This document shows, piece by piece, positions 1-64,000 of a stretch of 64,000 bases of DNA. Under the pieces are notes generated by a model. The model was given only the letters and a program-made list of their open reading frames with translations, had not been told where the DNA came from and searched no databases. The translations under genes and the position numbers were made by a program. The DNA comes from a candidate division KSB1 bacterium (GTDB lineage Bacteria > Zhuqueibacterota > Zhuqueibacteria > Oleimicrobiales > Geothermoviventaceae), in NCBI GenBank assembly GCA_034506315.1, contig JAPDPT010000001.1, positions 62,001 through 126,000 on the forward strand. The letters run 5' to 3'. Each line of letters begins with the position of its first letter. The stretch's first letter is position 1.

Positions 1-392
1 CGCTCCAGGAGGCGCAGGATCACAAACCCGATGAGGCTTGTGGAAAGGGCGTGCCAGTAGAGGCCCAGACCCGTGGCGAGCCCTACGGCGGCCACCAACC
101 AGATACAGGCAGCTGTAGTCACCCCAACGACCGAGGTCCCGGCGCGAAGGATGCTCCCCGCGCCCAGGAAACCGACGCCGGTGACCACCTGGGCCGCAAT
201 CCGAGCTGGATCCGCACCGGGCGCGCTGCGAGCCACCTCCAGGGAGGCGAGGGTAAAGAGGCAAGAGCCCAGGCTCACCAGCATCATCGTGCGCAGTCCC
301 GCTGGCTTGTGGATCACCTCCCTCTCGTAGCCGATGATCGCGCCGAACAGCGCGGCCAAAATCAACCGGAGAAGCGCAAGCTGTACGGACAT
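1..392 (-). CDS. MgtC/SapB-family membrane protein (partial, 3' end outside window)
   Basis: About 130 N-terminal codons are visible and the gene runs off the left edge. The reading shows hydrophobic helices and the family signature around residues 17-40: a Gly-rich helix, GYEREVIHKPAGLRT, then a helix starting MLVSLGS. A second Gly-rich helix follows (GVGFLGAGSI). MgtC/SapB proteins are inner-membrane proteins linked to Mg2+ homeostasis and regulation of other membrane proteins; the C-terminal cytoplasmic domain that would separate true MgtC from short SapB forms is not in the window. GAGGT lies 6 nt before the ATG. The neighbour upstream on the same strand (stop at 445) is another small membrane protein, so the two may be co-transcribed. 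Confidence 0.8.
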   Translation of the reverse strand, partial: MSVQLALLRLILAALFGAIIGYEREVIHKPAGLRTMMLVSLGSCLFTLASLEVARSAPGADPARIAAQVVTGVGFLGAGSILRAGTSVVGVTTAACIWLVAAVGLATGLGLYWHALSTSLIGFVILRLLE

Positions 393-444
393 CTCCTTAC
401 CTCAATGGCGCGTGCTCAGTCCAGGCCTGACCAAAAGCCCCTCC

Positions 445-966
445 TCACCGCAGAACAGCAGGGTCGACGAATAGATCAAGCCACGGCGGGCCGAAGCTGA
501 ACCGAACAAAGAAGAAGCAAGAGACGGCGAGAAGAGCGAGCGCCAGGACTCTCGTGGTTCGAGAGGGCTCCAACCTGCGCAACTCCCGCTCCACGAGGGC
601 GCCGCTCCAGCCGGCGAAGGTGGTCACGGCGATTGCCCACCCAAGGTCCGCGGCCAGCGTATCGGTCTTCCCCAGGATGCCAGGCCAAAGGTACCAAACG
701 ATGGCCACGACCCATGGGACCAACAAAATCGTCAGTGCCGAGGCGAAAAGATCGGAGGCGGGCTCGAGACGTCCGGCGCGCCACTGCAGCCAGAGATCTA
801 CCGCGGAGACCACGCCGTAGGACCAGAACGCCATCTTCAGATGCTCGAACACGGATTCGCTGGTTCCCGAGAAAACCCTGAGGAACGACCACCCCGTCAC
901 CTGGTGCGCAAAGTGGAGGATCGAAAAGACGGCCAAGAATAGGAAGGCTTTTCCCGCAGGACGCAT
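445..966 (-). CDS. Small polytopic membrane protein, unknown function (DUF6512-like)
   Basis: A 173-residue protein with about five hydrophobic segments. The start at 966 is chosen because GGAGG sits just upstream (GGAGGTACTGCC-ATG); upstream in-frame codons read as low-complexity and would place the start inside a poor context. Near the N-terminus it carries HFAHQ, GW and then FSGTSESVFEHLKMAFW, a pattern I associate with a widespread family of small uncharacterised membrane proteins (I believe DUF6512, not verified). The conserved His and Glu in these motifs might bind metal or act in a membrane enzyme, but that is speculation. It lies 52 nt upstream of the MgtC-like gene in the same direction. 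Confidence 0.65.
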   Translation of the reverse strand: MRPAGKAFLFLAVFSILHFAHQVTGWSFLRVFSGTSESVFEHLKMAFWSYGVVSAVDLWLQWRAGRLEPASDLFASALTILLVPWVVAIVWYLWPGILGKTDTLAADLGWAIAVTTFAGWSGALVERELRRLEPSRTTRVLALALLAVSCFFFVRFSFGPPWLDLFVDPAVLR

Positions 967-1076
967 GGCAGTACCTCCCATGGTAGACCCGAATCGAACA
1001 GTCCCCCGAGTAACCCACCGGCCGGGCCCTCGTTCGCTCGGCCAATGATCCGACCCGTCTCGCCTTTCCAAAGGCT

Positions 1077-1997
1077 CTATTTCGGGGTCAGGCTTCCGGA
1101 ACGCAATTTCCGCCAGCGCACCAGCTCCCGGACGGCGGTTCGCACGTCCTGAAGCTCCGTACGAAGCACGGAGCGAGCCAAATCGACCTTCAGCGACAGA
1201 TCCCGGGGACGGGGGGCCGGCATCGGGACGGAGCGCAATGGCACCGGCATCAACAGATCCCGCCTTAGACCGAGGGCCTCAGCCAGCACGCTCCCGAAGG
1301 AGAAGCGATCGATCCTCTCGGTTCCGCCAAGATGGAGGGTACCTACGAATTCGCTCAGGGCAAGCTCCACAATCGCCTGCGCGGCTGTGCCCACCCACAG
1401 GGGGCTGCGGAACTGGTCCATGAATAGGCGCACTGGTTTTCCCGCCTCGAGCTCCCCTTCAAGCCACACAGAAAAGGAGGACCCTCCGTAGAGTGGGTCG
1501 CCGAACATGAGGGCAGTGCGCACAATCACGCTGTTGGCGATTGCCTCCCGCACGGCGCGCTCCCCTTCCACCTTGGTCCAACCGTAGAAGCTGAGGGGGT
1601 GTACGGGATCCGTTTCGGCGTACCCGCCCTGCTCCCCGTCAAATACCATATCCGAGGAAATGTAAACGAGGCGCGCACCGATCGCGGCGCAGGTCTGGGC
1701 GATGGCCTGCGTGGCACACACGTTTATCCGATACGCTTGGTCGCGGTGCTCTTCACACCAGTCCAGATTGGCTGCCGCAGCAGCGTGGATTACCACCTGG
1801 GGAGCCACATCCCGGATCAGGGCCGCGGCCGCCGCAGCATCGGACAGATCGCACGGGAGCCACCTCGCAGGAGCGTCCGGGAACGCCCGGCGGCGGTACA
1901 CCGCGAATACCTGACCGTGCTCGGCCGCCGCTTGCACCAGCCATCCGCCGAGAAAACCACTGGCCCCGGTGATCAGAATCCGCCTGTTCGGGTCCAC
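1077..1997 (-). CDS. RmlD-like SDR reductase (dTDP-4-dehydrorhamnose reductase family)
   Basis: A 306-residue extended short-chain dehydrogenase. The N-terminal NAD(P) motif is ITGASGFLGG (residues 9-18), followed by VIHAAAAANLDWCEEH, the typical RmlD-type H-x-AA-x-T/N-x-VD-x-CE segment, and a catalytic YGWTK (Tyr-xxx-Lys) near residue 138. RmlD reduces dTDP-4-keto-6-deoxysugars; related proteins act on other substrates or serve as MAT2B-like regulatory subunits, so the substrate cannot be fixed. There are no rmlA/B/C neighbours here, which weakens a strict rhamnose role. The start is GTG; a promoter with 17-nt spacing lies just upstream at 2028-2056. Confidence 0.8.
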   Translation of the reverse strand: MDPNRRILITGASGFLGGWLVQAAAEHGQVFAVYRRRAFPDAPARWLPCDLSDAAAAAALIRDVAPQVVIHAAAAANLDWCEEHRDQAYRINVCATQAIAQTCAAIGARLVYISSDMVFDGEQGGYAETDPVHPLSFYGWTKVEGERAVREAIANSVIVRTALMFGDPLYGGSSFSVWLEGELEAGKPVRLFMDQFRSPLWVGTAAQAIVELALSEFVGTLHLGGTERIDRFSFGSVLAEALGLRRDLLMPVPLRSVPMPAPRPRDLSLKVDLARSVLRTELQDVRTAVRELVRWRKLRSGSLTPK

Positions 1998-2027
1998 CCG
2001 CTCTGACCTGCGTAGCTTTGTGGAGTC

Positions 2028-2056
2028 GATTTAGCAATTTCAGCAGAGGCAAGCAA
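2028..2056 (-). promoter_or_regulatory. Sigma-70-type promoter for the RmlD-like gene
   Basis: Read on the minus strand: TTGCTT (2056-2051), 17-nt spacer, TAAATC (2033-2028). The spacing is ideal and the -10 is a moderate match. It faces away from the promoter at 2124-2152, making this a compact divergent promoter region. Confidence 0.5.
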
Positions 2057-2123
2057 ATCGAAAATCGGGAGTGATCGTCGTCGCAACTCGACGACTTTCC
2101 CGCGCGGATATTCGCCTTGGCCC

Positions 2124-2152
2124 TTGAAAAAACCGGAGATTGCGAGTATATT
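2124..2152 (+). promoter_or_regulatory. Sigma-70-type promoter for the phosphoesterase/MglA operon
   Basis: TTGAAA (2124-2129), 17-nt spacer, TATATT (2147-2152), 26 nt before the ATG at 2179. The same TTGnnn-17-TATATT design recurs in front of 8763 and of tRNA-Leu. Confidence 0.65.
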
Positions 2153-2178
2153 GGACTACGAATCGGTGGAGCGCCGTA

Positions 2179-2907
2179 ATGCGCATTGCGATTCTGTCGG
2201 ATATTCATGCCAATCTTGAGGCGCTCATCGCGGTGCTCGAAGATATCGAGAAGCAAGATCTCGATGCCGTTCTCTGTCTGGGCGACGTGGTAGGCTACGG
2301 ACCGGATCCCGTCGAATGCATCAACACGATGAAGACTATCAGCCTGTTCGTCCTCGCCGGAAACCATGACCACGCGGCGGTGGATCTCACAAGCGCTCAG
2401 GACTTCAACCCGGTGGCCCGGGCCGCGGTGGAATGGACACGTCGGCAGCTGGACGAGCCTGCCCGCGCCTACCTCGCAAGCCTCCCCCTTACGCGTCAGG
2501 ACCTGGGGGTGTATTTCGTACACGGCTCCCCCTTCCGCCCGGAAGAATGGAATTACATCCTATCCGCAGCGGACGCCGGCCGTGCCTTCGACTGCTTTGA
2601 GGAGCCCGTCTGCTTTGTCGGCCATTCGCACGTACCTCTGGTTCTCGAATTGGGCCAAGATGGAAGGATCCGCTACCGCGACCCCTACGGCACTGTCTTC
2701 CAAGGCGACAGGCGTTACATTGTGAACGTAGGGAGCGTCGGGCAACCCCGAGATGGCGACCCAAGGGCCGCCTACGGGATCTGGGATCGCACGCAAAAGG
2801 CATTCGAGCTTCGTCGCGTGGCATACGATGTGCAAAGCGTTCAGCGCAAGATTCTCCAAGCGGGACTGCCGCCTCTCCTGGCCTACCGCTTGGCCTATGG
2901 ACAGTAG
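2179..2907 (+). CDS. Calcineurin-like metallophosphoesterase (YfcE-type fold)
   Basis: A 242-residue protein with the complete set of metal-binding motifs of the calcineurin-like family: SDIHAN (residues 7-12), GDVVGYGPDP (about 34-43), GNHDH (about 60-64) and GHSH (about 150-153). Such enzymes hydrolyse phosphomono- or phosphodiesters with a two-metal centre; the substrate is not known. Start 2179 is preferred because GGTGGAG precedes it and the protein then begins directly with the first beta-strand MRIAILSDIH. It is the first gene of a same-strand run into roadblock and MglA genes (32-nt gap to the next), which suggests a link to that GTPase switch. Confidence 0.9.
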   Translation: MRIAILSDIHANLEALIAVLEDIEKQDLDAVLCLGDVVGYGPDPVECINTMKTISLFVLAGNHDHAAVDLTSAQDFNPVARAAVEWTRRQLDEPARAYLASLPLTRQDLGVYFVHGSPFRPEEWNYILSAADAGRAFDCFEEPVCFVGHSHVPLVLELGQDGRIRYRDPYGTVFQGDRRYIVNVGSVGQPRDGDPRAAYGIWDRTQKAFELRRVAYDVQSVQRKILQAGLPPLLAYRLAYGQ

Positions 2908-2939
2908 GAGCCTCAAGATGGACTTGCAGGAGTGACTCC

Positions 2940-3443
2940 GTGGAGCGAGAACGAAACGGCAAGCGAGTGATCCTTTCGGAACAGACCTTCGAGAAGATCA
3001 CCGAGACCTTGAGCTGGCTTGTCGCCAAGACGCAGGCGCGGACCGCCCTCTTTTGCGACGTGAACGGGCACCTGATAGCGCAAAGAGGCGAGACCGTTGG
3101 CTACGATCCCCATGCCCTCTCGGCAGTGGCGGCCGGAGAGTTCTCCGCCACCTCTGAGTTGGCCAAGATGATCGGACAGAGCGATGGGTTCGTCTATCTT
3201 TACCACGAAGGGCCGGAGAGCAACGTCTACATCTCTCGGGTGAACCCCGACTTCTTCCTGGTCGTCGTATTCGACCACGCAGTGGCCCTGGGAATGGTTC
3301 GCGTGTTTACTCGCAAAGCCATCGAGTCCCTGGCCCCTGCACTGAAGCCCGTGGAGGAGGAAAAGGCAAGCCAGGAGGCCTTCCTGGATCTCGAGTTCAG
3401 CACACTCCTCGGCCGGCAGCTGGACCAGTCCCTCGGGATCTGA
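2940..3443 (+). CDS. Roadblock/LC7 (MglB-like) protein
   Basis: A 167-residue protein; the core (about residues 20-125) has the alpha-beta-alpha roadblock/LC7 pattern: helix ETLSWLVAKTQA, strand ALFCDVNGHLIAQRG, helix, then strands VYLYHEG, VYISRV and FFLVVVFD, with a closing helix. In other bacteria MglB-type roadblock dimers act as GTPase-activating or positioning partners of MglA. Here the gene ends 4 nt before the MglA start, the classic mglB-mglA order, so this is its likely cognate partner. The start is GTG with AGGAG about 10 nt upstream. It is slightly longer than typical MglB owing to an acidic C-terminal tail (EEEKASQEAFLDLEF). Confidence 0.85.
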   Translation: MERERNGKRVILSEQTFEKITETLSWLVAKTQARTALFCDVNGHLIAQRGETVGYDPHALSAVAAGEFSATSELAKMIGQSDGFVYLYHEGPESNVYISRVNPDFFLVVVFDHAVALGMVRVFTRKAIESLAPALKPVEEEKASQEAFLDLEFSTLLGRQLDQSLGI

Positions 3444-3447
3444 CCCC

Positions 3448-4056
3448 GTGTTCGTGAACTGGGCGACAAACGAGATCATCTTCCGGATTGTGTACTGCGG
3501 TCCCTCCCTGAGCGGGAAAACGACGAACCTGAAGTACATTTACTCGAGGCTTGACCCCTCGCTCCGGGGGCAATTGGTGACCTTGCAGACGAGGGAGGAA
3601 CGCACGCTGTTTTTCGACTTTCTTCAGCTCCACCTGGGCGAAATTGCCGGAAGGAGGCCGCGCTTCAATTTGTACACGGTCCCGGGGCAGGCCTACTATG
3701 CCTATAGCCGGGGCATCATTCTGAACGGGGTAGATGGCATTGTGTTCGTTGCCGATTCCCAGAGAAGACGCCTCAGCGAGAATCTCGACGCCCTCCTCGA
3801 CTTGGAAGAGAGGCTCATCGAGCAGGGCCGGAGTATCGAGACCATTCCGTTCGTTCTGCAGTACAACAAGCGAGACTTACCCGATCTTCTTCCCATTGCC
3901 GAGTTGGAGGACAAGCTGAATTACCACAAGCATCCCGCGATTCCAGCCATTGCCACCCGTGGCGAAGGCGTAATGCAGACGTTGCGCACGCTGCTTCATC
4001 AGGTGGTGCAGAGCGTGCAGGAGCCCGTCTGTCAGGCCTATCCGAAGGCAAGCTGA
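3448..4056 (+). CDS. mglA: MglA-family Ras-like small GTPase
   Basis: A 202-residue protein that matches MglA closely. It has the P-loop GPSLSGKTTNL (residues about 19-29), the switch-I region ending TLFFDFLQLHLGEI, the MglA-specific G3 variant LYTVPGQAYY (Gln retained), VDGIVFVADSQ after it, and the G4 motif NKRD. MglA-GTP sets cell polarity and drives gliding or twitching motility in Myxococcus and related systems; homologues are also found in non-motile contexts. The GTG start directly follows the roadblock gene. No motility or pilus genes are visible in the window, so the output of this switch is open. Confidence 0.93.
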   Translation: MFVNWATNEIIFRIVYCGPSLSGKTTNLKYIYSRLDPSLRGQLVTLQTREERTLFFDFLQLHLGEIAGRRPRFNLYTVPGQAYYAYSRGIILNGVDGIVFVADSQRRRLSENLDALLDLEERLIEQGRSIETIPFVLQYNKRDLPDLLPIAELEDKLNYHKHPAIPAIATRGEGVMQTLRTLLHQVVQSVQEPVCQAYPKAS

Positions 4057-4101
4057 GGCGGCCCAGGGTACAGGGAGAAGAAAAGGCGGAGAGCGAGTCC
4101 C

Positions 4102-4488
4102 GTGACCGGCGTTGAGGAACTCTCGCCCCAGATCTTGATCGAGAGGCGGATGCACGAAGTGGTAGCTTTGGGCACCTACGAGGCGGCTTATCTCTTCTCG
4201 GAGGAAGGCTTGCCGATGGCTCAGGCCAAGCGCGACGAGAGGGAGGAGTCCCCCCTCCTGGAGATCTCGATGGTCCTGCAAGGGGTCCGTCGGATCCTGC
4301 AGCAGCTGGCCGGGGCGCAGTCGTTGCGCGAAATCGTCATCGACGCCGAGTCCAAACGCATCATCTTCCGCTTCTTCCGCGCGTTCGAGCAGGAGGTCAC
4401 CCTGGTGGTGGTTGTGCCCCGGGGGAAGTCCTATCGCCAGCACACCAACCGCTTGCAGCGGACGATCGCGGCCTTCAGCTTGGACTGA
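4102..4488 (+). CDS. Second, divergent roadblock/LC7-like protein
   Basis: A 128-residue protein with roadblock-like layout: helix (ILIERRMHEVVAL), strand with AAYLFSEEGLPMA (the 'D-x-x-G-L-x-I-A' type turn), helix (LEISMVLQGVRRILQQL), then strands IVIDAESKRIIFRFF and EVTLVVVVPRGK and a final helix. It shares no obvious sequence with the first roadblock protein beyond the fold pattern. It lies 45 nt downstream of mglA and could be a second regulator of the GTPase or an adaptor to an effector. The start is GTG. It is a hypothetical protein with a supported fold guess rather than a firm family call. Confidence 0.65.
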   Translation: MTGVEELSPQILIERRMHEVVALGTYEAAYLFSEEGLPMAQAKRDEREESPLLEISMVLQGVRRILQQLAGAQSLREIVIDAESKRIIFRFFRAFEQEVTLVVVVPRGKSYRQHTNRLQRTIAAFSLD

Positions 4489-4560
4489 CACACCCGGCGG
4501 TGATCCAGGGCCGCCCTTGAAGAGCATGTCCCCCAGGGTGGGGAAACCGGAGTCTCAGGC

Positions 4561-5889
4561 GTGGCGGCACGTACCACGGCGGTAGAGTTTTCCTCCTCTG
4601 TTGCGATCGCCCCAGGCACAAAGGTCTGGGGAGGGAGAGATACGGCCCGTTGCGTCCCCACCCGGCCCAGGCGCCTCACCACTCTGTCGTGGGCCCTGTA
4701 CGACCTGGCCAATACGATCTTCTCGATGAATATCGTGTCGCTCTATTACTCGCTGTACGTGGTCAACGTAATGCATGCCCCCGACGCGGCCTACGGCTAC
4801 GCCAATGGCATCTCCATGGGCCTGATGTTCCTGACCGCTCCGTTCCTGGGCGCCCTTTCGGACCAGTACGGCAAGCGAAAGCCCTTCCTGATTCTCTCCA
4901 CCCTGGCCTGCGTATCCCTGACTTTCTTTCTCGGGGTAAAGGCGTTGCTGCCCTCCCTCGCCCTTTTCGTGGGTGCCAACTATGCCTTTGAGGCGGGGCT
5001 CGTCTTCTACGACTCGCTCCTCCCCGAGGTGAGCACGCCTGAGAATCGTGGCCGAGTAGGAGGTCTGGGCATCGGTTTGGGCTACCTGGGCTCCTTCATC
5101 GGCGTGGGCACGGGCCTCCTGATGCTCGAGCGCATCGGCTACAGTGGCATCTTCCGTCTTAGTGCCGTGCTCTTTCTCCTCTTTGCGCTTCCCTGTTTTC
5201 TCTTCGTTCGGGAGCGAGGGGTTACAGTTGCCCGCACTCCCTCGGCCCCTCTCTCCAGAGCCCGGAACGCGGTGCGTCAAGTGTTGGGCACCATTCGGGA
5301 GGTGAAGCGGTTCCCCGGACTGGGCCGCTTTCTCATCGGACGGCTCTTTTATGCCGATGCCGTCAATACGGTCATCGTCTTCATGGGCATCTACGTGACC
5401 AACGAGGTCGGCTATTCTGAGCGGGGGGCTCAGGTCCTCCTGCTCGGCGCCATTGGCGCAGCGGTTCTGGGCGGGATTCTCTGGGGCATGGTCGTAGACC
5501 GGAGGGGCCCAAAGCGAACCCTGGACACGGTGCTGATCCTCTGGATCGCCACGCTCCTCGGCATTCTCATGCTGGCGGTACTGGATCTGCCGCGCGGGCT
5601 GTTCTGGCCTTTGGCCTGTGCTGCTGGGGTGGCGCTGGGGGGAACGTGGGCTTCCGACCGCCCCCTGATGCTGGCTCTATCCCCTCCCGAAAAGGTCGGC
5701 GAATTCTACGGACTGTACAGCATGGTCGGCCGCTTTGCCAGCATTACCGGTCCAGTGCTGTGGGGGGTGATCGTCAACGAGCTCGGATTGGGGAGACCCG
5801 CTGCTGTGCTCGCACTTTCCCTACTGGTGATGGTCGGCTTCCTGATCCTGCGACCTGTTCGTGACGACCACAACCTCGCCCGGGAATAG
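4561..5889 (+). CDS. MFS transporter (UMF1/Atg22-like)
   Basis: A 442-residue protein with about 12 hydrophobic helices. After a roughly 40-residue N-terminal extension it carries LSWALYDLANTIFSMNIV, the characteristic 'ALYDxANxxxxxxI' opening of the UMF1/Atg22-like MFS branch, and the MFS loop motif GALSDQYGKRKP between helices 2 and 3. A second-half equivalent GMVVDRRGPKRT supports the 6+6 repeat. Substrates of this branch are poorly defined (amino-acid efflux has been proposed for eukaryotic Atg22). It follows the roadblock-like gene by 72 nt in the same direction. Confidence 0.85.
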   Translation: MAARTTAVEFSSSVAIAPGTKVWGGRDTARCVPTRPRRLTTLSWALYDLANTIFSMNIVSLYYSLYVVNVMHAPDAAYGYANGISMGLMFLTAPFLGALSDQYGKRKPFLILSTLACVSLTFFLGVKALLPSLALFVGANYAFEAGLVFYDSLLPEVSTPENRGRVGGLGIGLGYLGSFIGVGTGLLMLERIGYSGIFRLSAVLFLLFALPCFLFVRERGVTVARTPSAPLSRARNAVRQVLGTIREVKRFPGLGRFLIGRLFYADAVNTVIVFMGIYVTNEVGYSERGAQVLLLGAIGAAVLGGILWGMVVDRRGPKRTLDTVLILWIATLLGILMLAVLDLPRGLFWPLACAAGVALGGTWASDRPLMLALSPPEKVGEFYGLYSMVGRFASITGPVLWGVIVNELGLGRPAAVLALSLLVMVGFLILRPVRDDHNLARE

Positions 5890-6160
5890 CTGAGAGTCAG
5901 GGGCTGTTCAGTTTCCGTTGCAGAGCCCTCAGGCGGCACTCAGCGATCGGCTGACGTCGGTCCAGTCTGAGAAGGGAGAGCTCGGTAGCGGAAAAGATCT
6001 ACCTCCCCGTGAATGCTGCCTCATCGGTCTACGTTCGGCTGCCGCGGGACCGGGGCGACGAACAATATGCAAAGAGTTCGCCTTGCCGGTATACACTTCT
6101 CCAGGGGATTGGGTAGCGTCCTCGCGCGCTGAGTGCGATTTCTGGGCGAAGGACAAGGAA

Positions 6161-7222
6161 ATGGCCCAAGAGGAGTCTACGGTACAGGAAGCGGAGTCGT
6201 CCTGCCTGTCCGTCACGCTCGGCCTCGATCAACTCGAGGTGCCGGCTCTGGTCGTGGACCCGACCCTTCGGGTGAAGCAGGCCAATGCCTTGTTCCTCCA
6301 GCTGACGGGCAGAGGGCCGGAGACCGTGGTGGGACAGCTCTGCCACACGCTGATCGGCAATCGGGATTGCCCCTGCCGGCAAGCAGGGGAAAAGGAAGGA
6401 TTCACCGCTTTTCTGAGAACCGCCAATGTCGGCTCTTCCGCTCTGCTGCGGGAAGTGGTGGTCCCGCTCCAGGGGCGGGGGGAGGCGCTGATTCTCTTTG
6501 CACCGGAAAGCGGCGACGCCGGGGACCTGGCGCAGTATTTCCAGGCGCAGAAGCTCGCCTCCCTCGGCGTTCTGGCAGCAGGGGTGGCGCACGAACTCCG
6601 TAACCCTCTGGCGATCATTTCCACCTCGCTTTTCTTCCTGAGCGATGTGCTGTCAAATGACGATCAGGTTGTGCAGAAGCACCTGCGCATCATGCAGGAG
6701 GAGATCGAGGCGGCGCGTCGGACCATCGAGGATCTCCTGAATTTCGCCCGCCCCTCCCCGAACATGATCTGTGAGGTCGATCCCAACCAAGTTCTGACGC
6801 AGGTTTTGAGCCTCGTCGATAAGGAGTTGCTCCGGTCCGATATTGAGATCAGGACCCGACTGGGCCACGTGCCGATGGTGGTGACGAGCCTGGACGTTCT
6901 GAAACACGCCTTCCTGAACATCCTCACCAACGCCATGCAGGCCATGCCCAACGGGGGAACGCTGTTCATTGAGTCCGAGCTCACCACCGACGCCCAGGGG
7001 CGACCGGTCGTTTGCGTTCGCTTCCGCGACACGGGTGTCGGCATGTCCGACGAGGAGCTTGCCCACGCCCTGGATCCCTTCTTCACGACGAAACCGGGAG
7101 GTACCGGTCTGGGGCTTTCCATTACCTACGCCAATTTGCGCCGGATTGGAGGTGACCTCCGGATCCGCAGCAAAGCGGGGAAGGGGACTACCGTGGAGCT
7201 CTCCCTGCCCGTGGGAGGTTGA
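6161..7222 (+). CDS. PAS sensor histidine kinase
   Basis: A 353-residue soluble kinase with no membrane helices. A PAS domain covers about residues 15-120 and contains the C-x(8)-C-P-C cluster (CHTLIGNRDCPC) often seen in PAS kinases. HisKA follows, with phospho-acceptor His in GVAHELRNPLA (about residue 145), then HATPase_c with N box NILTNAMQAMP, G1 DTGVGM, F box PFFTTKPGGTGLGLS. Start 6161 is chosen for AAGGACAAGGAA upstream; the open frame extends back to 5918 but that part reads as non-conserved. Its stop is 1 nt before the start of the partner NtrC-type regulator, so the two form one two-component system. The cytosolic location suggests an internal signal. Confidence 0.9.
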   Translation: MAQEESTVQEAESSCLSVTLGLDQLEVPALVVDPTLRVKQANALFLQLTGRGPETVVGQLCHTLIGNRDCPCRQAGEKEGFTAFLRTANVGSSALLREVVVPLQGRGEALILFAPESGDAGDLAQYFQAQKLASLGVLAAGVAHELRNPLAIISTSLFFLSDVLSNDDQVVQKHLRIMQEEIEAARRTIEDLLNFARPSPNMICEVDPNQVLTQVLSLVDKELLRSDIEIRTRLGHVPMVVTSLDVLKHAFLNILTNAMQAMPNGGTLFIESELTTDAQGRPVVCVRFRDTGVGMSDEELAHALDPFFTTKPGGTGLGLSITYANLRRIGGDLRIRSKAGKGTTVELSLPVGG

Positions 7223-7223
7223 G

Positions 7224-8621
7224 ATGACGCCCTTGAGAATCCTTCTCGTGGACGACGAGCCCAACATGCTCGAGTCGCTCGGCGACGTGCTGAGCCGGGA
7301 AGGGCACTACGTTCTCAAGGCTACGGATGGCCGTTCCGCGATTCAGATCGCCGATCGAGAGGAACTCGACCTGGTGATCACCGATGTGCGGATGCCGGGC
7401 ATGGATGGGATGACGCTCCTGCGGGAGTTGCGGGAGCGAGTCGCCTCCGCTGAGGTGATCATCATGACCGGATACGGCACCGTCGACGGGGCCGTGGACG
7501 CCATGCGCTACGGAGCATACCATTACCTCCTGAAGCCATTCCGACCGCGGATGATCCTCAGCGCCGTCCAGAAGATCGCCGAGCAGAAATCCCTGATGCA
7601 GGAAAGCACTTTCCTCAACGAGGTGATCCAGAGGAAGCTGGGACTGCACCGCCTCATCGGGACCTCTCCCCCGATGCAGCGCGTGTTTCAGCAGATCCGT
7701 ACGGTAGCGCGCAGCGACGCCACCGTTCTCATCACCGGCGAAAGTGGCACGGGCAAGGAGCTCGTGGCGCACGCCATCCACTACCTCAGTTCCCGCCGCG
7801 ATAAACCCCTGATCAAGGTCGCCTGCGCGAGCCTCCCCGAGTCGCTCCTGGAATCTGAGCTCTTCGGCCACGAGCGCGGGGCGTTCACCTCAGCCGTGGA
7901 GCGGCGAAAGGGCCGGTTCGAGCTTGCCGACGGCGGCTCGTTGTTCCTGGACGAAATCGGCGATATCCCGCCCTCCGTGCAGGCCAAGCTGGTGCGCGTC
8001 CTGGAAACGCGCGAGTTCGAACGGGTGGGCGGGACCCAGACCATTGCGGTCGACGTGCGCCTCATCGCCGCCACCCACAAGGATCTGGCCGCGCTGGTGG
8101 CCGAAGGCAAGTTCCGAGAGGACCTGTACTATCGGATCAACGTCGTTCCGATTCATCTGCCACCCCTGCGCGAGCGGAGACAGGACATCCCCGCGCTGGC
8201 CACCTATTTCCTCCGCTACTACGCCGCCAAGAACCACAAGCCGGTCCGTACCATCGACCGACATGCCCTGGCCGCCCTCGTGCGTTACTCCTGGCCAGGA
8301 AACGTGCGTGAGCTTCGGAACTATATGGAACGGGCGGTGCTTTTCTGCAAGGGGAGCACCGTTACGCTGGGTGACCTCCCCGAATGCGTGGTCCGGCCGA
8401 GCGCCGCGCGCCAGAGGGGTCAATCCGTCCGACTCGGGACCATCCGGGAGATCGAACGAAGCCTGATCCTCAACGTATTGCGCGAAACGGGCTGGAACCT
8501 GTCGCGAGCTGCCCAGATTCTGGGGGTCAGCCGCGGGACTCTATACAACAAGATGGAGCGTTACGGGATCCACCGCCCCGCAGAACAGGAAGATCTGGAC
8601 CAGCCCAAAGCAGACCCGTAG
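7224..8621 (+). CDS. NtrC-family sigma-54 enhancer-binding response regulator
   Basis: A 465-residue protein with three domains. The receiver spans 1-120: acidic pair D10-D11, phospho-acceptor D54 in ITDVRMPG, Lys in LLKPF. The sigma-54 AAA+ domain spans about 145-380: Walker A GESGTGKE, the sigma-54 contact loop GAFTSA, Walker [12 protein letters not shown], and R-finger region [20 protein letters not shown]-terminal Fis-type HTH carries [19 protein letters not shown]. It binds upstream activator sites and opens sigma-54 promoters after phosphorylation by the adjacent kinase. It is the only enhancer-binding protein in the window, so it is the simplest candidate regulator for the sigma-54 promoter at 43925, though that link is not proven. 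Confidence 0.95.
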
Positions 8622-8724
8622 CTCAAATCCAGCTGCAGCTATCCGCCCCTCATCTTGGACACGCCGCACCCGGGCCAGGCAAACGGAGGTTCTCCGCGCG
8701 TGGAGGGGGGAGGGGAATTTCGGC

Positions 8725-8753
8725 TTGCTTGGGAGAGGGCGGCTGCGTATATT
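8725..8753 (+). promoter_or_regulatory. Sigma-70-type promoter, TSS predicted at or next to the start codon
   Basis: TTGCTT (8725-8730), 17-nt spacer, TATATT (8748-8753). The ATG of the next gene begins at 8763, only 9 nt after the -10 box, so the expected transcription start falls within about 3 nt of it. This implies a leaderless mRNA, or that the promoter mainly serves the two tRNA genes downstream. Confidence 0.6.
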
Positions 8754-8762
8754 TAGCGTGCC

Positions 8763-9014
8763 ATGCACAGGGAATCGCACAGACGAGCGCCCGCGCGCGC
8801 CCCGAAACGAAAGGGACTGAGCCTGGACGCCGCAAATCTGCGGCTTCTCGGCATCGGGGTTGGGGTCCTGGGGCTGGGTTACCTGTTGCTGGCTCAGGGT
8901 CCCTACAACAGCTTCTGGTCTTTGACGCTGGCGCCGGTGGTGCTGCTCCTTGGCTATCTGGTGATCATCCCGGCGGCCATTCTTTGGCGAGGGAGGAAGC
9001 GAGGGGCAGAGTAA
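8763..9014 (+). CDS. Small two-helix membrane protein (DUF3098-like)
   Basis: An 83-residue protein with a basic N-terminus (HRRAPARAPKRKG), then two hydrophobic helices (about residues 29-46 and 55-75), and a basic C-terminal tail (RGRKRGAE). The layout 'basic N-term, LGIGVGVLGLGYLLLA, short loop, SLTLAPVVLLLGYLVIIPA' resembles DUF3098 small membrane proteins of Bacteroidota, where a comparable 'TLAPIVLLLG' helix occurs; this is my recollection, not a search result. It is immediately followed by two tRNA genes on the same strand. No ribosome-binding site is visible, in line with the leaderless promoter. Confidence 0.65.
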   Translation: MHRESHRRAPARAPKRKGLSLDAANLRLLGIGVGVLGLGYLLLAQGPYNSFWSLTLAPVVLLLGYLVIIPAAILWRGRKRGAE

Positions 9015-9027
9015 GCGCGCCGTACGT

Positions 9028-9102
9028 GGGCGGTTAGCTCAGGTGGTCGAGAGCGCCTGCCTTACAAGCAGGAGGTCACTGGTTCGAGTCCAGTATCGCC
9101 CA
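9028..9102 (+). tRNA. tRNA-Val (anticodon TAC)
   Basis: Acceptor arms GGGCGGT/ATCGCCC pair (one G-T), with discriminator A. Anticodon stem CCTGC/GCAGG encloses loop CTTACAA, giving anticodon TAC. The T arm contains GGTTCGAGTCC. The 3' CCA is not encoded. Confidence 0.95.
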
Positions 9103-9111
9103 CGAAGGATA

Positions 9112-9188
9112 GGGGTCGTGGTGCAGCTGGTTAGCACACTGGCCTGTCAAGCCAGAGGTCGCGGGTTCGAGTCCCGTCGGCCCCGCCA
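9112..9188 (+). tRNA. tRNA-Asp (anticodon GTC)
   Basis: Acceptor arms GGGGTCG/CGGCCCC pair. Anticodon stem CTGGC/GCCAG encloses CTGTCAA, anticodon GTC. The T arm contains GGGTTCGAGTCCC, and the 3' end GCCA is encoded, unlike in the preceding tRNA-Val. Confidence 0.96.
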
Positions 9189-9197
9189 GAAAAGACC

Positions 9198-9222
9198 AAA
9201 CCCCGCCGTTCGGCGGGGTTTT
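9198..9222 (+). terminator. Bidirectional intrinsic terminator
   Basis: Perfect stem AAACCCCGCCG / CGGCGGGGTTT with a 2-nt tip, T-run on the plus strand and a matching A-run 5' of it. It ends the tRNA transcript and, on the minus strand, lies 36 nt past the stop of the RND permease, so it can serve both directions. Confidence 0.9.
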
Positions 9223-9257
9223 GCGTTTTCGGCGGCCATCCAAGGGGAGCGGGTAGC

Positions 9258-12200
9258 TCAGGGCTTTCGGTCGAGGGTGGCGTAAACGGTGGGAATCACA
9301 AGCAAGGTCAGGATGGTCCCGAAGATCAGTCCGCCCATAACCGTGATCGCCAGGGGAGCCCGGAGCTCAACCCCCTCCCCTCCACCCAGAGAGAGGGGCA
9401 ACAGGTTGAGGACGGGGATCTTGTCCAGAATGCCCGTCATCGGGAGGAGCCCAAGGACCGTAGTCGTGGTGGTCATCAGGATGGGCCGGAGCCGGACCTG
9501 CCCCGCCTGCTTCAGCGCCTCGATCTTACCCACCCCTCGTGCACGCAGCTGATTGGCGTAGTCGATCAGCACGATGGCGTTGTTCACCACGATCCCGGCC
9601 AGCACGATCCCACCAATGAGCACCACCACACTCACACTCTGCCCGGTGAGAAGGAGCGACCACACCACCCCGATCAATCCGAAGGGGATGGTGAACAGGA
9701 TCACAAAGGGATGGATAAGGGACTCAAACTGGCTGGCCATTACCAAGTAGACCAGGAACACCGCGAGGAGCAAGGCGAAGCGCATACTCCCGAAGCTGAC
9801 CGCCATCTCGGTTGATTGGCCGGCCACCCTCAGGCTGAAGTCCGCAGGAAGGGGGATCCGCGAAAGCCTCTCCTGAACCTCCCGCACGGCGCTTCCCAAA
9901 TCGCGGCCCACCACATTGGCCGAAACCACCGCCACCCGCTGCTGATCGACGCGGCGGATCTCCGCCGGCCCCTTCTCGGCGGTAATCCGGGCCAGAGCGG
10001 TCAGAGGCACCGGAGTGCCGCCAGGAGCGTTGACCGTGAGGTTCGCTACCGCGTTGAGGCTTTCCCGGACCTCCTCGGTGGCCCGGACGCGCACGTCGAT
10101 CTTGCGATCCTGCCGCCGAAGCGAAGTAGCCACCTCCCCCTGGATCTTGCCGCGGATCTGGCTGGCGATCGTGGCAATGTCCAGCCCTAAGGCTGCCAGC
10201 CGGTCACGATCAAAGATGATCTGGATCTCCGGATTGCCCCCTTCGGTGCTGGACTTGATATCGCGGAGTCCTTCTACCTGGCTCATTTCGTTGGCCACTC
10301 GCTTGGCCAGCTCCTCCAGCGTCTGAAGGTTGTACCCCGCAATCTCCACCTCGATGGGCGTCTTCAGGCTGAACAGCGTGGGCCGCGAGAACTTCATCTC
10401 CACCCCAGGAACACTGGAGAGAAGGTCGCGCACGCGATTCATTGCCCTGAGCTCGCGCTCGCCCAGCATCCCTGGGCGCAGGCGGAAACTGATCTGCCCG
10501 ATGTTCTCCCGCTCCTCGCTGGCCGCAAAGGCCGACTTCGACGAAGCCCCCGCGACGGTGTACACGGTTTCCATTTCGGGCAGCTCCATCGCCATGGTGG
10601 CCATGCGCAGGAGCACGCGATCCGTAGTCTCCAGGGGCGTACCGGCCGGCAGCTTCACGTCCGCGTAGAATTCCCCCTGGCTCATCTCAGGGATCAATTC
10701 GGTGCCCACAAAGCGGAGGGCAAAAAGGCTCGCCACGAGCAGCCCCAAGATCAGAGCCAGCACTTTTCCCCGGTGGGTCAACGCCCAGTTCAGGGCCATG
10801 GGGTAGGTGTTCCGCACGGCGCCGAAACTTGCGTCGAAGGCGCGCTGCACAGGTCGCAGAAGGAATTCCAGGCCGCGGAGGACAATCCCGCCCAGCCGAG
10901 ACACGGTACGCATGGCCGTTGCGGAGTAGATCGTCCATGCGTGTCGAAGTCCCCCTGCCAGTGCCGCTGCAAGTCCCATAAGAAAGGTGACCATGGTCAC
11001 TACGGACCAACCCAGCCGGACCACCCCTGCCGCGCGCAGAAGGAACAAAACGCACAACACGAACGCTGCCGTGACCCCTGCGGGGCGCAGCCTGCGGACC
11101 AGACTGCGGCGCTCCATCGTTGCCGCAAAGGTCGGCCAGTACCAAATGGTTACGGCCGTAAAGCTTACGGGCACGAGCCCGGCCAGAGCTAAAACCAAGC
11201 CGCCGCGTAAGAAAACAACCAGCCCGGCCCAAACCGCCGCGGCTCCAGCAGCCGCAAGCCCTGCCGGAAGGGCCCTCTCCCGGACGCCGAGCCCCATCCC
11301 CTGTCGCTCTGTCTGATCCACGATGCGCCGCAACTCCGCACCAGCCCCCGGCCCTACCGAGAGCGCAGAGAGCATCGGGATGATCGTCAGGGCCACCAAG
11401 AGCGACGCGGTGAGGGAGTAGGTCACGGTCAACGCCTGGTCGGAGAAGAGCTGCCCCGCAATCCCCTTGACGAAGATGATCGGGACGAACACGCACACGG
11501 TGGTCAAAGTGGAAGCGATGACCGCGCGGCCCACCTCGCTTGTGCCCTCGATCGAGGCTCTCACGCGGTCCGGCGTGCGCGACCGGTGCCGGTCGATGGA
11601 CTCGAGCACGACAATGGAATTGTCCACCAGCATCCCAATCCCCAGGGCTAGGCCTCCCAGGGACATGATGTTCAGCGAAATCTTGCTTACGTACATCAGA
11701 AAGAACGTGACGACGACGGAGATCGGGATGGCCAGCCCAATGATCGCCGTGCTGCCCCAGTTGCGGAGGAAGAGGTAGAGCACGATCACGGCGAGCAGAC
11801 CACCGGTAACAGCGGTGCTCAGGACATCGTTGATCGACTGCTGAATGAACCGCGACTGGTCCGACACAATCTGCATCCGCGCACCGCCGGAATACTGAGA
11901 AAGCTCCTGGTTGAGCTCGGCGAGCTTCTGCTTGACCCGTCGGGCCACCGACACGGTATTGGCGTCGGCTTCCTTGTAGACAGCGACCTCGACGGCCTCC
12001 CGACCGTTGATGCGCGTCACCACGCTCCGATCCTTGTGGGACTTCTGGACCCGCGCCACATCCCTGAGGTAAATCGGAACGCCGTTACGGCGGGCAATGA
12101 CGATGTTGTTCATCTCGTCCGGCGTCACGAATTGATTGAGGGTGCGCACCAGATACTCGGCCTGCCCGTCCTTGAGTCGCCCACCCGTCAGGTCAATGTT

Positions 12201-12821
12201 CTCCTGCGCCAGACGGGAGACGACAAGCGTGATCGGGAGGTTCAGCTGTGCCAGGCGCGGCTCATCGATCAGGACGTGGATCTCCTCTTCCAGGCCACCG
12301 CTCACCTTCACGGCGGCCACGCCCGCCAGGCTCTCAATCTCCTGTTTGATCCGCTTCTCCGCCAGAAGCCGCAGGCCTACGAGACTTCCCTCTCCGTATA
12401 GGCCAATGCGCATGATCGGATCGAGGGAGGGGTCGAAGCGGTAAAGGACCGGCTTGCTGGCGTCCCTCGGCAGATTGAGCAGGTCCAGCTTCTCCCGCAC
12501 CTCGAGTGAGGCGAAATCCATATTGGTGTTCCAATCGAACTCCACCACCACCTCGGAGAGGCCCGGCCTGGAGACGGAGGTAACCTCCACCACCCCAGAC
12601 ACGACGCTCACCGCTTCTTCGATGGGCTTGGTGATGAGATTCTCGACCTCCGCCGGGGCCGTGCCCGGGTATTCGGTCCGAATGGTGATTGCCGGGTAGG
12701 AGATGTTGGGCAAGAGGTCGATGGGCAGCTGTCGCAGCCCCACCAGGCCAAACACCATCCCGGCCAGGAAGAGCATCGATATTGTGACGCGGCGGCGAAT
12801 GCTGAATTCCACAAGCTTCAT
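9258..12821 (-). CDS. RND efflux permease with a large extra membrane insert
   Basis: An 1187-residue AcrB/HAE1-like resistance-nodulation-division permease. It starts MKLVEFSIRRRVTISM and has the two periplasmic repeats, TM4 motif GMLVDNSIVVLES (first of the AcrB Asp pair kept, second is Asn) and TM10 motif GIVVNNAIVLIDY (Asn where AcrB has Lys940). Usual length is about 1030-1050. The excess lies between TM6 and TM7, about residues 487-660, where roughly four additional hydrophobic segments are read. Start 12821 is preferred over the in-frame 12869 because AGGTGA lies upstream and the protein then aligns with family N-termini. It is the last gene of the membrane-fusion/RND/RND operon and has no TolC-type partner in the window. 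Confidence 0.93.
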   Translation of the reverse strand: MKLVEFSIRRRVTISMLFLAGMVFGLVGLRQLPIDLLPNISYPAITIRTEYPGTAPAEVENLITKPIEEAVSVVSGVVEVTSVSRPGLSEVVVEFDWNTNMDFASLEVREKLDLLNLPRDASKPVLYRFDPSLDPIMRIGLYGEGSLVGLRLLAEKRIKQEIESLAGVAAVKVSGGLEEEIHVLIDEPRLAQLNLPITLVVSRLAQENIDLTGGRLKDGQAEYLVRTLNQFVTPDEMNNIVIARRNGVPIYLRDVARVQKSHKDRSVVTRINGREAVEVAVYKEADANTVSVARRVKQKLAELNQELSQYSGGARMQIVSDQSRFIQQSINDVLSTAVTGGLLAVIVLYLFLRNWGSTAIIGLAIPISVVVTFFLMYVSKISLNIMSLGGLALGIGMLVDNSIVVLESIDRHRSRTPDRVRASIEGTSEVGRAVIASTLTTVCVFVPIIFVKGIAGQLFSDQALTVTYSLTASLLVALTIIPMLSALSVGPGAGAELRRIVDQTERQGMGLGVRERALPAGLAAAGAAAVWAGLVVFLRGGLVLALAGLVPVSFTAVTIWYWPTFAATMERRSLVRRLRPAGVTAAFVLCVLFLLRAAGVVRLGWSVVTMVTFLMGLAAALAGGLRHAWTIYSATAMRTVSRLGGIVLRGLEFLLRPVQRAFDASFGAVRNTYPMALNWALTHRGKVLALILGLLVASLFALRFVGTELIPEMSQGEFYADVKLPAGTPLETTDRVLLRMATMAMELPEMETVYTVAGASSKSAFAASEERENIGQISFRLRPGMLGERELRAMNRVRDLLSSVPGVEMKFSRPTLFSLKTPIEVEIAGYNLQTLEELAKRVANEMSQVEGLRDIKSSTEGGNPEIQIIFDRDRLAALGLDIATIASQIRGKIQGEVATSLRRQDRKIDVRVRATEEVRESLNAVANLTVNAPGGTPVPLTALARITAEKGPAEIRRVDQQRVAVVSANVVGRDLGSAVREVQERLSRIPLPADFSLRVAGQSTEMAVSFGSMRFALLLAVFLVYLVMASQFESLIHPFVILFTIPFGLIGVVWSLLLTGQSVSVVVLIGGIVLAGIVVNNAIVLIDYANQLRARGVGKIEALKQAGQVRLRPILMTTTTTVLGLLPMTGILDKIPVLNLLPLSLGGGEGVELRAPLAITVMGGLIFGTILTLLVIPTVYATLDRKP

Positions 12822-12872
12822 AGAGTCGGTCACCTCATTGCGTCGAGCCAAGGCAGCCTGGTAAAACACTCC

Positions 12873-15800
12873 TTATGGCTGGCGGGCAGCCCGGACGACA
12901 CCAGCCGCCCACCGCGCAAAGTCCTCCACGGCGACGTAAATCGTGGGCATGACGATGAGGGTGAGGAAAGTGCTGACGGTGAGCCCTCCGACCACAGCCA
13001 GTCCCACCGGCGCGTAACTGGCCGCGCGCCCCTCCACCGGCCCGAAAAGCTGGGGGAAGAGCCTGGGCAAGATCATGGGGGCCAGGCCAATGATGGTCGT
13101 CAGGGTGGTCATCAGAATGGGGCGCAGACGGTGCTGGCAGCCAAGAACCACCGCCTCCTGGAGGGGGTACCCTTTGGCGCGCCGCAACTGATTGATGTGA
13201 TCGATCAGGATGATCCCGTTGTTGACCACAACCCCGGCAGCAACCATCATCCCCAGCCTTCCCATCATGTCCAGGCTGGTGTGGGAAACCCAGAATAGAA
13301 ACGCCACGCCGATGAACGCGAAGGGCACGGCAAATAGGATCGTAAACGGATGGAGCAGGGACTCAAACAGCGAGGCCATGATCATCCAGACCAGAAGCAC
13401 AGCCAGCCCGATGGCGAACCACGAGCTCTGCTCATCCCTTCGCATCATCCGGAAGGTGCGGCCCAGCTCCCAGTCGTATCCCGGTGGAAGACGAAGATCC
13501 GCGAGGGCTTGGTTCACCCTCTGACTGACGGAAAAGAGACCGCCGCCCTCCACATTTGCCGTCACTTGAATGACGCTCTTGCGCTGTTCGCGAGCGATCT
13601 CGTGAGGTCCGCGCGCCAGATCGAAGCTCGCCACCGAGCCCAGAGAAATGCGCGAGGTCCCCCCGGCGAGCACCGGCAGATCCTGAAGCTTCTCCACATT
13701 CATCCGGTCTTCTTCCCGCAGGCGGACCAAGATGTCGGCCTCCCGATCCTGGGTCTTGAACTTGCTGGAGGCGCGGTCGCTCAGGGCCTCGAAGATGGTT
13801 GAGGCCACCTGGCTTGTCGTGAGCCCGTATTTCTGGGCCTTGTCGCGTGCCACCCGGATCTCGACCTGCTCTTCCCCGGTCTCGAGATCCAGGTCGACGT
13901 CCTTGAGCCCGGGCACAGCCCGGAGACGCGCCCTCACCTCCTCCGCCAAGAGTCTTAACACCTCGGGAGAGGGGCCCCGCAGCTCCACGTTGATCCCCCC
14001 CTCCCCCGCCGGACCACGCATCCTGCGGATGTGGTACTCTACGCCGGCCAGCTGCGGCAGACGGGCACGCACCAGCTCGTACAGGGCGTAGGTCGACTTC
14101 TTCGCCTGCTCCGGCGGCGTAAAGAACACGGTGAAGTCGCCCCGCCTCTCGGAGAAATTGCAGGAGAGATTCTGGATCTCCAGCTCCTCCTTGTGGCTCA
14201 GCAGGGAATCCTCGATGGCCTGGAACAGCCTCTTGGCGTCCTCGATGCTATAGGAAGCCGGCATCACCACGTGGACCCCCATCTCGCGCTCGGGGACTTC
14301 CGGGACGTAGCTGCGGTCGATGTGCGTGTACAGGTAGATGCTGCCCGCAAAGAGCAGCACGGCCAAAGCGAAAGTCAAGCCCCGGTGGCGCAGGGTCCAG
14401 GTGACCACACGGCCGTACTTCTCCGTGAGCCACACGATGGACCTTGCCTTGGCCTTCTCCGGCCCCGTGAAGAGTCGGCTCGCGAGGAGGGGAATGAGGG
14501 TCAGGGCCACCAACATGGACGCCAGGGTAGCCGTGCAGATCGCCACACCGAAATCGTTCATCCATCGCCCCATCCCCGTCTTCTGCAGGAAGAGGAGAGG
14601 CATGAAGACGATCATTGTGGTCAATCCGGAAGCCCAGACGGCAGTGCCGACCTCCCGGGCGCCCACAATCGCAGCCTGCACGGCGCCCAACCCCTCCTCC
14701 TGCTTGTGGCGAAAGATATTCTCTACGACCACCACGGCGGGGTCCACAAGCATCCCCACCGCGAACATCAGCCCGGAAAGCGACACGATGTTGATGGTGA
14801 TCTGCGAGTGGAAGGGCGGCTTCCGGATCAGGTACATGAACAGGAAGGTGAAGACAATGGAAATGGGGATGGCCAACAGGACGATAATCGTGCTGCGCAA
14901 TTTCCGCAGGAAGAAGAACAGGACGCCGGCCGCCAACAGCCCCCCGTAGAGACCCGCGCGGCCGAGCTGATTGAGGCTGCGGACAATGTCCACCGACTGG
15001 TCGCGGAAGATCTGGTAGCGGAGGCCCCTGAGCTGAGGGAGCTGGCTCAAGCGCTTCAGCTCTTCCTTGACGCGCTGCGCCACCTCCACCACGTTGGCCG
15101 AAGACTCCTTGTAGATCCGTACGGTGACCGCATCGGCCCGGTTGAGGCGCTGGTAATTGAGCTTCTCCGGAAAGTCGTACCGCACATCGGCCACGTCGCC
15201 AAGACGAATGCTCGTGCCCCGGATCGGAAGATTCCGGATCTCCTCGATGCTCCGGAATTCGCCAACGGTGCGCAGAGTAAACTTCCGGCCTCCGTCTAAG
15301 ACCCAACCGGCGGAGACGTTCTGATTATTGGTCCGGATGGCCCGCGCGACCTCGAAGGCGTCCAGGCCGTGCGCCTGGAGCCTCTCCTGGTCCAGCTCCA
15401 CCAGGACCTGCTTCACATCCATCCCCGCTACGTCTACGTTGGCCACCCCCTCGATCCGCTGTAGCCAGGGGACAAGCATCCGTTGGACGATGTCGTAAAG
15501 TTCGGCCTGATCACCCTCCCAACCAATGACGAAGTGCAGGATCGGGGCATCGGTGGTCTGCCAACGGCGGATGTAAATTCTCTCCACGTCGCTGGGGAGC
15601 TCGGCGCGGACACGATCCAGCCGATCGCGCACCTCAACAGAGGCCAGATCCATGTCCGTTCCCCATTCAAACTCCAGTCGGATGTTGGCGCCGTTGCTGC
15701 TGGACCGGGAACTGATGGTTTCCAGATGGCTGAGCGTCCCCATCATGTCCTCGACGGGGATGGTGATCAGCCTCTCGACCTCTTGCGGAGACGACGATCG

Positions 15801-15953
15801 ATATGGGATGAAGATGTTCAGGTTGGGCCAGGAGAGGTCGGGGAAGAACGTCAACGGCAGACGCTGATAAGACAAGATCCCCAGCACCAGGACGCTGAGG
15901 AAGAGCATCAGCGTGCCCACCGATTTTCGCACCGACAACTCAGGCAGATTCAT
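12873..15953 (-). CDS. RND efflux permease
   Basis: A 1026-residue RND permease of standard length, beginning MNLPELSVRKSVGTLM. It shows both periplasmic halves, TM4 motif GMLVDPAVVVVEN (Asp then Pro, so only one of the two AcrB-type aspartates) and TM10 motif VVVNNGIILIDH (Asn pair). The driving force is presumably proton motive force, but the altered relay residues mean that it belongs to a non-AcrB branch. Start 15953 is preferred over GTG 15965 because of GAGGTGAG upstream at the right distance. The gene is 64 nt downstream of the adaptor gene and 51 nt upstream of the second permease; the two permeases may pair as a hetero-complex, as MdtB/MdtC do. Confidence 0.94.
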   Translation of the reverse strand: MNLPELSVRKSVGTLMLFLSVLVLGILSYQRLPLTFFPDLSWPNLNIFIPYRSSSPQEVERLITIPVEDMMGTLSHLETISSRSSSNGANIRLEFEWGTDMDLASVEVRDRLDRVRAELPSDVERIYIRRWQTTDAPILHFVIGWEGDQAELYDIVQRMLVPWLQRIEGVANVDVAGMDVKQVLVELDQERLQAHGLDAFEVARAIRTNNQNVSAGWVLDGGRKFTLRTVGEFRSIEEIRNLPIRGTSIRLGDVADVRYDFPEKLNYQRLNRADAVTVRIYKESSANVVEVAQRVKEELKRLSQLPQLRGLRYQIFRDQSVDIVRSLNQLGRAGLYGGLLAAGVLFFFLRKLRSTIIVLLAIPISIVFTFLFMYLIRKPPFHSQITINIVSLSGLMFAVGMLVDPAVVVVENIFRHKQEEGLGAVQAAIVGAREVGTAVWASGLTTMIVFMPLLFLQKTGMGRWMNDFGVAICTATLASMLVALTLIPLLASRLFTGPEKAKARSIVWLTEKYGRVVTWTLRHRGLTFALAVLLFAGSIYLYTHIDRSYVPEVPEREMGVHVVMPASYSIEDAKRLFQAIEDSLLSHKEELEIQNLSCNFSERRGDFTVFFTPPEQAKKSTYALYELVRARLPQLAGVEYHIRRMRGPAGEGGINVELRGPSPEVLRLLAEEVRARLRAVPGLKDVDLDLETGEEQVEIRVARDKAQKYGLTTSQVASTIFEALSDRASSKFKTQDREADILVRLREEDRMNVEKLQDLPVLAGGTSRISLGSVASFDLARGPHEIAREQRKSVIQVTANVEGGGLFSVSQRVNQALADLRLPPGYDWELGRTFRMMRRDEQSSWFAIGLAVLLVWMIMASLFESLLHPFTILFAVPFAFIGVAFLFWVSHTSLDMMGRLGMMVAAGVVVNNGIILIDHINQLRRAKGYPLQEAVVLGCQHRLRPILMTTLTTIIGLAPMILPRLFPQLFGPVEGRAASYAPVGLAVVGGLTVSTFLTLIVMPTIYVAVEDFARWAAGVVRAARQP

Positions 15954-16017
15954 TGGCCCACTCACCTCACCCGGTTAAGGCTTGCTTTCCCGACGATGGG
16001 GTCAGGTCAACCTTCGG

Positions 16018-17415
16018 CTACTCCTCAGGCCGACGAGGAGGACCACCTCCAGCGGCTCGCATTTTCTCGAACAGGAAGCGCGCCCGCGCCTGCAGGTCTC
16101 CGGCAAAAGCTGGGTCTTGGAGCTTCTTCCGGTATTCCTCCTGCACGCCCGGAATCTGGAAGGCGCGCGCCTCGATGCGGCGCAGCCGTTCCTCCGTAAT
16201 GGGCCCAGAGGCGCCCGGTCCGCCCGGCAACGGAGCCTGGGCCGCCGGTCCGCCCGCAGCGGGAACGGCCTCGGCCGCCGCACTTGCTACCGCGACCGGA
16301 GCGGCACCGCCCGGAGCAACCACTCGTACGGGCATCCCTTCACGCAGTCCCTCCTGGCCCACGGTGATCACCGTATCGCCTTCGGCCAGACCTTCGAGCA
16401 CTTCCACCTTGTCGCCGTTGGTGTAACCGAGCTTCACGGGGACTTCATGGGCTCTTCCGTTCCGGATCACAAACACCATGTCCCGCTCACTCTCCAGGAC
16501 CAGGGACTTCTTGGGGATGACCAGAGCGTTCGGGTGGGTGTCGGTGAGGAGGTAGACGGAGGCGAACATGCCGGGCCGCAGGATGCCATCCCTCTTGCTG
16601 ATCTCCACCGTAACCTTCACCGTCCCTGTGGCGGCGTCGACGACCGGGCTGATCATCCGAACCCGACCCCAGAAGACGCGGTCAGGGGCCGGCTCGACGG
16701 TGATCCGTGCCATTTGCCCCACCGTGATCTTCCCGATGTCCTTTTCGGGCACGTGAATGCGGGCCAGCAGCGGCTCGAAGTCCGCCATGGCGAAGACCAC
16801 GGTGTTGGGATTGACCATATCCCCGAGGTCGACGAAGCGTTGGGTGATGACGCCACCGATGGGAGCTCGAATGCGGCTGTATTCCCACTGCAACCGAGCG
16901 GCGTCGTGTTGCGCCTGGGCCGTCTGGAGCTCCAGCCGCGCCTGCTCGTAGGCCTCCTTGCTGGCCAGATTCCGTTCGAACATCTGCTTGGCACGTTCGA
17001 AGGCCTGTTGCGCATTCTCGAGCCGCGCTGCGGCCTGGTCGAGCGCAACTTTGAGCTCCCGGTCGTCGATCCTCGCCAGCACCTCACCTTCCCGCACCAC
17101 ATCCCCCTCTTCGGCCCGCAGCTCCACCACGACACCGGAGACCTTGGCGATCACATCTACGGCCCGTTCCGGCTCCAGCGAGGTGGTGGCGAGAATGTAG
17201 TGGGACACGGTGTCGCGTCGCGCAATCGCTACCTCCACTGGCAAAGCTGCCGCCGACCGGTCCGCGAAGGTCCCCATCATCCGCGGGTCCGGTTTCGGAG
17301 AGGAGTTCCGCCCGCACGAGGAACCAAGCCCGGACAGCACAACCACAGCCATGACCAGCGGCCATCTTCCCCGAATGAGCCGAGTTGCTATACCCATCGA
17401 TTTCGCTTCGAGCAT
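16018..17415 (-). CDS. RND membrane-fusion (periplasmic adaptor) protein
   Basis: A 465-residue adaptor. The N-terminal hydrophobic stretch (LVMAVVVLSGLGSSCG) is followed by a Cys and could be a lipobox-like signal. The barrel-sandwich hybrid motif then reads VDVIAKVSGVVVELRAEEGDVVREGEVLARID; a long coiled-coil hairpin covers about residues 120-190 (ALDQAAARLENAQQAFERAK...). The second lipoyl half follows with YSRIRAPIGGVITQRFVDLGDMV, then the beta-barrel and membrane-proximal domains. A Pro/Gly/Ala-rich linker and a charged C-terminal tail (after about residue 395) are longer than usual. ATG 17415 has GGAGG 11 nt upstream; 17397 is an alternative. First gene of the efflux operon. Confidence 0.93.
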   Translation of the reverse strand: MLEAKSMGIATRLIRGRWPLVMAVVVLSGLGSSCGRNSSPKPDPRMMGTFADRSAAALPVEVAIARRDTVSHYILATTSLEPERAVDVIAKVSGVVVELRAEEGDVVREGEVLARIDDRELKVALDQAAARLENAQQAFERAKQMFERNLASKEAYEQARLELQTAQAQHDAARLQWEYSRIRAPIGGVITQRFVDLGDMVNPNTVVFAMADFEPLLARIHVPEKDIGKITVGQMARITVEPAPDRVFWGRVRMISPVVDAATGTVKVTVEISKRDGILRPGMFASVYLLTDTHPNALVIPKKSLVLESERDMVFVIRNGRAHEVPVKLGYTNGDKVEVLEGLAEGDTVITVGQEGLREGMPVRVVAPGGAAPVAVASAAAEAVPAAGGPAAQAPLPGGPGASGPITEERLRRIEARAFQIPGVQEEYRKKLQDPAFAGDLQARARFLFEKMRAAGGGPPRRPEE

Positions 17416-17701
17416 CGGTTCTTCAGCCTCCGTTTCAACCTGCTGGATTCGTACATCTCGCAAGACGTTAGTACACCACACCGGACTCATCCTTGCGGAG
17501 TGTCTTTCGCTCACGTCCCTTGAAACCCCGGGCGCTGGAGCCGGGTTTCGTGACCCCCCACTGCACCCCGGGCTTCCCATCCCAGCGGTCGGAGTCCGGG
17601 GCTAAAGGGATGGATCGTACAGGGGTGCGCCTCAAAAGGCCGATACCGGGCTCGGCCAGCCCCCGCGATGGGAACGCCTGGACGCGCACCCTCCAAGCCA
17701 G

Positions 17702-19669
17702 TCAGGGCAAGACCACGAGCTTCTGGCTGCGGATCAGGTTCCCACAACGGAAGACCACCAGATACAGGCCGGAAGGGACTGCCTGCCCCTCGTCGTCGCC
17801 GCGATCCCAGGTGAAGGTCTCGCCCCCACCGTAGTACCAGCCCTCAAATAGGGTTCGGATACGCTGCCCCCGCACATTGCAGATCGCGAGCGAGATGTGC
17901 CCTGGGGCGTTGCGACCGTACTGGAAGCTCACGGTGGTCGTCGAACGCATCGGATTGGGGAAAGCAGGATTCAGACGTAAGGCCTCCTGCCCAGGTAGGG
18001 GTACCACGCGCAGCTCTTTCAACAGCCAGTTGTCGGGATCAACCTCTAAGCTCTCCGCCCAGGAGTTCGCCAGGGGCACACGCAGGCGAAGGGCGAAGGT
18101 GTCTGAGACCGAGCGCGTCCAAAGGGTATCCCGCTGGCGCCAATCTTTTCCCCTCGTCTCGATCTCCACAGGCAGGGCGAACAGGGGCCCATCCTGGAGC
18201 TGCGTAATCTCCACCGTTAGCTGGCCCGGCATCTTCTGCCACCAAGTGACAGCGAGGATCGGGTGGCCTGAGCGGTAAAGCCACTGGTCGAAAAAGGAAT
18301 CGAGAGGTAAGCCGGAGACCTCCTCCGCCACGGCCTGGAAGTCCCGCGTAGCGGCGTTCCCAAAGGCGAAGCGCTCCCGGTACCTTTGAAGGATCCGGAA
18401 AAACGCCGAGTCTCCTACCAGGAAGCGAAGCATGTGGAGCACCCAGGCTCCCTTGTCGTAAACTGTTGCCCCCCACATATAGGCTGCGGGAGGGTTGTAC
18501 ACCGCAAAGGGCCCCAAGCGCTTCTCCTCGGCGAAGTACCTGCTGGCGAACTCGCGGAGGATACTCTGTGCAGCAGGGCGTCCGTACAGAGACTCCACAA
18601 AGAGTACCTCCGCGTAGGAAGCGAAGCCCTCGTTCAGCCAGAGATCGGCCCATTCCTGTAACGTGACCAAGTCCCCCCACCACTGGTGGGCCAGCTCGTG
18701 GACGAAGACCCGTTCGTAGCGCCTTGACCCATCCACCAGAGCATCGCTCAGAGTCGTCAACGTCTGGTGCTCCATGGCCCCCCGACACGGGACCATGGCC
18801 GAGCCGTATTTCTCGAAGGGGTAGGGGCCGAACAGCCGGGCGAAAACCGTCAAAGCCAGCGGAAGGTTCTGGAAGTCCTTGCGGGCCGCTTCTTTCGCCT
18901 CCGGGTACACGAAGTGCACGATCGGCAGCGTGTCGCCGGTCGCCAGGATCAGATCCTGCCGCAGGGTGTCGTACAGAGAAGCCGCAAGGGCGAAGAGGTA
19001 GGGGGCCATGGGGTACCGAGACCGCCAGTGGTAGGTCGCCAGCTGATCCCGTACGAATGTCTGGGCGAGCAAACCATTGGACGCGACCGTCCACGGGGCT
19101 GGCACCGTCGCGATGAGTTCAAAAAGAGCCTTGTCGGATGGGTGGTCCTGGCAGGCAACCCAGGTGTGCGTCATCGAAGGGGGGTAGGAGTAGATGCCTT
19201 CCCCGACGGTGAAGACCGCCTTCGGCGAGAAAAAGAACCCTCCGAAGCCGTCGTTGGTGGGTCGGCCGTGGTAGAAGATGCGTACCCTCACGGTGTCGCC
19301 CGCAGAAGCGGCCCGTGGCAGGGCGATTTCGAGCTGCCTCGAGCCCTGGCGGATCCCCACTTGCACATCGTCGACCAGAGCCGAGTCTGCCCTCAGGGCC
19401 ACAAGGTCCAGCCGCAGGGAGGGGGTTCCGGCGTCGCGACACACGGCCGTCAGTTGGAGATCCCCGTGGATCTGCTCCTGATCCCGATCCACCGCCAGCC
19501 GGAGGACGTACCGCAAGACATCCCAGGAAAAAGCAGGCTGTTCGAACTCCGTCCGGACAGGTCGCCGTTCCAGCTCGTAAACGGCGAGGGGGGCCGTCTG
19601 GGCCGAAAGCACCGCCGGTGTGATTCCCACCCAGGCTACCAAGCAGCTTTGCAGGCAGCGCGTCGTCAT
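17702..19669 (-). CDS. Secreted M1-family zinc aminopeptidase with C-terminal sorting domain
   Basis: A 655-residue protein: signal peptide (about 1-23, ending LSAQ), N-terminal M1 beta-domain, exopeptidase motif GAMEHQTL (GAMEN variant), zinc site HELAHQWW with third ligand in LNEGFASY, then a C-terminal module of about 85 residues. That module (NPAFPNPMRSTTTVSF...GQRIRTLF...SGLYLVVF) matches the FlgD-like/type IX secretion C-terminal sorting pattern of the FCB group. It therefore probably removes N-terminal residues outside the cell or at the outer surface. The start ATG overlaps the stop of the upstream small gene (ATGA), so translation is coupled. Confidence 0.92.
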   Translation of the reverse strand: MTTRCLQSCLVAWVGITPAVLSAQTAPLAVYELERRPVRTEFEQPAFSWDVLRYVLRLAVDRDQEQIHGDLQLTAVCRDAGTPSLRLDLVALRADSALVDDVQVGIRQGSRQLEIALPRAASAGDTVRVRIFYHGRPTNDGFGGFFFSPKAVFTVGEGIYSYPPSMTHTWVACQDHPSDKALFELIATVPAPWTVASNGLLAQTFVRDQLATYHWRSRYPMAPYLFALAASLYDTLRQDLILATGDTLPIVHFVYPEAKEAARKDFQNLPLALTVFARLFGPYPFEKYGSAMVPCRGAMEHQTLTTLSDALVDGSRRYERVFVHELAHQWWGDLVTLQEWADLWLNEGFASYAEVLFVESLYGRPAAQSILREFASRYFAEEKRLGPFAVYNPPAAYMWGATVYDKGAWVLHMLRFLVGDSAFFRILQRYRERFAFGNAATRDFQAVAEEVSGLPLDSFFDQWLYRSGHPILAVTWWQKMPGQLTVEITQLQDGPLFALPVEIETRGKDWRQRDTLWTRSVSDTFALRLRVPLANSWAESLEVDPDNWLLKELRVVPLPGQEALRLNPAFPNPMRSTTTVSFQYGRNAPGHISLAICNVRGQRIRTLFEGWYYGGGETFTWDRGDDEGQAVPSGLYLVVFRCGNLIRSQKLVVLP

Positions 19670-19854
19670 CTCTTCCCGGCTCGACCCAGAACCAAGATGT
19701 AGTAGACGCTGATCCCCAGAACGAATACGTAGCCGAGGATGACCACTGGCTCGCGCGCGCGGAAAAACATTTCGTAGGCCAGTCCTGCCAGACTCAGCGA
19801 GCCCCATACGAGACCGCGCAGCACGTACTTGTGCACCCATCGCGTAGTGGGCAT
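19666..19854 (-). CDS. Small two-helix membrane protein coupled to the M1 peptidase
   Basis: A 62-residue protein with a basic N-terminus and two predicted helices: YVLRGLVWGSLSLAGLAYEMF and PVVILGYVFVLGISVYYILVL, ending RAGKR. ATG 19854 is chosen because GGGAG lies 8 nt upstream; an in-frame ATG at 19869 lacks a good site. Its TGA overlaps the ATG of the M1 aminopeptidase by 4 nt. I do not recognise the family. The tight coupling and membrane location suggest a role beside the secreted peptidase (for instance stability or export), but the sequence does not show it. Confidence 0.6.
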   Translation of the reverse strand: MPTTRWVHKYVLRGLVWGSLSLAGLAYEMFFRAREPVVILGYVFVLGISVYYILVLGRAGKR

Positions 19855-20099
19855 AGAAGACACTCCCATTCTACCGTGCTTGCGGGGCTGCGGCTTCTTC
19901 GACCTCGGCGGAAACCAGTCTGCGCAGAGGTCCCCGCAGATGGACGGGAGTCATCCCCGCGACAGCGCTCGCGTGGCGCCCTTGTCCCGCCTCTCCGTGA
20001 GCTCCCTGGGGGCGGCTGCGTGTTCCGGCGCCCCTCACCCCAGGACAGGTCATCCGACTCCGCCCTTCCCACCCCTCCGATTCCCAGACAGGCAGCCGG
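19855..20099 (-). other. Intergenic region, nothing clear
   Basis: These 245 nt separate the S9 peptidase from the small membrane gene. No reading frame with a credible start, no terminator-like hairpin and no convincing promoter was found, so the genes may form one transcript with a long untranslated spacer. Confidence 0.4.
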
Positions 20100-22112
20100 C
20101 TACTCGATCTCCTCCAGGTCCAGGAGCGGGGCGCCCCGCACGTAGTGCTCGAACCAGTTGAACTCTTTCTTGATCTTTTGCACCTGGTGCCGGGGTTCCT
20201 GGAGGCTGTGACCTTCACGGGGGAAAGCGACGAACTCCACAGGGCAACCGTTCCGCTTCAGCGCCACGTACATCTCCCGACTCTGAGCGAAGGGTACACG
20301 GGGATCGTTTTCCCCGCAGAAAATCAGGGTCGGGGTCCGGGCGTTTTTTGCGTACAACACGGGCGATTTGCGCAGCCAGAACTCCCAGTTGTCGTAGGGC
20401 GAGGAGGCGTGCCAGATCTCCCGGATGTAGCGCATGTCCGTTTGTGCGTAGAAACTAAACCAGTCGGCACCCCCGGCTCCGGAAGCGGCCGCGCGGAACC
20501 GATCCGTATGCGTCACAGCCCAGTTTGTCAGGTGGCCACCCGCACTCCACCCGTGAACGACCAGGCTATCCGGATGAGCGACCCCTCGCTGGATCATGGC
20601 CTCGACGCCCGTGACCAGGTCATCCCAATCCTTCTCGAAGTAGTGGCCGATGATGGCCCGCATCCATTCATCCCCGTAGCCGGTGGAGCCGCGGTAGTTG
20701 GGCTGCAAGATCGCGTAGCCCGCTCCCGCCAGAACGTGGGGATAGGTAGCCCAGCTGGCCGAGAAGGCGAGCTGGTACGAGCTCTCGGGACCGCCGTGAA
20801 TCTGTAAGGCAAGCGGGTACTTCCTTGCGGGCGAATAGTCGGGCGGCAAGATCAAGATCCCTTCCACCTCTACACCGTCGGAACTGTTCCAGCGGACGAT
20901 CTCCGCTCGGGCAAGTTGAAGTGTGTCGAGCCAGGCGTTGAAGCGAGTGAGTTGGGTGACACGGAAACCGTCGGGGTCAAGAATGTACAGGTCAGCCGGA
21001 TGCTGAAAATCACTGCGCAGGCAGACAAGCCGACGGAGGGAATCCCGGTAGTGGAAGCTGCCGAAAACCCCTGGAAAGTCCGTTTTCCTTTCCCACTTGC
21101 CGGAGAGGGGATCCAGTGAGAACCACTGGGTGGTGACGCCACAGTTGGCGGTAAAGAGGATGCGATCGGGCTTGCCCCTGCGTGTCATCCAGGCGTGGCT
21201 CAGAACCTGCCAGGGGAAGCCAGGGAGGAGGTCCCGTGCCCGACGAGTCTCCAGGGAAAGCCAGAAGATCGAGTCCTGATAGTAGGTCTCCAGGTTCTCG
21301 TTGGCATCGGAGATAAACGTCAAAGCCGACCCGTCCGGGACCCACTCCAGGCTGCGCTCGATGGCCTGGTTCTCTGTGAGCCTTTCGAGACGACCGGTCT
21401 GGAGATGGTAGAGGTAGATCTCGTTACGGGCGTCGTCGTCCCGATTGGGGGATGGCGCGGCGATAAACGCCACCCGTTCGCCATCCGGAGACAGGCGAAA
21501 CGTGCGCAGGCTGAATTCTCCCTGCACGACCTTGCGCACGGCCCCCGAGGGAACCGTCACCTCCCACAGGTGTACGCTCGGCTGATTTTTCTCCAGGAGG
21601 TAAGCATCCCACTTGTCCTTGCGCCTTTTCTCCTGCTTGCGGTCCAGGGTGTCGGCTGCCAGGAAATAGATGCGAGTCCCCGATGGGTGCCATGCGTACT
21701 CGCCCACCGAGCCGGAGAAGCGGGTAAGACGGAAGGCTTCGCCACCGTCGGCGCGCATCAGGAAGAGCTGTGTCTTTTCTTCCCGATCGGAGCGGAACGA
21801 GATCCACTGGCCGTCGGGTGACCACTGCGGATCGTAGCAGCTGGCTTTGCCATAGGTTAGCTGCACCGGCTCGGAGCCGCCTGAGGTCGCCACGCGCCAC
21901 ACGTGGGTCACGTAGCTATTCTGGTCCCAGTCCACCTGGCGTACCGTGAACAGGACGGTGCGGCCATCCGGAGAAAGCTGCGGCGATCCCAGCTGCCGCA
22001 CCTGGAAGAGGTGTTCAACTCTCATCGGCCCAGCCATGGCCGCAAACCCCAGGAAGGTGGCCAGATAGATTGCCGCGATCAGCCGTGCGTGTCTCACGCT
22101 TCGCCTCCCCAT
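20100..22112 (-). CDS. S9-family prolyl oligopeptidase / dipeptidyl aminopeptidase
   Basis: A 670-residue protein with a signal peptide-like N-terminus (LIAAIYLATFLGFAAMA). The N-terminal half is a WD40-like beta-propeller built of TolB-type repeats (LSPDGRTVLFTV, WSPDGQWISF, WHPSGTRIYFL, LSPDGERVAFI). The C-terminal half is an alpha/beta hydrolase with nucleophile in GWSAGG (near residue 530), Asp in CGENDPRVPF and His in REGHSLQEP. This is the S9C/DPP-type acylaminoacyl- or dipeptidyl-peptidase layout and suggests periplasmic peptide scavenging together with the downstream M1 aminopeptidase. Start 22112 gives an intact signal sequence; an in-frame start at 22172 would mask it. Confidence 0.93.
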   Translation of the reverse strand: MGRRSVRHARLIAAIYLATFLGFAAMAGPMRVEHLFQVRQLGSPQLSPDGRTVLFTVRQVDWDQNSYVTHVWRVATSGGSEPVQLTYGKASCYDPQWSPDGQWISFRSDREEKTQLFLMRADGGEAFRLTRFSGSVGEYAWHPSGTRIYFLAADTLDRKQEKRRKDKWDAYLLEKNQPSVHLWEVTVPSGAVRKVVQGEFSLRTFRLSPDGERVAFIAAPSPNRDDDARNEIYLYHLQTGRLERLTENQAIERSLEWVPDGSALTFISDANENLETYYQDSIFWLSLETRRARDLLPGFPWQVLSHAWMTRRGKPDRILFTANCGVTTQWFSLDPLSGKWERKTDFPGVFGSFHYRDSLRRLVCLRSDFQHPADLYILDPDGFRVTQLTRFNAWLDTLQLARAEIVRWNSSDGVEVEGILILPPDYSPARKYPLALQIHGGPESSYQLAFSASWATYPHVLAGAGYAILQPNYRGSTGYGDEWMRAIIGHYFEKDWDDLVTGVEAMIQRGVAHPDSLVVHGWSAGGHLTNWAVTHTDRFRAAASGAGGADWFSFYAQTDMRYIREIWHASSPYDNWEFWLRKSPVLYAKNARTPTLIFCGENDPRVPFAQSREMYVALKRNGCPVEFVAFPREGHSLQEPRHQVQKIKKEFNWFEHYVRGAPLLDLEEIE

Positions 22113-22395
22113 CTTCCATTGCCCACAGCAGCCTGTCGTCGGGCCTTGGGAACAGGCCCGCGCGTCGCACAACGCTCGAAGTTACAAACAAGCGCCGGAT
22201 AAGCAACCGCGAATTGGGATCGCGGATGCCCGCAGAGCCGCCGGGGCCTTCGCCTGGCGACAGGCCGACGTTAGAAGGAAAGGAAAATGTCCTTGGAGAG
22301 AAGGCTCCGTTTCCTAACTTTCCCCGGTCATCCTGTTCCGGCCACGGGGGCGGTCTGCGACATCTTGCCAAGCGAAGCCACTTGCGGAGGTGAGG

Positions 22396-23166
22396 ATGGG
22401 CGGCAGCAGCCGTAGGTTGGAAGGCAAGCGGATCCTGATTACCGGAGCCAGTACGGGTATCGGGAAGGCGTGTGCTATTCGGGCGGCCCAGGAGGGTGCG
22501 GCCGTGGTGGGGGTCAACTACGCCAGCCACGGGGAGGCTGCGCGGGAGACGGCCGCGGAAGTGGAGCGGGCCGGCGCCCGGGCGATCCTTCTCCGCGCCG
22601 ACGTTTCGGCCGAGGCGGAGGCGACGCGGCTGGTCGCCGAGTTCGTCACGGCGGCGGGCGGCCTGGAGATCCTGGTGAACAACGCAGGAGCCCTCCTTCA
22701 GCGCCATTCCATCGAGGATATGCCGACCGAATTATGGCGGCGGGTGTTCGCCCTCAACGTCGATGGAACCTTCTTTGTCACGCGGGCGGCCCTTCCCTAC
22801 CTGAAGCGCAATGGAGGGGCCATCGTCAATATCACATCCGTGGCTGCCTACACGGGAGGAGGGCCGGGCTCCGTCCATTACGCCTCCGCCAAAGGCGCCG
22901 TGGTCACCTTCACCATCGGATTGGCGAAGGAGCTGTCCCCCTACGGCATCCGCGTGAACGCCGTGGCCCCTGGCCCCATCGCCACGCCTTTCCACGAGCG
23001 TTTCTCCAGCCCCGAGCAGATTCGACAGTTCGAGCAGGCCACCCTCCTACGCCGGCTGGGCACACCGGAGGAGGTGGCCGAGGCCGTCATCTTCCTGGCC
23101 AGCGAGGCCGCTTCCTACATTACCGGCGCGACCATCGACGTGAACGGCGGCATGTACTTCCGGTAA
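22396..23166 (+). CDS. Short-chain dehydrogenase/reductase (FabG / glucose-1-dehydrogenase type)
   Basis: A 256-residue classical SDR: cofactor motif TGASTGIGKA, NNAG (about residues 95-98), catalytic Ser in NITSVAAYTGG, YASAKGA (Tyr-xxx-Lys), and PG after it (VAPGPIATPF). The C-terminal YITGATIDVNGGM is typical of FabG/glucose-1-dehydrogenase-like enzymes. The residue after the cofactor motif region (VVGVNYASH) favours NADP. The substrate is unknown. ATG 22396 is used because GCGGAGG ends 5 nt upstream; GTG 22390 is possible. It leads into the two M14 peptidase genes (16-nt gap) and may be co-transcribed with them. Confidence 0.88.
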   Translation: MGGSSRRLEGKRILITGASTGIGKACAIRAAQEGAAVVGVNYASHGEAARETAAEVERAGARAILLRADVSAEAEATRLVAEFVTAAGGLEILVNNAGALLQRHSIEDMPTELWRRVFALNVDGTFFVTRAALPYLKRNGGAIVNITSVAAYTGGGPGSVHYASAKGAVVTFTIGLAKELSPYGIRVNAVAPGPIATPFHERFSSPEQIRQFEQATLLRRLGTPEEVAEAVIFLASEAASYITGATIDVNGGMYFR

Positions 23167-23182
23167 ACGACGAGGGACAAGT

Positions 23183-24967
23183 GTGGACAGATCGACTAGG
23201 ATGCTCCTGCTGGCCGGATGGGGCCTTCTCGCGCTGGCCCAGAGGGTTGGAGCCAGTAACTACCCCTTTGCCAGGCTGAGCGAAGAGATCCAGGCTCTGC
23301 AGCGCCGCTACCCGCGCCTCATCCAGGTGAGCAGCATCGGCCAGAGCGTGCAAGGCCGGGAGCTGTGGCTCATCACGCTCACCGACCTGGAGGCGGGCCC
23401 TCCGGAAGCAAAGCCGGCCCTGTTTGTCGCCGGCAATCTCGAAGGCCATCACGTTTCGGCGAGCGCCATGGTGTTGGGCATCGCTCGCCAGCTGGCGGAA
23501 AGCTGGAGCCGTTCGGATTCGGTACGGGAGCTGCTCGGCCGCCGCACCTTCTACCTCCTGCCCAGGGCCAATCCTGACGGCGCTGAACAGGCCTTCGGCC
23601 CACCCCGCTGGGAGCAAACCGCTAATCTTCTCCCTTGGGACGAGGACTTCGACGACTCCGTGGACGAAGACGGCCCCGAAGACCTCAACGGCGACGGCTG
23701 GATCACCCAGATCCGCGTCCCCGATCCCGATGGCGACTACATCGCCGATCCCGAGGATTCCCGCGTCCTCAGAAGGATCGATCGGGCAAAAGGGGAGGTC
23801 GGCCAGTACAAGGTCTACCTGGAAGGAATCGACAACGACGGGGATGGACAGTACAACGAGGACGGCCCAGGCGGAATCCACCTGGACCGCAATTTTCCTC
23901 ACGCCTACCCCTACCACCAGCCGGGGGCAGGCCGATATCAGCTGCAGGCGCCCGAGGCAAGGGCCATTGTGGACTTTCTGCTCGCGCACCGGAACGTGGC
24001 GGCCGTACTGAGCTTCTGCCTGCACGATAACCTGCTCAGCCCGCCCCAGAGCTCTCGGCAGGCAACTGAGGCGCGCGAACGCGAGGAAGTATCCCCGCCT
24101 CCGGGAGTCCGTGGCCCCCGGCGCCCTCGCCAACCCGCCACCACGGTGCACCCGGAGGACGCCGTCTACTTCCAGCGAGCTGCCCACGTCTTCCGGACGA
24201 TGCTCGGGGCCCCCGAAAAGTCCCTCCTTGAGCTGCCCAAACCGGAAGGCGCGTTCTACGAGTGGGCCTACTTTCACTACGGGGTGCCTTCCTTCGCTAC
24301 TCCGGGATGGTATCCGTCGCTCGAGGAGACGCGTCCTTCTGGGCCCGACACGGCGCGCGGCGACGGGGGTAATCAGCGCGAGGTGGAGCGCAGACGTCCG
24401 ACGCGGCCAGTTCGCCAGAGTTCCGAAGCCAGTCAACCCAGCCCCGATCTCCAGTGGCTGCGATGGCTGGAGAGGTGTGCGGGAGGCGCCGGCTTCCTCT
24501 CCTGGACGCCCTTCCGGCACCCCCAGTTGGGGCAAGTGGAAATAGGGGGTTTTCTGCCCGGTGCCCGCGTGAACCCACCGGATTCTCTCCTGCCCGATCT
24601 TGTCCATCGACACGCACGCTTCTGCGCCGAACTGGCGCGCTGGTTGCCGCAGGTCGAGTTGGACTCCGTAACCGTAAAGCCGCTTGCGGAGGAGGTCTTT
24701 CGCCTGAGCGTGCGGGTTCGGAACCAGGGCTACTTCCCCACCGTGTTGGCGCACGCGGCCCAGGCGCGGGCTGTGAAACCGACGCGCATTGAGATTGAGA
24801 CAGAGGCCCAGCTGCTGAGCGGCACAAGAATCACCTTCCTGGATCCGGTCCCGGGATCAAGGAGCGCCAAAGCCGAATGGATTGTGCGCGGCAAGAAGGG
24901 CCAGTCCGTCAAGATCACGGTGATCGCCGAGAAGGCCGGAACCGTTCGACGCGTCGTCCGGCTCTGA
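23183..24967 (+). CDS. M14-like carboxypeptidase paralogue with altered active site
   Basis: A 594-residue secreted protein (signal peptide about 1-24) with the M14 fold: SIGQSVQGRELW, then the zinc-ligand segment. Family HxxE is replaced by E87-G-H-H90, i.e. the ligand order is swapped relative to HGNE in the next gene. The third ligand His is kept (CLHDN, about 280). The catalytic Glu position reads Pro (FATPGW against FSNELW). It shares with its neighbour acidic DxDxDG-type loops (DEDGPEDLNGDGW, NDGDGQYNEDGPGG), which probably bind Ca2+. It also has Pro/Arg-rich inserts near residues 295-330 and 378-410. It is probably inactive as a peptidase or altered in chemistry; it could act as a binding protein or partner of the downstream enzyme. 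Confidence 0.85.
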   Translation: MDRSTRMLLLAGWGLLALAQRVGASNYPFARLSEEIQALQRRYPRLIQVSSIGQSVQGRELWLITLTDLEAGPPEAKPALFVAGNLEGHHVSASAMVLGIARQLAESWSRSDSVRELLGRRTFYLLPRANPDGAEQAFGPPRWEQTANLLPWDEDFDDSVDEDGPEDLNGDGWITQIRVPDPDGDYIADPEDSRVLRRIDRAKGEVGQYKVYLEGIDNDGDGQYNEDGPGGIHLDRNFPHAYPYHQPGAGRYQLQAPEARAIVDFLLAHRNVAAVLSFCLHDNLLSPPQSSRQATEAREREEVSPPPGVRGPRRPRQPATTVHPEDAVYFQRAAHVFRTMLGAPEKSLLELPKPEGAFYEWAYFHYGVPSFATPGWYPSLEETRPSGPDTARGDGGNQREVERRRPTRPVRQSSEASQPSPDLQWLRWLERCAGGAGFLSWTPFRHPQLGQVEIGGFLPGARVNPPDSLLPDLVHRHARFCAELARWLPQVELDSVTVKPLAEEVFRLSVRVRNQGYFPTVLAHAAQARAVKPTRIEIETEAQLLSGTRITFLDPVPGSRSAKAEWIVRGKKGQSVKITVIAEKAGTVRRVVRL

Positions 24968-24995
24968 GGTAGGGCCAGAAGCACGAGGTAAAGGG

Positions 24996-26753
24996 ATGCG
25001 GATTTGCCGGATTCTTCTCCTCGCGGGGGTGATCTTAGGCGGAGTCGTTAGGCCGACGTGGCCAGGTGACCCTGATCGGCCTCACCGGGTGCCCCTCTCG
25101 TTCGACCGATTCTACGATTACCCCGAACTCGTCGAAGCCTTCCGGACGCTCGAGAGGAACTACCCCAAGCTCCTCCGTCTGCGGACCATCGGTAAGAGCG
25201 TGCAGGGACGAGACCTCCTCCTGGCCACCATCGTGAATCCCGATACCGGGCCGGAGCGGCAAAAGCCCGCGATGTACATCGAGGCGAATGTGCACGGCAA
25301 CGAGGTCCAGGGAGCGGAGGTGTGCCTCTACACTGCGTGGTACCTCCTCGAACACTACGGGAAGATTCCGAAGGTCACGGAGCTCGTCGATACCCGGGTG
25401 TTCTACATCGTGCCCACCGTGAACCCCGATGGACGCGCCTGGTGGTTCGAGCATCCGAGCACCAGTAGCTCCTCGCGCAGCGGGCTCCGCCCAGTGGACG
25501 AGGACAACGACGGCCTGCTGGACGAGGACGACTTCGATGATCTCGATGGGGATGGACACATCTGCCAGATGCGCAAGCGCGTAGCGTTCGGAGATTACCG
25601 CGTCAGCAGCGCCGACCCCCGCCTGATGGAACGGGTGGAACCAGGTGAGGTGGGCGACTACATCCTCTTAGGCTTCGAGGGGGTAGACAACGACGGCGAT
25701 GGCCTTCTCAATGAGGACGGACCCGGAGGCTACGATCCGAACCGAAATTGGCCAGCCGACTGGCAGCCCAACTACGTCCAGCCAGGCTCAGGCGACTATC
25801 CCCTCTCCCTGCCCGAGTCGCGGGCCGTAGCCCAGTTTCTCCTGGAGCACCCCAACATTGCTGGCGTGCAAAGCTACCACAACTCCGGCGGAATGATCCT
25901 TCGAGGCCCCGGAGCCGAGAGCATCCCCGAGTATCCGATGGCCGACGTGCGGGTATACGACCGCCTGGGGGAAGTAGGCGAGACGATCTTGCCGTTCTAC
26001 CGGTATGCCGTGATCTACCGTGACCTGTACACCGTGCATGGAGGATTCATCAACTGGACGTACGAGGGCCTGGGGATCTTCTCCTTCTCCAATGAGCTTT
26101 GGAGCTCCTACGAGTACTTCAAGAAGGCACCGGGGCGCGAAGAAGGGCGCGACTGGCGATCCTCGTTCTTCTCCCGCGACGCGGAGCGGATGAAGTTCAA
26201 TGACCTCGTGGAAATGGGCTCGATGTTTGTGGAGTGGCATCCCTACAAGCACCCAGCCTTCGGTGAAATCGAGATCGGCGGGTGGAAAAAGTGGGCTTGG
26301 CGCGTACCGCCGGCGTTCGCCCTGGAGGAGCTTTGCCATCGCAACTGCGCCTTCACCCTCTTCCACGCCGACCAGATGCCCAAGGCAGCGATCCACGAAG
26401 TGACCGTGGAGAAGATGGGACCGCGACTGTTCCGGGTGCGCGCTGTGCTGGCTAACGAACGGATCATCCCCACGATGTCCCAGCAGGCCATCCGCCACAA
26501 GCTCCACCGCCCAGACCGCGTCTCGATCGCAGGGCCCGACCTGCGCGTGCTGGCCGGGGGCCTCGTCAGCGACCGCTGGCTCGGCAAGATGCAACCCGTC
26601 GAACGCCGTCCTCAGGAGATCCGTCTCGAAGACGGCATTCCCGGGATGGAGGAACGCGTGGTCGAGTGGATTGTGGAAGGCGCCGGACGCGCGCAGATCA
26701 CCCTGGATTGCGTGAAGGGGGGAGTGGCCTCCCGGGTCGTCGATCTGCGCTGA
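24996..26753 (+). CDS. Secreted M14-family zinc carboxypeptidase
   Basis: A 585-residue protein with an N-terminal signal sequence (ILLLAGVILGGVV). The zinc site is intact: H100-G-N-E103, His in QSYHNSGG (about 293), catalytic Glu367 in FSNELW. Between them are acidic repeats DEDNDGLLDEDD and DNDGDGLLNEDGPGG followed by YDPNRNW (substrate-binding N-R of M14). A C-terminal domain of about 130 residues follows the catalytic core. It probably trims C-terminal residues, or acts on peptidoglycan-like peptides, outside the cytoplasm. It lies 28 nt after its degenerate paralogue, which indicates a tandem duplication. Confidence 0.92.
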   Translation: MRICRILLLAGVILGGVVRPTWPGDPDRPHRVPLSFDRFYDYPELVEAFRTLERNYPKLLRLRTIGKSVQGRDLLLATIVNPDTGPERQKPAMYIEANVHGNEVQGAEVCLYTAWYLLEHYGKIPKVTELVDTRVFYIVPTVNPDGRAWWFEHPSTSSSSRSGLRPVDEDNDGLLDEDDFDDLDGDGHICQMRKRVAFGDYRVSSADPRLMERVEPGEVGDYILLGFEGVDNDGDGLLNEDGPGGYDPNRNWPADWQPNYVQPGSGDYPLSLPESRAVAQFLLEHPNIAGVQSYHNSGGMILRGPGAESIPEYPMADVRVYDRLGEVGETILPFYRYAVIYRDLYTVHGGFINWTYEGLGIFSFSNELWSSYEYFKKAPGREEGRDWRSSFFSRDAERMKFNDLVEMGSMFVEWHPYKHPAFGEIEIGGWKKWAWRVPPAFALEELCHRNCAFTLFHADQMPKAAIHEVTVEKMGPRLFRVRAVLANERIIPTMSQQAIRHKLHRPDRVSIAGPDLRVLAGGLVSDRWLGKMQPVERRPQEIRLEDGIPGMEERVVEWIVEGAGRAQITLDCVKGGVASRVVDLR

Positions 26754-26983
26754 AGGACCGACCCCGCCGGTCTTCGCCTGCCTGCGATCGGGCGACCCGA
26801 AACCATCGGCGGAACCGGTACATCCTCTGCGTTCGCACCCCGGGCCACGCGGAGAGGGAACCGCCCGTGGATTCGGAATTGCTCGTCCCGCAAGGGCCTG
26901 TGGAGCGATCTTCACATCCTGGAACCCATTTCCTCGGTGGCTCGTTCACCCGACGCGAAGACTCCGGGCGCGGGTGAGGAGCC
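26754..26983. other. Intergenic region, nothing clear
   Basis: 230 nt after the M14 gene. A short GACCG...CGGTC hairpin occurs at about 26757-26774 but has no T-run. I see no confident promoter or gene. Confidence 0.35.
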
Positions 26984-27799
26984 ATGGCGGGCAGAGGAGG
27001 GGTCGCGATCCTGACAGTGCTCCTGATCCAGGCGGGGGGAGGAAGGGTCTTACCTTCTTCCTCCGTAGTCCTGCGCCGGCCTTGCGCCCCCCAAAAGGAA
27101 TTCGTCGTCTCCATGCCCAGGCCACCGGGCTTCTTGCGCACGGCGGCGCGACTTGCCCCGTCGAGTCAGGAGGAAGCCTTCCACTACCGATCTCAGCTGC
27201 TACGGGTAGCCGGACAAGCCGCCGGGCGCTGGATCCCCGACACCACCTCATTTTCCAGCCTGTGCACCTTCCTCAATCGATTGCCCAAGGCGCAACGGGA
27301 CCGGGTTCTGGCGTACGGGCTTCTCGCCCCCGCCGCCTTCAGGGCGCAACACGTGGTCAGACGCCTGTGGGGGCGCTGGCGACTCCCGCTCCTGGAGCCG
27401 GCTGGCTTGGCGTTGCGCCTCAAACCCCTACGCCCATGGTCGAGGGCATCGTTGACCTTCGAGTTGCGCCTCAATCACCAGAAAGTGGGCTACCTTCGGT
27501 TTCCGGCCTGGCGGACCAGCGTCTACTGCGTGCGCGCGGAGAGAGGCTCCAGCTACAGCCTCTGGCGCTCTCTGTCGCGCACCTACGCCCTTGCGCTCGC
27601 GCACTACCGCGGCGTAGGTTGGCAGTCCGTGGTGCTGGTCCTGAACAGGAACGCCGCGAACTCCGTCGGCTATGTCCAATTGGAGCGAGTACGGGAACCT
27701 GGGCGTGGCTACTGGTCCCTGATGCTCACCTGGAGCCTGGCCTGGGTACCCCCCGTGGCAGGCAAACCGGCCGGTCCTCCCCGTCAATCGGGCCGGTAG
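26984..27799 (+). CDS. Hypothetical secreted protein
   Basis: A 271-residue protein with a weak signal peptide-like N-terminus (GVAILTVLLIQAGGG) and GGTGAGGAG just before the ATG. The body is Arg-rich with alternating hydrophobic stretches (SRASLTFELRLNHQKVGYLRF, then SVVLVLNRNAANSVGYVQLE), which may form beta-strands. I do not recognise the family. It converges with engB and the two coding regions overlap by 16 nt at their 3' ends. A competing frame (26974-28068) is open but runs antisense through engB, so this frame is preferred. Its reality is moderately supported. Confidence 0.5.
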   Translation: MAGRGGVAILTVLLIQAGGGRVLPSSSVVLRRPCAPQKEFVVSMPRPPGFLRTAARLAPSSQEEAFHYRSQLLRVAGQAAGRWIPDTTSFSSLCTFLNRLPKAQRDRVLAYGLLAPAAFRAQHVVRRLWGRWRLPLLEPAGLALRLKPLRPWSRASLTFELRLNHQKVGYLRFPAWRTSVYCVRAERGSSYSLWRSLSRTYALALAHYRGVGWQSVVLVLNRNAANSVGYVQLERVREPGRGYWSLMLTWSLAWVPPVAGKPAGPPRQSGR

Positions 27800-28371
27800 C
27801 CGGTCCAGCGCGTGATAACCCTCCACAGCTCGCGGCGGCCTCGTCCGTCGATTGCGGAATAGGCCAAGACCTCTTCGGCGCCGAGCGCCGCGAACGTCTG
27901 TTGGTGCAGGGCCAGTTGGCGCTGCAAAGCAGCGGTAGAAAGCTTGTCCGACTTGGTGGCCGCAACGACGAACGGGAGGGAAAGGGACTGGAGCCACTCG
28001 GCCATCTGCCGGTCCAGGGGCGTGGGCTCGTGCCGAAGATCGGCGATGAGGACCACGCCCCGGAGTGAGCGCGATGAGCGGAAGTAGCCCTCGATCAGGC
28101 TCCGCCAGTTCTCCCGCATCGCTTTGGCCACGCTCGCGAAGCCGTAGCCCGGAAGGTCCACGAGGTACAGGTGCTCTTCCACCCGGTAGAAATTGATCGT
28201 GCGCGTCTTCCCGGGGGTGGAGCTGGTGGAAGCAAGTCCCTTTCGCCCCACGAGGGAGTTGATTAGGCTGGATTTCCCCACGTTCGACCGTCCCGCAAAG
28301 CTCACCTCCGGCAGGCCATCGCGGGGGAGATTCTGTAGGTCGCCGACGGCCCGGTAGAAACGCACGTTCAC
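27784..28371 (-). CDS. engB: Ribosome biogenesis GTPase EngB (YihA/YsxC)
   Basis: A 195-residue TrmE-Era-EngA-EngB-Septin GTPase of standard length: G1 GRSNVGKSSLIN (residues about 28-39), switch-I Thr in TSSTPGKTRTINFY, G3 DLPGYGFA, G4 TKSDKL and G5-like YSAIDGRG. It is needed for 50S subunit assembly in other bacteria. Its start codon overlaps the lon stop by 4 nt, so translation is coupled with the protease. Confidence 0.97.
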   Translation of the reverse strand: MNVRFYRAVGDLQNLPRDGLPEVSFAGRSNVGKSSLINSLVGRKGLASTSSTPGKTRTINFYRVEEHLYLVDLPGYGFASVAKAMRENWRSLIEGYFRSSRSLRGVVLIADLRHEPTPLDRQMAEWLQSLSLPFVVAATKSDKLSTAALQRQLALHQQTFAALGAEEVLAYSAIDGRGRRELWRVITRWTGYRPD

Positions 28372-30854
28372 TGACTCCCACCCTCCGTCGGGTGCGTGGC
28401 AGAGGCTGGCTCTTCCACGAGAGCGAGGGAGAGCACATCCTCGATATGGCGCGCAAGGCGAATGTCCAGGCCTCTGCGCAAAGCCTTGGGAAGTTCGAGG
28501 AGATCTTTGCGGTTCTTCTCCGGGACCACGACGACCCGGATCCCGGCCCTCTGCGCCGCCAGAAGTTTCTCATTCAGGCCGCCCACCGCAAGGACGTTCC
28601 CCCGCAGGGTGATCTCGCCGGTCATGGCCACGTCGGGACGGACCTTGCGTCCGGAGAGAGCGCTGATGAGAGCCACCGCCATGGTGACCCCGGCCGAGGG
28701 GCCATCTTTGGGAATAGCGCCTTCCGGCACATGGATGTGGATCTCGCTCTGCTCGAAGATGCGAGGATCGATGCCGAAGTCTGACGCGTGGGCGCGGGCG
28801 TAGGTCAGCGCAGCCCGCGCCGATTCCCGCATCACCTCCCCCAGCTGCCCGGTGAGAATCACGTCGCGATTGCCCGGGATGACCGAGGCCTCGACGATCA
28901 GAAGCTCTCCTCCGTACGGGGTCCAGGCGAGGCCTGTGGCGGCGCCCAGCAGATAATCCTTTTCCGCAGGCGTCTCCACGAACTTTGGCACCCCCAGGTA
29001 TTTTCGGACCGACCGCTCTGTCACCACCACCGGAAAGCGGAGCTGGCCGCTTGCCACTTCCCTGGCGACCTTGCGGCAGATGGCGGCGATCTCCCGCTCC
29101 AGATTCCGAACGCCCGCCTCCCGCGTGTACGCGCGGATGAGGCTCCGGATTGCTCGGTCCGTGAAGCGCACCTGCTCCCGCGCCAAGCCGTGCTCCCGAA
29201 GCTGCTTCGGGATCAGAAAACCGCGCGCAATTTCCAGCTTCTCGTGCTCCAGGTAGCCAGGGAGCTCGATGATCTCCATTCGGTCCTGCAAGGGCTCCGG
29301 GATGTTGTGCCGAACGTTGGCCGTAGTGATGAACAGTACTTCCGAGAGGTCGTAGTCGACATCCAGGTAGTGATCGTTGAAGGCGCGATTCTGCTCCGGG
29401 TCCAGGACCTCCAGCAGGGCTGCGGAGGGGTCGCCCCGGAAATCGGCGCTCATCTTGTCTACCTCGTCCAGAAGGAAGACGGGGTTCACGGTGCCGGCGC
29501 GCCGGATGCCCTGGATGATCTTGCCCGGCATGGAGCCGATGTAGGTGCGGCGGTGGCCGCGGATCTCTGCCTCATCGCGGACGCCTCCCAGGGATACACG
29601 CACGAATTTTCTTCCCATCGCCCGCGCGATGGACCGCCCGAGGCTGGTCTTCCCCACGCCCGGAGGCCCGACGAAGCACAGGATGGGCCCTTTCATTCGA
29701 CCGACCAGTTTGAGCACCGCCAGGTGCTCCAGAATCCTCTCCTTGGGCTTCTCCAGCCCATAGTGATCCTCATCAAGGATACGGCGGGCTTCCTCCAGGT
29801 CCAGCCGGTCTTCCGTGCGCACATTCCAGGGCACGGCCAGGAGCCAATCCAGGTAGTTGCGGGAGACGGTGGCCTCCGGGGACATGGGAGACATCTTGCG
29901 CAGTTTCTCCAGTTCCTCAAGCGCCTTTTCCTCCACCTCCTTGGGCATTCCCGCCTGCTCGATCCTCCGCTTGAGCTCGGCCAGCTCGGGATCGTACAGC
30001 CCTTCCTCGCCCAGCTCCTCCTGGATGGCCCGCATCTGCTCCTGGAGGTAATAGGTGCGCTGGGAGCGCTGAATGCGGCTCCGAACTTTCTCCTCGATGC
30101 TCTTCTCCAGCTCGAGGATCTGCCGCTCCGATTCCAGAAGCTCCAGCAAGGCCAGGAGCTGGTCCTGAAGGCTGGGGGCCTCCAGAAGGGCCTGCTTGGT
30201 CGGGAGGTCGCGCAGGATGTGGGCCGAAATAAAGTCGGTCACCTGCTGCGGAGAGGAAAGCTGCTCGAGGCTGACGAGCACGTCGTCCGGGATTTCCCGG
30301 TTGAGCCGGACGTATTCGCCGAAGAGGGACTTGGCGTGCCGCAGGGAGGCTTCGATCTCCGGAGTGGTCCGCTCGTCGACATGTACGATATCTACGGTAG
30401 CTTCGAAAAACTTCGGGTTCCGGAGGAAACGGCGCACTCGGGCACGCGCCAGCCCCTCTACGAGAACCTTGAAGAGCCCATTCGGAAGCTTGAGGACCTG
30501 GAGGATCCTGGCCGCCACGCCCACCCGGTAGAGGTTGCGCTTCTGGGGCTCGGCCTCGTTCTCATCCCTCTGCGCCAGGAGGAGGATGACCCGATCGCGC
30601 TCCATGGCCTCCTGCACCGCACGCACCGAGCGCTCCCGGCCCACAAGAAGGGGGGTGATCACGCGGGGAAAGATGACTGTGTCGCGCAGGGGGAGCACAG
30701 GAAGGCGTTCGCTGATGCGGATGGGCTCGCCCTCCTCCGCCGGGCGAACGCTGGGCTTGCCCTCCCACCCATCGTCCGCCTCCGAAAGCTCCGCCTCCTG
30801 GGGATCTTCCAGGTCATCCGAAAGGGGGATGTCGAAGCTGCGTCTTCTCCTCAC
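28368..30854 (-). CDS. lon: ATP-dependent Lon protease
   Basis: An 828-residue LonA. An acidic N-terminal extension of about 40 residues precedes the substrate-binding domain ([23 protein letters not shown]). The AAA+ core contains Walker [12 protein letters not shown], Walker [11 protein letters not shown] and sensor segments. The protease domain has catalytic Ser in [11 protein letters not shown] and Lys about 43 residues later ([15 protein letters not shown]). It degrades misfolded and regulatory proteins in the cytoplasm. The GTG start has GGGAG five nt upstream. It follows clpX by 129 nt, in which a hairpin is seen (30874-30910). Confidence 0.98.
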
Positions 30855-30873
30855 TCCTGCTCCCTTTGCCTCT

Positions 30874-30910
30874 CAAAAGAGAAGGATCCTCCGCCCCTGG
30901 AAGATCCTTC
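30874..30910 (-). terminator. Hairpin between clpX and lon, terminator- or attenuator-like
   Basis: Inverted repeat GAAGGATC (30881-30888) / GATCCTTC (30903-30910), extended by three inner pairs. It is followed on the minus strand by TCTTTTG, a short T-rich tail. It sits after clpX and 20 nt before the lon start, so it could attenuate read-through into lon or process the transcript. Confidence 0.5.
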
Positions 30911-30983
30911 CGTACTGTGCCTAACGATCAGGGAATCGCTCTCTTGGATGAGGGCCAGCCTATGCCCGAACTCGCGCCGGCTG

Positions 30984-32237
<1,254 letters not shown>

Positions 32238-32258
32238 GGCGGCACCGCCTCTTAAGGG

Positions 32259-32861
32259 CTACTTCGTCTTCGCCGCGGGCTTCTTCCTCACCAGAATCTC
32301 GTCGATGATCCCGTACTCCTTGGCCTCCTCTGCGGACATGAAGTAATTGCGCTCCGTATCCCGGGCAATCTTCTCCACCGGCTGGCCCGTATGCTTGGAG
32401 AGGATCTCGTTCAGCCTTTCCCGGAGGGTGAGAATCTCGCGTGCGTGAATCTCAATATCGGTGGCCTGACCCTGCGCTCCCCCCATCGGCTGGTGGATCA
32501 TGATCCGCGAGTGGGGGAGGGCGGAACGCTTGCCGGGAGCGCCTGCTGCAAGGAGCAACGCGCCCATACTGCTGGCCTGCCCCATGCAGATGGTGGCCAC
32601 ATCCGGTTTAATGTACTGCATCGTGTCATAGATCGCCAGACCGGACGTGACGTATCCGCCAGGGGTGTTGAGGTAAAGGTAGATGTCCTTATCCGGATCC
32701 TCTGCCTCCAGGAAAAGCATCTGAGCGATCACGAGGCTGGCCACCGTATCGTCGATGGCCGTCCCGATGAAGATGATCCGCTCCTTGAGAAGGCGAGAAA
32801 AGATATCGTAGGCCCTCTCCCCCCGCCCTGTCTGCTCAATGACGATCGGCACCAGTCCCAT
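32259..32861 (-). CDS. clpP: ClpP, ATP-dependent Clp protease proteolytic subunit
   Basis: A 200-residue serine protease of standard length: catalytic Ser in [12 protein letters not shown], His in [11 protein letters not shown] and Asp in [21 protein letters not shown]. The order tig-clpP-clpX is the widely conserved arrangement. The C-terminal tail KKPAAKTK is basic. Confidence 0.98.
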
Positions 32862-32883
32862 ATCTGCACCGTCCTCCCATTGG

Positions 32884-34251
32884 CTATGCGACCTCGTGCG
32901 GACTGCGGATCAGGGTGCGCTCACCGGGCTCACCGACCTGGACCCGGCGATCGACGAAGTAGCGCTTGGAGACCTCCTCCGCCTTCACCCGACTGGCCAG
33001 GAAACGGTAGAGGCGCTCGGTCTCCAGGTCGAAACGAAGATCCGATCGACGGTCCTCCGCACTGTAGTCGCGACGAATCTGCTCCGCAGCCTCCGGATTG
33101 CTCCGGATCATATCTTCGAGGTAGGTGTCGACATCGTCTTCCGAAACCGCCAAGCCGTTCTCGGCTACGATCTTATCCCGCAAGGTGATCCATTTGGCCA
33201 AACGTACGGCCTCGGGCCGGAGCTCCCGCTCCAGATCCGCGTCCGGGATCCGGGCCTGCGGGTTCCTCTCCCGGTACTGGCGGATGAGGGAATCGAGGGC
33301 GGCCCGAACCATGGACTCTGGAGGCACGAAGTCGACACGCTTGAGAAGCTCCTCCCGGATGTTGTCGAAAAACTCCTGCTCGCTCAGGCGCGCCGCCCGC
33401 CACTCAAGCTCACCGCGGACGGAGCGCCGCAACTCCTCCAGGCTTCCAAAGTCGCCGATGTCCTTGGCAAAATCATCGTCGAGCGGCGGAATCTCTCGTC
33501 GCACCACTTTTTCGACTTCCAGCGAGTAGGCGTACCGCGAGACCTCCGCGGCTCCAGAACCCTGAAGGACGGGACGTGAAAGAGAGAAGCGTCGGGTTTC
33601 TCCTGGCTTGGCCCCGCGTAGCCTTTCCAGAAGATCCCTATCGTCTTCCCGCAGGTTCTCCGAAGCCGGCAAGCTGATGGCTACGCGCTGCGGCGTCCGT
33701 CCCACCAAAGGCAGCCCTGTGGGATCCAGTTCCTTGAGCTGGCCAATGATCACGTCGCCCTCGCGCGCTCCGTCCTCCACCTCCAGTTCGATCGCCGCTC
33801 GGAGTTGCAACCTGCGCAGCTCGATGTCCACGTCCTCGTCGGTGACCCGGATCACAGGGCGCTCCACACGAATCTGACCCAGATCCGGAAGCCGGATCTC
33901 CGGGAGCACCTCCACCTCCACCTGGACGCGCAGGCCTTCGCCCGGCTGGTAGGTATGCTGTTTCAGCCGTGCTTTCCCGATGATGTCCAGGTTGTTCTCC
34001 CTACCGATCTCCGGCATGAACTCGGAAACGAGGTCGAGTGCCAGATCCTGGACGACCTCCTTCTGGAACATCCGGCGGACGACGTCCATCGGGACGCGCC
34101 CTGGGCGAAAACCGGGGATCTTCACGCTCTTCTGGAGGCGGGCGAGATTCTCGTCGAGGCGCACCTGCACCAGTTCGGGGGAAAACGTAATGTCCAGCTG
34201 CCGGCGGTTCCCCTCCAGCTCTTTGATCTGCACTTGGTAGCTTGCTGCCAT
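32884..34251 (-). CDS. tig: Trigger factor (ribosome-associated chaperone, PPIase)
   Basis: A 455-residue protein with the three trigger-factor domains. The N-terminal ribosome-binding domain contains the signature [13 protein letters not shown] (family GFRxGKxP; here Arg-Val replaces Lys-x). The middle FKBP-like domain begins near residue 150 ([14 protein letters not shown]), and a long helical C-terminal chaperone domain follows. It binds near the ribosomal exit tunnel and holds nascent chains. CAGGAG lies 2 nt before ATG in a very short gap behind the tRNA-Leu terminator, so it probably depends on read-through from the tRNA promoter. Confidence 0.95.
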
Positions 34252-34283
34252 GGTCTCCTGAATCCTATGTTGGCGAGCCGATC

Positions 34284-34314
34284 ACAAAGAAAAGCCGGGC
34301 CACTGGCCGGCTTT
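34284..34314 (-). terminator. Intrinsic terminator after tRNA-Leu
   Basis: On the minus strand, stem AAAGCCGG / CCGGCTTT (34314-34307 with 34298-34291) with an 8-nt loop, followed by TTCTTTG. It lies between the tRNA-Leu 3' end and tig, only about 33 nt before the tig start. Confidence 0.75.
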
Positions 34315-34317
34315 CCG

Positions 34318-34401
34318 TGCGAGAGGGGGGACTCGAACCCCCAAGCCCTACCGGGCACTAGATCCTAAGTCTAGCGCGTCTGCCAATTCCGCCACTCTCG
34401 C
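34318..34401 (-). tRNA. tRNA-Leu (anticodon TAG)
   Basis: Acceptor arms GCGAGAG/CTCTCGC, discriminator A, and the long variable arm of a class II tRNA (GTGCCCGGTAGGGCTT region). Anticodon stem CTAGA/TCTAG encloses CTTAGGA, anticodon TAG. The T arm contains GGGGTTCGAGTCCCC. The 3' CCA is not encoded. Confidence 0.95.
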
Positions 34402-34419
34402 ATCCCACGAAGACACAAT

Positions 34420-34448
34420 AATATATCCATCCCGCCCGCCATTGTCAA
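34420..34448 (-). promoter_or_regulatory. Strong sigma-70-type promoter for tRNA-Leu (and probably tig-clpP-clpX)
   Basis: Minus strand: TTGACA (34448-34443), 17-nt spacer, TATATT (34425-34420), 19 nt before the tRNA 5' end. The -35 hexamer is a perfect consensus and overlaps the stop codon of the HD-GYP gene. Confidence 0.85.
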
Positions 34449-35530
34449 CAACTTTGCCCGCTGTACGACCGCGCTCCCCGCATCCGTTCGTCGATCTCCC
34501 CTTGCCAGCGCTCCAGCACCGCCACGATGCGGGGATCGAAGCTCTGCGCCCGCCCGTCCTTCAGCTCCTGAAGGGCTACCGGAGCGTCCAGAGCCTGTCG
34601 GTAGGGTCTCTCGCTCCTCATGGCCTCGTAGGCATCGGCCACGGCAACAATTCTTGCGTAGAGGGGGATAGCCTCTCCCTGAAGGCCATAGGGATAGCCG
34701 GAGCCGTCATACCTCTCGTGGTGGTGCAACACGGCTGGAATGAGGTCCTGGAGTTCATTCACCGGCTCCAGGATCCGAGCCCCGAGGCCAGGGTGGATCT
34801 TGACGTGGTCGAATTCTTCCGCCGTCAGGCGCCGGGGAAGCGAAAGGATCTGCTCGTGGACGCCGATCTTGCCGATGTCGTGCAGGAGGCCCGCAAGCTC
34901 CACCCGCTGCACTTCTGTCCTCGGCAGCCCCAGCCGTTCCGCCAAAAACGCCGCGATCTCTGAGACTCTGCGGGAATGACCCTCCGTGAACTTGTCTTTG
35001 GCCTCCAGTGTGAACACCAGGGTCTGAATGGTGTTGAGCAGCAGGCGCCGCAGCTGGCGGGAGCGTTCGATGAGCTCTTCGGTCCTCTTCACGACCTTGG
35101 CCTCCAGCTCCTCCTGGTAGGCCCGAAGCTCAAGCTCCAGGCGCCGCTTCTCCATCGCCCTCTGGACGGAGAGCACCACTTCGTCCAGATTGAGGGGTTT
35201 GAGCAGGTAGTCAAAAAAGCCCATCTTCAGGGCTTCGATGGCTACCTCTGTGTCGGCAACCCCCGTGATCGCGACAAAATAGAGATCCGGGCAGTAAGGC
35301 TTGACCCTCCGGAAGATCTCGATGCCGGAAACACCCGGCATTCGGATATCGGTGAGCACTACCGAATAGCGACCGTTGCGCAGCAGGCGGAGAGACCTCT
35401 GGGCATCCGACTCACAATCGCAGGGGATTCCATTTCGTTCCAGGGTCCTCCGGACCAGCTCCAATACGGCAGGATCGTCGTCGATGACGAGGACTGGGGC
35501 GCTCTCTTGAACCGCCGTCTCACCTTCCAT
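34445..35530 (-). CDS. Response regulator with HD-GYP c-di-GMP phosphodiesterase domain
   Basis: A 361-residue protein. The receiver domain spans about 12-130 (VIDDDP, phospho-acceptor Asp in LTDIRMPG, Lys in LLKPL). A short coiled coil (RRLELELRAYQEELEAKVVKR) follows, then a complete HD-GYP domain: HSRRVSE, LLHDIGKIG, HHHERYDGSGYP and DAYEAMRSERPYR. HD-GYP domains hydrolyse cyclic di-GMP with a di- or tri-metal centre, and all ligands appear present, so it should be active. It has its own promoter at 35570-35598. No cognate kinase is adjacent. It could influence the exopolysaccharide locus through c-di-GMP; that is inference. Confidence 0.95.
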   Translation of the reverse strand: MEGETAVQESAPVLVIDDDPAVLELVRRTLERNGIPCDCESDAQRSLRLLRNGRYSVVLTDIRMPGVSGIEIFRRVKPYCPDLYFVAITGVADTEVAIEALKMGFFDYLLKPLNLDEVVLSVQRAMEKRRLELELRAYQEELEAKVVKRTEELIERSRQLRRLLLNTIQTLVFTLEAKDKFTEGHSRRVSEIAAFLAERLGLPRTEVQRVELAGLLHDIGKIGVHEQILSLPRRLTAEEFDHVKIHPGLGARILEPVNELQDLIPAVLHHHERYDGSGYPYGLQGEAIPLYARIVAVADAYEAMRSERPYRQALDAPVALQELKDGRAQSFDPRIVAVLERWQGEIDERMRGARSYSGQSC

Positions 35531-35569
35531 GGCTTGCCTCGGCTTTGGGGTCGCTCCCCACCGGCACGC

Positions 35570-35598
35570 AAAATAGTCACTGTGTCCCCGCCGAGCAA
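35570..35598 (-). promoter_or_regulatory. Sigma-70-type promoter for the HD-GYP regulator
   Basis: Minus strand: TTGCTC (35598-35593), 17-nt spacer, TATTTT (35575-35570), 40 nt before the ATG at 35530. Confidence 0.55.
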
Positions 35599-35718
35599 GT
35601 TAAAGACGCGTGACATTCCCACCCAGGGGTTACCCCTTGGCTGGCGCAGGAGGCAAGCACTACGGCCTTTCCGGCGAGACGCCGATGGTTGAGGCGGTGC
35701 TGACCCCCATTCGGCCCC

Positions 35719-36576
35719 CTACAAGCCAAGCCCTGAGACCCGATAGATTTCCCCCGCCTCATTAATCACGATCAAGTTTCCCCCACTCCAGCAGATCCCC
35801 TCGCATTGCCCGAGAGCGATTCCGGCCTGCAGCTGCTTGCGCGCGGCCGCAAAGGGCTCCACCTCCGGGCCCAAGATCACCAGCTGCGTGTAGCCCAGAA
35901 CCGCCAGCCGCCTGCGCGGCCAGTTGTTGTACTCCGCCGCCGTGACCAAGTTCAGATCCGGCCTGGCGCCCTCGAAGCGAAGATCCTCCACCCGGGTGCC
36001 CGGACTTCTGGCATCCACGGAGAAACAGAGAGTGGAGTCACGGAAACTCGCGGTCTTGATGAGGAAGTAGAGGCGGCCCCCTTTCCAGAAGATCGCCTCG
36101 CAATCGTAGTGGGCGCCGTTCGGATATCGGACCTGGATGGAGTCCAGGACGGTGGCCTCGCTGTCTGGCGCGAAGGGGTCTGGCTCGGGCAGACGGTACA
36201 CCACCACCCGATCCCGCCGATGCTCGTTGTCCCCCGTGTCGGCGATGTACAGATTGCCGTCCGGGTCCGTAGTGAGATCCTCCCAATCGCGGTTGAGGGC
36301 GCCGCGCACGTGGACCGCTTTGAGGATCGTGCCCAGCGAATCGATGGCAAACAGCTGGGGTGGGCTGTCCGAGTCGTTGTGCGTCCAGTACACGCCCGGA
36401 TGCTTTCGGCTCGCCGCAAGTCCCGAGGGCTCGATCAGCCTGGCACTCCGGATGGTTCCCAGCCTCACCACCTCGAGCTCTTCGCCCAGGCGCAAACCGA
36501 TCTCCTCCAGCAGCTCACACCCCGCAGCCACACAGAGGACAAGGAGCGAGGCGATCAAAGCGCGGTAATTCCTCAT
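35719..36576 (-). CDS. Beta-propeller-like lipoprotein
   Basis: A 285-residue protein with a clear lipoprotein signal: IASLLVLCVAAGC, lipidated Cys at about residue 19. The mature part reads as a propeller of short beta-blades: LIEPSGLAASRKHPGVYWTHND, LFAIDSLGTIL, DLTTDPDGNLYIADTGDN, VVVYRLPEPDPF, AIFWKGGRLYFLIK. This pattern ('SGLAxS...WxHND', 'YIADxGDNxxxR') recurs in uncharacterised secreted proteins related to esterase-like/phytase-like propellers. The function is unknown. It is 34 nt downstream of the barrel-like protein gene on the same strand, which suggests an envelope-directed pair. Confidence 0.75.
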   Translation of the reverse strand: MRNYRALIASLLVLCVAAGCELLEEIGLRLGEELEVVRLGTIRSARLIEPSGLAASRKHPGVYWTHNDSDSPPQLFAIDSLGTILKAVHVRGALNRDWEDLTTDPDGNLYIADTGDNEHRRDRVVVYRLPEPDPFAPDSEATVLDSIQVRYPNGAHYDCEAIFWKGGRLYFLIKTASFRDSTLCFSVDARSPGTRVEDLRFEGARPDLNLVTAAEYNNWPRRRLAVLGYTQLVILGPEVEPFAAARKQLQAGIALGQCEGICWSGGNLIVINEAGEIYRVSGLGL

Positions 36577-36610
36577 TCGAAACCCGCGTGGTCAAGGAGC
36601 GGCGGACAGG

Positions 36611-37399
36611 TCATTCCACGGTGAGGATCAGGCCCAAGGTGGCCCGCCGCTCGGTGTTCGCCAGCTCGCGATTGGGGAGCCCGATCCCCGCACTGGCTAC
36701 CAGGCGTACCGATTCCCTGACCGACCAGCTTGCCCCGACCTGGAAAAACAGATCCTCGTCCTCCAGGGCGGGAACCGAAGAGCCTACGAGTTCCAGGAAG
36801 CCCGTCAGCTGGTTTGCCAGGGCACGCTCATAGGCCAACGCGGCGACCACGGCGTATTCCGGCTCAAGCTCCTGTTTCGGAGGGGCAAGCACATCGACCC
36901 TGGCAACTCCTCCGCTCGCAACCAGCTTCTGACCCTCGCGGCTCCATCCCAGAGCCAACTGAAGCGCAGGGTTCGTTCCCGAGGAAGAAACCAAGGCGTC
37001 GGGATCCGGCGGCGGCAGCAGCACCGAAACGATCACTCCCAGGGAGACGGGGGAAGTCAAGGGAGTCACAAGCGCCTTCGCGGAGAGGGCAGACCGCGCC
37101 AGACCGCCTTTCCCTGCGTGGACAGAAGTGTAGCCCAGGGCCAAGGCTACATCCAGTCGATCGGTGAGGCCGCGGGTGTAGTGGACGACGTAGCTACCCG
37201 TTTCTCCCCGGGCGTCGTCGGTCCCGTAGTCGGTGTAGAGCGCACCGAGCCCAACCTGGGACACACCTCGGCCCAATGGCAATGGGTCGGCCACGTGTGG
37301 GGTGCCCCGTTGCCCATGGGCGATGGGAAGCGGCTGCGCCGGTGCCTGCTGCACAGCCACGGTCAGCAAGGCCCAAAGCAGAAACGATCTGCATCTCAT
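36611..37399 (-). CDS. Outer-membrane beta-barrel-like protein
   Basis: A 262-residue protein with a signal peptide ending QQAPAQ (about 21). Alternating hydrophobic/polar strands ending in aromatic residues follow (QVGLGALYTDYGTDDARG, SYVVHYTRGLTDRLDVALALGYT, ALQLALGWSREGQ, YAVVAALAYERALANQL, VGASWSVRESVRLVASAGIGL). The last strand TLGLILTVE ends close to the C-terminus. This is the layout of transporter-like/OmpA-type barrels of about 12 strands. GGAGGGAGCC precedes the ATG. The ligand is unknown. Confidence 0.7.
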   Translation of the reverse strand: MRCRSFLLWALLTVAVQQAPAQPLPIAHGQRGTPHVADPLPLGRGVSQVGLGALYTDYGTDDARGETGSYVVHYTRGLTDRLDVALALGYTSVHAGKGGLARSALSAKALVTPLTSPVSLGVIVSVLLPPPDPDALVSSSGTNPALQLALGWSREGQKLVASGGVARVDVLAPPKQELEPEYAVVAALAYERALANQLTGFLELVGSSVPALEDEDLFFQVGASWSVRESVRLVASAGIGLPNRELANTERRATLGLILTVE

Positions 37400-37581
37400 G
37401 GCTCCCTCCAGGAATGCGGGTCCAAACGGTCAGGGTCGGGTTCGGCTTCCCGCCTTCGCACCCTCCGTGCTCGCTGAAACGCCACTTGATTCACACCCCT
37501 CACACCTCGCTTCTTCATCAGCCGGACGTCTTGCGCTCGTTCCGTTCGGACAAGCCCCTCCGAAGGGCGAAGTATGGTATC

Positions 37582-38595
37582 CTACGCGACGGATGCTTCC
37601 TTCGCCTGCAGCACTTCCTGGAGCCTCTGAGCGGCGATCCGCACCACATCCTGCCGCACCTTGCGCGCCGCGTTCAGGGTGATGTGACCGAGACGATAGG
37701 CCAAGACCCGTACATTCCCCCACCGCTCGGCCAACCGAACCGCGAGGGCAGATGGGACGATCAAATCCTTCTTGCCCACCACGAACAGCAGACGATCTGG
37801 CGGAAGCAAAGGCTTCAGGTACCACGGATCAACCGCTTCGAGGGCGAGGGATTCCGCGGAGCGGGACACAGGTTTCAGCAGCTTGCGGACCAAGAGAGAG
37901 CGAGTGGGCAACTCGTTCAAGCAGCAGGCAGGCGCGACGGCGATCACAAGATCCGCCTCAGCACTGTAGCAGGAGCACGTCAATCCCACTGTGCCGCCCA
38001 AGCTCACGCCGTAGAGGGCGACCCCTGGAGTTCCCTGGTGTCGGAGCCACCGCAGGAAAGCAGCCGTATCGAAAACGCTCTGAAGCAAGGAGCGTACGCC
38101 GCACTCCCCCTTCGACCCAAAGAAACATTCGCCCGAGTAGGTTCCGGGCTGCTTTCGGTGCATGTGATGGGGAAGCTCAAGGAAGTACACGTCGCAGCCT
38201 GCGTGAAAGAACGCGCTTGCCGCGGGGTATAGACTTCGAAAGTGGCTCATCATCCAGCCGTGCAGGACGATCACCGCTGGGTGCTCGCCCGGCTCCCCAT
38301 GGGTCCAAGCCGAGCCCCGGGCGAGGTCGTTCTCCGGGAGTCCCTGCGGCAGGGGGGACTGGAAATGGAAGCGCCATTGTCGGCGCTCCTTTCGGCTAGC
38401 ACGCCGGGCCAGGTAGACCCGGGGCACACGCAATGCGCGGAACCTTTCCCGTAACTCCGCAGGTGGGGGGCAGGCAGAAGAGGGGAGGCGAAGCCTGCGG
38501 CAGCCGACGCTACTTCTGCTGCCATTGATCAGCCGGAGCATCTGCAGATGCAACACGACAAGCCGGTCGACGATCTGCGAGGCGATTCCGATCAT
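37582..38595 (-). CDS. Alpha/beta hydrolase
   Basis: A 337-residue protein: oxyanion region VIVLHGWMMSHF (about 115-126), nucleophile Ser in YGVSLGGTVG, acid Asp in VGKKDLIVPS and His in YRLGHITLN, so a complete triad. An N-terminal stretch of about 80 residues is basic and not obviously part of the fold. The substrate is unknown; esterases and polyhydroxyalkanoate- or lipid-type hydrolases are possible. The ATG at 38595 overlaps the stop of the upstream GlsB-like gene (ATGA), so translation is coupled. Further in-frame upstream codons exist but would overlap that gene entirely. Confidence 0.82.
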   Translation of the reverse strand: MIGIASQIVDRLVVLHLQMLRLINGSRSSVGCRRLRLPSSACPPPAELRERFRALRVPRVYLARRASRKERRQWRFHFQSPLPQGLPENDLARGSAWTHGEPGEHPAVIVLHGWMMSHFRSLYPAASAFFHAGCDVYFLELPHHMHRKQPGTYSGECFFGSKGECGVRSLLQSVFDTAAFLRWLRHQGTPGVALYGVSLGGTVGLTCSCYSAEADLVIAVAPACCLNELPTRSLLVRKLLKPVSRSAESLALEAVDPWYLKPLLPPDRLLFVVGKKDLIVPSALAVRLAERWGNVRVLAYRLGHITLNAARKVRQDVVRIAAQRLQEVLQAKEASVA

Positions 38596-38846
38596 CGGCG
38601 TCCGGCGAGAGCTCCCATTAGGCCCATGAAGAGAGCCGCACCGAGGATGGCCCAACCGATGGGCACATCCAGGACACGGGGGAACGTAGGGGCGTGAAGC
38701 ACCTCCGCCAGGTACGTGCCCAGGGCAGCTCCGACAAATCCGATCGCGATGTTGGTCAGACATCCCTTCCGCGGCTGCCCGGCGATCGCGGCGCCAATCC
38801 CGCCTACAATCGCTGCCAGGCAAAGAAGCATTAAGAAGCGGAGCAC
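38592..38846 (-). CDS. GlsB/YeaQ/YmgE-family small membrane protein
   Basis: An 84-residue protein with three Gly/Ala-rich helices, typical of transglycosylase-associated (GlsB/YeaQ/YmgE) proteins: AAIVGGIGAAIAG, then GCLTNIAIGFVGAALGTYLAEVL (family signature NIxxGxxGAxLGxxL) and WAILGAALFMGLMGALAG. GTG 38846 is chosen because AGAGGTG precedes it; an ATG at 38894 would add a non-hydrophobic leader. The function of the family is not well established (linked to stress). Coupled to the hydrolase downstream. Confidence 0.8.
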   Translation of the reverse strand: MLRFLMLLCLAAIVGGIGAAIAGQPRKGCLTNIAIGFVGAALGTYLAEVLHAPTFPRVLDVPIGWAILGAALFMGLMGALAGRR

Positions 38847-38859
38847 GGCGCACCTCTTT

Positions 38860-39408
38860 CTATTCTGCCCCTGGACGCCAGGGTCTTTCGGCAACTCCGG
38901 AACGCTCGTTCACCACGCGGGCCAGAACGAAGAGGAAGTCGGACAGCCGGTTCACGTAGCGAAAGGGCTCTTCACGCATCTCCTCTTGCCGCAGAAGGGG
39001 GGCCATCCTGCGTTCCGCGCGTCGACAGACGGTGCGGGCCACGTGTGTCCACGCCGCGAGCTCCGATCCACCTAAACGGACAAACGAACGGAGCGCAGGC
39101 AGGTGGTTGGACATCTCGTCGATCCACTGCTCCAGGGCTTCGACACGGCCGGGCGGCAATTCCACCGCTCCATTGCGGTCGCCCATAGGGGTAGCGAGCT
39201 CGCTGGCGATCGTGTGAAGGTCGCTTTGGATCCGGTCAAGCCGCTCGCGCAGATCGCTCCACGGTAGCTTGCTGAGGAGCAGGCCGATCCAGGCGTTCAG
39301 CTCATCAAGAGAACCCAGCGCCTCCAGACGAGGGTTGTCCTTCCACACCTCCTCCCCGCTGAAAAGGCGAGTATTACCGTTGTCACCCCTGCGGGTATAG
39401 ATTCGCAT
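38860..39408 (-). CDS. PduO-type cob(I)alamin adenosyltransferase
   Basis: A 182-residue protein: N-terminal ATP-binding motif TRRGDNGNTRLFSGEEVWKD (residues 5-24), SLDELNAWIGL, and the C-terminal helix with RYVNRLSDFLFVLARVVN, the signature of PduO-type ATP:corrinoid adenosyltransferases. It converts cob(I)alamin to adenosylcobalamin. A strong promoter (39447-39475) lies upstream. The next gene downstream, GlsB-like, starts 14 nt later. Confidence 0.94.
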   Translation of the reverse strand: MRIYTRRGDNGNTRLFSGEEVWKDNPRLEALGSLDELNAWIGLLLSKLPWSDLRERLDRIQSDLHTIASELATPMGDRNGAVELPPGRVEALEQWIDEMSNHLPALRSFVRLGGSELAAWTHVARTVCRRAERRMAPLLRQEEMREEPFRYVNRLSDFLFVLARVVNERSGVAERPWRPGAE

Positions 39409-39446
39409 TTGCTCCCTCAGCAGGCCAATCCTCTTTCCGGGAGTGC

Positions 39447-39475
39447 AAATTACCCCCGCACCCCGGGAAATGCAA
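39447..39475 (-). promoter_or_regulatory. Sigma-70-type promoter for the cobalamin adenosyltransferase
   Basis: Minus strand: TTGCAT (39475-39470), 17-nt spacer, TAATTT (39452-39447), 39 nt before the ATG. It faces away from the weaker candidate at 39518-39546. Confidence 0.6.
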
Positions 39476-39517
39476 GGGGAATATCCCGCGCTAAGAAAGG
39501 CGAGGGCTGCTGGTCTC

Positions 39518-39546
39518 TTGCATTTGCGACAAGAACTTCGTACCCT
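39518..39546 (+). promoter_or_regulatory. Weak sigma-70-type promoter candidate
   Basis: TTGCAT (39518-39523), 17-nt spacer, TACCCT (39541-39546), 42 nt before the ATG at 39589. The -10 is a poor match; it is kept because position and spacing fit. Confidence 0.35.
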
Positions 39547-39588
39547 GTAAACGTCCCTGCGTGATCGAGCAAGAGGAGGAAAGGCGAA

Positions 39589-40713
39589 ATGTCCGCCGCG
39601 GAGTCATCCCCTATCCCAGGTCGGCTGCAGTCGCTCGATGCATTCCGGGGCTTTACGATCGCGGCGATGATGCTGGTCAATAACCCCGGGAGCTGGCAGC
39701 ACGTACTTCCACCCCTTCTTCACGCAGAGTGGAACGGTTGGACCTTCACCGACCTGATCTTCCCGTTTTTCCTCTTCATCGTGGGAACCGCCCTCGTGTT
39801 CTCCTTTACGCGTCGCCTGGAGCAGGGTGCGCCGCGGCGATCGCTCTACGGCAGGATGTTCCGGCGAACTTTGCTTCTCATCCTGTTCGGGCTGTTCTTG
39901 AACGCCTTCCCCAAGTTCGACTTTGAGCACCTGCGCTACCCCGGCGTCCTACAGAGGATTGGCCTGTGCTACCTGATGGCCTCCCTCGTGGTGCTGCATT
40001 TGGGAATTCGCGGTCAGGCCATAGTGGCTGCAGCCCTACTAGTCCTCTACTGGCTCCTAATGAAGCTGGTCCCGGTACCAGGTTACGGTCCGGGGGTACT
40101 GAGTCCGGAAGGAAATCTTGGAGCCTATATCGACCGCCTGGTGTTCGGGCAGCACATGTTCTGGCCGAATTGGGACCCGGAAGGCCTCCTCAGCACGATC
40201 CCCGCGGTATCGACGACCCTCCTTGGCGTCCTTACGGGCCACTGGCTCCGTACTCGCCGCGATCCCCGTGAGATCGCCGGCTGGATGTTCGTGTGGGGGA
40301 ATGTCGCGCTGGTGGCGGGCTCTCTCATGAACTTCTGGTTCCCAATCAACAAGAACCTTTGGAGTCCAAGCTACACCGTCTACACGGCCGGAGTAGCCCT
40401 CAACATGCTGGCCGCCTTCTACTGGCTCATCGACGTCAAGGGCTATCGGTCCTGGTCCAAGCCCTTTGTGGTGTGGGGAATGAACGCCATCGCCGTGTAC
40501 GTGTTCATCGGAATCCTGGCTCGGATCATGATCTTTACGGAAGTGGATTCGGGAGGGGAAACGCTGTCCATTAAGGGCTACCTGTGGAAGACGGTGTTCT
40601 CCACCCTCGGAGAACCGTGGTTTGGCTCCCTTCTCCACGCTCTGGTGTACGTGGCGATTTCGTACCTTTTCGTCTGGTGCCTGTGGCGGCGCCGCATTTT
40701 CCTGCGGCTGTAG
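39589..40713 (+). CDS. HGSNAT-like membrane acyltransferase
   Basis: A 374-residue membrane protein with about 10 helices. It starts with the family hallmark RLQSLDAFRGFTIAAMMLVNN and then HAEWNGWTFTDLIFPFFLFIVG, the segment containing the putative catalytic His found in heparan-alpha-glucosaminide N-acetyltransferase-like proteins (DUF5009/YeiB relatives). Such proteins pass acetyl groups from cytosolic acetyl-CoA across the membrane to sugars, which would fit polysaccharide or envelope modification. GAGGAGG lies 10 nt before the ATG. It precedes the SppA-type gene by 53 nt on the same strand. Confidence 0.9.
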   Translation: MSAAESSPIPGRLQSLDAFRGFTIAAMMLVNNPGSWQHVLPPLLHAEWNGWTFTDLIFPFFLFIVGTALVFSFTRRLEQGAPRRSLYGRMFRRTLLLILFGLFLNAFPKFDFEHLRYPGVLQRIGLCYLMASLVVLHLGIRGQAIVAAALLVLYWLLMKLVPVPGYGPGVLSPEGNLGAYIDRLVFGQHMFWPNWDPEGLLSTIPAVSTTLLGVLTGHWLRTRRDPREIAGWMFVWGNVALVAGSLMNFWFPINKNLWSPSYTVYTAGVALNMLAAFYWLIDVKGYRSWSKPFVVWGMNAIAVYVFIGILARIMIFTEVDSGGETLSIKGYLWKTVFSTLGEPWFGSLLHALVYVAISYLFVWCLWRRRIFLRL

Positions 40714-40766
40714 CTCACGGCGCACGCGGTAGTCAAGAGGCCAATTGGAAACGTAAGGAGTTCCCG

Positions 40767-43163
40767 ATGAGAGCGAGAACGCTGGCCGGCCTTGGGGCAG
40801 CCCTTTTGGCTCTTCTGAGTGGCGCGGCAAGCTTGGCCCAAAGTCGCCCCCCAGCGCAGGAGCTTCTGTCTGCTCCGGTGTCCATTCTGGACCACGGCCT
40901 CCTGGGCTTGCTGAATCCTGCAAACGTGGCGTTCCTGCCGTCGGCGGAGGTGAGGTATTACGGGTGGGCCGCTCCCCCGTATCGGCGCGGCCTGGTTGTG
41001 GCAGCATTCCCTGGCATCGGCTTCGCTTCCGGCCACGTCCCGGGCCCCGAAGGCGCCCGACCGATCCACGCGGTGTGGATGGGAAGCCGGGGCCGCCTTC
41101 TGGGATTTGGTGCCGGCTACCAATGGCAAGAGGGAGTTCCACGCAAGTCAGCCCGTCTCCTGACCGGCGGAACGCTGATACAGCCGAATGGCTGGCTCTC
41201 TCTCGCGGCGTACGGGGGAGCCTCTGACAAGGGCGACTGGGAGCAAAGGGCCCTCGAGCTGGCGGTCCGGCCCTTCGCCGACGAGCGGCTGTCCCTTGGT
41301 GTCTCCTATGTCGTCCCTCACCAGAGCCGGTGGCGTCGGGGGAGCTGGTTTGCCGGTGCCCTCCTGAGACCTGCCCCCGGGGTATCCCTCGGCCTGGGCC
41401 TCGAGGAACGGTCGCATTACCGTGTAGCCCTGACGCTCCAGGCCGGTCCCCTTTCGCTTTCGGGCGGCCATGTTTCGGCGACGGATCGGACCGTGTACGC
41501 GGCGCGAATCGGCCGCGGGCGGCGGGCGGACCTGGCCAGTGCCCTTTCGCCCCGGAGCGAGATCGTCAAGATCGAACTGCGCGGGAAACTTGACTACCTC
41601 CGGTACACGCTCTTTGACCGCGGCACCCACCGCCTTCTGGACCTCATTCGCGACTTGCAGCTGGCCGAGAACGATCCGCACGTCGGGGCCGTGGCGCTCC
41701 ATCTCTCCGGGGCAGCGATCCCGGCCGAGATGAGCTGGGAGCTTCGCACCGAGCTCCTTCGCCTCCGGTCCGCAGGCAAACGGGTGGCGGTCTTTCTGGA
41801 CGAGGGCGACATCATCAGCTACTGGCTGGCCACAGGCGCCGATCTTGTGGTCATGGACCCGGAGGGACAGATCCAGCTTTCCGGCTTCGTCACCGGAAGG
41901 ACGTATCTCAAACACGCGCTCGAGAAGTTGGGCCTGGGATTCCAGGAGCTGCGCTTTTTCCGCTACAAATCGGCGGCGGAAACCTACGCCAACGATCGTT
42001 TTTCGGAAGCCGACCGAGAGCAGAGGAGTGCCTATCTCGATGACGTCTACGAGACCGTGCGACAGGAGGTCTGTACAGGCCGCGGCTGGACTCCTGCACG
42101 TTTCGACTCGTTGGTGGACTACGTTACCATTTTCCTGGCCGAAGACGCCGTTCGGCTCGGTCTGGTAGATACGGTAGGTCGCTGGCGAGATCTGGATTCG
42201 ATCGTGGCTAAGAAGCTCGGCCGCCGCTACCGAGCGGTACCTCTCGCGCGCCTCCGAGGACGTGTCCCAGCCGACACCTGGGGCCCCACGCCCCGTATCG
42301 CCGTGGTCTACGCCCTCGGCCCCTGTGACCTGGACACCGGTATCCGGGCGCGGTATCTGGAGAGGATCCTTGACCAGCTCGCCCGACGGAGGGACATCCG
42401 CGCCGTCGTGTTCCGTGTGGATTCGCCCGGAGGGCTCATCGTGCCTTCGGACATGGTGGCCCAGGCCCTGCGGCGTTGCCGCGAGAAGAAACCCGTGGTG
42501 GTCACCCAGGGCAGCGTGGCCGGCTCCGGAGGCTATTGGATTTCCGCCCTCGGCGACACCATCTTGTCCTCCCCCCTGACGATCACCGGATCCATTGGAG
42601 TGATCGGCGGCTGGCTTTACGACAAAGGATTCGGCGAGAAGCTCGGCCTCACCTCCGATTTCGTCAAGCGCGGAGAGCACGCGGATCTGCAGCACGGGGT
42701 GACCGTGCCGTTCCTCGGAGTCACCGTCCCTCACCGGCCCCTCACGGAGGAGGAGTTCGGACGGCTGCGCGAGGGCATCCTGCAGATGTACGCTCACTTT
42801 GTGAAGCTTGTAGCCCAGGCCCGAAAGCTCTCGGAAGACAGCGTGCGCGTTATCGGAGAGGGGCGGATCTACTCGGGTCTTGACGCCGTGCAGATAGGCA
42901 TTGTGGACCGGATCGGGACTTTCAGCGACGCCCTTGAACTCGCCCGCCGTATGGCCGGGATTCCCCCCAACCGGGAGGTCGAGATCCTCGAGTTCCCGCG
43001 CACCAAGGGGTTCTTCCCGCCCGTACTGGGGGCGCAAAGTCGAGCCACGGCAGAACTGCCCCAGGACGTTCTCTGGTTTGTCCGCACGTTCGCCAAACAC
43101 CAGGCGCAGCCGCTGGCGATCCTGGCCCCGGACCTGCTTCCCCTCGACCCAGCAGGTCCGTGA
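40767..43163 (+). CDS. sppA: SppA-type S49 protease fused to an N-terminal barrel-like region
   Basis: A 798-residue protein with a signal peptide (about 1-25, ending LAQ). Residues about 30-265 read as amphipathic beta-strands (GRLLGFGAGYQWQ, GWLSLAAYGGAS, LSLGVSYVVPH, VSLGLGLEERSHYRVALTLQAGPLSLSGGHVS), like a membrane barrel rather than protease. From about residue 270 a tandem S49 unit follows, with catalytic Lys in FRYKSAAETY and nucleophile Ser in AGSGGYWISALGD, then LTITGSIGVIGGW, as in long SppA. SppA digests cleaved signal peptides in the inner membrane; the extra N-terminal part suggests a different location. Start 40767 has GTAAGGAG upstream. Confidence 0.9.
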   Translation: MRARTLAGLGAALLALLSGAASLAQSRPPAQELLSAPVSILDHGLLGLLNPANVAFLPSAEVRYYGWAAPPYRRGLVVAAFPGIGFASGHVPGPEGARPIHAVWMGSRGRLLGFGAGYQWQEGVPRKSARLLTGGTLIQPNGWLSLAAYGGASDKGDWEQRALELAVRPFADERLSLGVSYVVPHQSRWRRGSWFAGALLRPAPGVSLGLGLEERSHYRVALTLQAGPLSLSGGHVSATDRTVYAARIGRGRRADLASALSPRSEIVKIELRGKLDYLRYTLFDRGTHRLLDLIRDLQLAENDPHVGAVALHLSGAAIPAEMSWELRTELLRLRSAGKRVAVFLDEGDIISYWLATGADLVVMDPEGQIQLSGFVTGRTYLKHALEKLGLGFQELRFFRYKSAAETYANDRFSEADREQRSAYLDDVYETVRQEVCTGRGWTPARFDSLVDYVTIFLAEDAVRLGLVDTVGRWRDLDSIVAKKLGRRYRAVPLARLRGRVPADTWGPTPRIAVVYALGPCDLDTGIRARYLERILDQLARRRDIRAVVFRVDSPGGLIVPSDMVAQALRRCREKKPVVVTQGSVAGSGGYWISALGDTILSSPLTITGSIGVIGGWLYDKGFGEKLGLTSDFVKRGEHADLQHGVTVPFLGVTVPHRPLTEEEFGRLREGILQMYAHFVKLVAQARKLSEDSVRVIGEGRIYSGLDAVQIGIVDRIGTFSDALELARRMAGIPPNREVEILEFPRTKGFFPPVLGAQSRATAELPQDVLWFVRTFAKHQAQPLAILAPDLLPLDPAGP

Positions 43164-43636
43164 CAAATCACGACTCCGGATCTTGAGCAGCCAAACCGGG
43201 AGCAAAGCAACCCGCGCACAGGCGACCAAATGAAGCAACGCCAAAGCACCCGGTAACTCTCCGAACATCCTGAGGGGCGCGAGACGGGGGCAAGAAAGCT
43301 TTACGAGCCCGGGCTTCGGCCTGGAGGGGGCCGCGGGGGCAAACGGAGTCCCTGGGTTAGGGAAAGGGGCGGTCCCGATCGTCTCGACTGCGAGCATCTC
43401 ATCAGGTGAGAGAGGGCCCGCCGCGTGGTAGGGCGCCCGAAAGGCGACACCTACCGCGCAGGACGGGGGTGCAGGCTTCTCCGGACAACTCCACGAGGCA
43501 CGTCCCGCCGGGGGTTCCGAGATACCCGAAGCCAGCCGCTCTTAGCCCCCAACAGCTAGGATCCTCGCGCCAATCCCGTGTAGCGGGGTGGCTTCCCGGC
43601 GCAGTCCAGAGCTCCCGACGCGGCTTCGCGCCGATG

Positions 43637-43653
43637 TGTTCAAAAATTTGACA
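43637..43653. promoter_or_regulatory. Inverted-repeat site 1, candidate enhancer (UAS)
   Basis: TGTTCAAAAATTTGACA, a near-palindrome with half-sites TGTTCAAA and TTTGACA. Its reverse partner at 43797-43813 matches at 13 of 17 positions. The centre is about 300 nt upstream of the sigma-54 promoter. Confidence 0.55.
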
Positions 43654-43796
43654 CGCGGCGGTTCGGTCAGGGCTCAGGACGGCACCGCTCCGGCTCCCCC
43701 TTGATTCCGTCCGACATCCCCTGCCGAAAACGAAGCCCCGCACCCCTTCTCGATTTCCGGCTCCACTCGCTCGCTTTGGACAACAGCTTTTGACGC

Positions 43797-43813
43797 TGTG
43801 CAAGATTTGAACA
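43797..43813. promoter_or_regulatory. Inverted-repeat site 2, candidate enhancer (UAS)
   Basis: TGTGCAAGATTTGAACA, embedded in CTGTG...CACAG, giving arms CTGTGCAA / TTGAACACAG. The site lies exactly 160 nt from site 1 (start to start) and about 120 nt upstream of the -24 element, a usual range for NtrC-type activator sites. Confidence 0.55.
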
Positions 43814-43924
43814 CAGCGCTCAACGACCCTGTCGCTCTTGGCTGGAAAGAGAAGCTTTAACCTTTTCGAAGAGCCCTGGATCGAGCCTGGCGACCTTGCA
43901 GATAGGCGGGCGAAATCAGGCTCT

Positions 43925-43941
43925 CTGGCACGATCATTGGG
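43925..43941 (+). promoter_or_regulatory. Sigma-54 (-24/-12) promoter of the polysaccharide locus
   Basis: CTGGCACGATCATTGGG against the consensus YTGGCACGrNNNTTGCW: every defined position matches except C-to-G in the -12 'GC' and the last base. The GG-N10-GG spacing is correct. Predicted start near 43952, about 80 nt before the first gene. Confidence 0.6.
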
Positions 43942-44032
43942 GAAAGCCTTCAGAGCAAGGCGGGGCCGGAGGGGTTGGAGGCGGGCTTTCGGGGGCATCC
44001 ACAGGCCCTACAGGCACAAGAGGGAAAAAGAC

Positions 44033-44722
44033 ATGCCGCACAGTGAGGCTACCCCAGTGGTCGGTCCCGAGGAGCGTCGTCCGCGCGTCCTGATTGTGGA
44101 CAGCAGCACGGGGGGTGCGGAAGTTTGCGCTGATGTGCTGACGCGATGGGGTTACGAAGTGTGGATTGCCTCCACGTTTGAGGAGGCCATGGACCGCGTG
44201 GGGCAATCGGAGTTCGATGTGGCGATTGTAGAATTGCGGCTGCCCGAGGGGGCGGGCTATCGCCTGATCGAATCCCTGCGAGCCTTATGGCCCGATCTGC
44301 CCATTATCGCCACCGCGCACATCCCATCCGTGGGCAGTGTAGCCAAGGCCTTCAAAGTCGGTGCGCACGACTATCTCGGCAAGCCTTACAGCGCCGCAGA
44401 GATACGCGTCCGCATCGACGAGGCGCTGCGATTGAAGTCTTTGCGGCAGCAGGAGCAATCCCTGCTCAAGGTGATGAACGAAAAGGCCGCTCGTATCGCG
44501 ACGATTTTCTCCACCCTGGTCTGGAAGCTGCGTCCCGACGGCCCTCCTTTGCGATTGGAGGACGACGTCCAATCGCTTCGGAATCTCTCGAACGAGCTCG
44601 CCGACCTCAGCGCCAAGCTTGTCCGACTGCGATCGGCGCGACGACGGTGGCGAGAGATGGACATTGACTCCCCCCACGACGCTGGCTGCGGGGCCTTGGG
44701 CCCCCAGGAGCAGCTGGAGTGA
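44033..44722 (+). CDS. Pseudo-receiver regulatory protein (degenerate response regulator)
   Basis: A 229-residue protein. Residues about 17-135 form a receiver fold (RVLIVDSSTGG, phospho-site region IVELRLPEG, T94, K117 in LGKPYS). The phosphorylatable Asp is Glu67 and the acidic pair reads Asp23-Ser24, so normal phosphorylation is not expected; Glu may mimic the phosphorylated state. The C-terminal part (about 140-229) is helical, possibly coiled coil (LKSLRQQEQSLLKVMNEKAARI, LRNLSNELADLSAKLVRL), with no DNA-binding or enzymatic domain recognised. It is the first gene after the sigma-54 promoter, 90 nt before the chain-length/tyrosine-kinase gene. Confidence 0.85.
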   Translation: MPHSEATPVVGPEERRPRVLIVDSSTGGAEVCADVLTRWGYEVWIASTFEEAMDRVGQSEFDVAIVELRLPEGAGYRLIESLRALWPDLPIIATAHIPSVGSVAKAFKVGAHDYLGKPYSAAEIRVRIDEALRLKSLRQQEQSLLKVMNEKAARIATIFSTLVWKLRPDGPPLRLEDDVQSLRNLSNELADLSAKLVRLRSARRRWREMDIDSPHDAGCGALGPQEQLE

Positions 44723-44812
44723 ACCGCTCGCTGGCGGACCTTCGCAAGCCGTTTGTGACCGAGCCAGCAGGGGCCCTATGGCGGAAGCGAGCAACAAGAA
44801 GAGGGTGATCGA

Positions 44813-47077
44813 GTGACCGCGAAAAGTTTGACCTTCCGGGATCTGGTGCAGGTCCTTGACAAGCGGAAAAAGGTCCTGCTGCTGAGCCTCGCCGCCTGCC
44901 TGGTGCCTATGGTGATCTACAACGAGAAGACGGTCCCGGTGTACATGGCCCAGGCCAAAATCGTCTTCGAGAACTACCCCACCGGCCAGACGATCGGCCT
45001 CGATATCATCTCGCCCCTGGCACGCCAGAATTACATCGCCAATCGCCTGGAGGAGATGCGCACCGTTGCCTTCGCGCGTCGGGTGGCAGCAGCCTTGCCC
45101 GACAGCATTACGGAGAAGATCCTGAGCACGGCGGACGTCAGCAAGCTGCGTAATCTCCGGGGCTATCCCATCGCGTACATCCGAAAGCGCCTGGATGCGC
45201 GCCTCATCCAGGGGACCGACGTGGTGATGGTCTCTTTCGAGTCCACGGACCCCGTCGTGGCAGCCACCGTCACCAACGCCGTTATCGACGTCCTGCAGCG
45301 CAGCAATCTCGAGCAGCGCCGGCAGGAATACACGGCCCTCCGCAGCTTTGCTGATGAGCAGCTTTCGGTTGTGGAACGCAGGCTCCGAGAGGCGGAAGAC
45401 GCCCTCAAGGCCTTCAAGGAGAGGGAAGGAATCGCCACCCTCGACGGCGAAGCCACGGAAATCCTGGAGCGGATGACCCAGGCAGAGGTCCTCCTGAACA
45501 ACATCCGCTCCGAGATGGAGGCCAAGCAGCGCAAGCTCACTCTCCTGCGGCAGCAGATCGAGACCGAAAAGAAAGACCTTCCGAGCACCGTCACGTCGCT
45601 CAGCACCCCCATCACCGAGAAACTCAAACAGCGGCTGGTAGAGCTGGAGACCACCTACGCCAAGCTCCAGGCCCAGAACTATCCCGCCGACCACCCCAAA
45701 CTGGTGGAAATCCGCAACGACATCGAGCAGACCAAGGCGAACCTGGTCCAGGAGACCATGCGGCTCGTACAAGATGAGAAGCTGCAGGGCCTTCTGGACC
45801 CGCTGGAGCAAATCGGCGAGAATCTCAAGGCCTCGGTGGCCCTCGAGGTGGAGATTCAGGGCTTGGCCGCCCAGCGGGACGAGCTCCAGAAACTGATGGC
45901 CACGTACGAAGAGCGGTTGCGGAAACTGCCGGAGCAGGAGGTTACCCTCGTACGCCTGCAACGGGAGCTCGAGGTCAACAATAAGCTGTTCCAGACCCTG
46001 TACGAGGAAAGGGAGCGGGCGCGGATCCGCGAGGCGGCCGAAATGGGCACCATGCGGGTTATGGAGCGCGCGGCGGTACCCACCACGCCCGTCCGACCCC
46101 GCAAGGTCTTCAACCTGCTGATTGCCATTGTCGCAGGTCTGGTGATCGGATTTACCGTGGCCTTGACGCTCGAAGTTCTGCACGACAGGCCCGAGACGCC
46201 GGAGGACGTTCAGACCTTCACCGCGCTGCCTGTGCTGGCTTCCATCCCGCGCATCCAGCGGGGGATCCTCTGGAACGGGAGCGTCAAACCCCTCGTAGGC
46301 GCCGAGACGGGAACACGCGGCCAGCGCTCCGTCTTGCACGACGCCTACGATCTCCTGTGGAGCTCGTTCCATTTCGCGCTGGACCGGAACGCGCGGATCA
46401 TCATGGTCACCTCTTCGATCCCAGGGGAAGGCAAGTCGACCGTAGCGGCCAACCTGGCGATCCTGGCTGGGAAAAGGGGCCTGAGGACCATCCTGGTGGA
46501 TGGCGACCTACGCAAGCCGATGCTCCACCAGTTCCTGGAAGTGCCCCGCCAGCCCGGGGTCAGCGATCTCCTGGAGGAGATAACCCAGATCCTGTCCGAT
46601 CGCCGCAGCCTCGACCAGTACCTCTCCACGCGCCCGGAGGAGATCTACACCTCGGAGACTGTCGAACTGGGGCCCATAGTGGAGAGCTTCCTCAAGCCCA
46701 CGCAGTTTCCGAATCTCCAGTTCCTGCCGGCAGGGAGCCCTTCAAGCGATAGCGCAGGGATGTGGTTCATGCCGGAGTTTTCGATTCTGCTCCGGGCGCT
46801 GCGCGAGAGGGCCGCGCTGGTCATCCTGGACATGCCGCCCTCACTCGGCCTCGCCGACGCCAATGTGGCCGCGCGCCTGGCCGATGGCATCCTTTTCTGC
46901 ATCGCCGCCGGGGAAACCGAACGCCGCACCATCCAGCGCGCCCTCGCGAATCTGGAAAAGACGAAGGCCAGAATTATCGGCGTCGTCCTCAACAAGGTGA
47001 ATCAAACGATGGTCTACGGCAGCAAGAAGTACTACAAGTACTACAGCCGCTACTACGCTTCGGAGAAGACCAATTGA
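44813..47077 (+). CDS. Wzz-type chain-length determinant fused to BY-kinase
   Basis: A 754-residue protein. It has an N-terminal Wzz domain with membrane helix at about 22-40 (VLLLSLAACLVPMVIY), long periplasmic coiled coil (about 170-400), and second helix at about 440 (NLLIAIVAGLVIGFTVAL). A cytoplasmic tyrosine autokinase follows, with Walker A SSIPGEGKSTVAANLA, Walker A' ILVDGDLRKP and Walker B LVILDMPPS. The C-terminal tail has seven Tyr in the last 20 residues (YYKYYSRYY), the autophosphorylation cluster. It controls polymer length and export in Wzx/Wzy systems. GTG start. Its stop overlaps the next gene's TTG start. Confidence 0.95.
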   Translation: MTAKSLTFRDLVQVLDKRKKVLLLSLAACLVPMVIYNEKTVPVYMAQAKIVFENYPTGQTIGLDIISPLARQNYIANRLEEMRTVAFARRVAAALPDSITEKILSTADVSKLRNLRGYPIAYIRKRLDARLIQGTDVVMVSFESTDPVVAATVTNAVIDVLQRSNLEQRRQEYTALRSFADEQLSVVERRLREAEDALKAFKEREGIATLDGEATEILERMTQAEVLLNNIRSEMEAKQRKLTLLRQQIETEKKDLPSTVTSLSTPITEKLKQRLVELETTYAKLQAQNYPADHPKLVEIRNDIEQTKANLVQETMRLVQDEKLQGLLDPLEQIGENLKASVALEVEIQGLAAQRDELQKLMATYEERLRKLPEQEVTLVRLQRELEVNNKLFQTLYEERERARIREAAEMGTMRVMERAAVPTTPVRPRKVFNLLIAIVAGLVIGFTVALTLEVLHDRPETPEDVQTFTALPVLASIPRIQRGILWNGSVKPLVGAETGTRGQRSVLHDAYDLLWSSFHFALDRNARIIMVTSSIPGEGKSTVAANLAILAGKRGLRTILVDGDLRKPMLHQFLEVPRQPGVSDLLEEITQILSDRRSLDQYLSTRPEEIYTSETVELGPIVESFLKPTQFPNLQFLPAGSPSSDSAGMWFMPEFSILLRALRERAALVILDMPPSLGLADANVAARLADGILFCIAAGETERRTIQRALANLEKTKARIIGVVLNKVNQTMVYGSKKYYKYYSRYYASEKTN

Positions 47078-48114
47078 GCGGCCTATCTACACCCGTCGGG
47101 CTGAGCCAGAGCGGGGATGGGAGGGGAAGTCTCCGGGGAAGGCGGGTCCTGGTCACAGGGGCCGGAGGCTTCATTGGGAGCCACCTCACGGAGGCCCTTC
47201 TGCGCGAAGGGGCGGAGGTGCGCGCCTTCCTGCGCTACAACTCCCGGAACACGCGGGGCCTCCTGGAGGAGCTTCCTGAAGGGGACCTGCGCGAAATCGA
47301 GATCATCTTCGGCGACCTCAAGGATCCGGCGGCGGTGAACCGGGCCGTGAAAGGCGTTGAGGTGGTCTTTCACCTCGGTGCTCTGATCGCCATCCCCTAT
47401 TCCTACCTGAACCCCACGGATTTTGTCCAGACCAACGTGCTCGGCACGCTGAACGTGCTCAATTCCTGCCTGGAGTACGGGGTGGCGCGCCTGATCTGCA
47501 CGTCCACCAGCGAGGTGTACGGCACCCTGCGCTACGCGCCCATGGACGAGGACCACCCCCTCGACGCCCGTTCTCCCTACGCAGCGAGCAAGGTAGGAGC
47601 CGATCAGCTGGCGCTCAGCTATCACCGGGCCTTTGGGCTGCCGGTGACGATCCTGCGGCCCTTCAACACGTACGGTCCCCGCCAGTCCCTACGCGCCGTG
47701 ATCCCGACCATCCTGGTGCAGGCCCTGCGATCGGAGGTCGTCTACCTCGGGGCCCTTCACCCAACCCGCGACTTCAATTACGTGACGGATATCGTCGATG
47801 CTTTCCTGCGCGCGGCTACCGCGCCCGGGATCGAGGGTGAGATCGTCCACGTCGGGACCGGACGCGAGGTCTCCGTGCGGGAGCTTTGTGAGGCAGTGGG
47901 CAGGGTGCTCGGTGTCAAGGTGAAGGTGGTACAGGATCAACGGCGTTTGCGCCCTGCGGAAAGCGAGGTGCTGCGCTTGGTGTGCAATCCGGCCAAGGCC
48001 CGGAAGCTCCTGGGTTGGGAGCCTCGGGTCTCCCTGGAGGAGGGACTGGCCCGAACGGCACGTTGGATCCAAGAGCATCTGCCGGTGACCGACCCCAGCT
48101 ACTACCACGTGTAG
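47074..48114 (+). CDS. LegB-like NAD-dependent sugar-nucleotide 4,6-dehydratase
   Basis: A 346-residue extended SDR: VTGAGGFIGSH, then FHLGALIAIPYSYLNP, TSTSEVYG with catalytic Thr/Ser region, SPYAASKVGADQ (Tyr-xxx-Lys), RPFNTYGPRQS and ALHPTRDFNYV. These blocks closely follow LegB, the UDP-GlcNAc 4,6-dehydratase of legionaminic acid synthesis, as I remember it. No LegI/LegG are seen, so the product probably feeds a 4-amino-sugar (with the aminotransferase two genes on) rather than legionaminic acid. TTG is the only start near the overlap, with GGAGAAG upstream; the first 20 or so residues are non-conserved. Confidence 0.85.
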   Translation: MSGLSTPVGLSQSGDGRGSLRGRRVLVTGAGGFIGSHLTEALLREGAEVRAFLRYNSRNTRGLLEELPEGDLREIEIIFGDLKDPAAVNRAVKGVEVVFHLGALIAIPYSYLNPTDFVQTNVLGTLNVLNSCLEYGVARLICTSTSEVYGTLRYAPMDEDHPLDARSPYAASKVGADQLALSYHRAFGLPVTILRPFNTYGPRQSLRAVIPTILVQALRSEVVYLGALHPTRDFNYVTDIVDAFLRAATAPGIEGEIVHVGTGREVSVRELCEAVGRVLGVKVKVVQDQRRLRPAESEVLRLVCNPAKARKLLGWEPRVSLEEGLARTARWIQEHLPVTDPSYYHV

Positions 48115-48171
48115 CAGGCTTCCAATCGCCGCCGGCGCTCCCACTGGGCCGGCGGCCGTTAAGGACATCAA

Positions 48172-48912
48172 ATGAACGTGCGCAAGAGGGGCTTGGAGAT
48201 GCAGGCGATCATCATGGCCGGCGGCTGCGGGGTAAGGCTGGCACCGTACACAACGGTCATCCCAAAGCCCTTACTCCCAGTGGATGGGATGCCCATTGTG
48301 GAGATCATCATTCGGCAGCTGCGCAATCACGGCTTCGATCGCGTTACCCTGGCGCTGGGGCATCTTGCCGACTTGATCCGCGCCTACCTCGGCGACGGAT
48401 CCAAATTTGGAGTGCGCATCGAATACTTCGTGGAGACGCATCCCCTGGGGACCATTGCCCCCCTGGCCCTCGTCGAGAACCCTGAGCCCCACTTCTTGGT
48501 GGTCAACGCGGATCTCCTGACCAACTTGAACTATGCCGACATGATCCGGTACCACCTCTCCAACGGCGCCCTGGCCACCGTAGGGACCTACGAGCTCCGG
48601 GTGCCCATTGACCTTGGGGTGGTGGAGACCAACGGGGACTCCCTCATCACCGGGTTCCAGGAGAAACCCCGCGTAGCGCTCAAGGTCAGCATGGGGGTGT
48701 ACGCTTTCGATGCCCGGGTGTGTCAATACCTCGAAAAGGGCCGCCCTATGGATTTTCCGGAGCTGTTGCGCATCCTCCTGGAGAGGGGGGAAAAGGTGAT
48801 CTCCTATCCGTTTCGGGGCTACTGGCTGGATATCGGCCGCCACTCTGATTACGCCAAGGCCATTGAGGAATTTCGATCGATACGCACGGAGCTTGGCATC
48901 GATGTCGAGTAG
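48172..48912 (+). CDS. Sugar-1-phosphate nucleotidyltransferase
   Basis: A 246-residue protein with the nucleotidyltransferase signature AIIMAGGCGVRLAPYT followed by PKPLLPVDGMPI (G-G-x-G-x-R-L ... P-K-P), and metal-binding Asp in VVNADLLTN. Length and pattern fit the single-domain NTP_transferase family (RmlA/GMP-pyrophosphorylase-like without C-terminal hexapeptide domain). The base and sugar are unknown. AAGGA lies 7 nt before ATG 48172; 48199 (MQAII) is an alternative start. It sits between the dehydratase and aminotransferase, so it may activate a related sugar. Confidence 0.85.
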   Translation: MNVRKRGLEMQAIIMAGGCGVRLAPYTTVIPKPLLPVDGMPIVEIIIRQLRNHGFDRVTLALGHLADLIRAYLGDGSKFGVRIEYFVETHPLGTIAPLALVENPEPHFLVVNADLLTNLNYADMIRYHLSNGALATVGTYELRVPIDLGVVETNGDSLITGFQEKPRVALKVSMGVYAFDARVCQYLEKGRPMDFPELLRILLERGEKVISYPFRGYWLDIGRHSDYAKAIEEFRSIRTELGIDVE

Positions 48913-50035
48913 CTGGCGATTTCCTCTGAGTGACCTGAGGCTGGGACCGCGAGAGCTGGACTCGGTGCGAGCGGCGCTCGAATCGGGCTGGCTCAGCCAG
49001 GGTCCGGTGACGGCTCGCTTTGAGGCGGCCTTCGCGCAGTACGTGGGAGCGAGGTACGCCGTCGCCGTCTCCAATGGGACCGCAGCCCTCCACCTCGCCT
49101 ACCGCGCCCTGGGAGTAGCCCCGGGCGATCAGGTGATCTGTCCATCTCTGACCTTCGTCGCCACCGTGAACGCCGTCCTGTACTGCGGCGCCGAGCCGGT
49201 ATTTGCGGAGATCCTCGACCTCGACCACCCCGTGCTGGACGCGGAGGATGTGGCGCGGAAGCTCACGCCGCGAACCCGCTGCATCGCCGTCGTCGATTAC
49301 GGCGGTTACCCCTGGGAGATCGAAGCCGTGCGCGAAGTGGCCCGAGCCGCTGGGATCCCCCTGGTCGAAGACGCCGCTCACGCCGTGGGGGCCTCCCGGA
49401 ACGGCCGAAAGTTCGGCACCTTTGGCGACGTGGGCTGCTTCAGCTTCTTCTCCAACAAGAACATGACCACCGGCGAGGGGGGGATGGTAGTGACAGACAA
49501 CGAAGGCATCGCAGCCCGAGTCCGCCTCCTTCGCTCCCACGGGATGACGGCCGGCACCTGGGAACGGCATCGCAGCGGTCAGGCCGAGTACGACGTGGTG
49601 GACATCGGCTACAACTACCGCCTCGACGAGATGCGCGCCGCCCTCGGGCTGGCCCAACTGGCCCTCCTCGACGAGTACAACCGCAAACGGCAGGCCCTGG
49701 TGGCCCGCTACTGGGAAAACCTCGGAACCTGCGAGGCGGTCCGGCTGCCGTTCTTCGGACGGCTCGAAGGCAGCGCCTGTCACCTCCTCCCTGTACTCAT
49801 TCCGAGCTCCCAGAACCGTCGGCAGTTCGTGGCCTACCTACAGCAACACGGCGTACAGACCAGTCACCACTACCCTCCCGTCCACAAGCTGAAAGCGTAT
49901 CGTGACCGTTACCCGACTTCCCTGCCCGTAACGGAGGAGTTTGCGGCTCGGGAGGTCACGCTTCCTCTGCATCCGCACATGAAGTTGGAAGACGTGGACC
50001 AGGTGTGTGATATCGTTCGTCAGGCTCTGCAGTGA
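48902..50035 (+). CDS. DegT/DnrJ/EryC1/StrS-family aminotransferase
   Basis: A 377-residue PLP enzyme: WLSQGPVTARFEAAFAQYVG, SNGTAALHLAYRALGV (phosphate-binding), VEDAAHAVGA, PLP Lys in SFFSNKNMTTGEGGM, IGYNYRLDEMRAALG, and the C-terminal HHYPPVHKL. It transfers an amino group to a 4-keto (or 3-keto) NDP-sugar; with the LegB-like enzyme it would give a 4-amino-4,6-dideoxy sugar. ATG 48902 overlaps the preceding stop by 11 nt and GGAGC lies upstream. Confidence 0.94.
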   Translation: MSSSWRFPLSDLRLGPRELDSVRAALESGWLSQGPVTARFEAAFAQYVGARYAVAVSNGTAALHLAYRALGVAPGDQVICPSLTFVATVNAVLYCGAEPVFAEILDLDHPVLDAEDVARKLTPRTRCIAVVDYGGYPWEIEAVREVARAAGIPLVEDAAHAVGASRNGRKFGTFGDVGCFSFFSNKNMTTGEGGMVVTDNEGIAARVRLLRSHGMTAGTWERHRSGQAEYDVVDIGYNYRLDEMRAALGLAQLALLDEYNRKRQALVARYWENLGTCEAVRLPFFGRLEGSACHLLPVLIPSSQNRRQFVAYLQQHGVQTSHHYPPVHKLKAYRDRYPTSLPVTEEFAAREVTLPLHPHMKLEDVDQVCDIVRQALQ

Positions 50036-51510
50036 AGCCGAAAGCGGGAAGAAAAGGCTCGAGATCCCGGAAAAAGCACGGGGATAAGGCGCCCTGGGCC
50101 GATCGGCTGGTGGCCGCCTTCGGGCTCTTGCTCCTGGCGCCTGTTTTCGCGCTGATCGCCGCCGCCATTAAGCTGGAATCTCGGGGACCTGTGTTCTACC
50201 GCCAGGTGCGCATCGGCAAGGATGGGCTTCCTTTTCTCTTGTACAAGTTCCGGAAGATGCGGCATGGACTGGAGGTGGGACCGAAGATCAGCCCGCGTAA
50301 CGATCTGCGTTTGACGCGCGTGGGCCATCTGCTCGAGCGCTGGAAGCTGGACGAGCTTCCCCAGCTGATCAACGTCCTCCGCGGGGAGATGCGGATTATC
50401 GGCCCGCGGCCGGAAGTCCCGGAAATCGTCGCCCTGTACACCCCTCGCCAGCGGCGGGTCCTTCGGGCTTGGCCTGGAATCACCGGCCCCTGCCAGATTC
50501 GCTGGAGAAACGAGAAGGAGCTGATCCCGCCAGACATCGAAGACGTGGAAAGCTACTACGTACGCTTCATCCTGCCGGAGAAGCTGGAAACGGATCTGGA
50601 ATACCTGCGCCGGCGCACCTGGTGGACAGACATCCAGCTCCTGGCTCAGACGGTGTGGGTGACCCTTTTCGAGCCCCTCCAGCCCAAATACCTTGCGCGG
50701 AGGCTGAATTTCGCCGCCCACTTGGCAACCGATGCCCTGCTCCTGGGAGCAGCGGCCGTGGCCGCCTCCTCTCTGCTCGCCCCCCTGGAGCGATTGGAAG
50801 AGCAGCTGCGGATCCGGCTGCCGGTGGCCCTCGTCCTTGCAGCAGCCCACTACCTGGGCTTCCTGATCTCCGGAGTCTCCTATCAGAGCTGGAGGCTTGT
50901 CGGCAAGTCGGATCTCCTCCAGCTTGCCGCCTCGCTGCTCGGCTCCAGTCTGGTGGCCGCACCTGTAGCTCTGCTCTGGCTTCCGGACTGGTGGGACGGT
51001 GCCCGGCTTCTTGTTCTGAGCTACACCTGGACCATGTTGCTGGCGGGCGGAGGTCGATTTGCGCTGGCCATCCACGAGGAGCGGAGGCACAAGACGAGCT
51101 CGTCCGCCCCGCCCGTAGACGTGGTGCTGTACGGCGTGAATCGGGAAAGCGAGTTTTTCCTGCGGCGGGTTGAGTTGGGGCTCGAGCCGGGCGTGCGGGT
51201 GCTGGGATTTCTGGACAACGATATCCGCAAGAAGGGAATGCGCATCCGCAAGGTCAAAGTCCTGGGGACAGCGGCCGACCTCTCGCTTCTCCACAGCCTG
51301 CGGAAGATCGCGGCGGTGTACGTCTTCACCGAGCCGGCAGATCCCGCCTTCGCGCAGGTCCGCCGCCAGTGCTCGAAACTGGGGATCGAACTCCGCAGGG
51401 GCCTCCCGTCCACGAGCCCGGCAAATCGGGCCCCCCTGCCGCGATCGGTCGGCCCTTTCACGCCCGAGACGGGGACTTCTACCTTTCACTCATCGGAGAT
51501 AGGGAGATGA
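50032..51510 (+). CDS. Phosphoglycosyl transferase with C-terminal membrane and Rossmann-like domains (permuted order)
   Basis: A 492-residue protein. Residues about 20-210 are a PglC/WcaJ-type bacterial sugar transferase: single membrane helix LVAAFGLLLLAPVFALIAAAIK, GPVFYRQVRIG, KFRKMR, WKLDELPQLIN (catalytic Asp-Glu), GPRPEVPE and RAWPGITG. Four helices follow (about 225-345), then a CoA-binding/Rossmann-like domain (VDVVLYGVNRESEFFLRRV, GVRVLGFLDNDIRKKG, AAVYVFTEPAD). In WbaP/WcaJ the four helices and Rossmann part come before the catalytic domain, so the order here is reversed. The expected role is loading the first sugar phosphate onto undecaprenyl phosphate. GTGA overlap with the gene upstream. 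Confidence 0.9.
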   Translation: MKPKAGRKGSRSRKKHGDKAPWADRLVAAFGLLLLAPVFALIAAAIKLESRGPVFYRQVRIGKDGLPFLLYKFRKMRHGLEVGPKISPRNDLRLTRVGHLLERWKLDELPQLINVLRGEMRIIGPRPEVPEIVALYTPRQRRVLRAWPGITGPCQIRWRNEKELIPPDIEDVESYYVRFILPEKLETDLEYLRRRTWWTDIQLLAQTVWVTLFEPLQPKYLARRLNFAAHLATDALLLGAAAVAASSLLAPLERLEEQLRIRLPVALVLAAAHYLGFLISGVSYQSWRLVGKSDLLQLAASLLGSSLVAAPVALLWLPDWWDGARLLVLSYTWTMLLAGGGRFALAIHEERRHKTSSSAPPVDVVLYGVNRESEFFLRRVELGLEPGVRVLGFLDNDIRKKGMRIRKVKVLGTAADLSLLHSLRKIAAVYVFTEPADPAFAQVRRQCSKLGIELRRGLPSTSPANRAPLPRSVGPFTPETGTSTFHSSEIGR

Positions 51511-51998
51511 AGCGCCTTTTCCTCATCATGATCTTGCTTCTCCTCCAGGTGGTGAGGGCACAGGCCCAGGAGGAAATACAGAGCCTGATCCGACAGGATC
51601 GTCCGTCGCGCTACTACATCGGCAAGGAGGACGAGCTCCTGATGCCGGTGAATGTGCTCGGCTTCGTGGCCAAGCCGGGCCAGTACCTGGTGCCCAGCAA
51701 CACCGATCTGGTTTCGCTGATCGCCTACGCGGGAGGCTTCATCGAGGGGGCCAGGCCAAACCGCGTGAAGATTGTGCGCAGCTACCACCAGAGTAACGAG
51801 CCGCCGGTCCTGTGGGTGGACATGGACGAATATTTCAAGACCGCAGACCGGAATCTCTTGCCCAGCCTGAAGCCCGATGACACGATCATCGTTGGAGGAT
51901 CTAAAGGGTACACGTTCCGCCGGGTGATGGACTTCATCGCCCGGCTGACCATCCTGGCGCAAATCTACTTCTACATCAGCGTGGCCAGACGACAGTAG
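51507..51998 (+). CDS. Small SLBB-domain polysaccharide export protein
   Basis: A 163-residue protein with a signal peptide (LFLIMILLLLQVVRAQAQ). One SLBB beta-grasp domain spans about residues 45-130 (VLGFVAKPGQYLVPSNTDLVSLIAYAGGF, RVKIVRSY, LKPDDTIIVGG), then a C-terminal hydrophobic helix (about 138-158). Unlike Wza it has no N-terminal PES domain and only one SLBB repeat, so it cannot form a whole Wza channel by itself. It is probably a periplasmic component of the export path with the Wzz/BY-kinase. ATGA overlap with the sugar transferase and GGGAG upstream. Confidence 0.85.
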   Translation: MKRLFLIMILLLLQVVRAQAQEEIQSLIRQDRPSRYYIGKEDELLMPVNVLGFVAKPGQYLVPSNTDLVSLIAYAGGFIEGARPNRVKIVRSYHQSNEPPVLWVDMDEYFKTADRNLLPSLKPDDTIIVGGSKGYTFRRVMDFIARLTILAQIYFYISVARRQ

Positions 51999-52056
51999 CC
52001 CCAGTGCGGATAAGAAGGGATAGAACCCAAATTCAGCTCAAGCAGCGAGGGAATTC

Positions 52057-52953
52057 ATGACGTCTTCCGGCCGCTCGGTGCCGCTTGTCAGCGTGGGGAT
52101 GCCCGTGTTCAATGGGGAGAGGTACGTCGCCGAAGCGATCGAATCGATCCTCAACCAGACCTTCCCCGATTTCGAGCTCATCGTTTCCGACAACGCCTCG
52201 ACGGATCGGACGGCGGAGATCTGCCAGGCGTACGCGCAGCGTGATGCGCGGATCCGCCTCTACCGCTCCGACAAGAACCGGGGCGCAGCCTGGAACTTCA
52301 ACCGCGTCTTCTGGCTTGCGCGGGGGCGGTATTTCAAGTGGGCGTCATCGGACGACCTATGCCACCCGGAATACCTGGCGTCGTGCCTTCCGATCCTCGA
52401 GGCCGACCCCGGCGTGGTCCTCTGCTATGGGCGCACCCAGATTATCGACGAGCAAGGCCGCTTCGTCCAAGATTACTCCGACAACCTGCACTTGGACCAG
52501 GATTCTCCGGCAGAGCGGTTCTCCTCTTTTCTCCGGCAGGTTGGGCTTTGCAATCCGGTGTTCGGGGTTATCCGGGCCAAGGCATTAGCGCAGACACGCC
52601 TGCTCGGCGCCTTCCCTGGGTCCGACACCTGTCTCCTGGCTCATCTGGCCCTCTTGGGGAAGTTCGTGCAGGTTCCAAAGGTCTTGTTCTACCGCCGTTT
52701 TCACTCAGAGGCGTCCAGCGCCAAGAAGGATCTTCAAAACCAGATGGCCTTCTTCGACCCGCGCCGGGAGGTCAAGGTAGCCATGCCGGCCTTGCGCCGC
52801 TGGCTCGAGTTCGTGCGCGTTGTGGGCCAGAGTGGGCTGCCGGCTGGCGAACGACTCCGGATTTATCTTCGGCTGGCAAGGACGTTTTTCTGGTGGCGGG
52901 ATGTGTTCGGTCAGGAGTTCCGGGCGGCGGTGGCCGCGGCGGCCCAGGCCTGA
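52057..52953 (+). CDS. Family 2 glycosyltransferase
   Basis: A 298-residue GT-A enzyme: VSVGMPVFNGERYVAEAI, SILNQTFPDFELIVSDNASTD (nucleotide binding), FKWASSDD (metal-binding DxD-like) and a C-terminal acceptor part with RRFHSEASSAK. No membrane helix, so it acts at the cytoplasmic face on the lipid-linked sugar. GAGGGAATTC before ATG. Follows the SLBB gene by 58 nt. Confidence 0.92.
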   Translation: MTSSGRSVPLVSVGMPVFNGERYVAEAIESILNQTFPDFELIVSDNASTDRTAEICQAYAQRDARIRLYRSDKNRGAAWNFNRVFWLARGRYFKWASSDDLCHPEYLASCLPILEADPGVVLCYGRTQIIDEQGRFVQDYSDNLHLDQDSPAERFSSFLRQVGLCNPVFGVIRAKALAQTRLLGAFPGSDTCLLAHLALLGKFVQVPKVLFYRRFHSEASSAKKDLQNQMAFFDPRREVKVAMPALRRWLEFVRVVGQSGLPAGERLRIYLRLARTFFWWRDVFGQEFRAAVAAAAQA

Positions 52954-53025
52954 CGGTCCGCCCTGGTCTTGAAGGTGCGCCGAGAGGGGGAAGCGGTCTC
53001 TGAAACAAAAGGAGGGTGATCGGCA

Positions 53026-53796
53026 ATGAAGGTGGCCATTCTGGCAGGAGGTATGGGCACCCGGCTTGCCGAGGAGACGGAGGTCAAGCCCAAACCGATG
53101 GTGGAGATCGGTGGCAAGCCGATCCTGTGGCACATCATGATGCACTACTCCTACTACGGCTTCAAACACTTCGTGATCGCGCTGGGCTACAAGGGCGAGG
53201 TCATCAAGAAATACATGGTGGACTATTGCTCTCTGAACAGCGACCTCACGGTAAACCTTCGCACCGGCGAGGTCAAGATCATGGGCGGCTATAAGCCGGA
53301 CTGGACCGTGGAGCTGATCGACACGGGCGTGCCCACGGCCACGGGCGGACGCATCAAGCGCCTCAAGCCCTACCTCGACAACGGGACCTTCTTTCTCACC
53401 TGGGGCGACGGCGTTTCGGACATCAACCTCCACGACCTGCTGCGCTTCCACAAATCCCATGGCAAGCTCGCCACCCTGACCGCTGTCCGTCCACCTGCCC
53501 GCTTCGGCCACCTCGAGCTCGACGGCGACCAGGTGGTGGAGTTTTCCGAGAAACCGCAGACGAAAGAGGGATGGATCAACGGCGCCTACTTCGTCCTCGA
53601 GCCGGGCGTGTTCGACTACATTGACGGCGACGACACGCAGTTCGAACGAGAGCCGCTGGAGCGTCTGGCACGGGACGGGCAGTTAATGGCCTACCGGCAC
53701 ACCTCCTTCTGGGCCTGTATGGACACCCTCCGCGACAAGAAACGGCTGGAGGAGCTGTGGCAGTCGGGCAAAGCGCCGTGGAAGATCTGGGAGTGA
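53026..53796 (+). CDS. rfbF: Glucose-1-phosphate cytidylyltransferase
   Basis: A 256-residue protein matching RfbF across its length: AILAGGMGTRLAEETEVKPKPMVEIGGKPI, HIMMHYSYYGFKHFVIALGYKG, GEVKIMGGYKPDWTVELIDTG, TGGRIKRL, LTWGDGVSDI and the C-terminal GSFWACMDT-like segment (TSFWACMDTLRDK). It makes CDP-glucose from CTP and glucose-1-phosphate, the entry to CDP-3,6-dideoxy and branched CDP-sugars. It has an exceptionally strong ribosome-binding site (AAGGAGGGTGATC). A dedicated RfbG dehydratase is not seen; the next gene is another SDR. Confidence 0.96.
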   Translation: MKVAILAGGMGTRLAEETEVKPKPMVEIGGKPILWHIMMHYSYYGFKHFVIALGYKGEVIKKYMVDYCSLNSDLTVNLRTGEVKIMGGYKPDWTVELIDTGVPTATGGRIKRLKPYLDNGTFFLTWGDGVSDINLHDLLRFHKSHGKLATLTAVRPPARFGHLELDGDQVVEFSEKPQTKEGWINGAYFVLEPGVFDYIDGDDTQFEREPLERLARDGQLMAYRHTSFWACMDTLRDKKRLEELWQSGKAPWKIWE

Positions 53797-53800
53797 CAAC

Positions 53801-54841
53801 ATGCGCGTCCTCGTAACGGGACACAGGGGCTACATCGGAAGCGTTCTGGTCCCCATGCTTCAGAGCCGGGGGCACGAAGTGGTGGGTCTCGACAGCGACC
53901 TTTATCGTCGTTGCACCTTCGGCGACGGCCTGCCCGACTGTCCCAGCATTGAGAAAGACATCCGGGATGTGGAGCTTTCTGACCTGCGAGGCATGGATGC
54001 GGTCATCCATCTGGCGGCGCTGTCCAACGACCCCCTTGGCGATCTGGACCCAGAGCTCACGCTGGAGATTAACCACCGGGCCAGCGTACGCCTCGCCAAA
54101 CTGGCCAAACGAGCCGGGGTGGGCCGATTCCTCTTCTCGTCGTCCTGCAGCATCTACGGCGCTTCCGGCGAGGAAATGGTGGATGAAAACGGCGCGTTCC
54201 GTCCCGTCACCCCCTACGGCCTCTCCAAAGCCCTCGTGGAGAGGGACGTGTCCCGGCTGGCCGACGACTCCTTCTCCCCCGTCTTTCTTCGCAACGCCAC
54301 GGTCTACGGTCTTTCCCCCCGCATTCGCTTCGACCTCGTTCTGAACAATCTGGTAGCCTGGGCTTTCACGACGGGAAAAGTGTTCCTCAAGAGCGACGGC
54401 ACACCCTGGCGACCCATCGTACACGTGGAGGATGTGTGCCTGGCCTTCGCGTGCGCGCTGGAGGCGCCCCGCCAATTGGTGCACAACCAGGCCTTCAACG
54501 TGGGGCGGACCCAGGAGAACTATCGCATCCGCGAGCTGGCCGACATCGTGAAGGACGTCGTGGTGGGAGCCGAGATCGAGTTCTCAGGAGAGGCGGGGCC
54601 GGATAAGCGCTGCTATCGCGTGAACTGCGACAAGATTCTGCGGACCCTCCCCGCTTTCCGGCCCCGATGGACCGCCCGTGAGGGCGCTGAGCAACTCTAC
54701 GAGGCCTACAAGAAGAACGGGCTGGCTCTCGAGGATTTCGAAGGGCCGAGGTACAAACGAATTGACCATGTCAAGTGGCTCCTCTCGCTGGGGGCTCTGA
54801 CCCCGAAGTTGAGGTGGAGGAATGAACGCATCGTCTGCTGA
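53801..54841 (+). CDS. NAD-dependent epimerase/dehydratase (SDR) of the CDP-sugar cassette
   Basis: A 346-residue extended [64 protein letters not shown] (Tyr-xxx-Lys), and [22 protein letters not shown]. Directly between rfbF (4 nt) and a C-methyltransferase (20-nt overlap), it presumably works on a CDP-glucose-derived sugar, for example as reductase, epimerase or dehydratase. It does not have the typical RfbG opening, so it is not called CDP-glucose 4,6-dehydratase. GGGAG lies inside the end of rfbF. Confidence 0.88.
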
Positions 54842-56111
54842 GACAGCCGCGCGGAAAAACCTGGACTGCTGGTCTGCCCTCTACACGACAATCGACCGCT
54901 GCCGGGCCTGCGGCAGTCCGCATCTGGATCCAATCCTCTATCTGGGTGAGACCCCTCTGGCGGACCGTCTGCTGACGCCGCGGACCCTCCAGCTGCCTGA
55001 GCCACGCGTGCCTCTCACAGTCCTGTTTTGCCGCGACTGTTCGCTTCTGCAGATCCGAGAGACCGTCCATCCTGAAATCCTCTTCGGGGACGACTACCCC
55101 TATTACTCCTCCGTCTCGCCGACCCTGCTGGCGCATGCGAGGGCCAACGCTCTGGAACTCATCCAAACGCGGGCGCTGGGGCCATCCTCCTTCGTCCTCG
55201 AAATCGCCAGCAACGACGGATATCTGCTGCGCAACTTCGTGGCTGCGGGGATCCCCTGTCTGGGGGTCGATCCAGCCAAGGGGCCAGCCGAAGCCGCAAG
55301 GAAAGTCGGCGTCCCCACGCTGTGCACGTTCTTCAATCTGGAGCTGGCCCAGGACCTTGTGCGCGAGGGGCGCCAGGCAGACGTTGTGTTTGCCAACAAC
55401 GTGCTGGCCCACGTGGCGGACCTCGGAGGCCTTGTGGAAGGGATAGCCACCGTCCTCAAGGATCGGGGCGTCGCCGTGATCGAGGTTCCCTACGTCCTTG
55501 ACCTGGTCGAGCACAACGAGTTCGACACCATCTATCACCAGCACCTCTGCTATTTCTCGGTCACGGCGCTGAGCCAGCTATTCCGGCGCCATGGTCTCTC
55601 CTTGAATGACGTCCGCCGATTGTCCATTCACGGCGGGTCTCTGCGACTCTACGTCGAGAAGGTGGAACAAGTCCGACCCAGCGTCCTGGAGCTCCTGGCT
55701 CTTGAGGAGGAGCGTGGACTGACGCAGCGTTCCTACTACGCCGACTTCGCCTCGCGGGTGGAGAAGATTCGTACCCAGCTCGTCGGTCTTCTGGAAGCGC
55801 TCAAGACGGCAGGTGCCCGGATTGTTGGTTACGGCGCAGCCGCCAAGGCCAACACCCTAATGAGCTACTGCGGAATCGGCGCCAACTATCTCGACTACCT
55901 GGTGGACCTCAATCCGCACAAGCACGGCCGCTACATGAGCGGGAATCGCCTCCCCATTCTGCCGGTGGACACCATCCTTCAGGATCGTCCGGACTATCTG
56001 CTCATCTTAGCCTGGAACTTTGCGGACGAGATCATGCAACAGCAGGAGGCTTACCGTCAGATGGGAGGAAAGTTCATCATTCCCATTCCGGAGCCAAGGG
56101 TTGTCGAATAG
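54822..56111 (+). CDS. NDP-sugar C-methyltransferase-like protein (1 of 3)
   Basis: A 429-residue TylCIII/TcaB9-type protein. The N-terminal zinc-binding segment is [25 protein letters not shown] with a second CRDC pair; SAM-binding [15 protein letters not shown] follows (about 128-142). The catalytic region is [16 protein letters not shown], and the C-terminal domain has [16 protein letters not shown] and [16 protein letters not shown]. Known members methylate C3 of keto-sugars to make branched deoxysugars; all key segments look intact. GGTGGAGGA precedes the ATG. Confidence 0.92.
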
Positions 56112-56174
56112 GCACAGGAACGGCCGCCGCGGGCTCCGTCGCTGCGCGGGGGCCACATCGAGAGGCGTGTGCAT

Positions 56175-57365
56175 ATGTCCAAGGCCCCAAAGAGCCAACC
56201 GGCCTGCCCCAGCTGCACAGGGAGCCGCACCTTCGATTTCTACCACATCGATCGGGTACCGGTCCATAGCTGCGTGTTACTGGATTCGGAAGAGGAATCC
56301 CTCGGCTACCCCAGGCACCGCATCGACCTGTACTTCTGCCGGGATTGCGGATTCATCTTCAACGCCGCGTTCCAGCCGGAGCTGGTGGACTATACCCAGC
56401 CGTACGAGGACCAGCAGGCTTTCTCCCCGACCTTTGCGGCTTTCGCTACGGCTCTCGCCCGCCGCCTGGTAGAAAAGCACAGTCTCTACGGGAAAACCCT
56501 CATCGAGATCGGGTGCGGGAAGGGAGATTTTCTCGCGGAGCTGTGCCGGCTGGGCGAGAACTGGGGCATCGGCATCGACCCAGCTGTGCGAGCAGACCGA
56601 ATCCCTGCCGATGTGGCCTGGCGGATTCAATGCATCCCGGAGTATTTCTCCCAAAACCACCTCTCACTGCGCGGAGATTTCGTTTGTTGCCGGCACACGC
56701 TGGAGCACGTGCCCCACACCCTGGAATTCGTGCGTCGCATCTTTTCCCTCTCGGACCACAACCCGCCAGCTCCCGTTTTTGTCGAGGTACCGGACACGCT
56801 GCGGGTGCTGAAGGAGCTGGCATTTTGGGACATTTACTACGAGCACTGCTCCTATTTTACCGCCGCCTCCTTGCGTCACCTCTTTGCAAAGGTGGGGTTT
56901 GAGGTGCTGGAGGTCAAGCTGGCTTACGGCGACCAGTACCTGCTCCTCGAAGCTGTTCCCGGTCGGCCGGGCAAATCGCTCCCACCAGAGGCGAACGAGG
57001 TGGGCATGCTCGAAGCCGCAGCGCGGAGGTTCTCGGTCGAGGTCGCGGAGAAAATCCAGGGGTGGAGGGAGATCATTCGAGGACTTGTGCGTGACGGGAA
57101 GAAGCTCGCCATCTGGGGGGCAGGATCGAAGGCCGTTGGCTTCCTCACCACGCTCGGCTTGGACGACGAGGTCCAGGCGCTTGTCGACATCAATCCGTTC
57201 CGTCAGGGCAGGTATCTGCCCGGCTTCGGAAAGAAGATCCTCGCGCCGGAGGAACTCCGCGAGTATCGACCGGACGTGGTTATCGCGATGAACCCGTTGT
57301 ACCGCACGGAGATCGCCGGCGAACTCGAGCGCCTGGGTCTAACCGCGGAAGTATTGGCGGTGTGA
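56175..57365 (+). CDS. NDP-sugar C-methyltransferase-like protein (2 of 3)
   Basis: A 396-residue protein of the same architecture: CPSCTGS and CRDCG cysteines in the N-terminal module, SAM-binding LIEIGCGKGDFLAELC, LEHVPHT, IYYEHCSYFT in place of the catalytic Tyr-His region, and C-terminal IWGAGSKAVGFLTTLG with ALVDINPFRQGRYLPG. It is more similar to the third copy than to the first (shared VPV...VLLDSEEE and IGCGxGD blocks). ATG 56175 is used since GAGAGGC lies 9 nt upstream; GTG 56169 is possible. Confidence 0.88.
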   Translation: MSKAPKSQPACPSCTGSRTFDFYHIDRVPVHSCVLLDSEEESLGYPRHRIDLYFCRDCGFIFNAAFQPELVDYTQPYEDQQAFSPTFAAFATALARRLVEKHSLYGKTLIEIGCGKGDFLAELCRLGENWGIGIDPAVRADRIPADVAWRIQCIPEYFSQNHLSLRGDFVCCRHTLEHVPHTLEFVRRIFSLSDHNPPAPVFVEVPDTLRVLKELAFWDIYYEHCSYFTAASLRHLFAKVGFEVLEVKLAYGDQYLLLEAVPGRPGKSLPPEANEVGMLEAAARRFSVEVAEKIQGWREIIRGLVRDGKKLAIWGAGSKAVGFLTTLGLDDEVQALVDINPFRQGRYLPGFGKKILAPEELREYRPDVVIAMNPLYRTEIAGELERLGLTAEVLAV

Positions 57366-58615
57366 CGGAAACCGCCGGACCTGGCACGAGGTCGCCAGCA
57401 AGCGACGGTGTGGTGAGCGCCTTAGCCCCCTCGAGGAGGGAAGAGCTCGTGCAATGTCCGATTTGTGAAAGCGGCGATCTCCAAACCGTGCTGGAGATGC
57501 GGAACGTTCCGGTCTACTGCAACGTGCTGTTAGACGACCCCGAGGAGGCCCTTTCGGTTCCCCGCGGCGATGTGAAGCTGAGCGTCTGCCCCGTTTGCGG
57601 ACACGGCGTCAATTGCGCATTCGAATCTGCGCGCGTTGGCTACGAGCGCCTGAACTACGAGAACTCTCTCCACTTCTCCCAAACGTTCCGACGCTTCGCA
57701 AGGCGCTTGGCAAGGAGTCTTGTCCAGCGCTACGGTCTGCGCGGTCGGACCATTCTGGAGATCGGCTGTGGAAGGGGCGATTACCTGCGCCTGTTGCGCG
57801 ACCTCGCACAGACCAAGGGCATCGGCTTCGATCCGGGCCTGGCGGCTACAGACATCCCAACGGAAGATCCCCAGATCCGGCTTCTTCCCGTGAGCTTCCA
57901 GCCAGAGCTGGTCCCGGAGGAGGTGGACTTCGTCATCGGCCGACACGTGCTCGAGCACCTCGAACACCCAGCGGAGCTTCTAAGGGACCTACGGGAAGGG
58001 CTGCCTGCAACAAAGCAGCTCTGGGGTTACTTCGAGGTTCCCAACTTCGACTGGATTGTGCAAAGGGTCGCGGTCCTCGACGTGATCTACGAGCACGTTC
58101 ACTACTTCAGCCACAATTCGCTGCAAGAGCTCTTTGTCAAGGTCGGCTACGGCGTGCGCCATTGCCGGAGCACGTACCACGACCAGTACCTGGGGGCAGA
58201 GGTGGAATTCTGGCCCCTGCGCTCGACGCGACGCCGCAGGCCCCAGCGCGCCCCCCAAATGCGGGGCCTGCAGGACTTCCGCGTGAGGTGCGAACGTTTC
58301 CTCCAGCGGTGGAGGGAATTCTTCTTCGAGCAGCTGCGCGCAGGCCGGAAGATCGTCCTGTGGGGTATCGGCTCCAAGGCGGTCAACCTGCTGAACCTTC
58401 TGGAGCTCGGCTCCCAGCCCGTGTGGCTGATCGACCAGAATCCCCGTAAGCAGGGCAGGTACGCGGCCGGCACGGCCTTGGTCATTCTGGCGCCCGAACA
58501 GGCAAGGTCGATCCGACCGGACATCGTGCTCGCATTGAATCCCGCGTATAGGCACGAGGTCCAAAACACGATGGCCAAGCTCGGAGTGCAGTGCGAAGTC
58601 TTGGCTGTGCAATGA
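57362..58615 (+). CDS. NDP-sugar C-methyltransferase-like protein (3 of 3)
   Basis: A 417-residue protein: N-terminal CPICES and CPVCG zinc ligands, SAM-binding ILEIGCGRGDYLRLL, VLEHLEHPAELL, VIYEHVHYFS, and C-terminal LWGIGSKAVNLLNLLE with LIDQNPRKQGRYAAG. The GTG start overlaps the previous stop (GTGA), so copies 2 and 3 are translationally coupled. It may methylate a different carbon or sugar, or have diverged to an oxygen- or nitrogen-methyl transfer; the sequence does not decide. Confidence 0.88.
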   Translation: MTETAGPGTRSPASDGVVSALAPSRREELVQCPICESGDLQTVLEMRNVPVYCNVLLDDPEEALSVPRGDVKLSVCPVCGHGVNCAFESARVGYERLNYENSLHFSQTFRRFARRLARSLVQRYGLRGRTILEIGCGRGDYLRLLRDLAQTKGIGFDPGLAATDIPTEDPQIRLLPVSFQPELVPEEVDFVIGRHVLEHLEHPAELLRDLREGLPATKQLWGYFEVPNFDWIVQRVAVLDVIYEHVHYFSHNSLQELFVKVGYGVRHCRSTYHDQYLGAEVEFWPLRSTRRRRPQRAPQMRGLQDFRVRCERFLQRWREFFFEQLRAGRKIVLWGIGSKAVNLLNLLELGSQPVWLIDQNPRKQGRYAAGTALVILAPEQARSIRPDIVLALNPAYRHEVQNTMAKLGVQCEVLAVQ

Positions 58616-58699
58616 ACCGACCCGTGTTGACAGAGCACCAAGTCCTGAAGGAAAAGGCTTCCGCCACGGGAAGACAGCACACAGGAAAGGAGCGCACCG

Positions 58700-60568
58700 G
58701 TGCCCGGAATCTACGGTGTGGTGACAGAGGACATCGAGGAAGTGGTCAAACCGTTGGAGCCCGCCATACGCCGTCTCTTGACGCACGGTGAAGGATACCG
58801 AGCGGCTCATTATGCCGAAGCGGGCGTACTTCTTGGCCATGTCGCGTTGGAAAAGGGCGACGAACATCTGGCCATAGCCCAGGAGGACGAGAAAACGATC
58901 GTCCTGGATGGGGTGATCTACGATGGGGAGAGCGTAGGTCTGTCGGGCCCGGCCGCAGGAGCTGCAGCGGCGCAGCAAGTGTCGCGGCTCGTCGGCGAAA
59001 TGGGCATGAGCATGGTGGCTCGCCTCAACGGTTCGTTCGTGGGGTGCCTTTGGAATCGGCGAGAAAGAGAGCTGGTGCTGTTCAACGACCGCTATGGACT
59101 GCGACCCCTATACTACTGCCATGTCCCGGGAAAAGGGCTGGCGTTCGCCCCAGACGTCAAGGCGCTGCGCCCCATCCCATGGGTACCCTTTCGTCCGAGC
59201 GAGGAGGGAGTGGTCGAGTTTCTTGAGTTTCGCCAGCTCCTGGACGACCGGACATTGTTTGATGGGATTCGCCTATTCCCTCCCGGATGCATTGCCCGTT
59301 GGAAAAATGGGCGGCTCCATTTGGAGCGCTACTGGGATTACCGCCCGCAGCCGGCGCAAATGAGCCTTCAGGAGGCCGTTCACCGGTTCCACTGCTTGAT
59401 GCAGCAGGCGGTCCGAAGACAACTGAAGACTTCTCGTCCGGTAGGCCTGCTGCTTAGTGGGGGCCTCGATTCCCGGTCCGTGCTCGCACCCGCAGTTCCC
59501 GTCGCTCCCCACCTCCGTACCTACACCTACGGTACACCGCGCGCAGCCGACGTCCGATTGGCGAAACGATTGGCCTCAGCGTGTGGCGTGTTCCACCGTT
59601 TGATTCTCCAGGAACCGACCTTTCTGGAGAAGGTGGGGGAGGAGGGGGTCTGGATTACCGAGGGGATGCTTCCCTGCGAACGCTTCCAGGCCTTCGATGC
59701 TTACCCGACAATCCTCGCCGACGGGACGGAGGTACTTCTCTCGGGAGTTTCCGGGGACTTACTCACGGGGTGTTACCTGAAACCACGCTTCCTGGAGGCG
59801 AGAGCAAAAACTAGCTTGGAAGATGCGATCCCCTTCCTGCGGCCCCAGCCTTTTGCCAAGCCCGAGCGAAAGGAGCTCCTTACCCCTCGGCTCTACGCTC
59901 GGTACGCCGAGCACGCGGAGGAAACGCTCCGTCAGGCCTTAGAGCGCTACCGCGACGGCTGGACACCTCAACAGGCGTTCGACCACTTCCGATGGTACCA
60001 ATTTCACCGGAGGATCGTCGTCTTTGCCGCCAAACTCGCCTCGGTGCACTTCGACGTCCGGAGTCCTTTCTACGACTACGACCTGGTCGATTTCCTGGCG
60101 ACCGTGCCTTTTGAGCTGAAGCTGGGGCAACGCTTCTACCGGGAGTGGTTTGCTACCTTTTACCCGGACCTCGCACGTATTCCATCTCCTCGTTACGGCC
60201 TTCCGATCCGCCAGCCGATCTGGCCCGTGCGGGCGATCCACAAGCTTAACCCGATGCGTAACCCGTACTTCTGGGATGGCCTGGCCCGAGGGCGGTATTG
60301 GCTCCGAAAAATAGGCCTGGGTAGCCTGGTGACCTTGCGGCCGGTGCCGAGTGGAGGTGCCGACTATCCCGAATGGTACCGGGGGCCTCTCCGGAACTAC
60401 GTGCTGAGGCTTCTGACCGCGCCAGACGCCCGCTACCCGGAATTCGTACAGCGCGATACGGTCCATCGCATGCTCAGGGAGCATTGGGAGGTCCGGCACG
60501 ACTATCACAGCTCGAAACTCGGGCTCGTGCTCACGCTCGAGCTCTGGTTGCGCAGGTTCTTCCAGTGA
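58700..60568 (+). CDS. Asparagine synthase-like protein lacking the glutaminase cysteine
   Basis: A 622-residue protein: N-terminal class II glutamine amidotransferase fold (about 1-200; RLNGSFVGCLWN, LFNDRYGLRPLYY) followed by the synthetase domain with PP-loop LLSGGLDSRSVLA (about 250). The protein begins M-P-G-I-Y where active enzymes begin M-C-G-I, so the catalytic Cys is Pro. The GTG start is well supported by AAAGGAG at the proper distance, so this is not a start error. The synthetase part could still use ATP, with free ammonia or another nucleophile. Such proteins recur in exopolysaccharide loci, perhaps amidating sugar carboxylates. Confidence 0.9.
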   Translation: MPGIYGVVTEDIEEVVKPLEPAIRRLLTHGEGYRAAHYAEAGVLLGHVALEKGDEHLAIAQEDEKTIVLDGVIYDGESVGLSGPAAGAAAAQQVSRLVGEMGMSMVARLNGSFVGCLWNRRERELVLFNDRYGLRPLYYCHVPGKGLAFAPDVKALRPIPWVPFRPSEEGVVEFLEFRQLLDDRTLFDGIRLFPPGCIARWKNGRLHLERYWDYRPQPAQMSLQEAVHRFHCLMQQAVRRQLKTSRPVGLLLSGGLDSRSVLAPAVPVAPHLRTYTYGTPRAADVRLAKRLASACGVFHRLILQEPTFLEKVGEEGVWITEGMLPCERFQAFDAYPTILADGTEVLLSGVSGDLLTGCYLKPRFLEARAKTSLEDAIPFLRPQPFAKPERKELLTPRLYARYAEHAEETLRQALERYRDGWTPQQAFDHFRWYQFHRRIVVFAAKLASVHFDVRSPFYDYDLVDFLATVPFELKLGQRFYREWFATFYPDLARIPSPRYGLPIRQPIWPVRAIHKLNPMRNPYFWDGLARGRYWLRKIGLGSLVTLRPVPSGGADYPEWYRGPLRNYVLRLLTAPDARYPEFVQRDTVHRMLREHWEVRHDYHSSKLGLVLTLELWLRRFFQ

Positions 60569-62055
60569 CTCGGCGCGGACTCACAGACCTGGCCAGACAC
60601 TCGACGGTCTATGCCCTCGGTAACTTTCTGCAGAGGGCCATAGGCTTTCTCCTCATCCCTGTGTACACCCGCCTTCTGACCCCTGCCGATTACGGCATCC
60701 TGGAGATTCTGAACGTCTCCCTGGAGGTCATCCTTATTTTCTGCCAGTTTGGGGTCGGGACCGGACTGATGCGGGCGCTGCTTTACCAAGCCAACTCCAG
60801 GGACGAGCAAAAGATCGCCTTCGCTACGGCCTTCTGGTTCGTAGCCTTCGCCTCCTCTCTTGTCCTCTCTACAGCGTGCCTGTTCAGCCGGCCGATCGCC
60901 AATCTCACTACCGGGAATCCAGACCTCTCCACCTGGTTTCGGCTGATCTTCGTGGCGGGGATCCTGCAAGTCAACGCCTCCGTTGTCCTTCGGGTTTACC
61001 GGGCTGAACTCCGCTCGGTGGCCTTCTGTGCCATACAACTTGCGGCTTTTACCATCGGCCTCGTGCTCAACATCTACTTCCTGGCGGTTCTGCACACGGG
61101 TGTGAGGGGTGTCCTTTTCAGCGAGATCATTAGCTCTGCCTTCTTGTTTTTCACGAGCGCGTTTTTCCTGCGGGACTTCTTCACATTCTCTTTCTCATGG
61201 CCATTCCTGCGCGGAATGCTCCGCTTCGGGGCCCCGTTCATCCCGGCGTTCCTGTCCATGTGGGTCCTCACGGGCGCGGACCGTTATTTCCTGCAACATT
61301 TCAGCAGCGCTACGGAAGTCGGCCTCTATTCCTTAGGCATGCGGTTCGCCCTTATTCTGCAGTTCCTTTTCCGGACGCCACTGGATCAGAATTGGGCGGC
61401 CGTGTACTATCCGCTTGCCAAACAGCCCGGGGGTGAACGAGAGATCGGCAAGCTCGTCGCCTATGTCTATGCCGCAGGTTGTTTCCTGGCGCTCGGCATC
61501 GGTCTGTTCGCCGGACCCGCGATCCGGGTTTTGGCTTCCCCGGCTTTTCACGCCAGTCAACGAGTGGTACCCATTCTGCTCGCGGCAGTGCTCCTGAATG
61601 CTTTGAATCTCTGCGTCTCCGTCGGCGTCAACGTGGCAGGCCGGTCAGAGTTTACCTCCATGATCGCGCTCCCCGCAGCGGCACTCAATCTGCTCCTCAA
61701 CTGGTGGTTGGTCCCCCCCTATGGAATGATGGGGGCAGCTGCAGCCACCGCATTCTCCTTTGCCGCCATGGTCGTGGCCCACTATTTGGTCAGTCAGAGG
61801 CTGTACCGAGTGGAATATGACTGGGGACGCATACTGAAGGCTACTCTTGCCCTGGCGGTCCCGGCCGCGATCCGCATCTCGGTGCCGACGCCGGTCTTGC
61901 CGGGCGAGATCGCGTTGGCCGTCGGACTCCTTGCTCTCTACCCGACGCTCCTCTTTGCCACTGGGTTCATTGGACCGTCGGAAGCGCGCTGGCTGAGGGA
62001 GCGAATTGAGCGCTCCGCACACAGACTGGGCGTCGCCCTGGGGGTAAGGACATGA
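60565..62055 (+). CDS. Wzx-type oligosaccharide flippase
   Basis: A 496-residue MATE/MVF-type membrane protein with about 14 helices. The opening is TDLARHSTVYALGNFLQRAIGFLLIPVYTRLLTPADYGILEI, the standard start of Wzx-like polysaccharide exporters, and a second motif LRFGAPFIPAFLSMWVLTGADRYFL begins the other half. It flips lipid-linked repeat units to the periplasmic face. The GTG start overlaps the preceding stop by 4 nt. Confidence 0.94.
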   Translation: MTRRGLTDLARHSTVYALGNFLQRAIGFLLIPVYTRLLTPADYGILEILNVSLEVILIFCQFGVGTGLMRALLYQANSRDEQKIAFATAFWFVAFASSLVLSTACLFSRPIANLTTGNPDLSTWFRLIFVAGILQVNASVVLRVYRAELRSVAFCAIQLAAFTIGLVLNIYFLAVLHTGVRGVLFSEIISSAFLFFTSAFFLRDFFTFSFSWPFLRGMLRFGAPFIPAFLSMWVLTGADRYFLQHFSSATEVGLYSLGMRFALILQFLFRTPLDQNWAAVYYPLAKQPGGEREIGKLVAYVYAAGCFLALGIGLFAGPAIRVLASPAFHASQRVVPILLAAVLLNALNLCVSVGVNVAGRSEFTSMIALPAAALNLLLNWWLVPPYGMMGAAAATAFSFAAMVVAHYLVSQRLYRVEYDWGRILKATLALAVPAAIRISVPTPVLPGEIALAVGLLALYPTLLFATGFIGPSEARWLRERIERSAHRLGVALGVRT

Positions 62056-63416
62056 CGCGCCGGCTGGTTGTCGTGAGCTACGACTTCGCGCCTCGGCTCA
62101 GCCCGGGAACATTGCGTTGGCTCAGGCTGGTCCGCTACCTCCCAGATCAGGGGTGGTTGCCCGCCGTGGTTACCAGCGCCGACTCCAATGGGCTGCAGGA
62201 CGTGGAGCTGTTGGAGCAGATCCCACCTGCGGTCTCGGTCACCCGAGTCCCCACCTTGGGGACTTATCCCCGCGTCGTGGGAGCGATCGATCGCCTGTCT
62301 GGGTTGCGTTCCCGTCTGATGCGCCGCGAGAAAACCTCTCCCGTTTCTCATCACGAATGCCGTTCTTCCCGTGGCAGAGCGGCTGGTCCAGGCGACTACC
62401 TGGTCTCCCATCTTTTCGTCCCGGATCACGCTGTGGACTGGCTGCCCCGAGCCCTCCCTGCGGCCCAGCAGATCCTCCGCCAACACCAGAGCCGCCTTCT
62501 CATCACCACGTCCCCACCCCATTCGGTCCATCTGCTGGGACTCGCCATCAAACGGGCGGCGCCCTGGCGTGTCCGCTGGATTGCCGATTTCCGCGACCCG
62601 TGGATGGACAACGCCACCCGGAAGTACGCTAAAGCGAGATCCCCTCTTCTTGATCGCCTCGAAGCTGGGATGGAACGGCGCGTGATCATGGGCGCCGACC
62701 TCATACTTGCCAATACGCCACGCAATCGCACTCGACTCTTATCCCGATATCCTGATCTTCCCGAGGGCAAGGTGGTGGTGCTCCCGAACGGATACGATCC
62801 CGCGGGCTTTCCGGGCTCGCAGCCTTTTCCAGCCCGAAACCACCGGATGACCATCACCTTCGTAGGCTACTTCTACCAGATTTTCGGGGAGGGCTTCCTC
62901 GACGCTGTTGAGCGAGCCCTGACGCTCCATCCCGAGCTCAATGGGGGGATTCAGCTGCGCTTGATCGGGCAGCAGGCGGATCCGATCCGAGCTCGCCTGC
63001 ACCGGCTGGCAAGTCGCGACCCCGAGATGGTCGCTCTGCTGGGGCCGCTTGCGCACCGCCAATCCCTGGCAGAGCTCCAGGCCGGAGATGTGCTTCTCTG
63101 CCTGAACTACCCCGGCGAGGAAGGCAAGGCCTGCGTTCCGTCCAAGCTGTACGAGTACCTGGCGGTGGGGAAGCCCATTCTTCTGCTTAGCCCTCCGGGC
63201 GACGCGTGGGATCTGGTGCGTTTGGCGAAGGCCGGAGAGTGCGTGCATCCCTCGGATGGAGAACTGCTCGTCGAGACCATTTGGCGACTCTACGGTCGGT
63301 GGCGCGACGGGAGCCTGGCGGTCTCAGCGGACCGCCGGGTGATCCGTCCCTTCCGCAGCGACGAACAGGCGAGAATCCTGGCCGGGCACTTGGAGAACCT
63401 GGACCGTCGAACATGA
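62052..63416 (+). CDS. Family 4 glycosyltransferase
   Basis: A 454-residue GT-B enzyme: N-terminal VVSYDFAPRLSPGTLRWLRL, PPHSVHLLGLAIKRA, RWIADFRDPWMDN, then the C-terminal donor-binding domain with VVLPNGYDP, ITFVGYFYQI, LGPLAHRQSLAELQAGDVLL and the E-x7-E-like CVPSKLYEYLAVGKPIL. ATGA overlap with wzx and with the next gene. It probably adds a nucleotide-activated sugar to the repeat unit. Confidence 0.92.
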   Translation: MTRRLVVVSYDFAPRLSPGTLRWLRLVRYLPDQGWLPAVVTSADSNGLQDVELLEQIPPAVSVTRVPTLGTYPRVVGAIDRLSGLRSRLMRREKTSPVSHHECRSSRGRAAGPGDYLVSHLFVPDHAVDWLPRALPAAQQILRQHQSRLLITTSPPHSVHLLGLAIKRAAPWRVRWIADFRDPWMDNATRKYAKARSPLLDRLEAGMERRVIMGADLILANTPRNRTRLLSRYPDLPEGKVVVLPNGYDPAGFPGSQPFPARNHRMTITFVGYFYQIFGEGFLDAVERALTLHPELNGGIQLRLIGQQADPIRARLHRLASRDPEMVALLGPLAHRQSLAELQAGDVLLCLNYPGEEGKACVPSKLYEYLAVGKPILLLSPPGDAWDLVRLAKAGECVHPSDGELLVETIWRLYGRWRDGSLAVSADRRVIRPFRSDEQARILAGHLENLDRRT

Positions 63417-64000
63417 ACGTGGCGTCCTGGATCCAGTTCCACCCCGTTCTGGCCCTCCGCTGGCCTTCGCTGCCCGCGATTGAGTTAGCGGTGGCATTGC
63501 TTTGCCTTGTGGGCCTGGTTGGCTGGCTCGCCATCCGGCAACCTGCGTGGATCCTCTACGGCCTGGTCTTTCTCGAGCTTACCCACCTGGACTTCTTGCT
63601 TCCGGAAACGCGGCCCATTTCGGTCAGTCTCGCTTTGGAAGGGATCCTGGCCGCAGGACTCATGATTCATTGGATCGCCACAGGCGCGTCTTTACGTGTC
63701 GCCTGGCCGCAGACCGTTCTCCTGAATGTGTACGTGCTCATGGCCTGCCTCTCGTCGTTCTTGGTGGCCCCGTCGACGGTCGACCTTAACGGGCGCCTGG
63801 TGATCAAGGACCTCCTGGTCCGGTGGTTTACGATCATGGCCATCACGCAGCTTGTGGCCACGGATCAGGATCGCGAAAAGGCCTACGGGCTCCTCCTGAT
63901 CAGCGCCGCCGTGCTCGTAGGCCTAAGCCTGGGTAAGCTGGCGCTCACGGGCACCAACTGGCGTAGCCGCGAGCTACCGCCGTGGGTCACGGGACCGATC
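63413..64000 (+). CDS. Polytopic membrane protein, probable O-antigen polymerase/ligase (partial)
   Basis: 196 codons are visible and the frame is open to the right edge. It reads as five or six hydrophobic helices (LAVALLCLVGLVGWL, ILYGLVFLELTHLDFLL, LALEGILAAGLMIHWIA, VLLNVYVLMACLSSFLV, GLLLISAAVLVGLSLG) with a mid-protein VIKDLLVRWFTIMAITQ. The position after wzx and two glycosyltransferases fits a Wzy/O-antigen-ligase-type polymerase, but the signature periplasmic loop is outside the window. ATG overlaps the previous stop by 4 nt. Confidence 0.75.
   Translation, partial: MNVASWIQFHPVLALRWPSLPAIELAVALLCLVGLVGWLAIRQPAWILYGLVFLELTHLDFLLPETRPISVSLALEGILAAGLMIHWIATGASLRVAWPQTVLLNVYVLMACLSSFLVAPSTVDLNGRLVIKDLLVRWFTIMAITQLVATDQDREKAYGLLLISAAVLVGLSLGKLALTGTNWRSRELPPWVTGPI

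Follow-up and report, generated by a model that had tools for sequence, protein, structure and literature searches.

A probable sigma-54-type promoter with paired upstream sites ahead of a long polysaccharide gene run in a candidate division KSB1 genus

The window analysed here, a stretch of 64,000 nucleotides from a genome of 3.41 Mb (G000), contains a large cluster of polysaccharide genes. An S49 peptidase gene (40584-43163, plus strand) is followed by a gap of 869 bp between its stop codon (43163) and the ATG at 44033, a gap longer than the 400-bp span given in the initial annotation, and then by a long run of co-directional genes. The first gene of the run (44033-44722, plus strand) codes for a response regulator with a receiver domain and without a recognised DNA-binding domain; the C-terminal stretch of its product, about 100 residues long, contains no recognised output domain. 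The second gene codes for a Wzc-like chain-length determinant/tyrosine kinase (44813-47077, plus strand), and further co-directional polysaccharide genes follow with short gaps (47104-63416, plus strand), encoding a dehydratase, nucleotidyl transferases, a DegT aminotransferase, a sugar transferase, an SLBB protein, glycosyltransferases, methyltransferases, an Asn synthase-like protein and a Wzx-like flippase. The run passes the end of the window and reaches approximately window coordinate 69985, its gaps being mostly short, and polysaccharide functions are found throughout, as the initial annotation had proposed for the genes downstream of its predicted promoter. In a comparison genome of the same genus (G001, MAG RSWS12) the gene order is identical, with the S49 peptidase gene (65% identical and used as the synteny anchor upstream of the gap), the response regulator gene (ortholog at E=2.4e-48), wzc and then the polysaccharide genes in the same order. 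A longer open reading frame, 43838-44722, would extend the first gene N-terminally across the promoter described below; this was rejected, since the G001 frame has a TAG inside the -24 element and the coding signal begins only near 44033-44057.

The gap contains a putative -24/-12 (sigma-54) promoter element, TGGCACGATCATTGG, at 43926-43940 on the plus strand. The initial annotation had described CTGGCACGATCATTGGG, which begins at 43925, as a near-consensus element that lacks the C at -12, and both its letters and its coordinates are correct: read directly, GG occupies 43927-8, and ten bases further on GG stands where GC would be expected. The C at -12 of sigma-54 promoters is usually close to invariant. 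TGGCAY with the GG at -24, as in a sigma-54 promoter, is conserved in G001, where the element reads TGGCATAGTCCTTGG (TGGCAY-N5-TTGG), and the GG in place of GC at -12 is likewise found in both genomes. Transcription of the polysaccharide run is predicted to start at about 43952, and a short GC-rich stretch at the predicted transcript start (43954-43972, plus strand; GCAAGGCGGGGCCGGAG here and GCATGTCGGGGCGGGAG in G001) is kept at 14 of 17 positions. No sigma-70-type site was found within 43400-44200, in line with the initial annotation, which had reported none in the gap, and an Rfam search of the gap matched no family. Alternatively, a sigma-70-like promoter of an unfamiliar type may operate in this little-studied phylum.

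Upstream of the promoter element lie two enhancer-like sites, site 1 (TGTTCAAAAATTTGACA, 43637-43653, plus strand), the dyad of which is widened by its flanks to 43636-43654, and site 2 (TGTTCAAATCTTGCACA in its minus-strand reading, 43797-43813). Direct reading confirms what had been claimed for these inverted repeats, that is, a mutual match at 13 of 17 positions and a location about 310 and 150 nt before the start; their centres are about 307 nt (site 1) and 147 nt (site 2) upstream of the predicted start. The ideal form of the 17-bp dyads is approximately TGTYCAA-N3-TTGRACA, and, as is expected of NtrC-type upstream activator sites, they are paired, roughly 80-300 bp upstream and conserved in position. 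With zero or one mismatch, sites 1 and 2 are the only copies of the 17-bp motif in the 3.41 Mb of the genome, site 1 being its sole match without mismatch, and the sites are therefore not chance matches; with two mismatches, its genome-wide frequency is about equal to that of the control. The check suggested in the initial annotation, a genome search for the motif upstream of other -24/-12 promoters, gave no matches with up to one mismatch other than those at 43637 and 43797. In G001, the match without mismatch sits at the orthologous promoter together with its partner site, and this genome has one additional match, with a single mismatch. Convincing copies of the motif are present at no other place in either genome.

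How much weight the promoter call can bear depends on comparison, since the -24/-12 counts are at background and the call needs outside support. A loose -24/-12 search of the window gave 220 matches vs 226 in shuffled sequence, and the strict pattern TGGCAY-N5-TTGS occurs 22 times genome-wide vs 20 for the reversed control, that is, without enrichment; a -24/-12 match by itself proves nothing. These single-sequence statistics are what speaks for a chance origin, in which promoter and sites would both be non-functional. Against this stand the specificity of the motif for one promoter genome-wide and the colinear conservation of all three elements at fixed spacing. The intergenic DNA of the two genomes is largely unalignable apart from the conserved elements, and the G001 region carries TGTTCAAGAATTAGACA (site 1), TGCTCAAATTTTGAACA (site 2) and the promoter element. 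The distance from site 1 to site 2 is exactly 160 bp in G000 and G001 alike (measured between the 17-mer registers), and site 2 starts 129 bp (G000) or 128 bp (G001) before the promoter. Among all 17-mers of the two gaps, site 1 matches best (15/17), and site 2 (13/17) falls on its diagonal; across 300 dinucleotide shuffles, the best match in the colinear band never exceeded 13/17, vs the 15 observed. We therefore consider a chance origin highly improbable. The comparison supports a functional promoter with its sites far better than a single sequence could, and the initial reading of a sigma-54 promoter with two enhancer-like sites is strengthened by an architecture conserved in G001 at near-fixed spacing. 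Among 63 genomes of the class, the two orthologous promoters were the only matches to the composite pattern of promoter and site 2; the comparison thus goes no deeper than the two genus members, and the footprint rests on this one pair.

The G at -12 can be set against other promoters of the genus. Intersecting the strict-pattern matches of G000 and G001 gave eight orthologous promoter pairs, of which three have TTGG in both genomes (the polysaccharide locus, a type IV pilin gene and an unknown gene whose product begins MKELLYF); the remaining five, at a second polysaccharide locus, flgB, genes for an Hsp20 and a ParA-like protein and a gene cluster that includes MWFFS..., have TTGC in the two genomes alike. 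Because orthologous pilin, flgB, hsp20 and other genes carry the -24/-12 pattern in both genomes, sigma-54 use is normal in this genus, and because the same TTGG is conserved before the pilin gene and another gene, we read G at -12 as a probable lineage variant that is tolerated and conserved; a pilin gene from a different class of the phylum has TTGG in front of it as well. Promoters with TTGG stay TTGG between the genomes and the others stay TTGC, which may point to a promoter subclass. Before the flgB promoter, two conserved stretches lie at about 151 and 122 bp, one of them a dyad resembling GGCAATATTTGCC, and these are possibly the sites of a flagellar enhancer-binding protein (EBP).

The second polysaccharide locus has a canonical -24/-12 element, TGGCACRGCTMTTGC, on the minus strand in both genomes (G000:C2:27109-27123 and G001:C19:30627-30641). 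From its first base it is about 60 nt to the start codon of a Poly_export/SLBB gene, behind which comes a Wzz/Wzc-like gene; the locus also encodes an epimerase, a sugar transferase and a UDP-glucose dehydrogenase, and its promoter is situated behind a STAS-domain gene. Comparison of G000 with G001 identified no conserved enhancer upstream of it.

The machinery for sigma-54-dependent transcription is present. The initial annotation had named absence of rpoN as evidence that would speak against its reading; a single rpoN gene is present, intact and full length, and its product has ARRTVAKYRE as the DNA-recognition box. G000 and G001 each encode 13 EBPs in which the sigma-54 interaction domain is complete, and all 13 of G000 have counterparts in G001. 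The promoter and the paired sites are, judged from these comparisons, very probably a real switch, and we consider it likely that transcription of a long polysaccharide operon, with the gene for the receiver-only response regulator in first place, is driven from a sigma-54 promoter to which two NtrC-type upstream sites are dedicated. In the mechanism that we infer, RpoN-RNA polymerase would bind the -24/-12 element at 43926 and remain closed; an activated NtrC-type EBP would bind the two 17-bp dyads as dimers, centred about 147 and 307 bp upstream, assemble across both, loop to the polymerase and open the complex by ATP hydrolysis, and promoter opening would turn on the run of genes from the response regulator onwards as a single presumptive operon. 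The 17-bp, N3-centred dyads at -147 and -307 share their geometry with known EBP sites (SypG, PEP-CTERM motif 1).

Instead of an EBP, another kind of regulator may occupy the dyads, such as a repressor that acts by looping or an activator of sigma-70 transcription, in which case the -24/-12 match would not be a working promoter. Such an arrangement would accommodate the missing C at -12, the fact that the strict -24/-12 pattern is no commoner genome-wide than the control, and the candidate status of the activator. It accounts poorly, however, for the -24/-12 element itself being kept at a fixed distance in G001, for the recurrence of the TTGG form before other orthologous genes, and for the location of the dyads at about -147 and -307, which is enhancer range and not that of promoter-overlapping repressor positions; we regard it as improbable.

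No EBP gene adjoins the polysaccharide locus. The regulator to which the initial annotation had pointed is an NtrC-type EBP (7224-8621, plus strand) whose gene adjoins a histidine kinase gene (5918-7222, plus strand). In the same part of the window, at 2940-4056, Roadblock/LC7 and small GTPase (Gtr1/Arf-like) genes lie next to each other and resemble an MglB/MglA pair. The 7224 EBP is the nearest EBP to the locus, about 36 kb upstream, and its G001 ortholog (75% identical) is syntenic and at a similar distance. Contig C1 contains only two strict -24/-12 matches, at the pilin gene and the polysaccharide locus, and only two full EBP genes, one near the pilin gene and the 7224 gene; with one EBP gene beside the pilin gene, 7224 would be left for the polysaccharide promoter, which favours this assignment and does not prove it. 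In G002, a genome of the same family that is 85% complete, the polysaccharide locus is apparently missing, as is the 7224 EBP, and no close ortholog of the S49 neighbour was found. Clear orthologs of the EBPs L055, L057, L059, L060 and L062 were not found in this 85% complete genome either, so that genus-specific presence reduces the 13 EBPs to six co-distributed candidates, 7224 included. Going by the first residues of neighbouring proteins, L055 seems to be respiratory, L059 to be linked to hydrogenase and L060 to sugars.

That the kinase/EBP pair at 5918-8621 is the activator, a narrower form of the preferred reading, is the strongest single assignment, although less likely than not. It is favoured by proximity, by syntenic order at a similar distance in G001, by the pairing of EBPs and promoters on C1 and by its apparent absence from G002 together with that of the S49 ortholog; it is weakened by the at least five other EBPs that share this distribution, by the generality of synteny in this region and by the incompleteness of G002. 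In addition, the 7224 EBP has GAFTSA in place of GAFTGA in its loop in both genus members. A survey (PMC3162934) gives S as a putatively functional residue at this position; a literature search on the word 'GAFTSA' found nothing by that word. The 7224 regulator of the initial annotation is a candidate activator that shares its distribution with at least five other EBPs.

Several known systems resemble the arrangement described here. In Vibrio fischeri, the 18-gene syp polysaccharide locus is under the control of the sigma-54-dependent response-regulator EBP SypG (PMC10162802, PMC4517449), and the present locus, a polysaccharide cluster directly behind a sigma-54-type promoter, is syp-like in its probable sigma-54/EBP control and its N3-centred upstream sites. 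In contrast to syp, where the regulator is known and its motif is TTCTCA-N3-TGMDWN (PMC10162802), the sites here differ from the SypG motif, the -12 element is TTGG, there is no EBP beside the locus and one promoter was found ahead of the gene run. In Proteobacteria, PEP-CTERM genes associated with PrsK/PrsR have a large intergenic region with a 17-nt motif, sometimes repeated, and a -24/-12 element; the predicted targets of PrsR, itself an NtrC-type EBP, are sorted proteins, and Aquincola EPS genes appear RpoN-independent (PMC1569441, PMC9850573). The arrangement of a 17-nt upstream site with a -24/-12 element is similar, whereas site sequence and spacing differ, the PEP-CTERM motif 1 ending in TTTACA and lying about 63 nt before motif 2. 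Scanned alone of the 13 EBPs, the 7224 protein was rejected as PrsR (TIGR02915, 414.6 vs a cut-off of 502.6 bits). EBP-type control of polysaccharide genes is also known from DVU0110 and DVUA0057 of Desulfovibrio vulgaris, EBP response regulators to which exopolysaccharide and biofilm operons with sigma-54 promoters have been assigned (PMC4641369); they belong to another phylum and are likened here by regulon, not by binding motif. In Burkholderia cenocepacia, BerB and RpoN govern the biofilm exopolysaccharide and so likewise combine an EBP with RpoN, but the control is indirect and works by transcription of berA, a regulator gene (PMC5552954). More generally, a 2011 cross-genome survey links sigma-54 to the bacterial exterior (PMC3162934). 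The suggestion that control of an entire polysaccharide locus by an EBP would be a distinct regulatory plan is therefore not upheld, as such control is already known (PMC10162802, PMC4641369, PMC3162934).

What we describe is a well-supported case of a known type of switch, with a possible lineage-specific variant at -12. A bolder proposal, that there is a distinct TTGG subclass of sigma-54 promoters for surface structures (pilin and polysaccharide) and that a dedicated activator serves the polysaccharide operon and no other target through two sites kept exactly 160 bp apart, is in our view rather unlikely. If TTGG is indeed conserved as a functional form, standard GG/GC scans would overlook real sigma-54 promoters in this lineage. 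The elements described here provide base-level targets for the putative regulatory switch of a long polysaccharide operon from a lineage that has received little study; if both promoters are real, two polysaccharide loci would be under sigma-54 in this genus, and the link between sigma-54 and the bacterial exterior would extend to this lineage.
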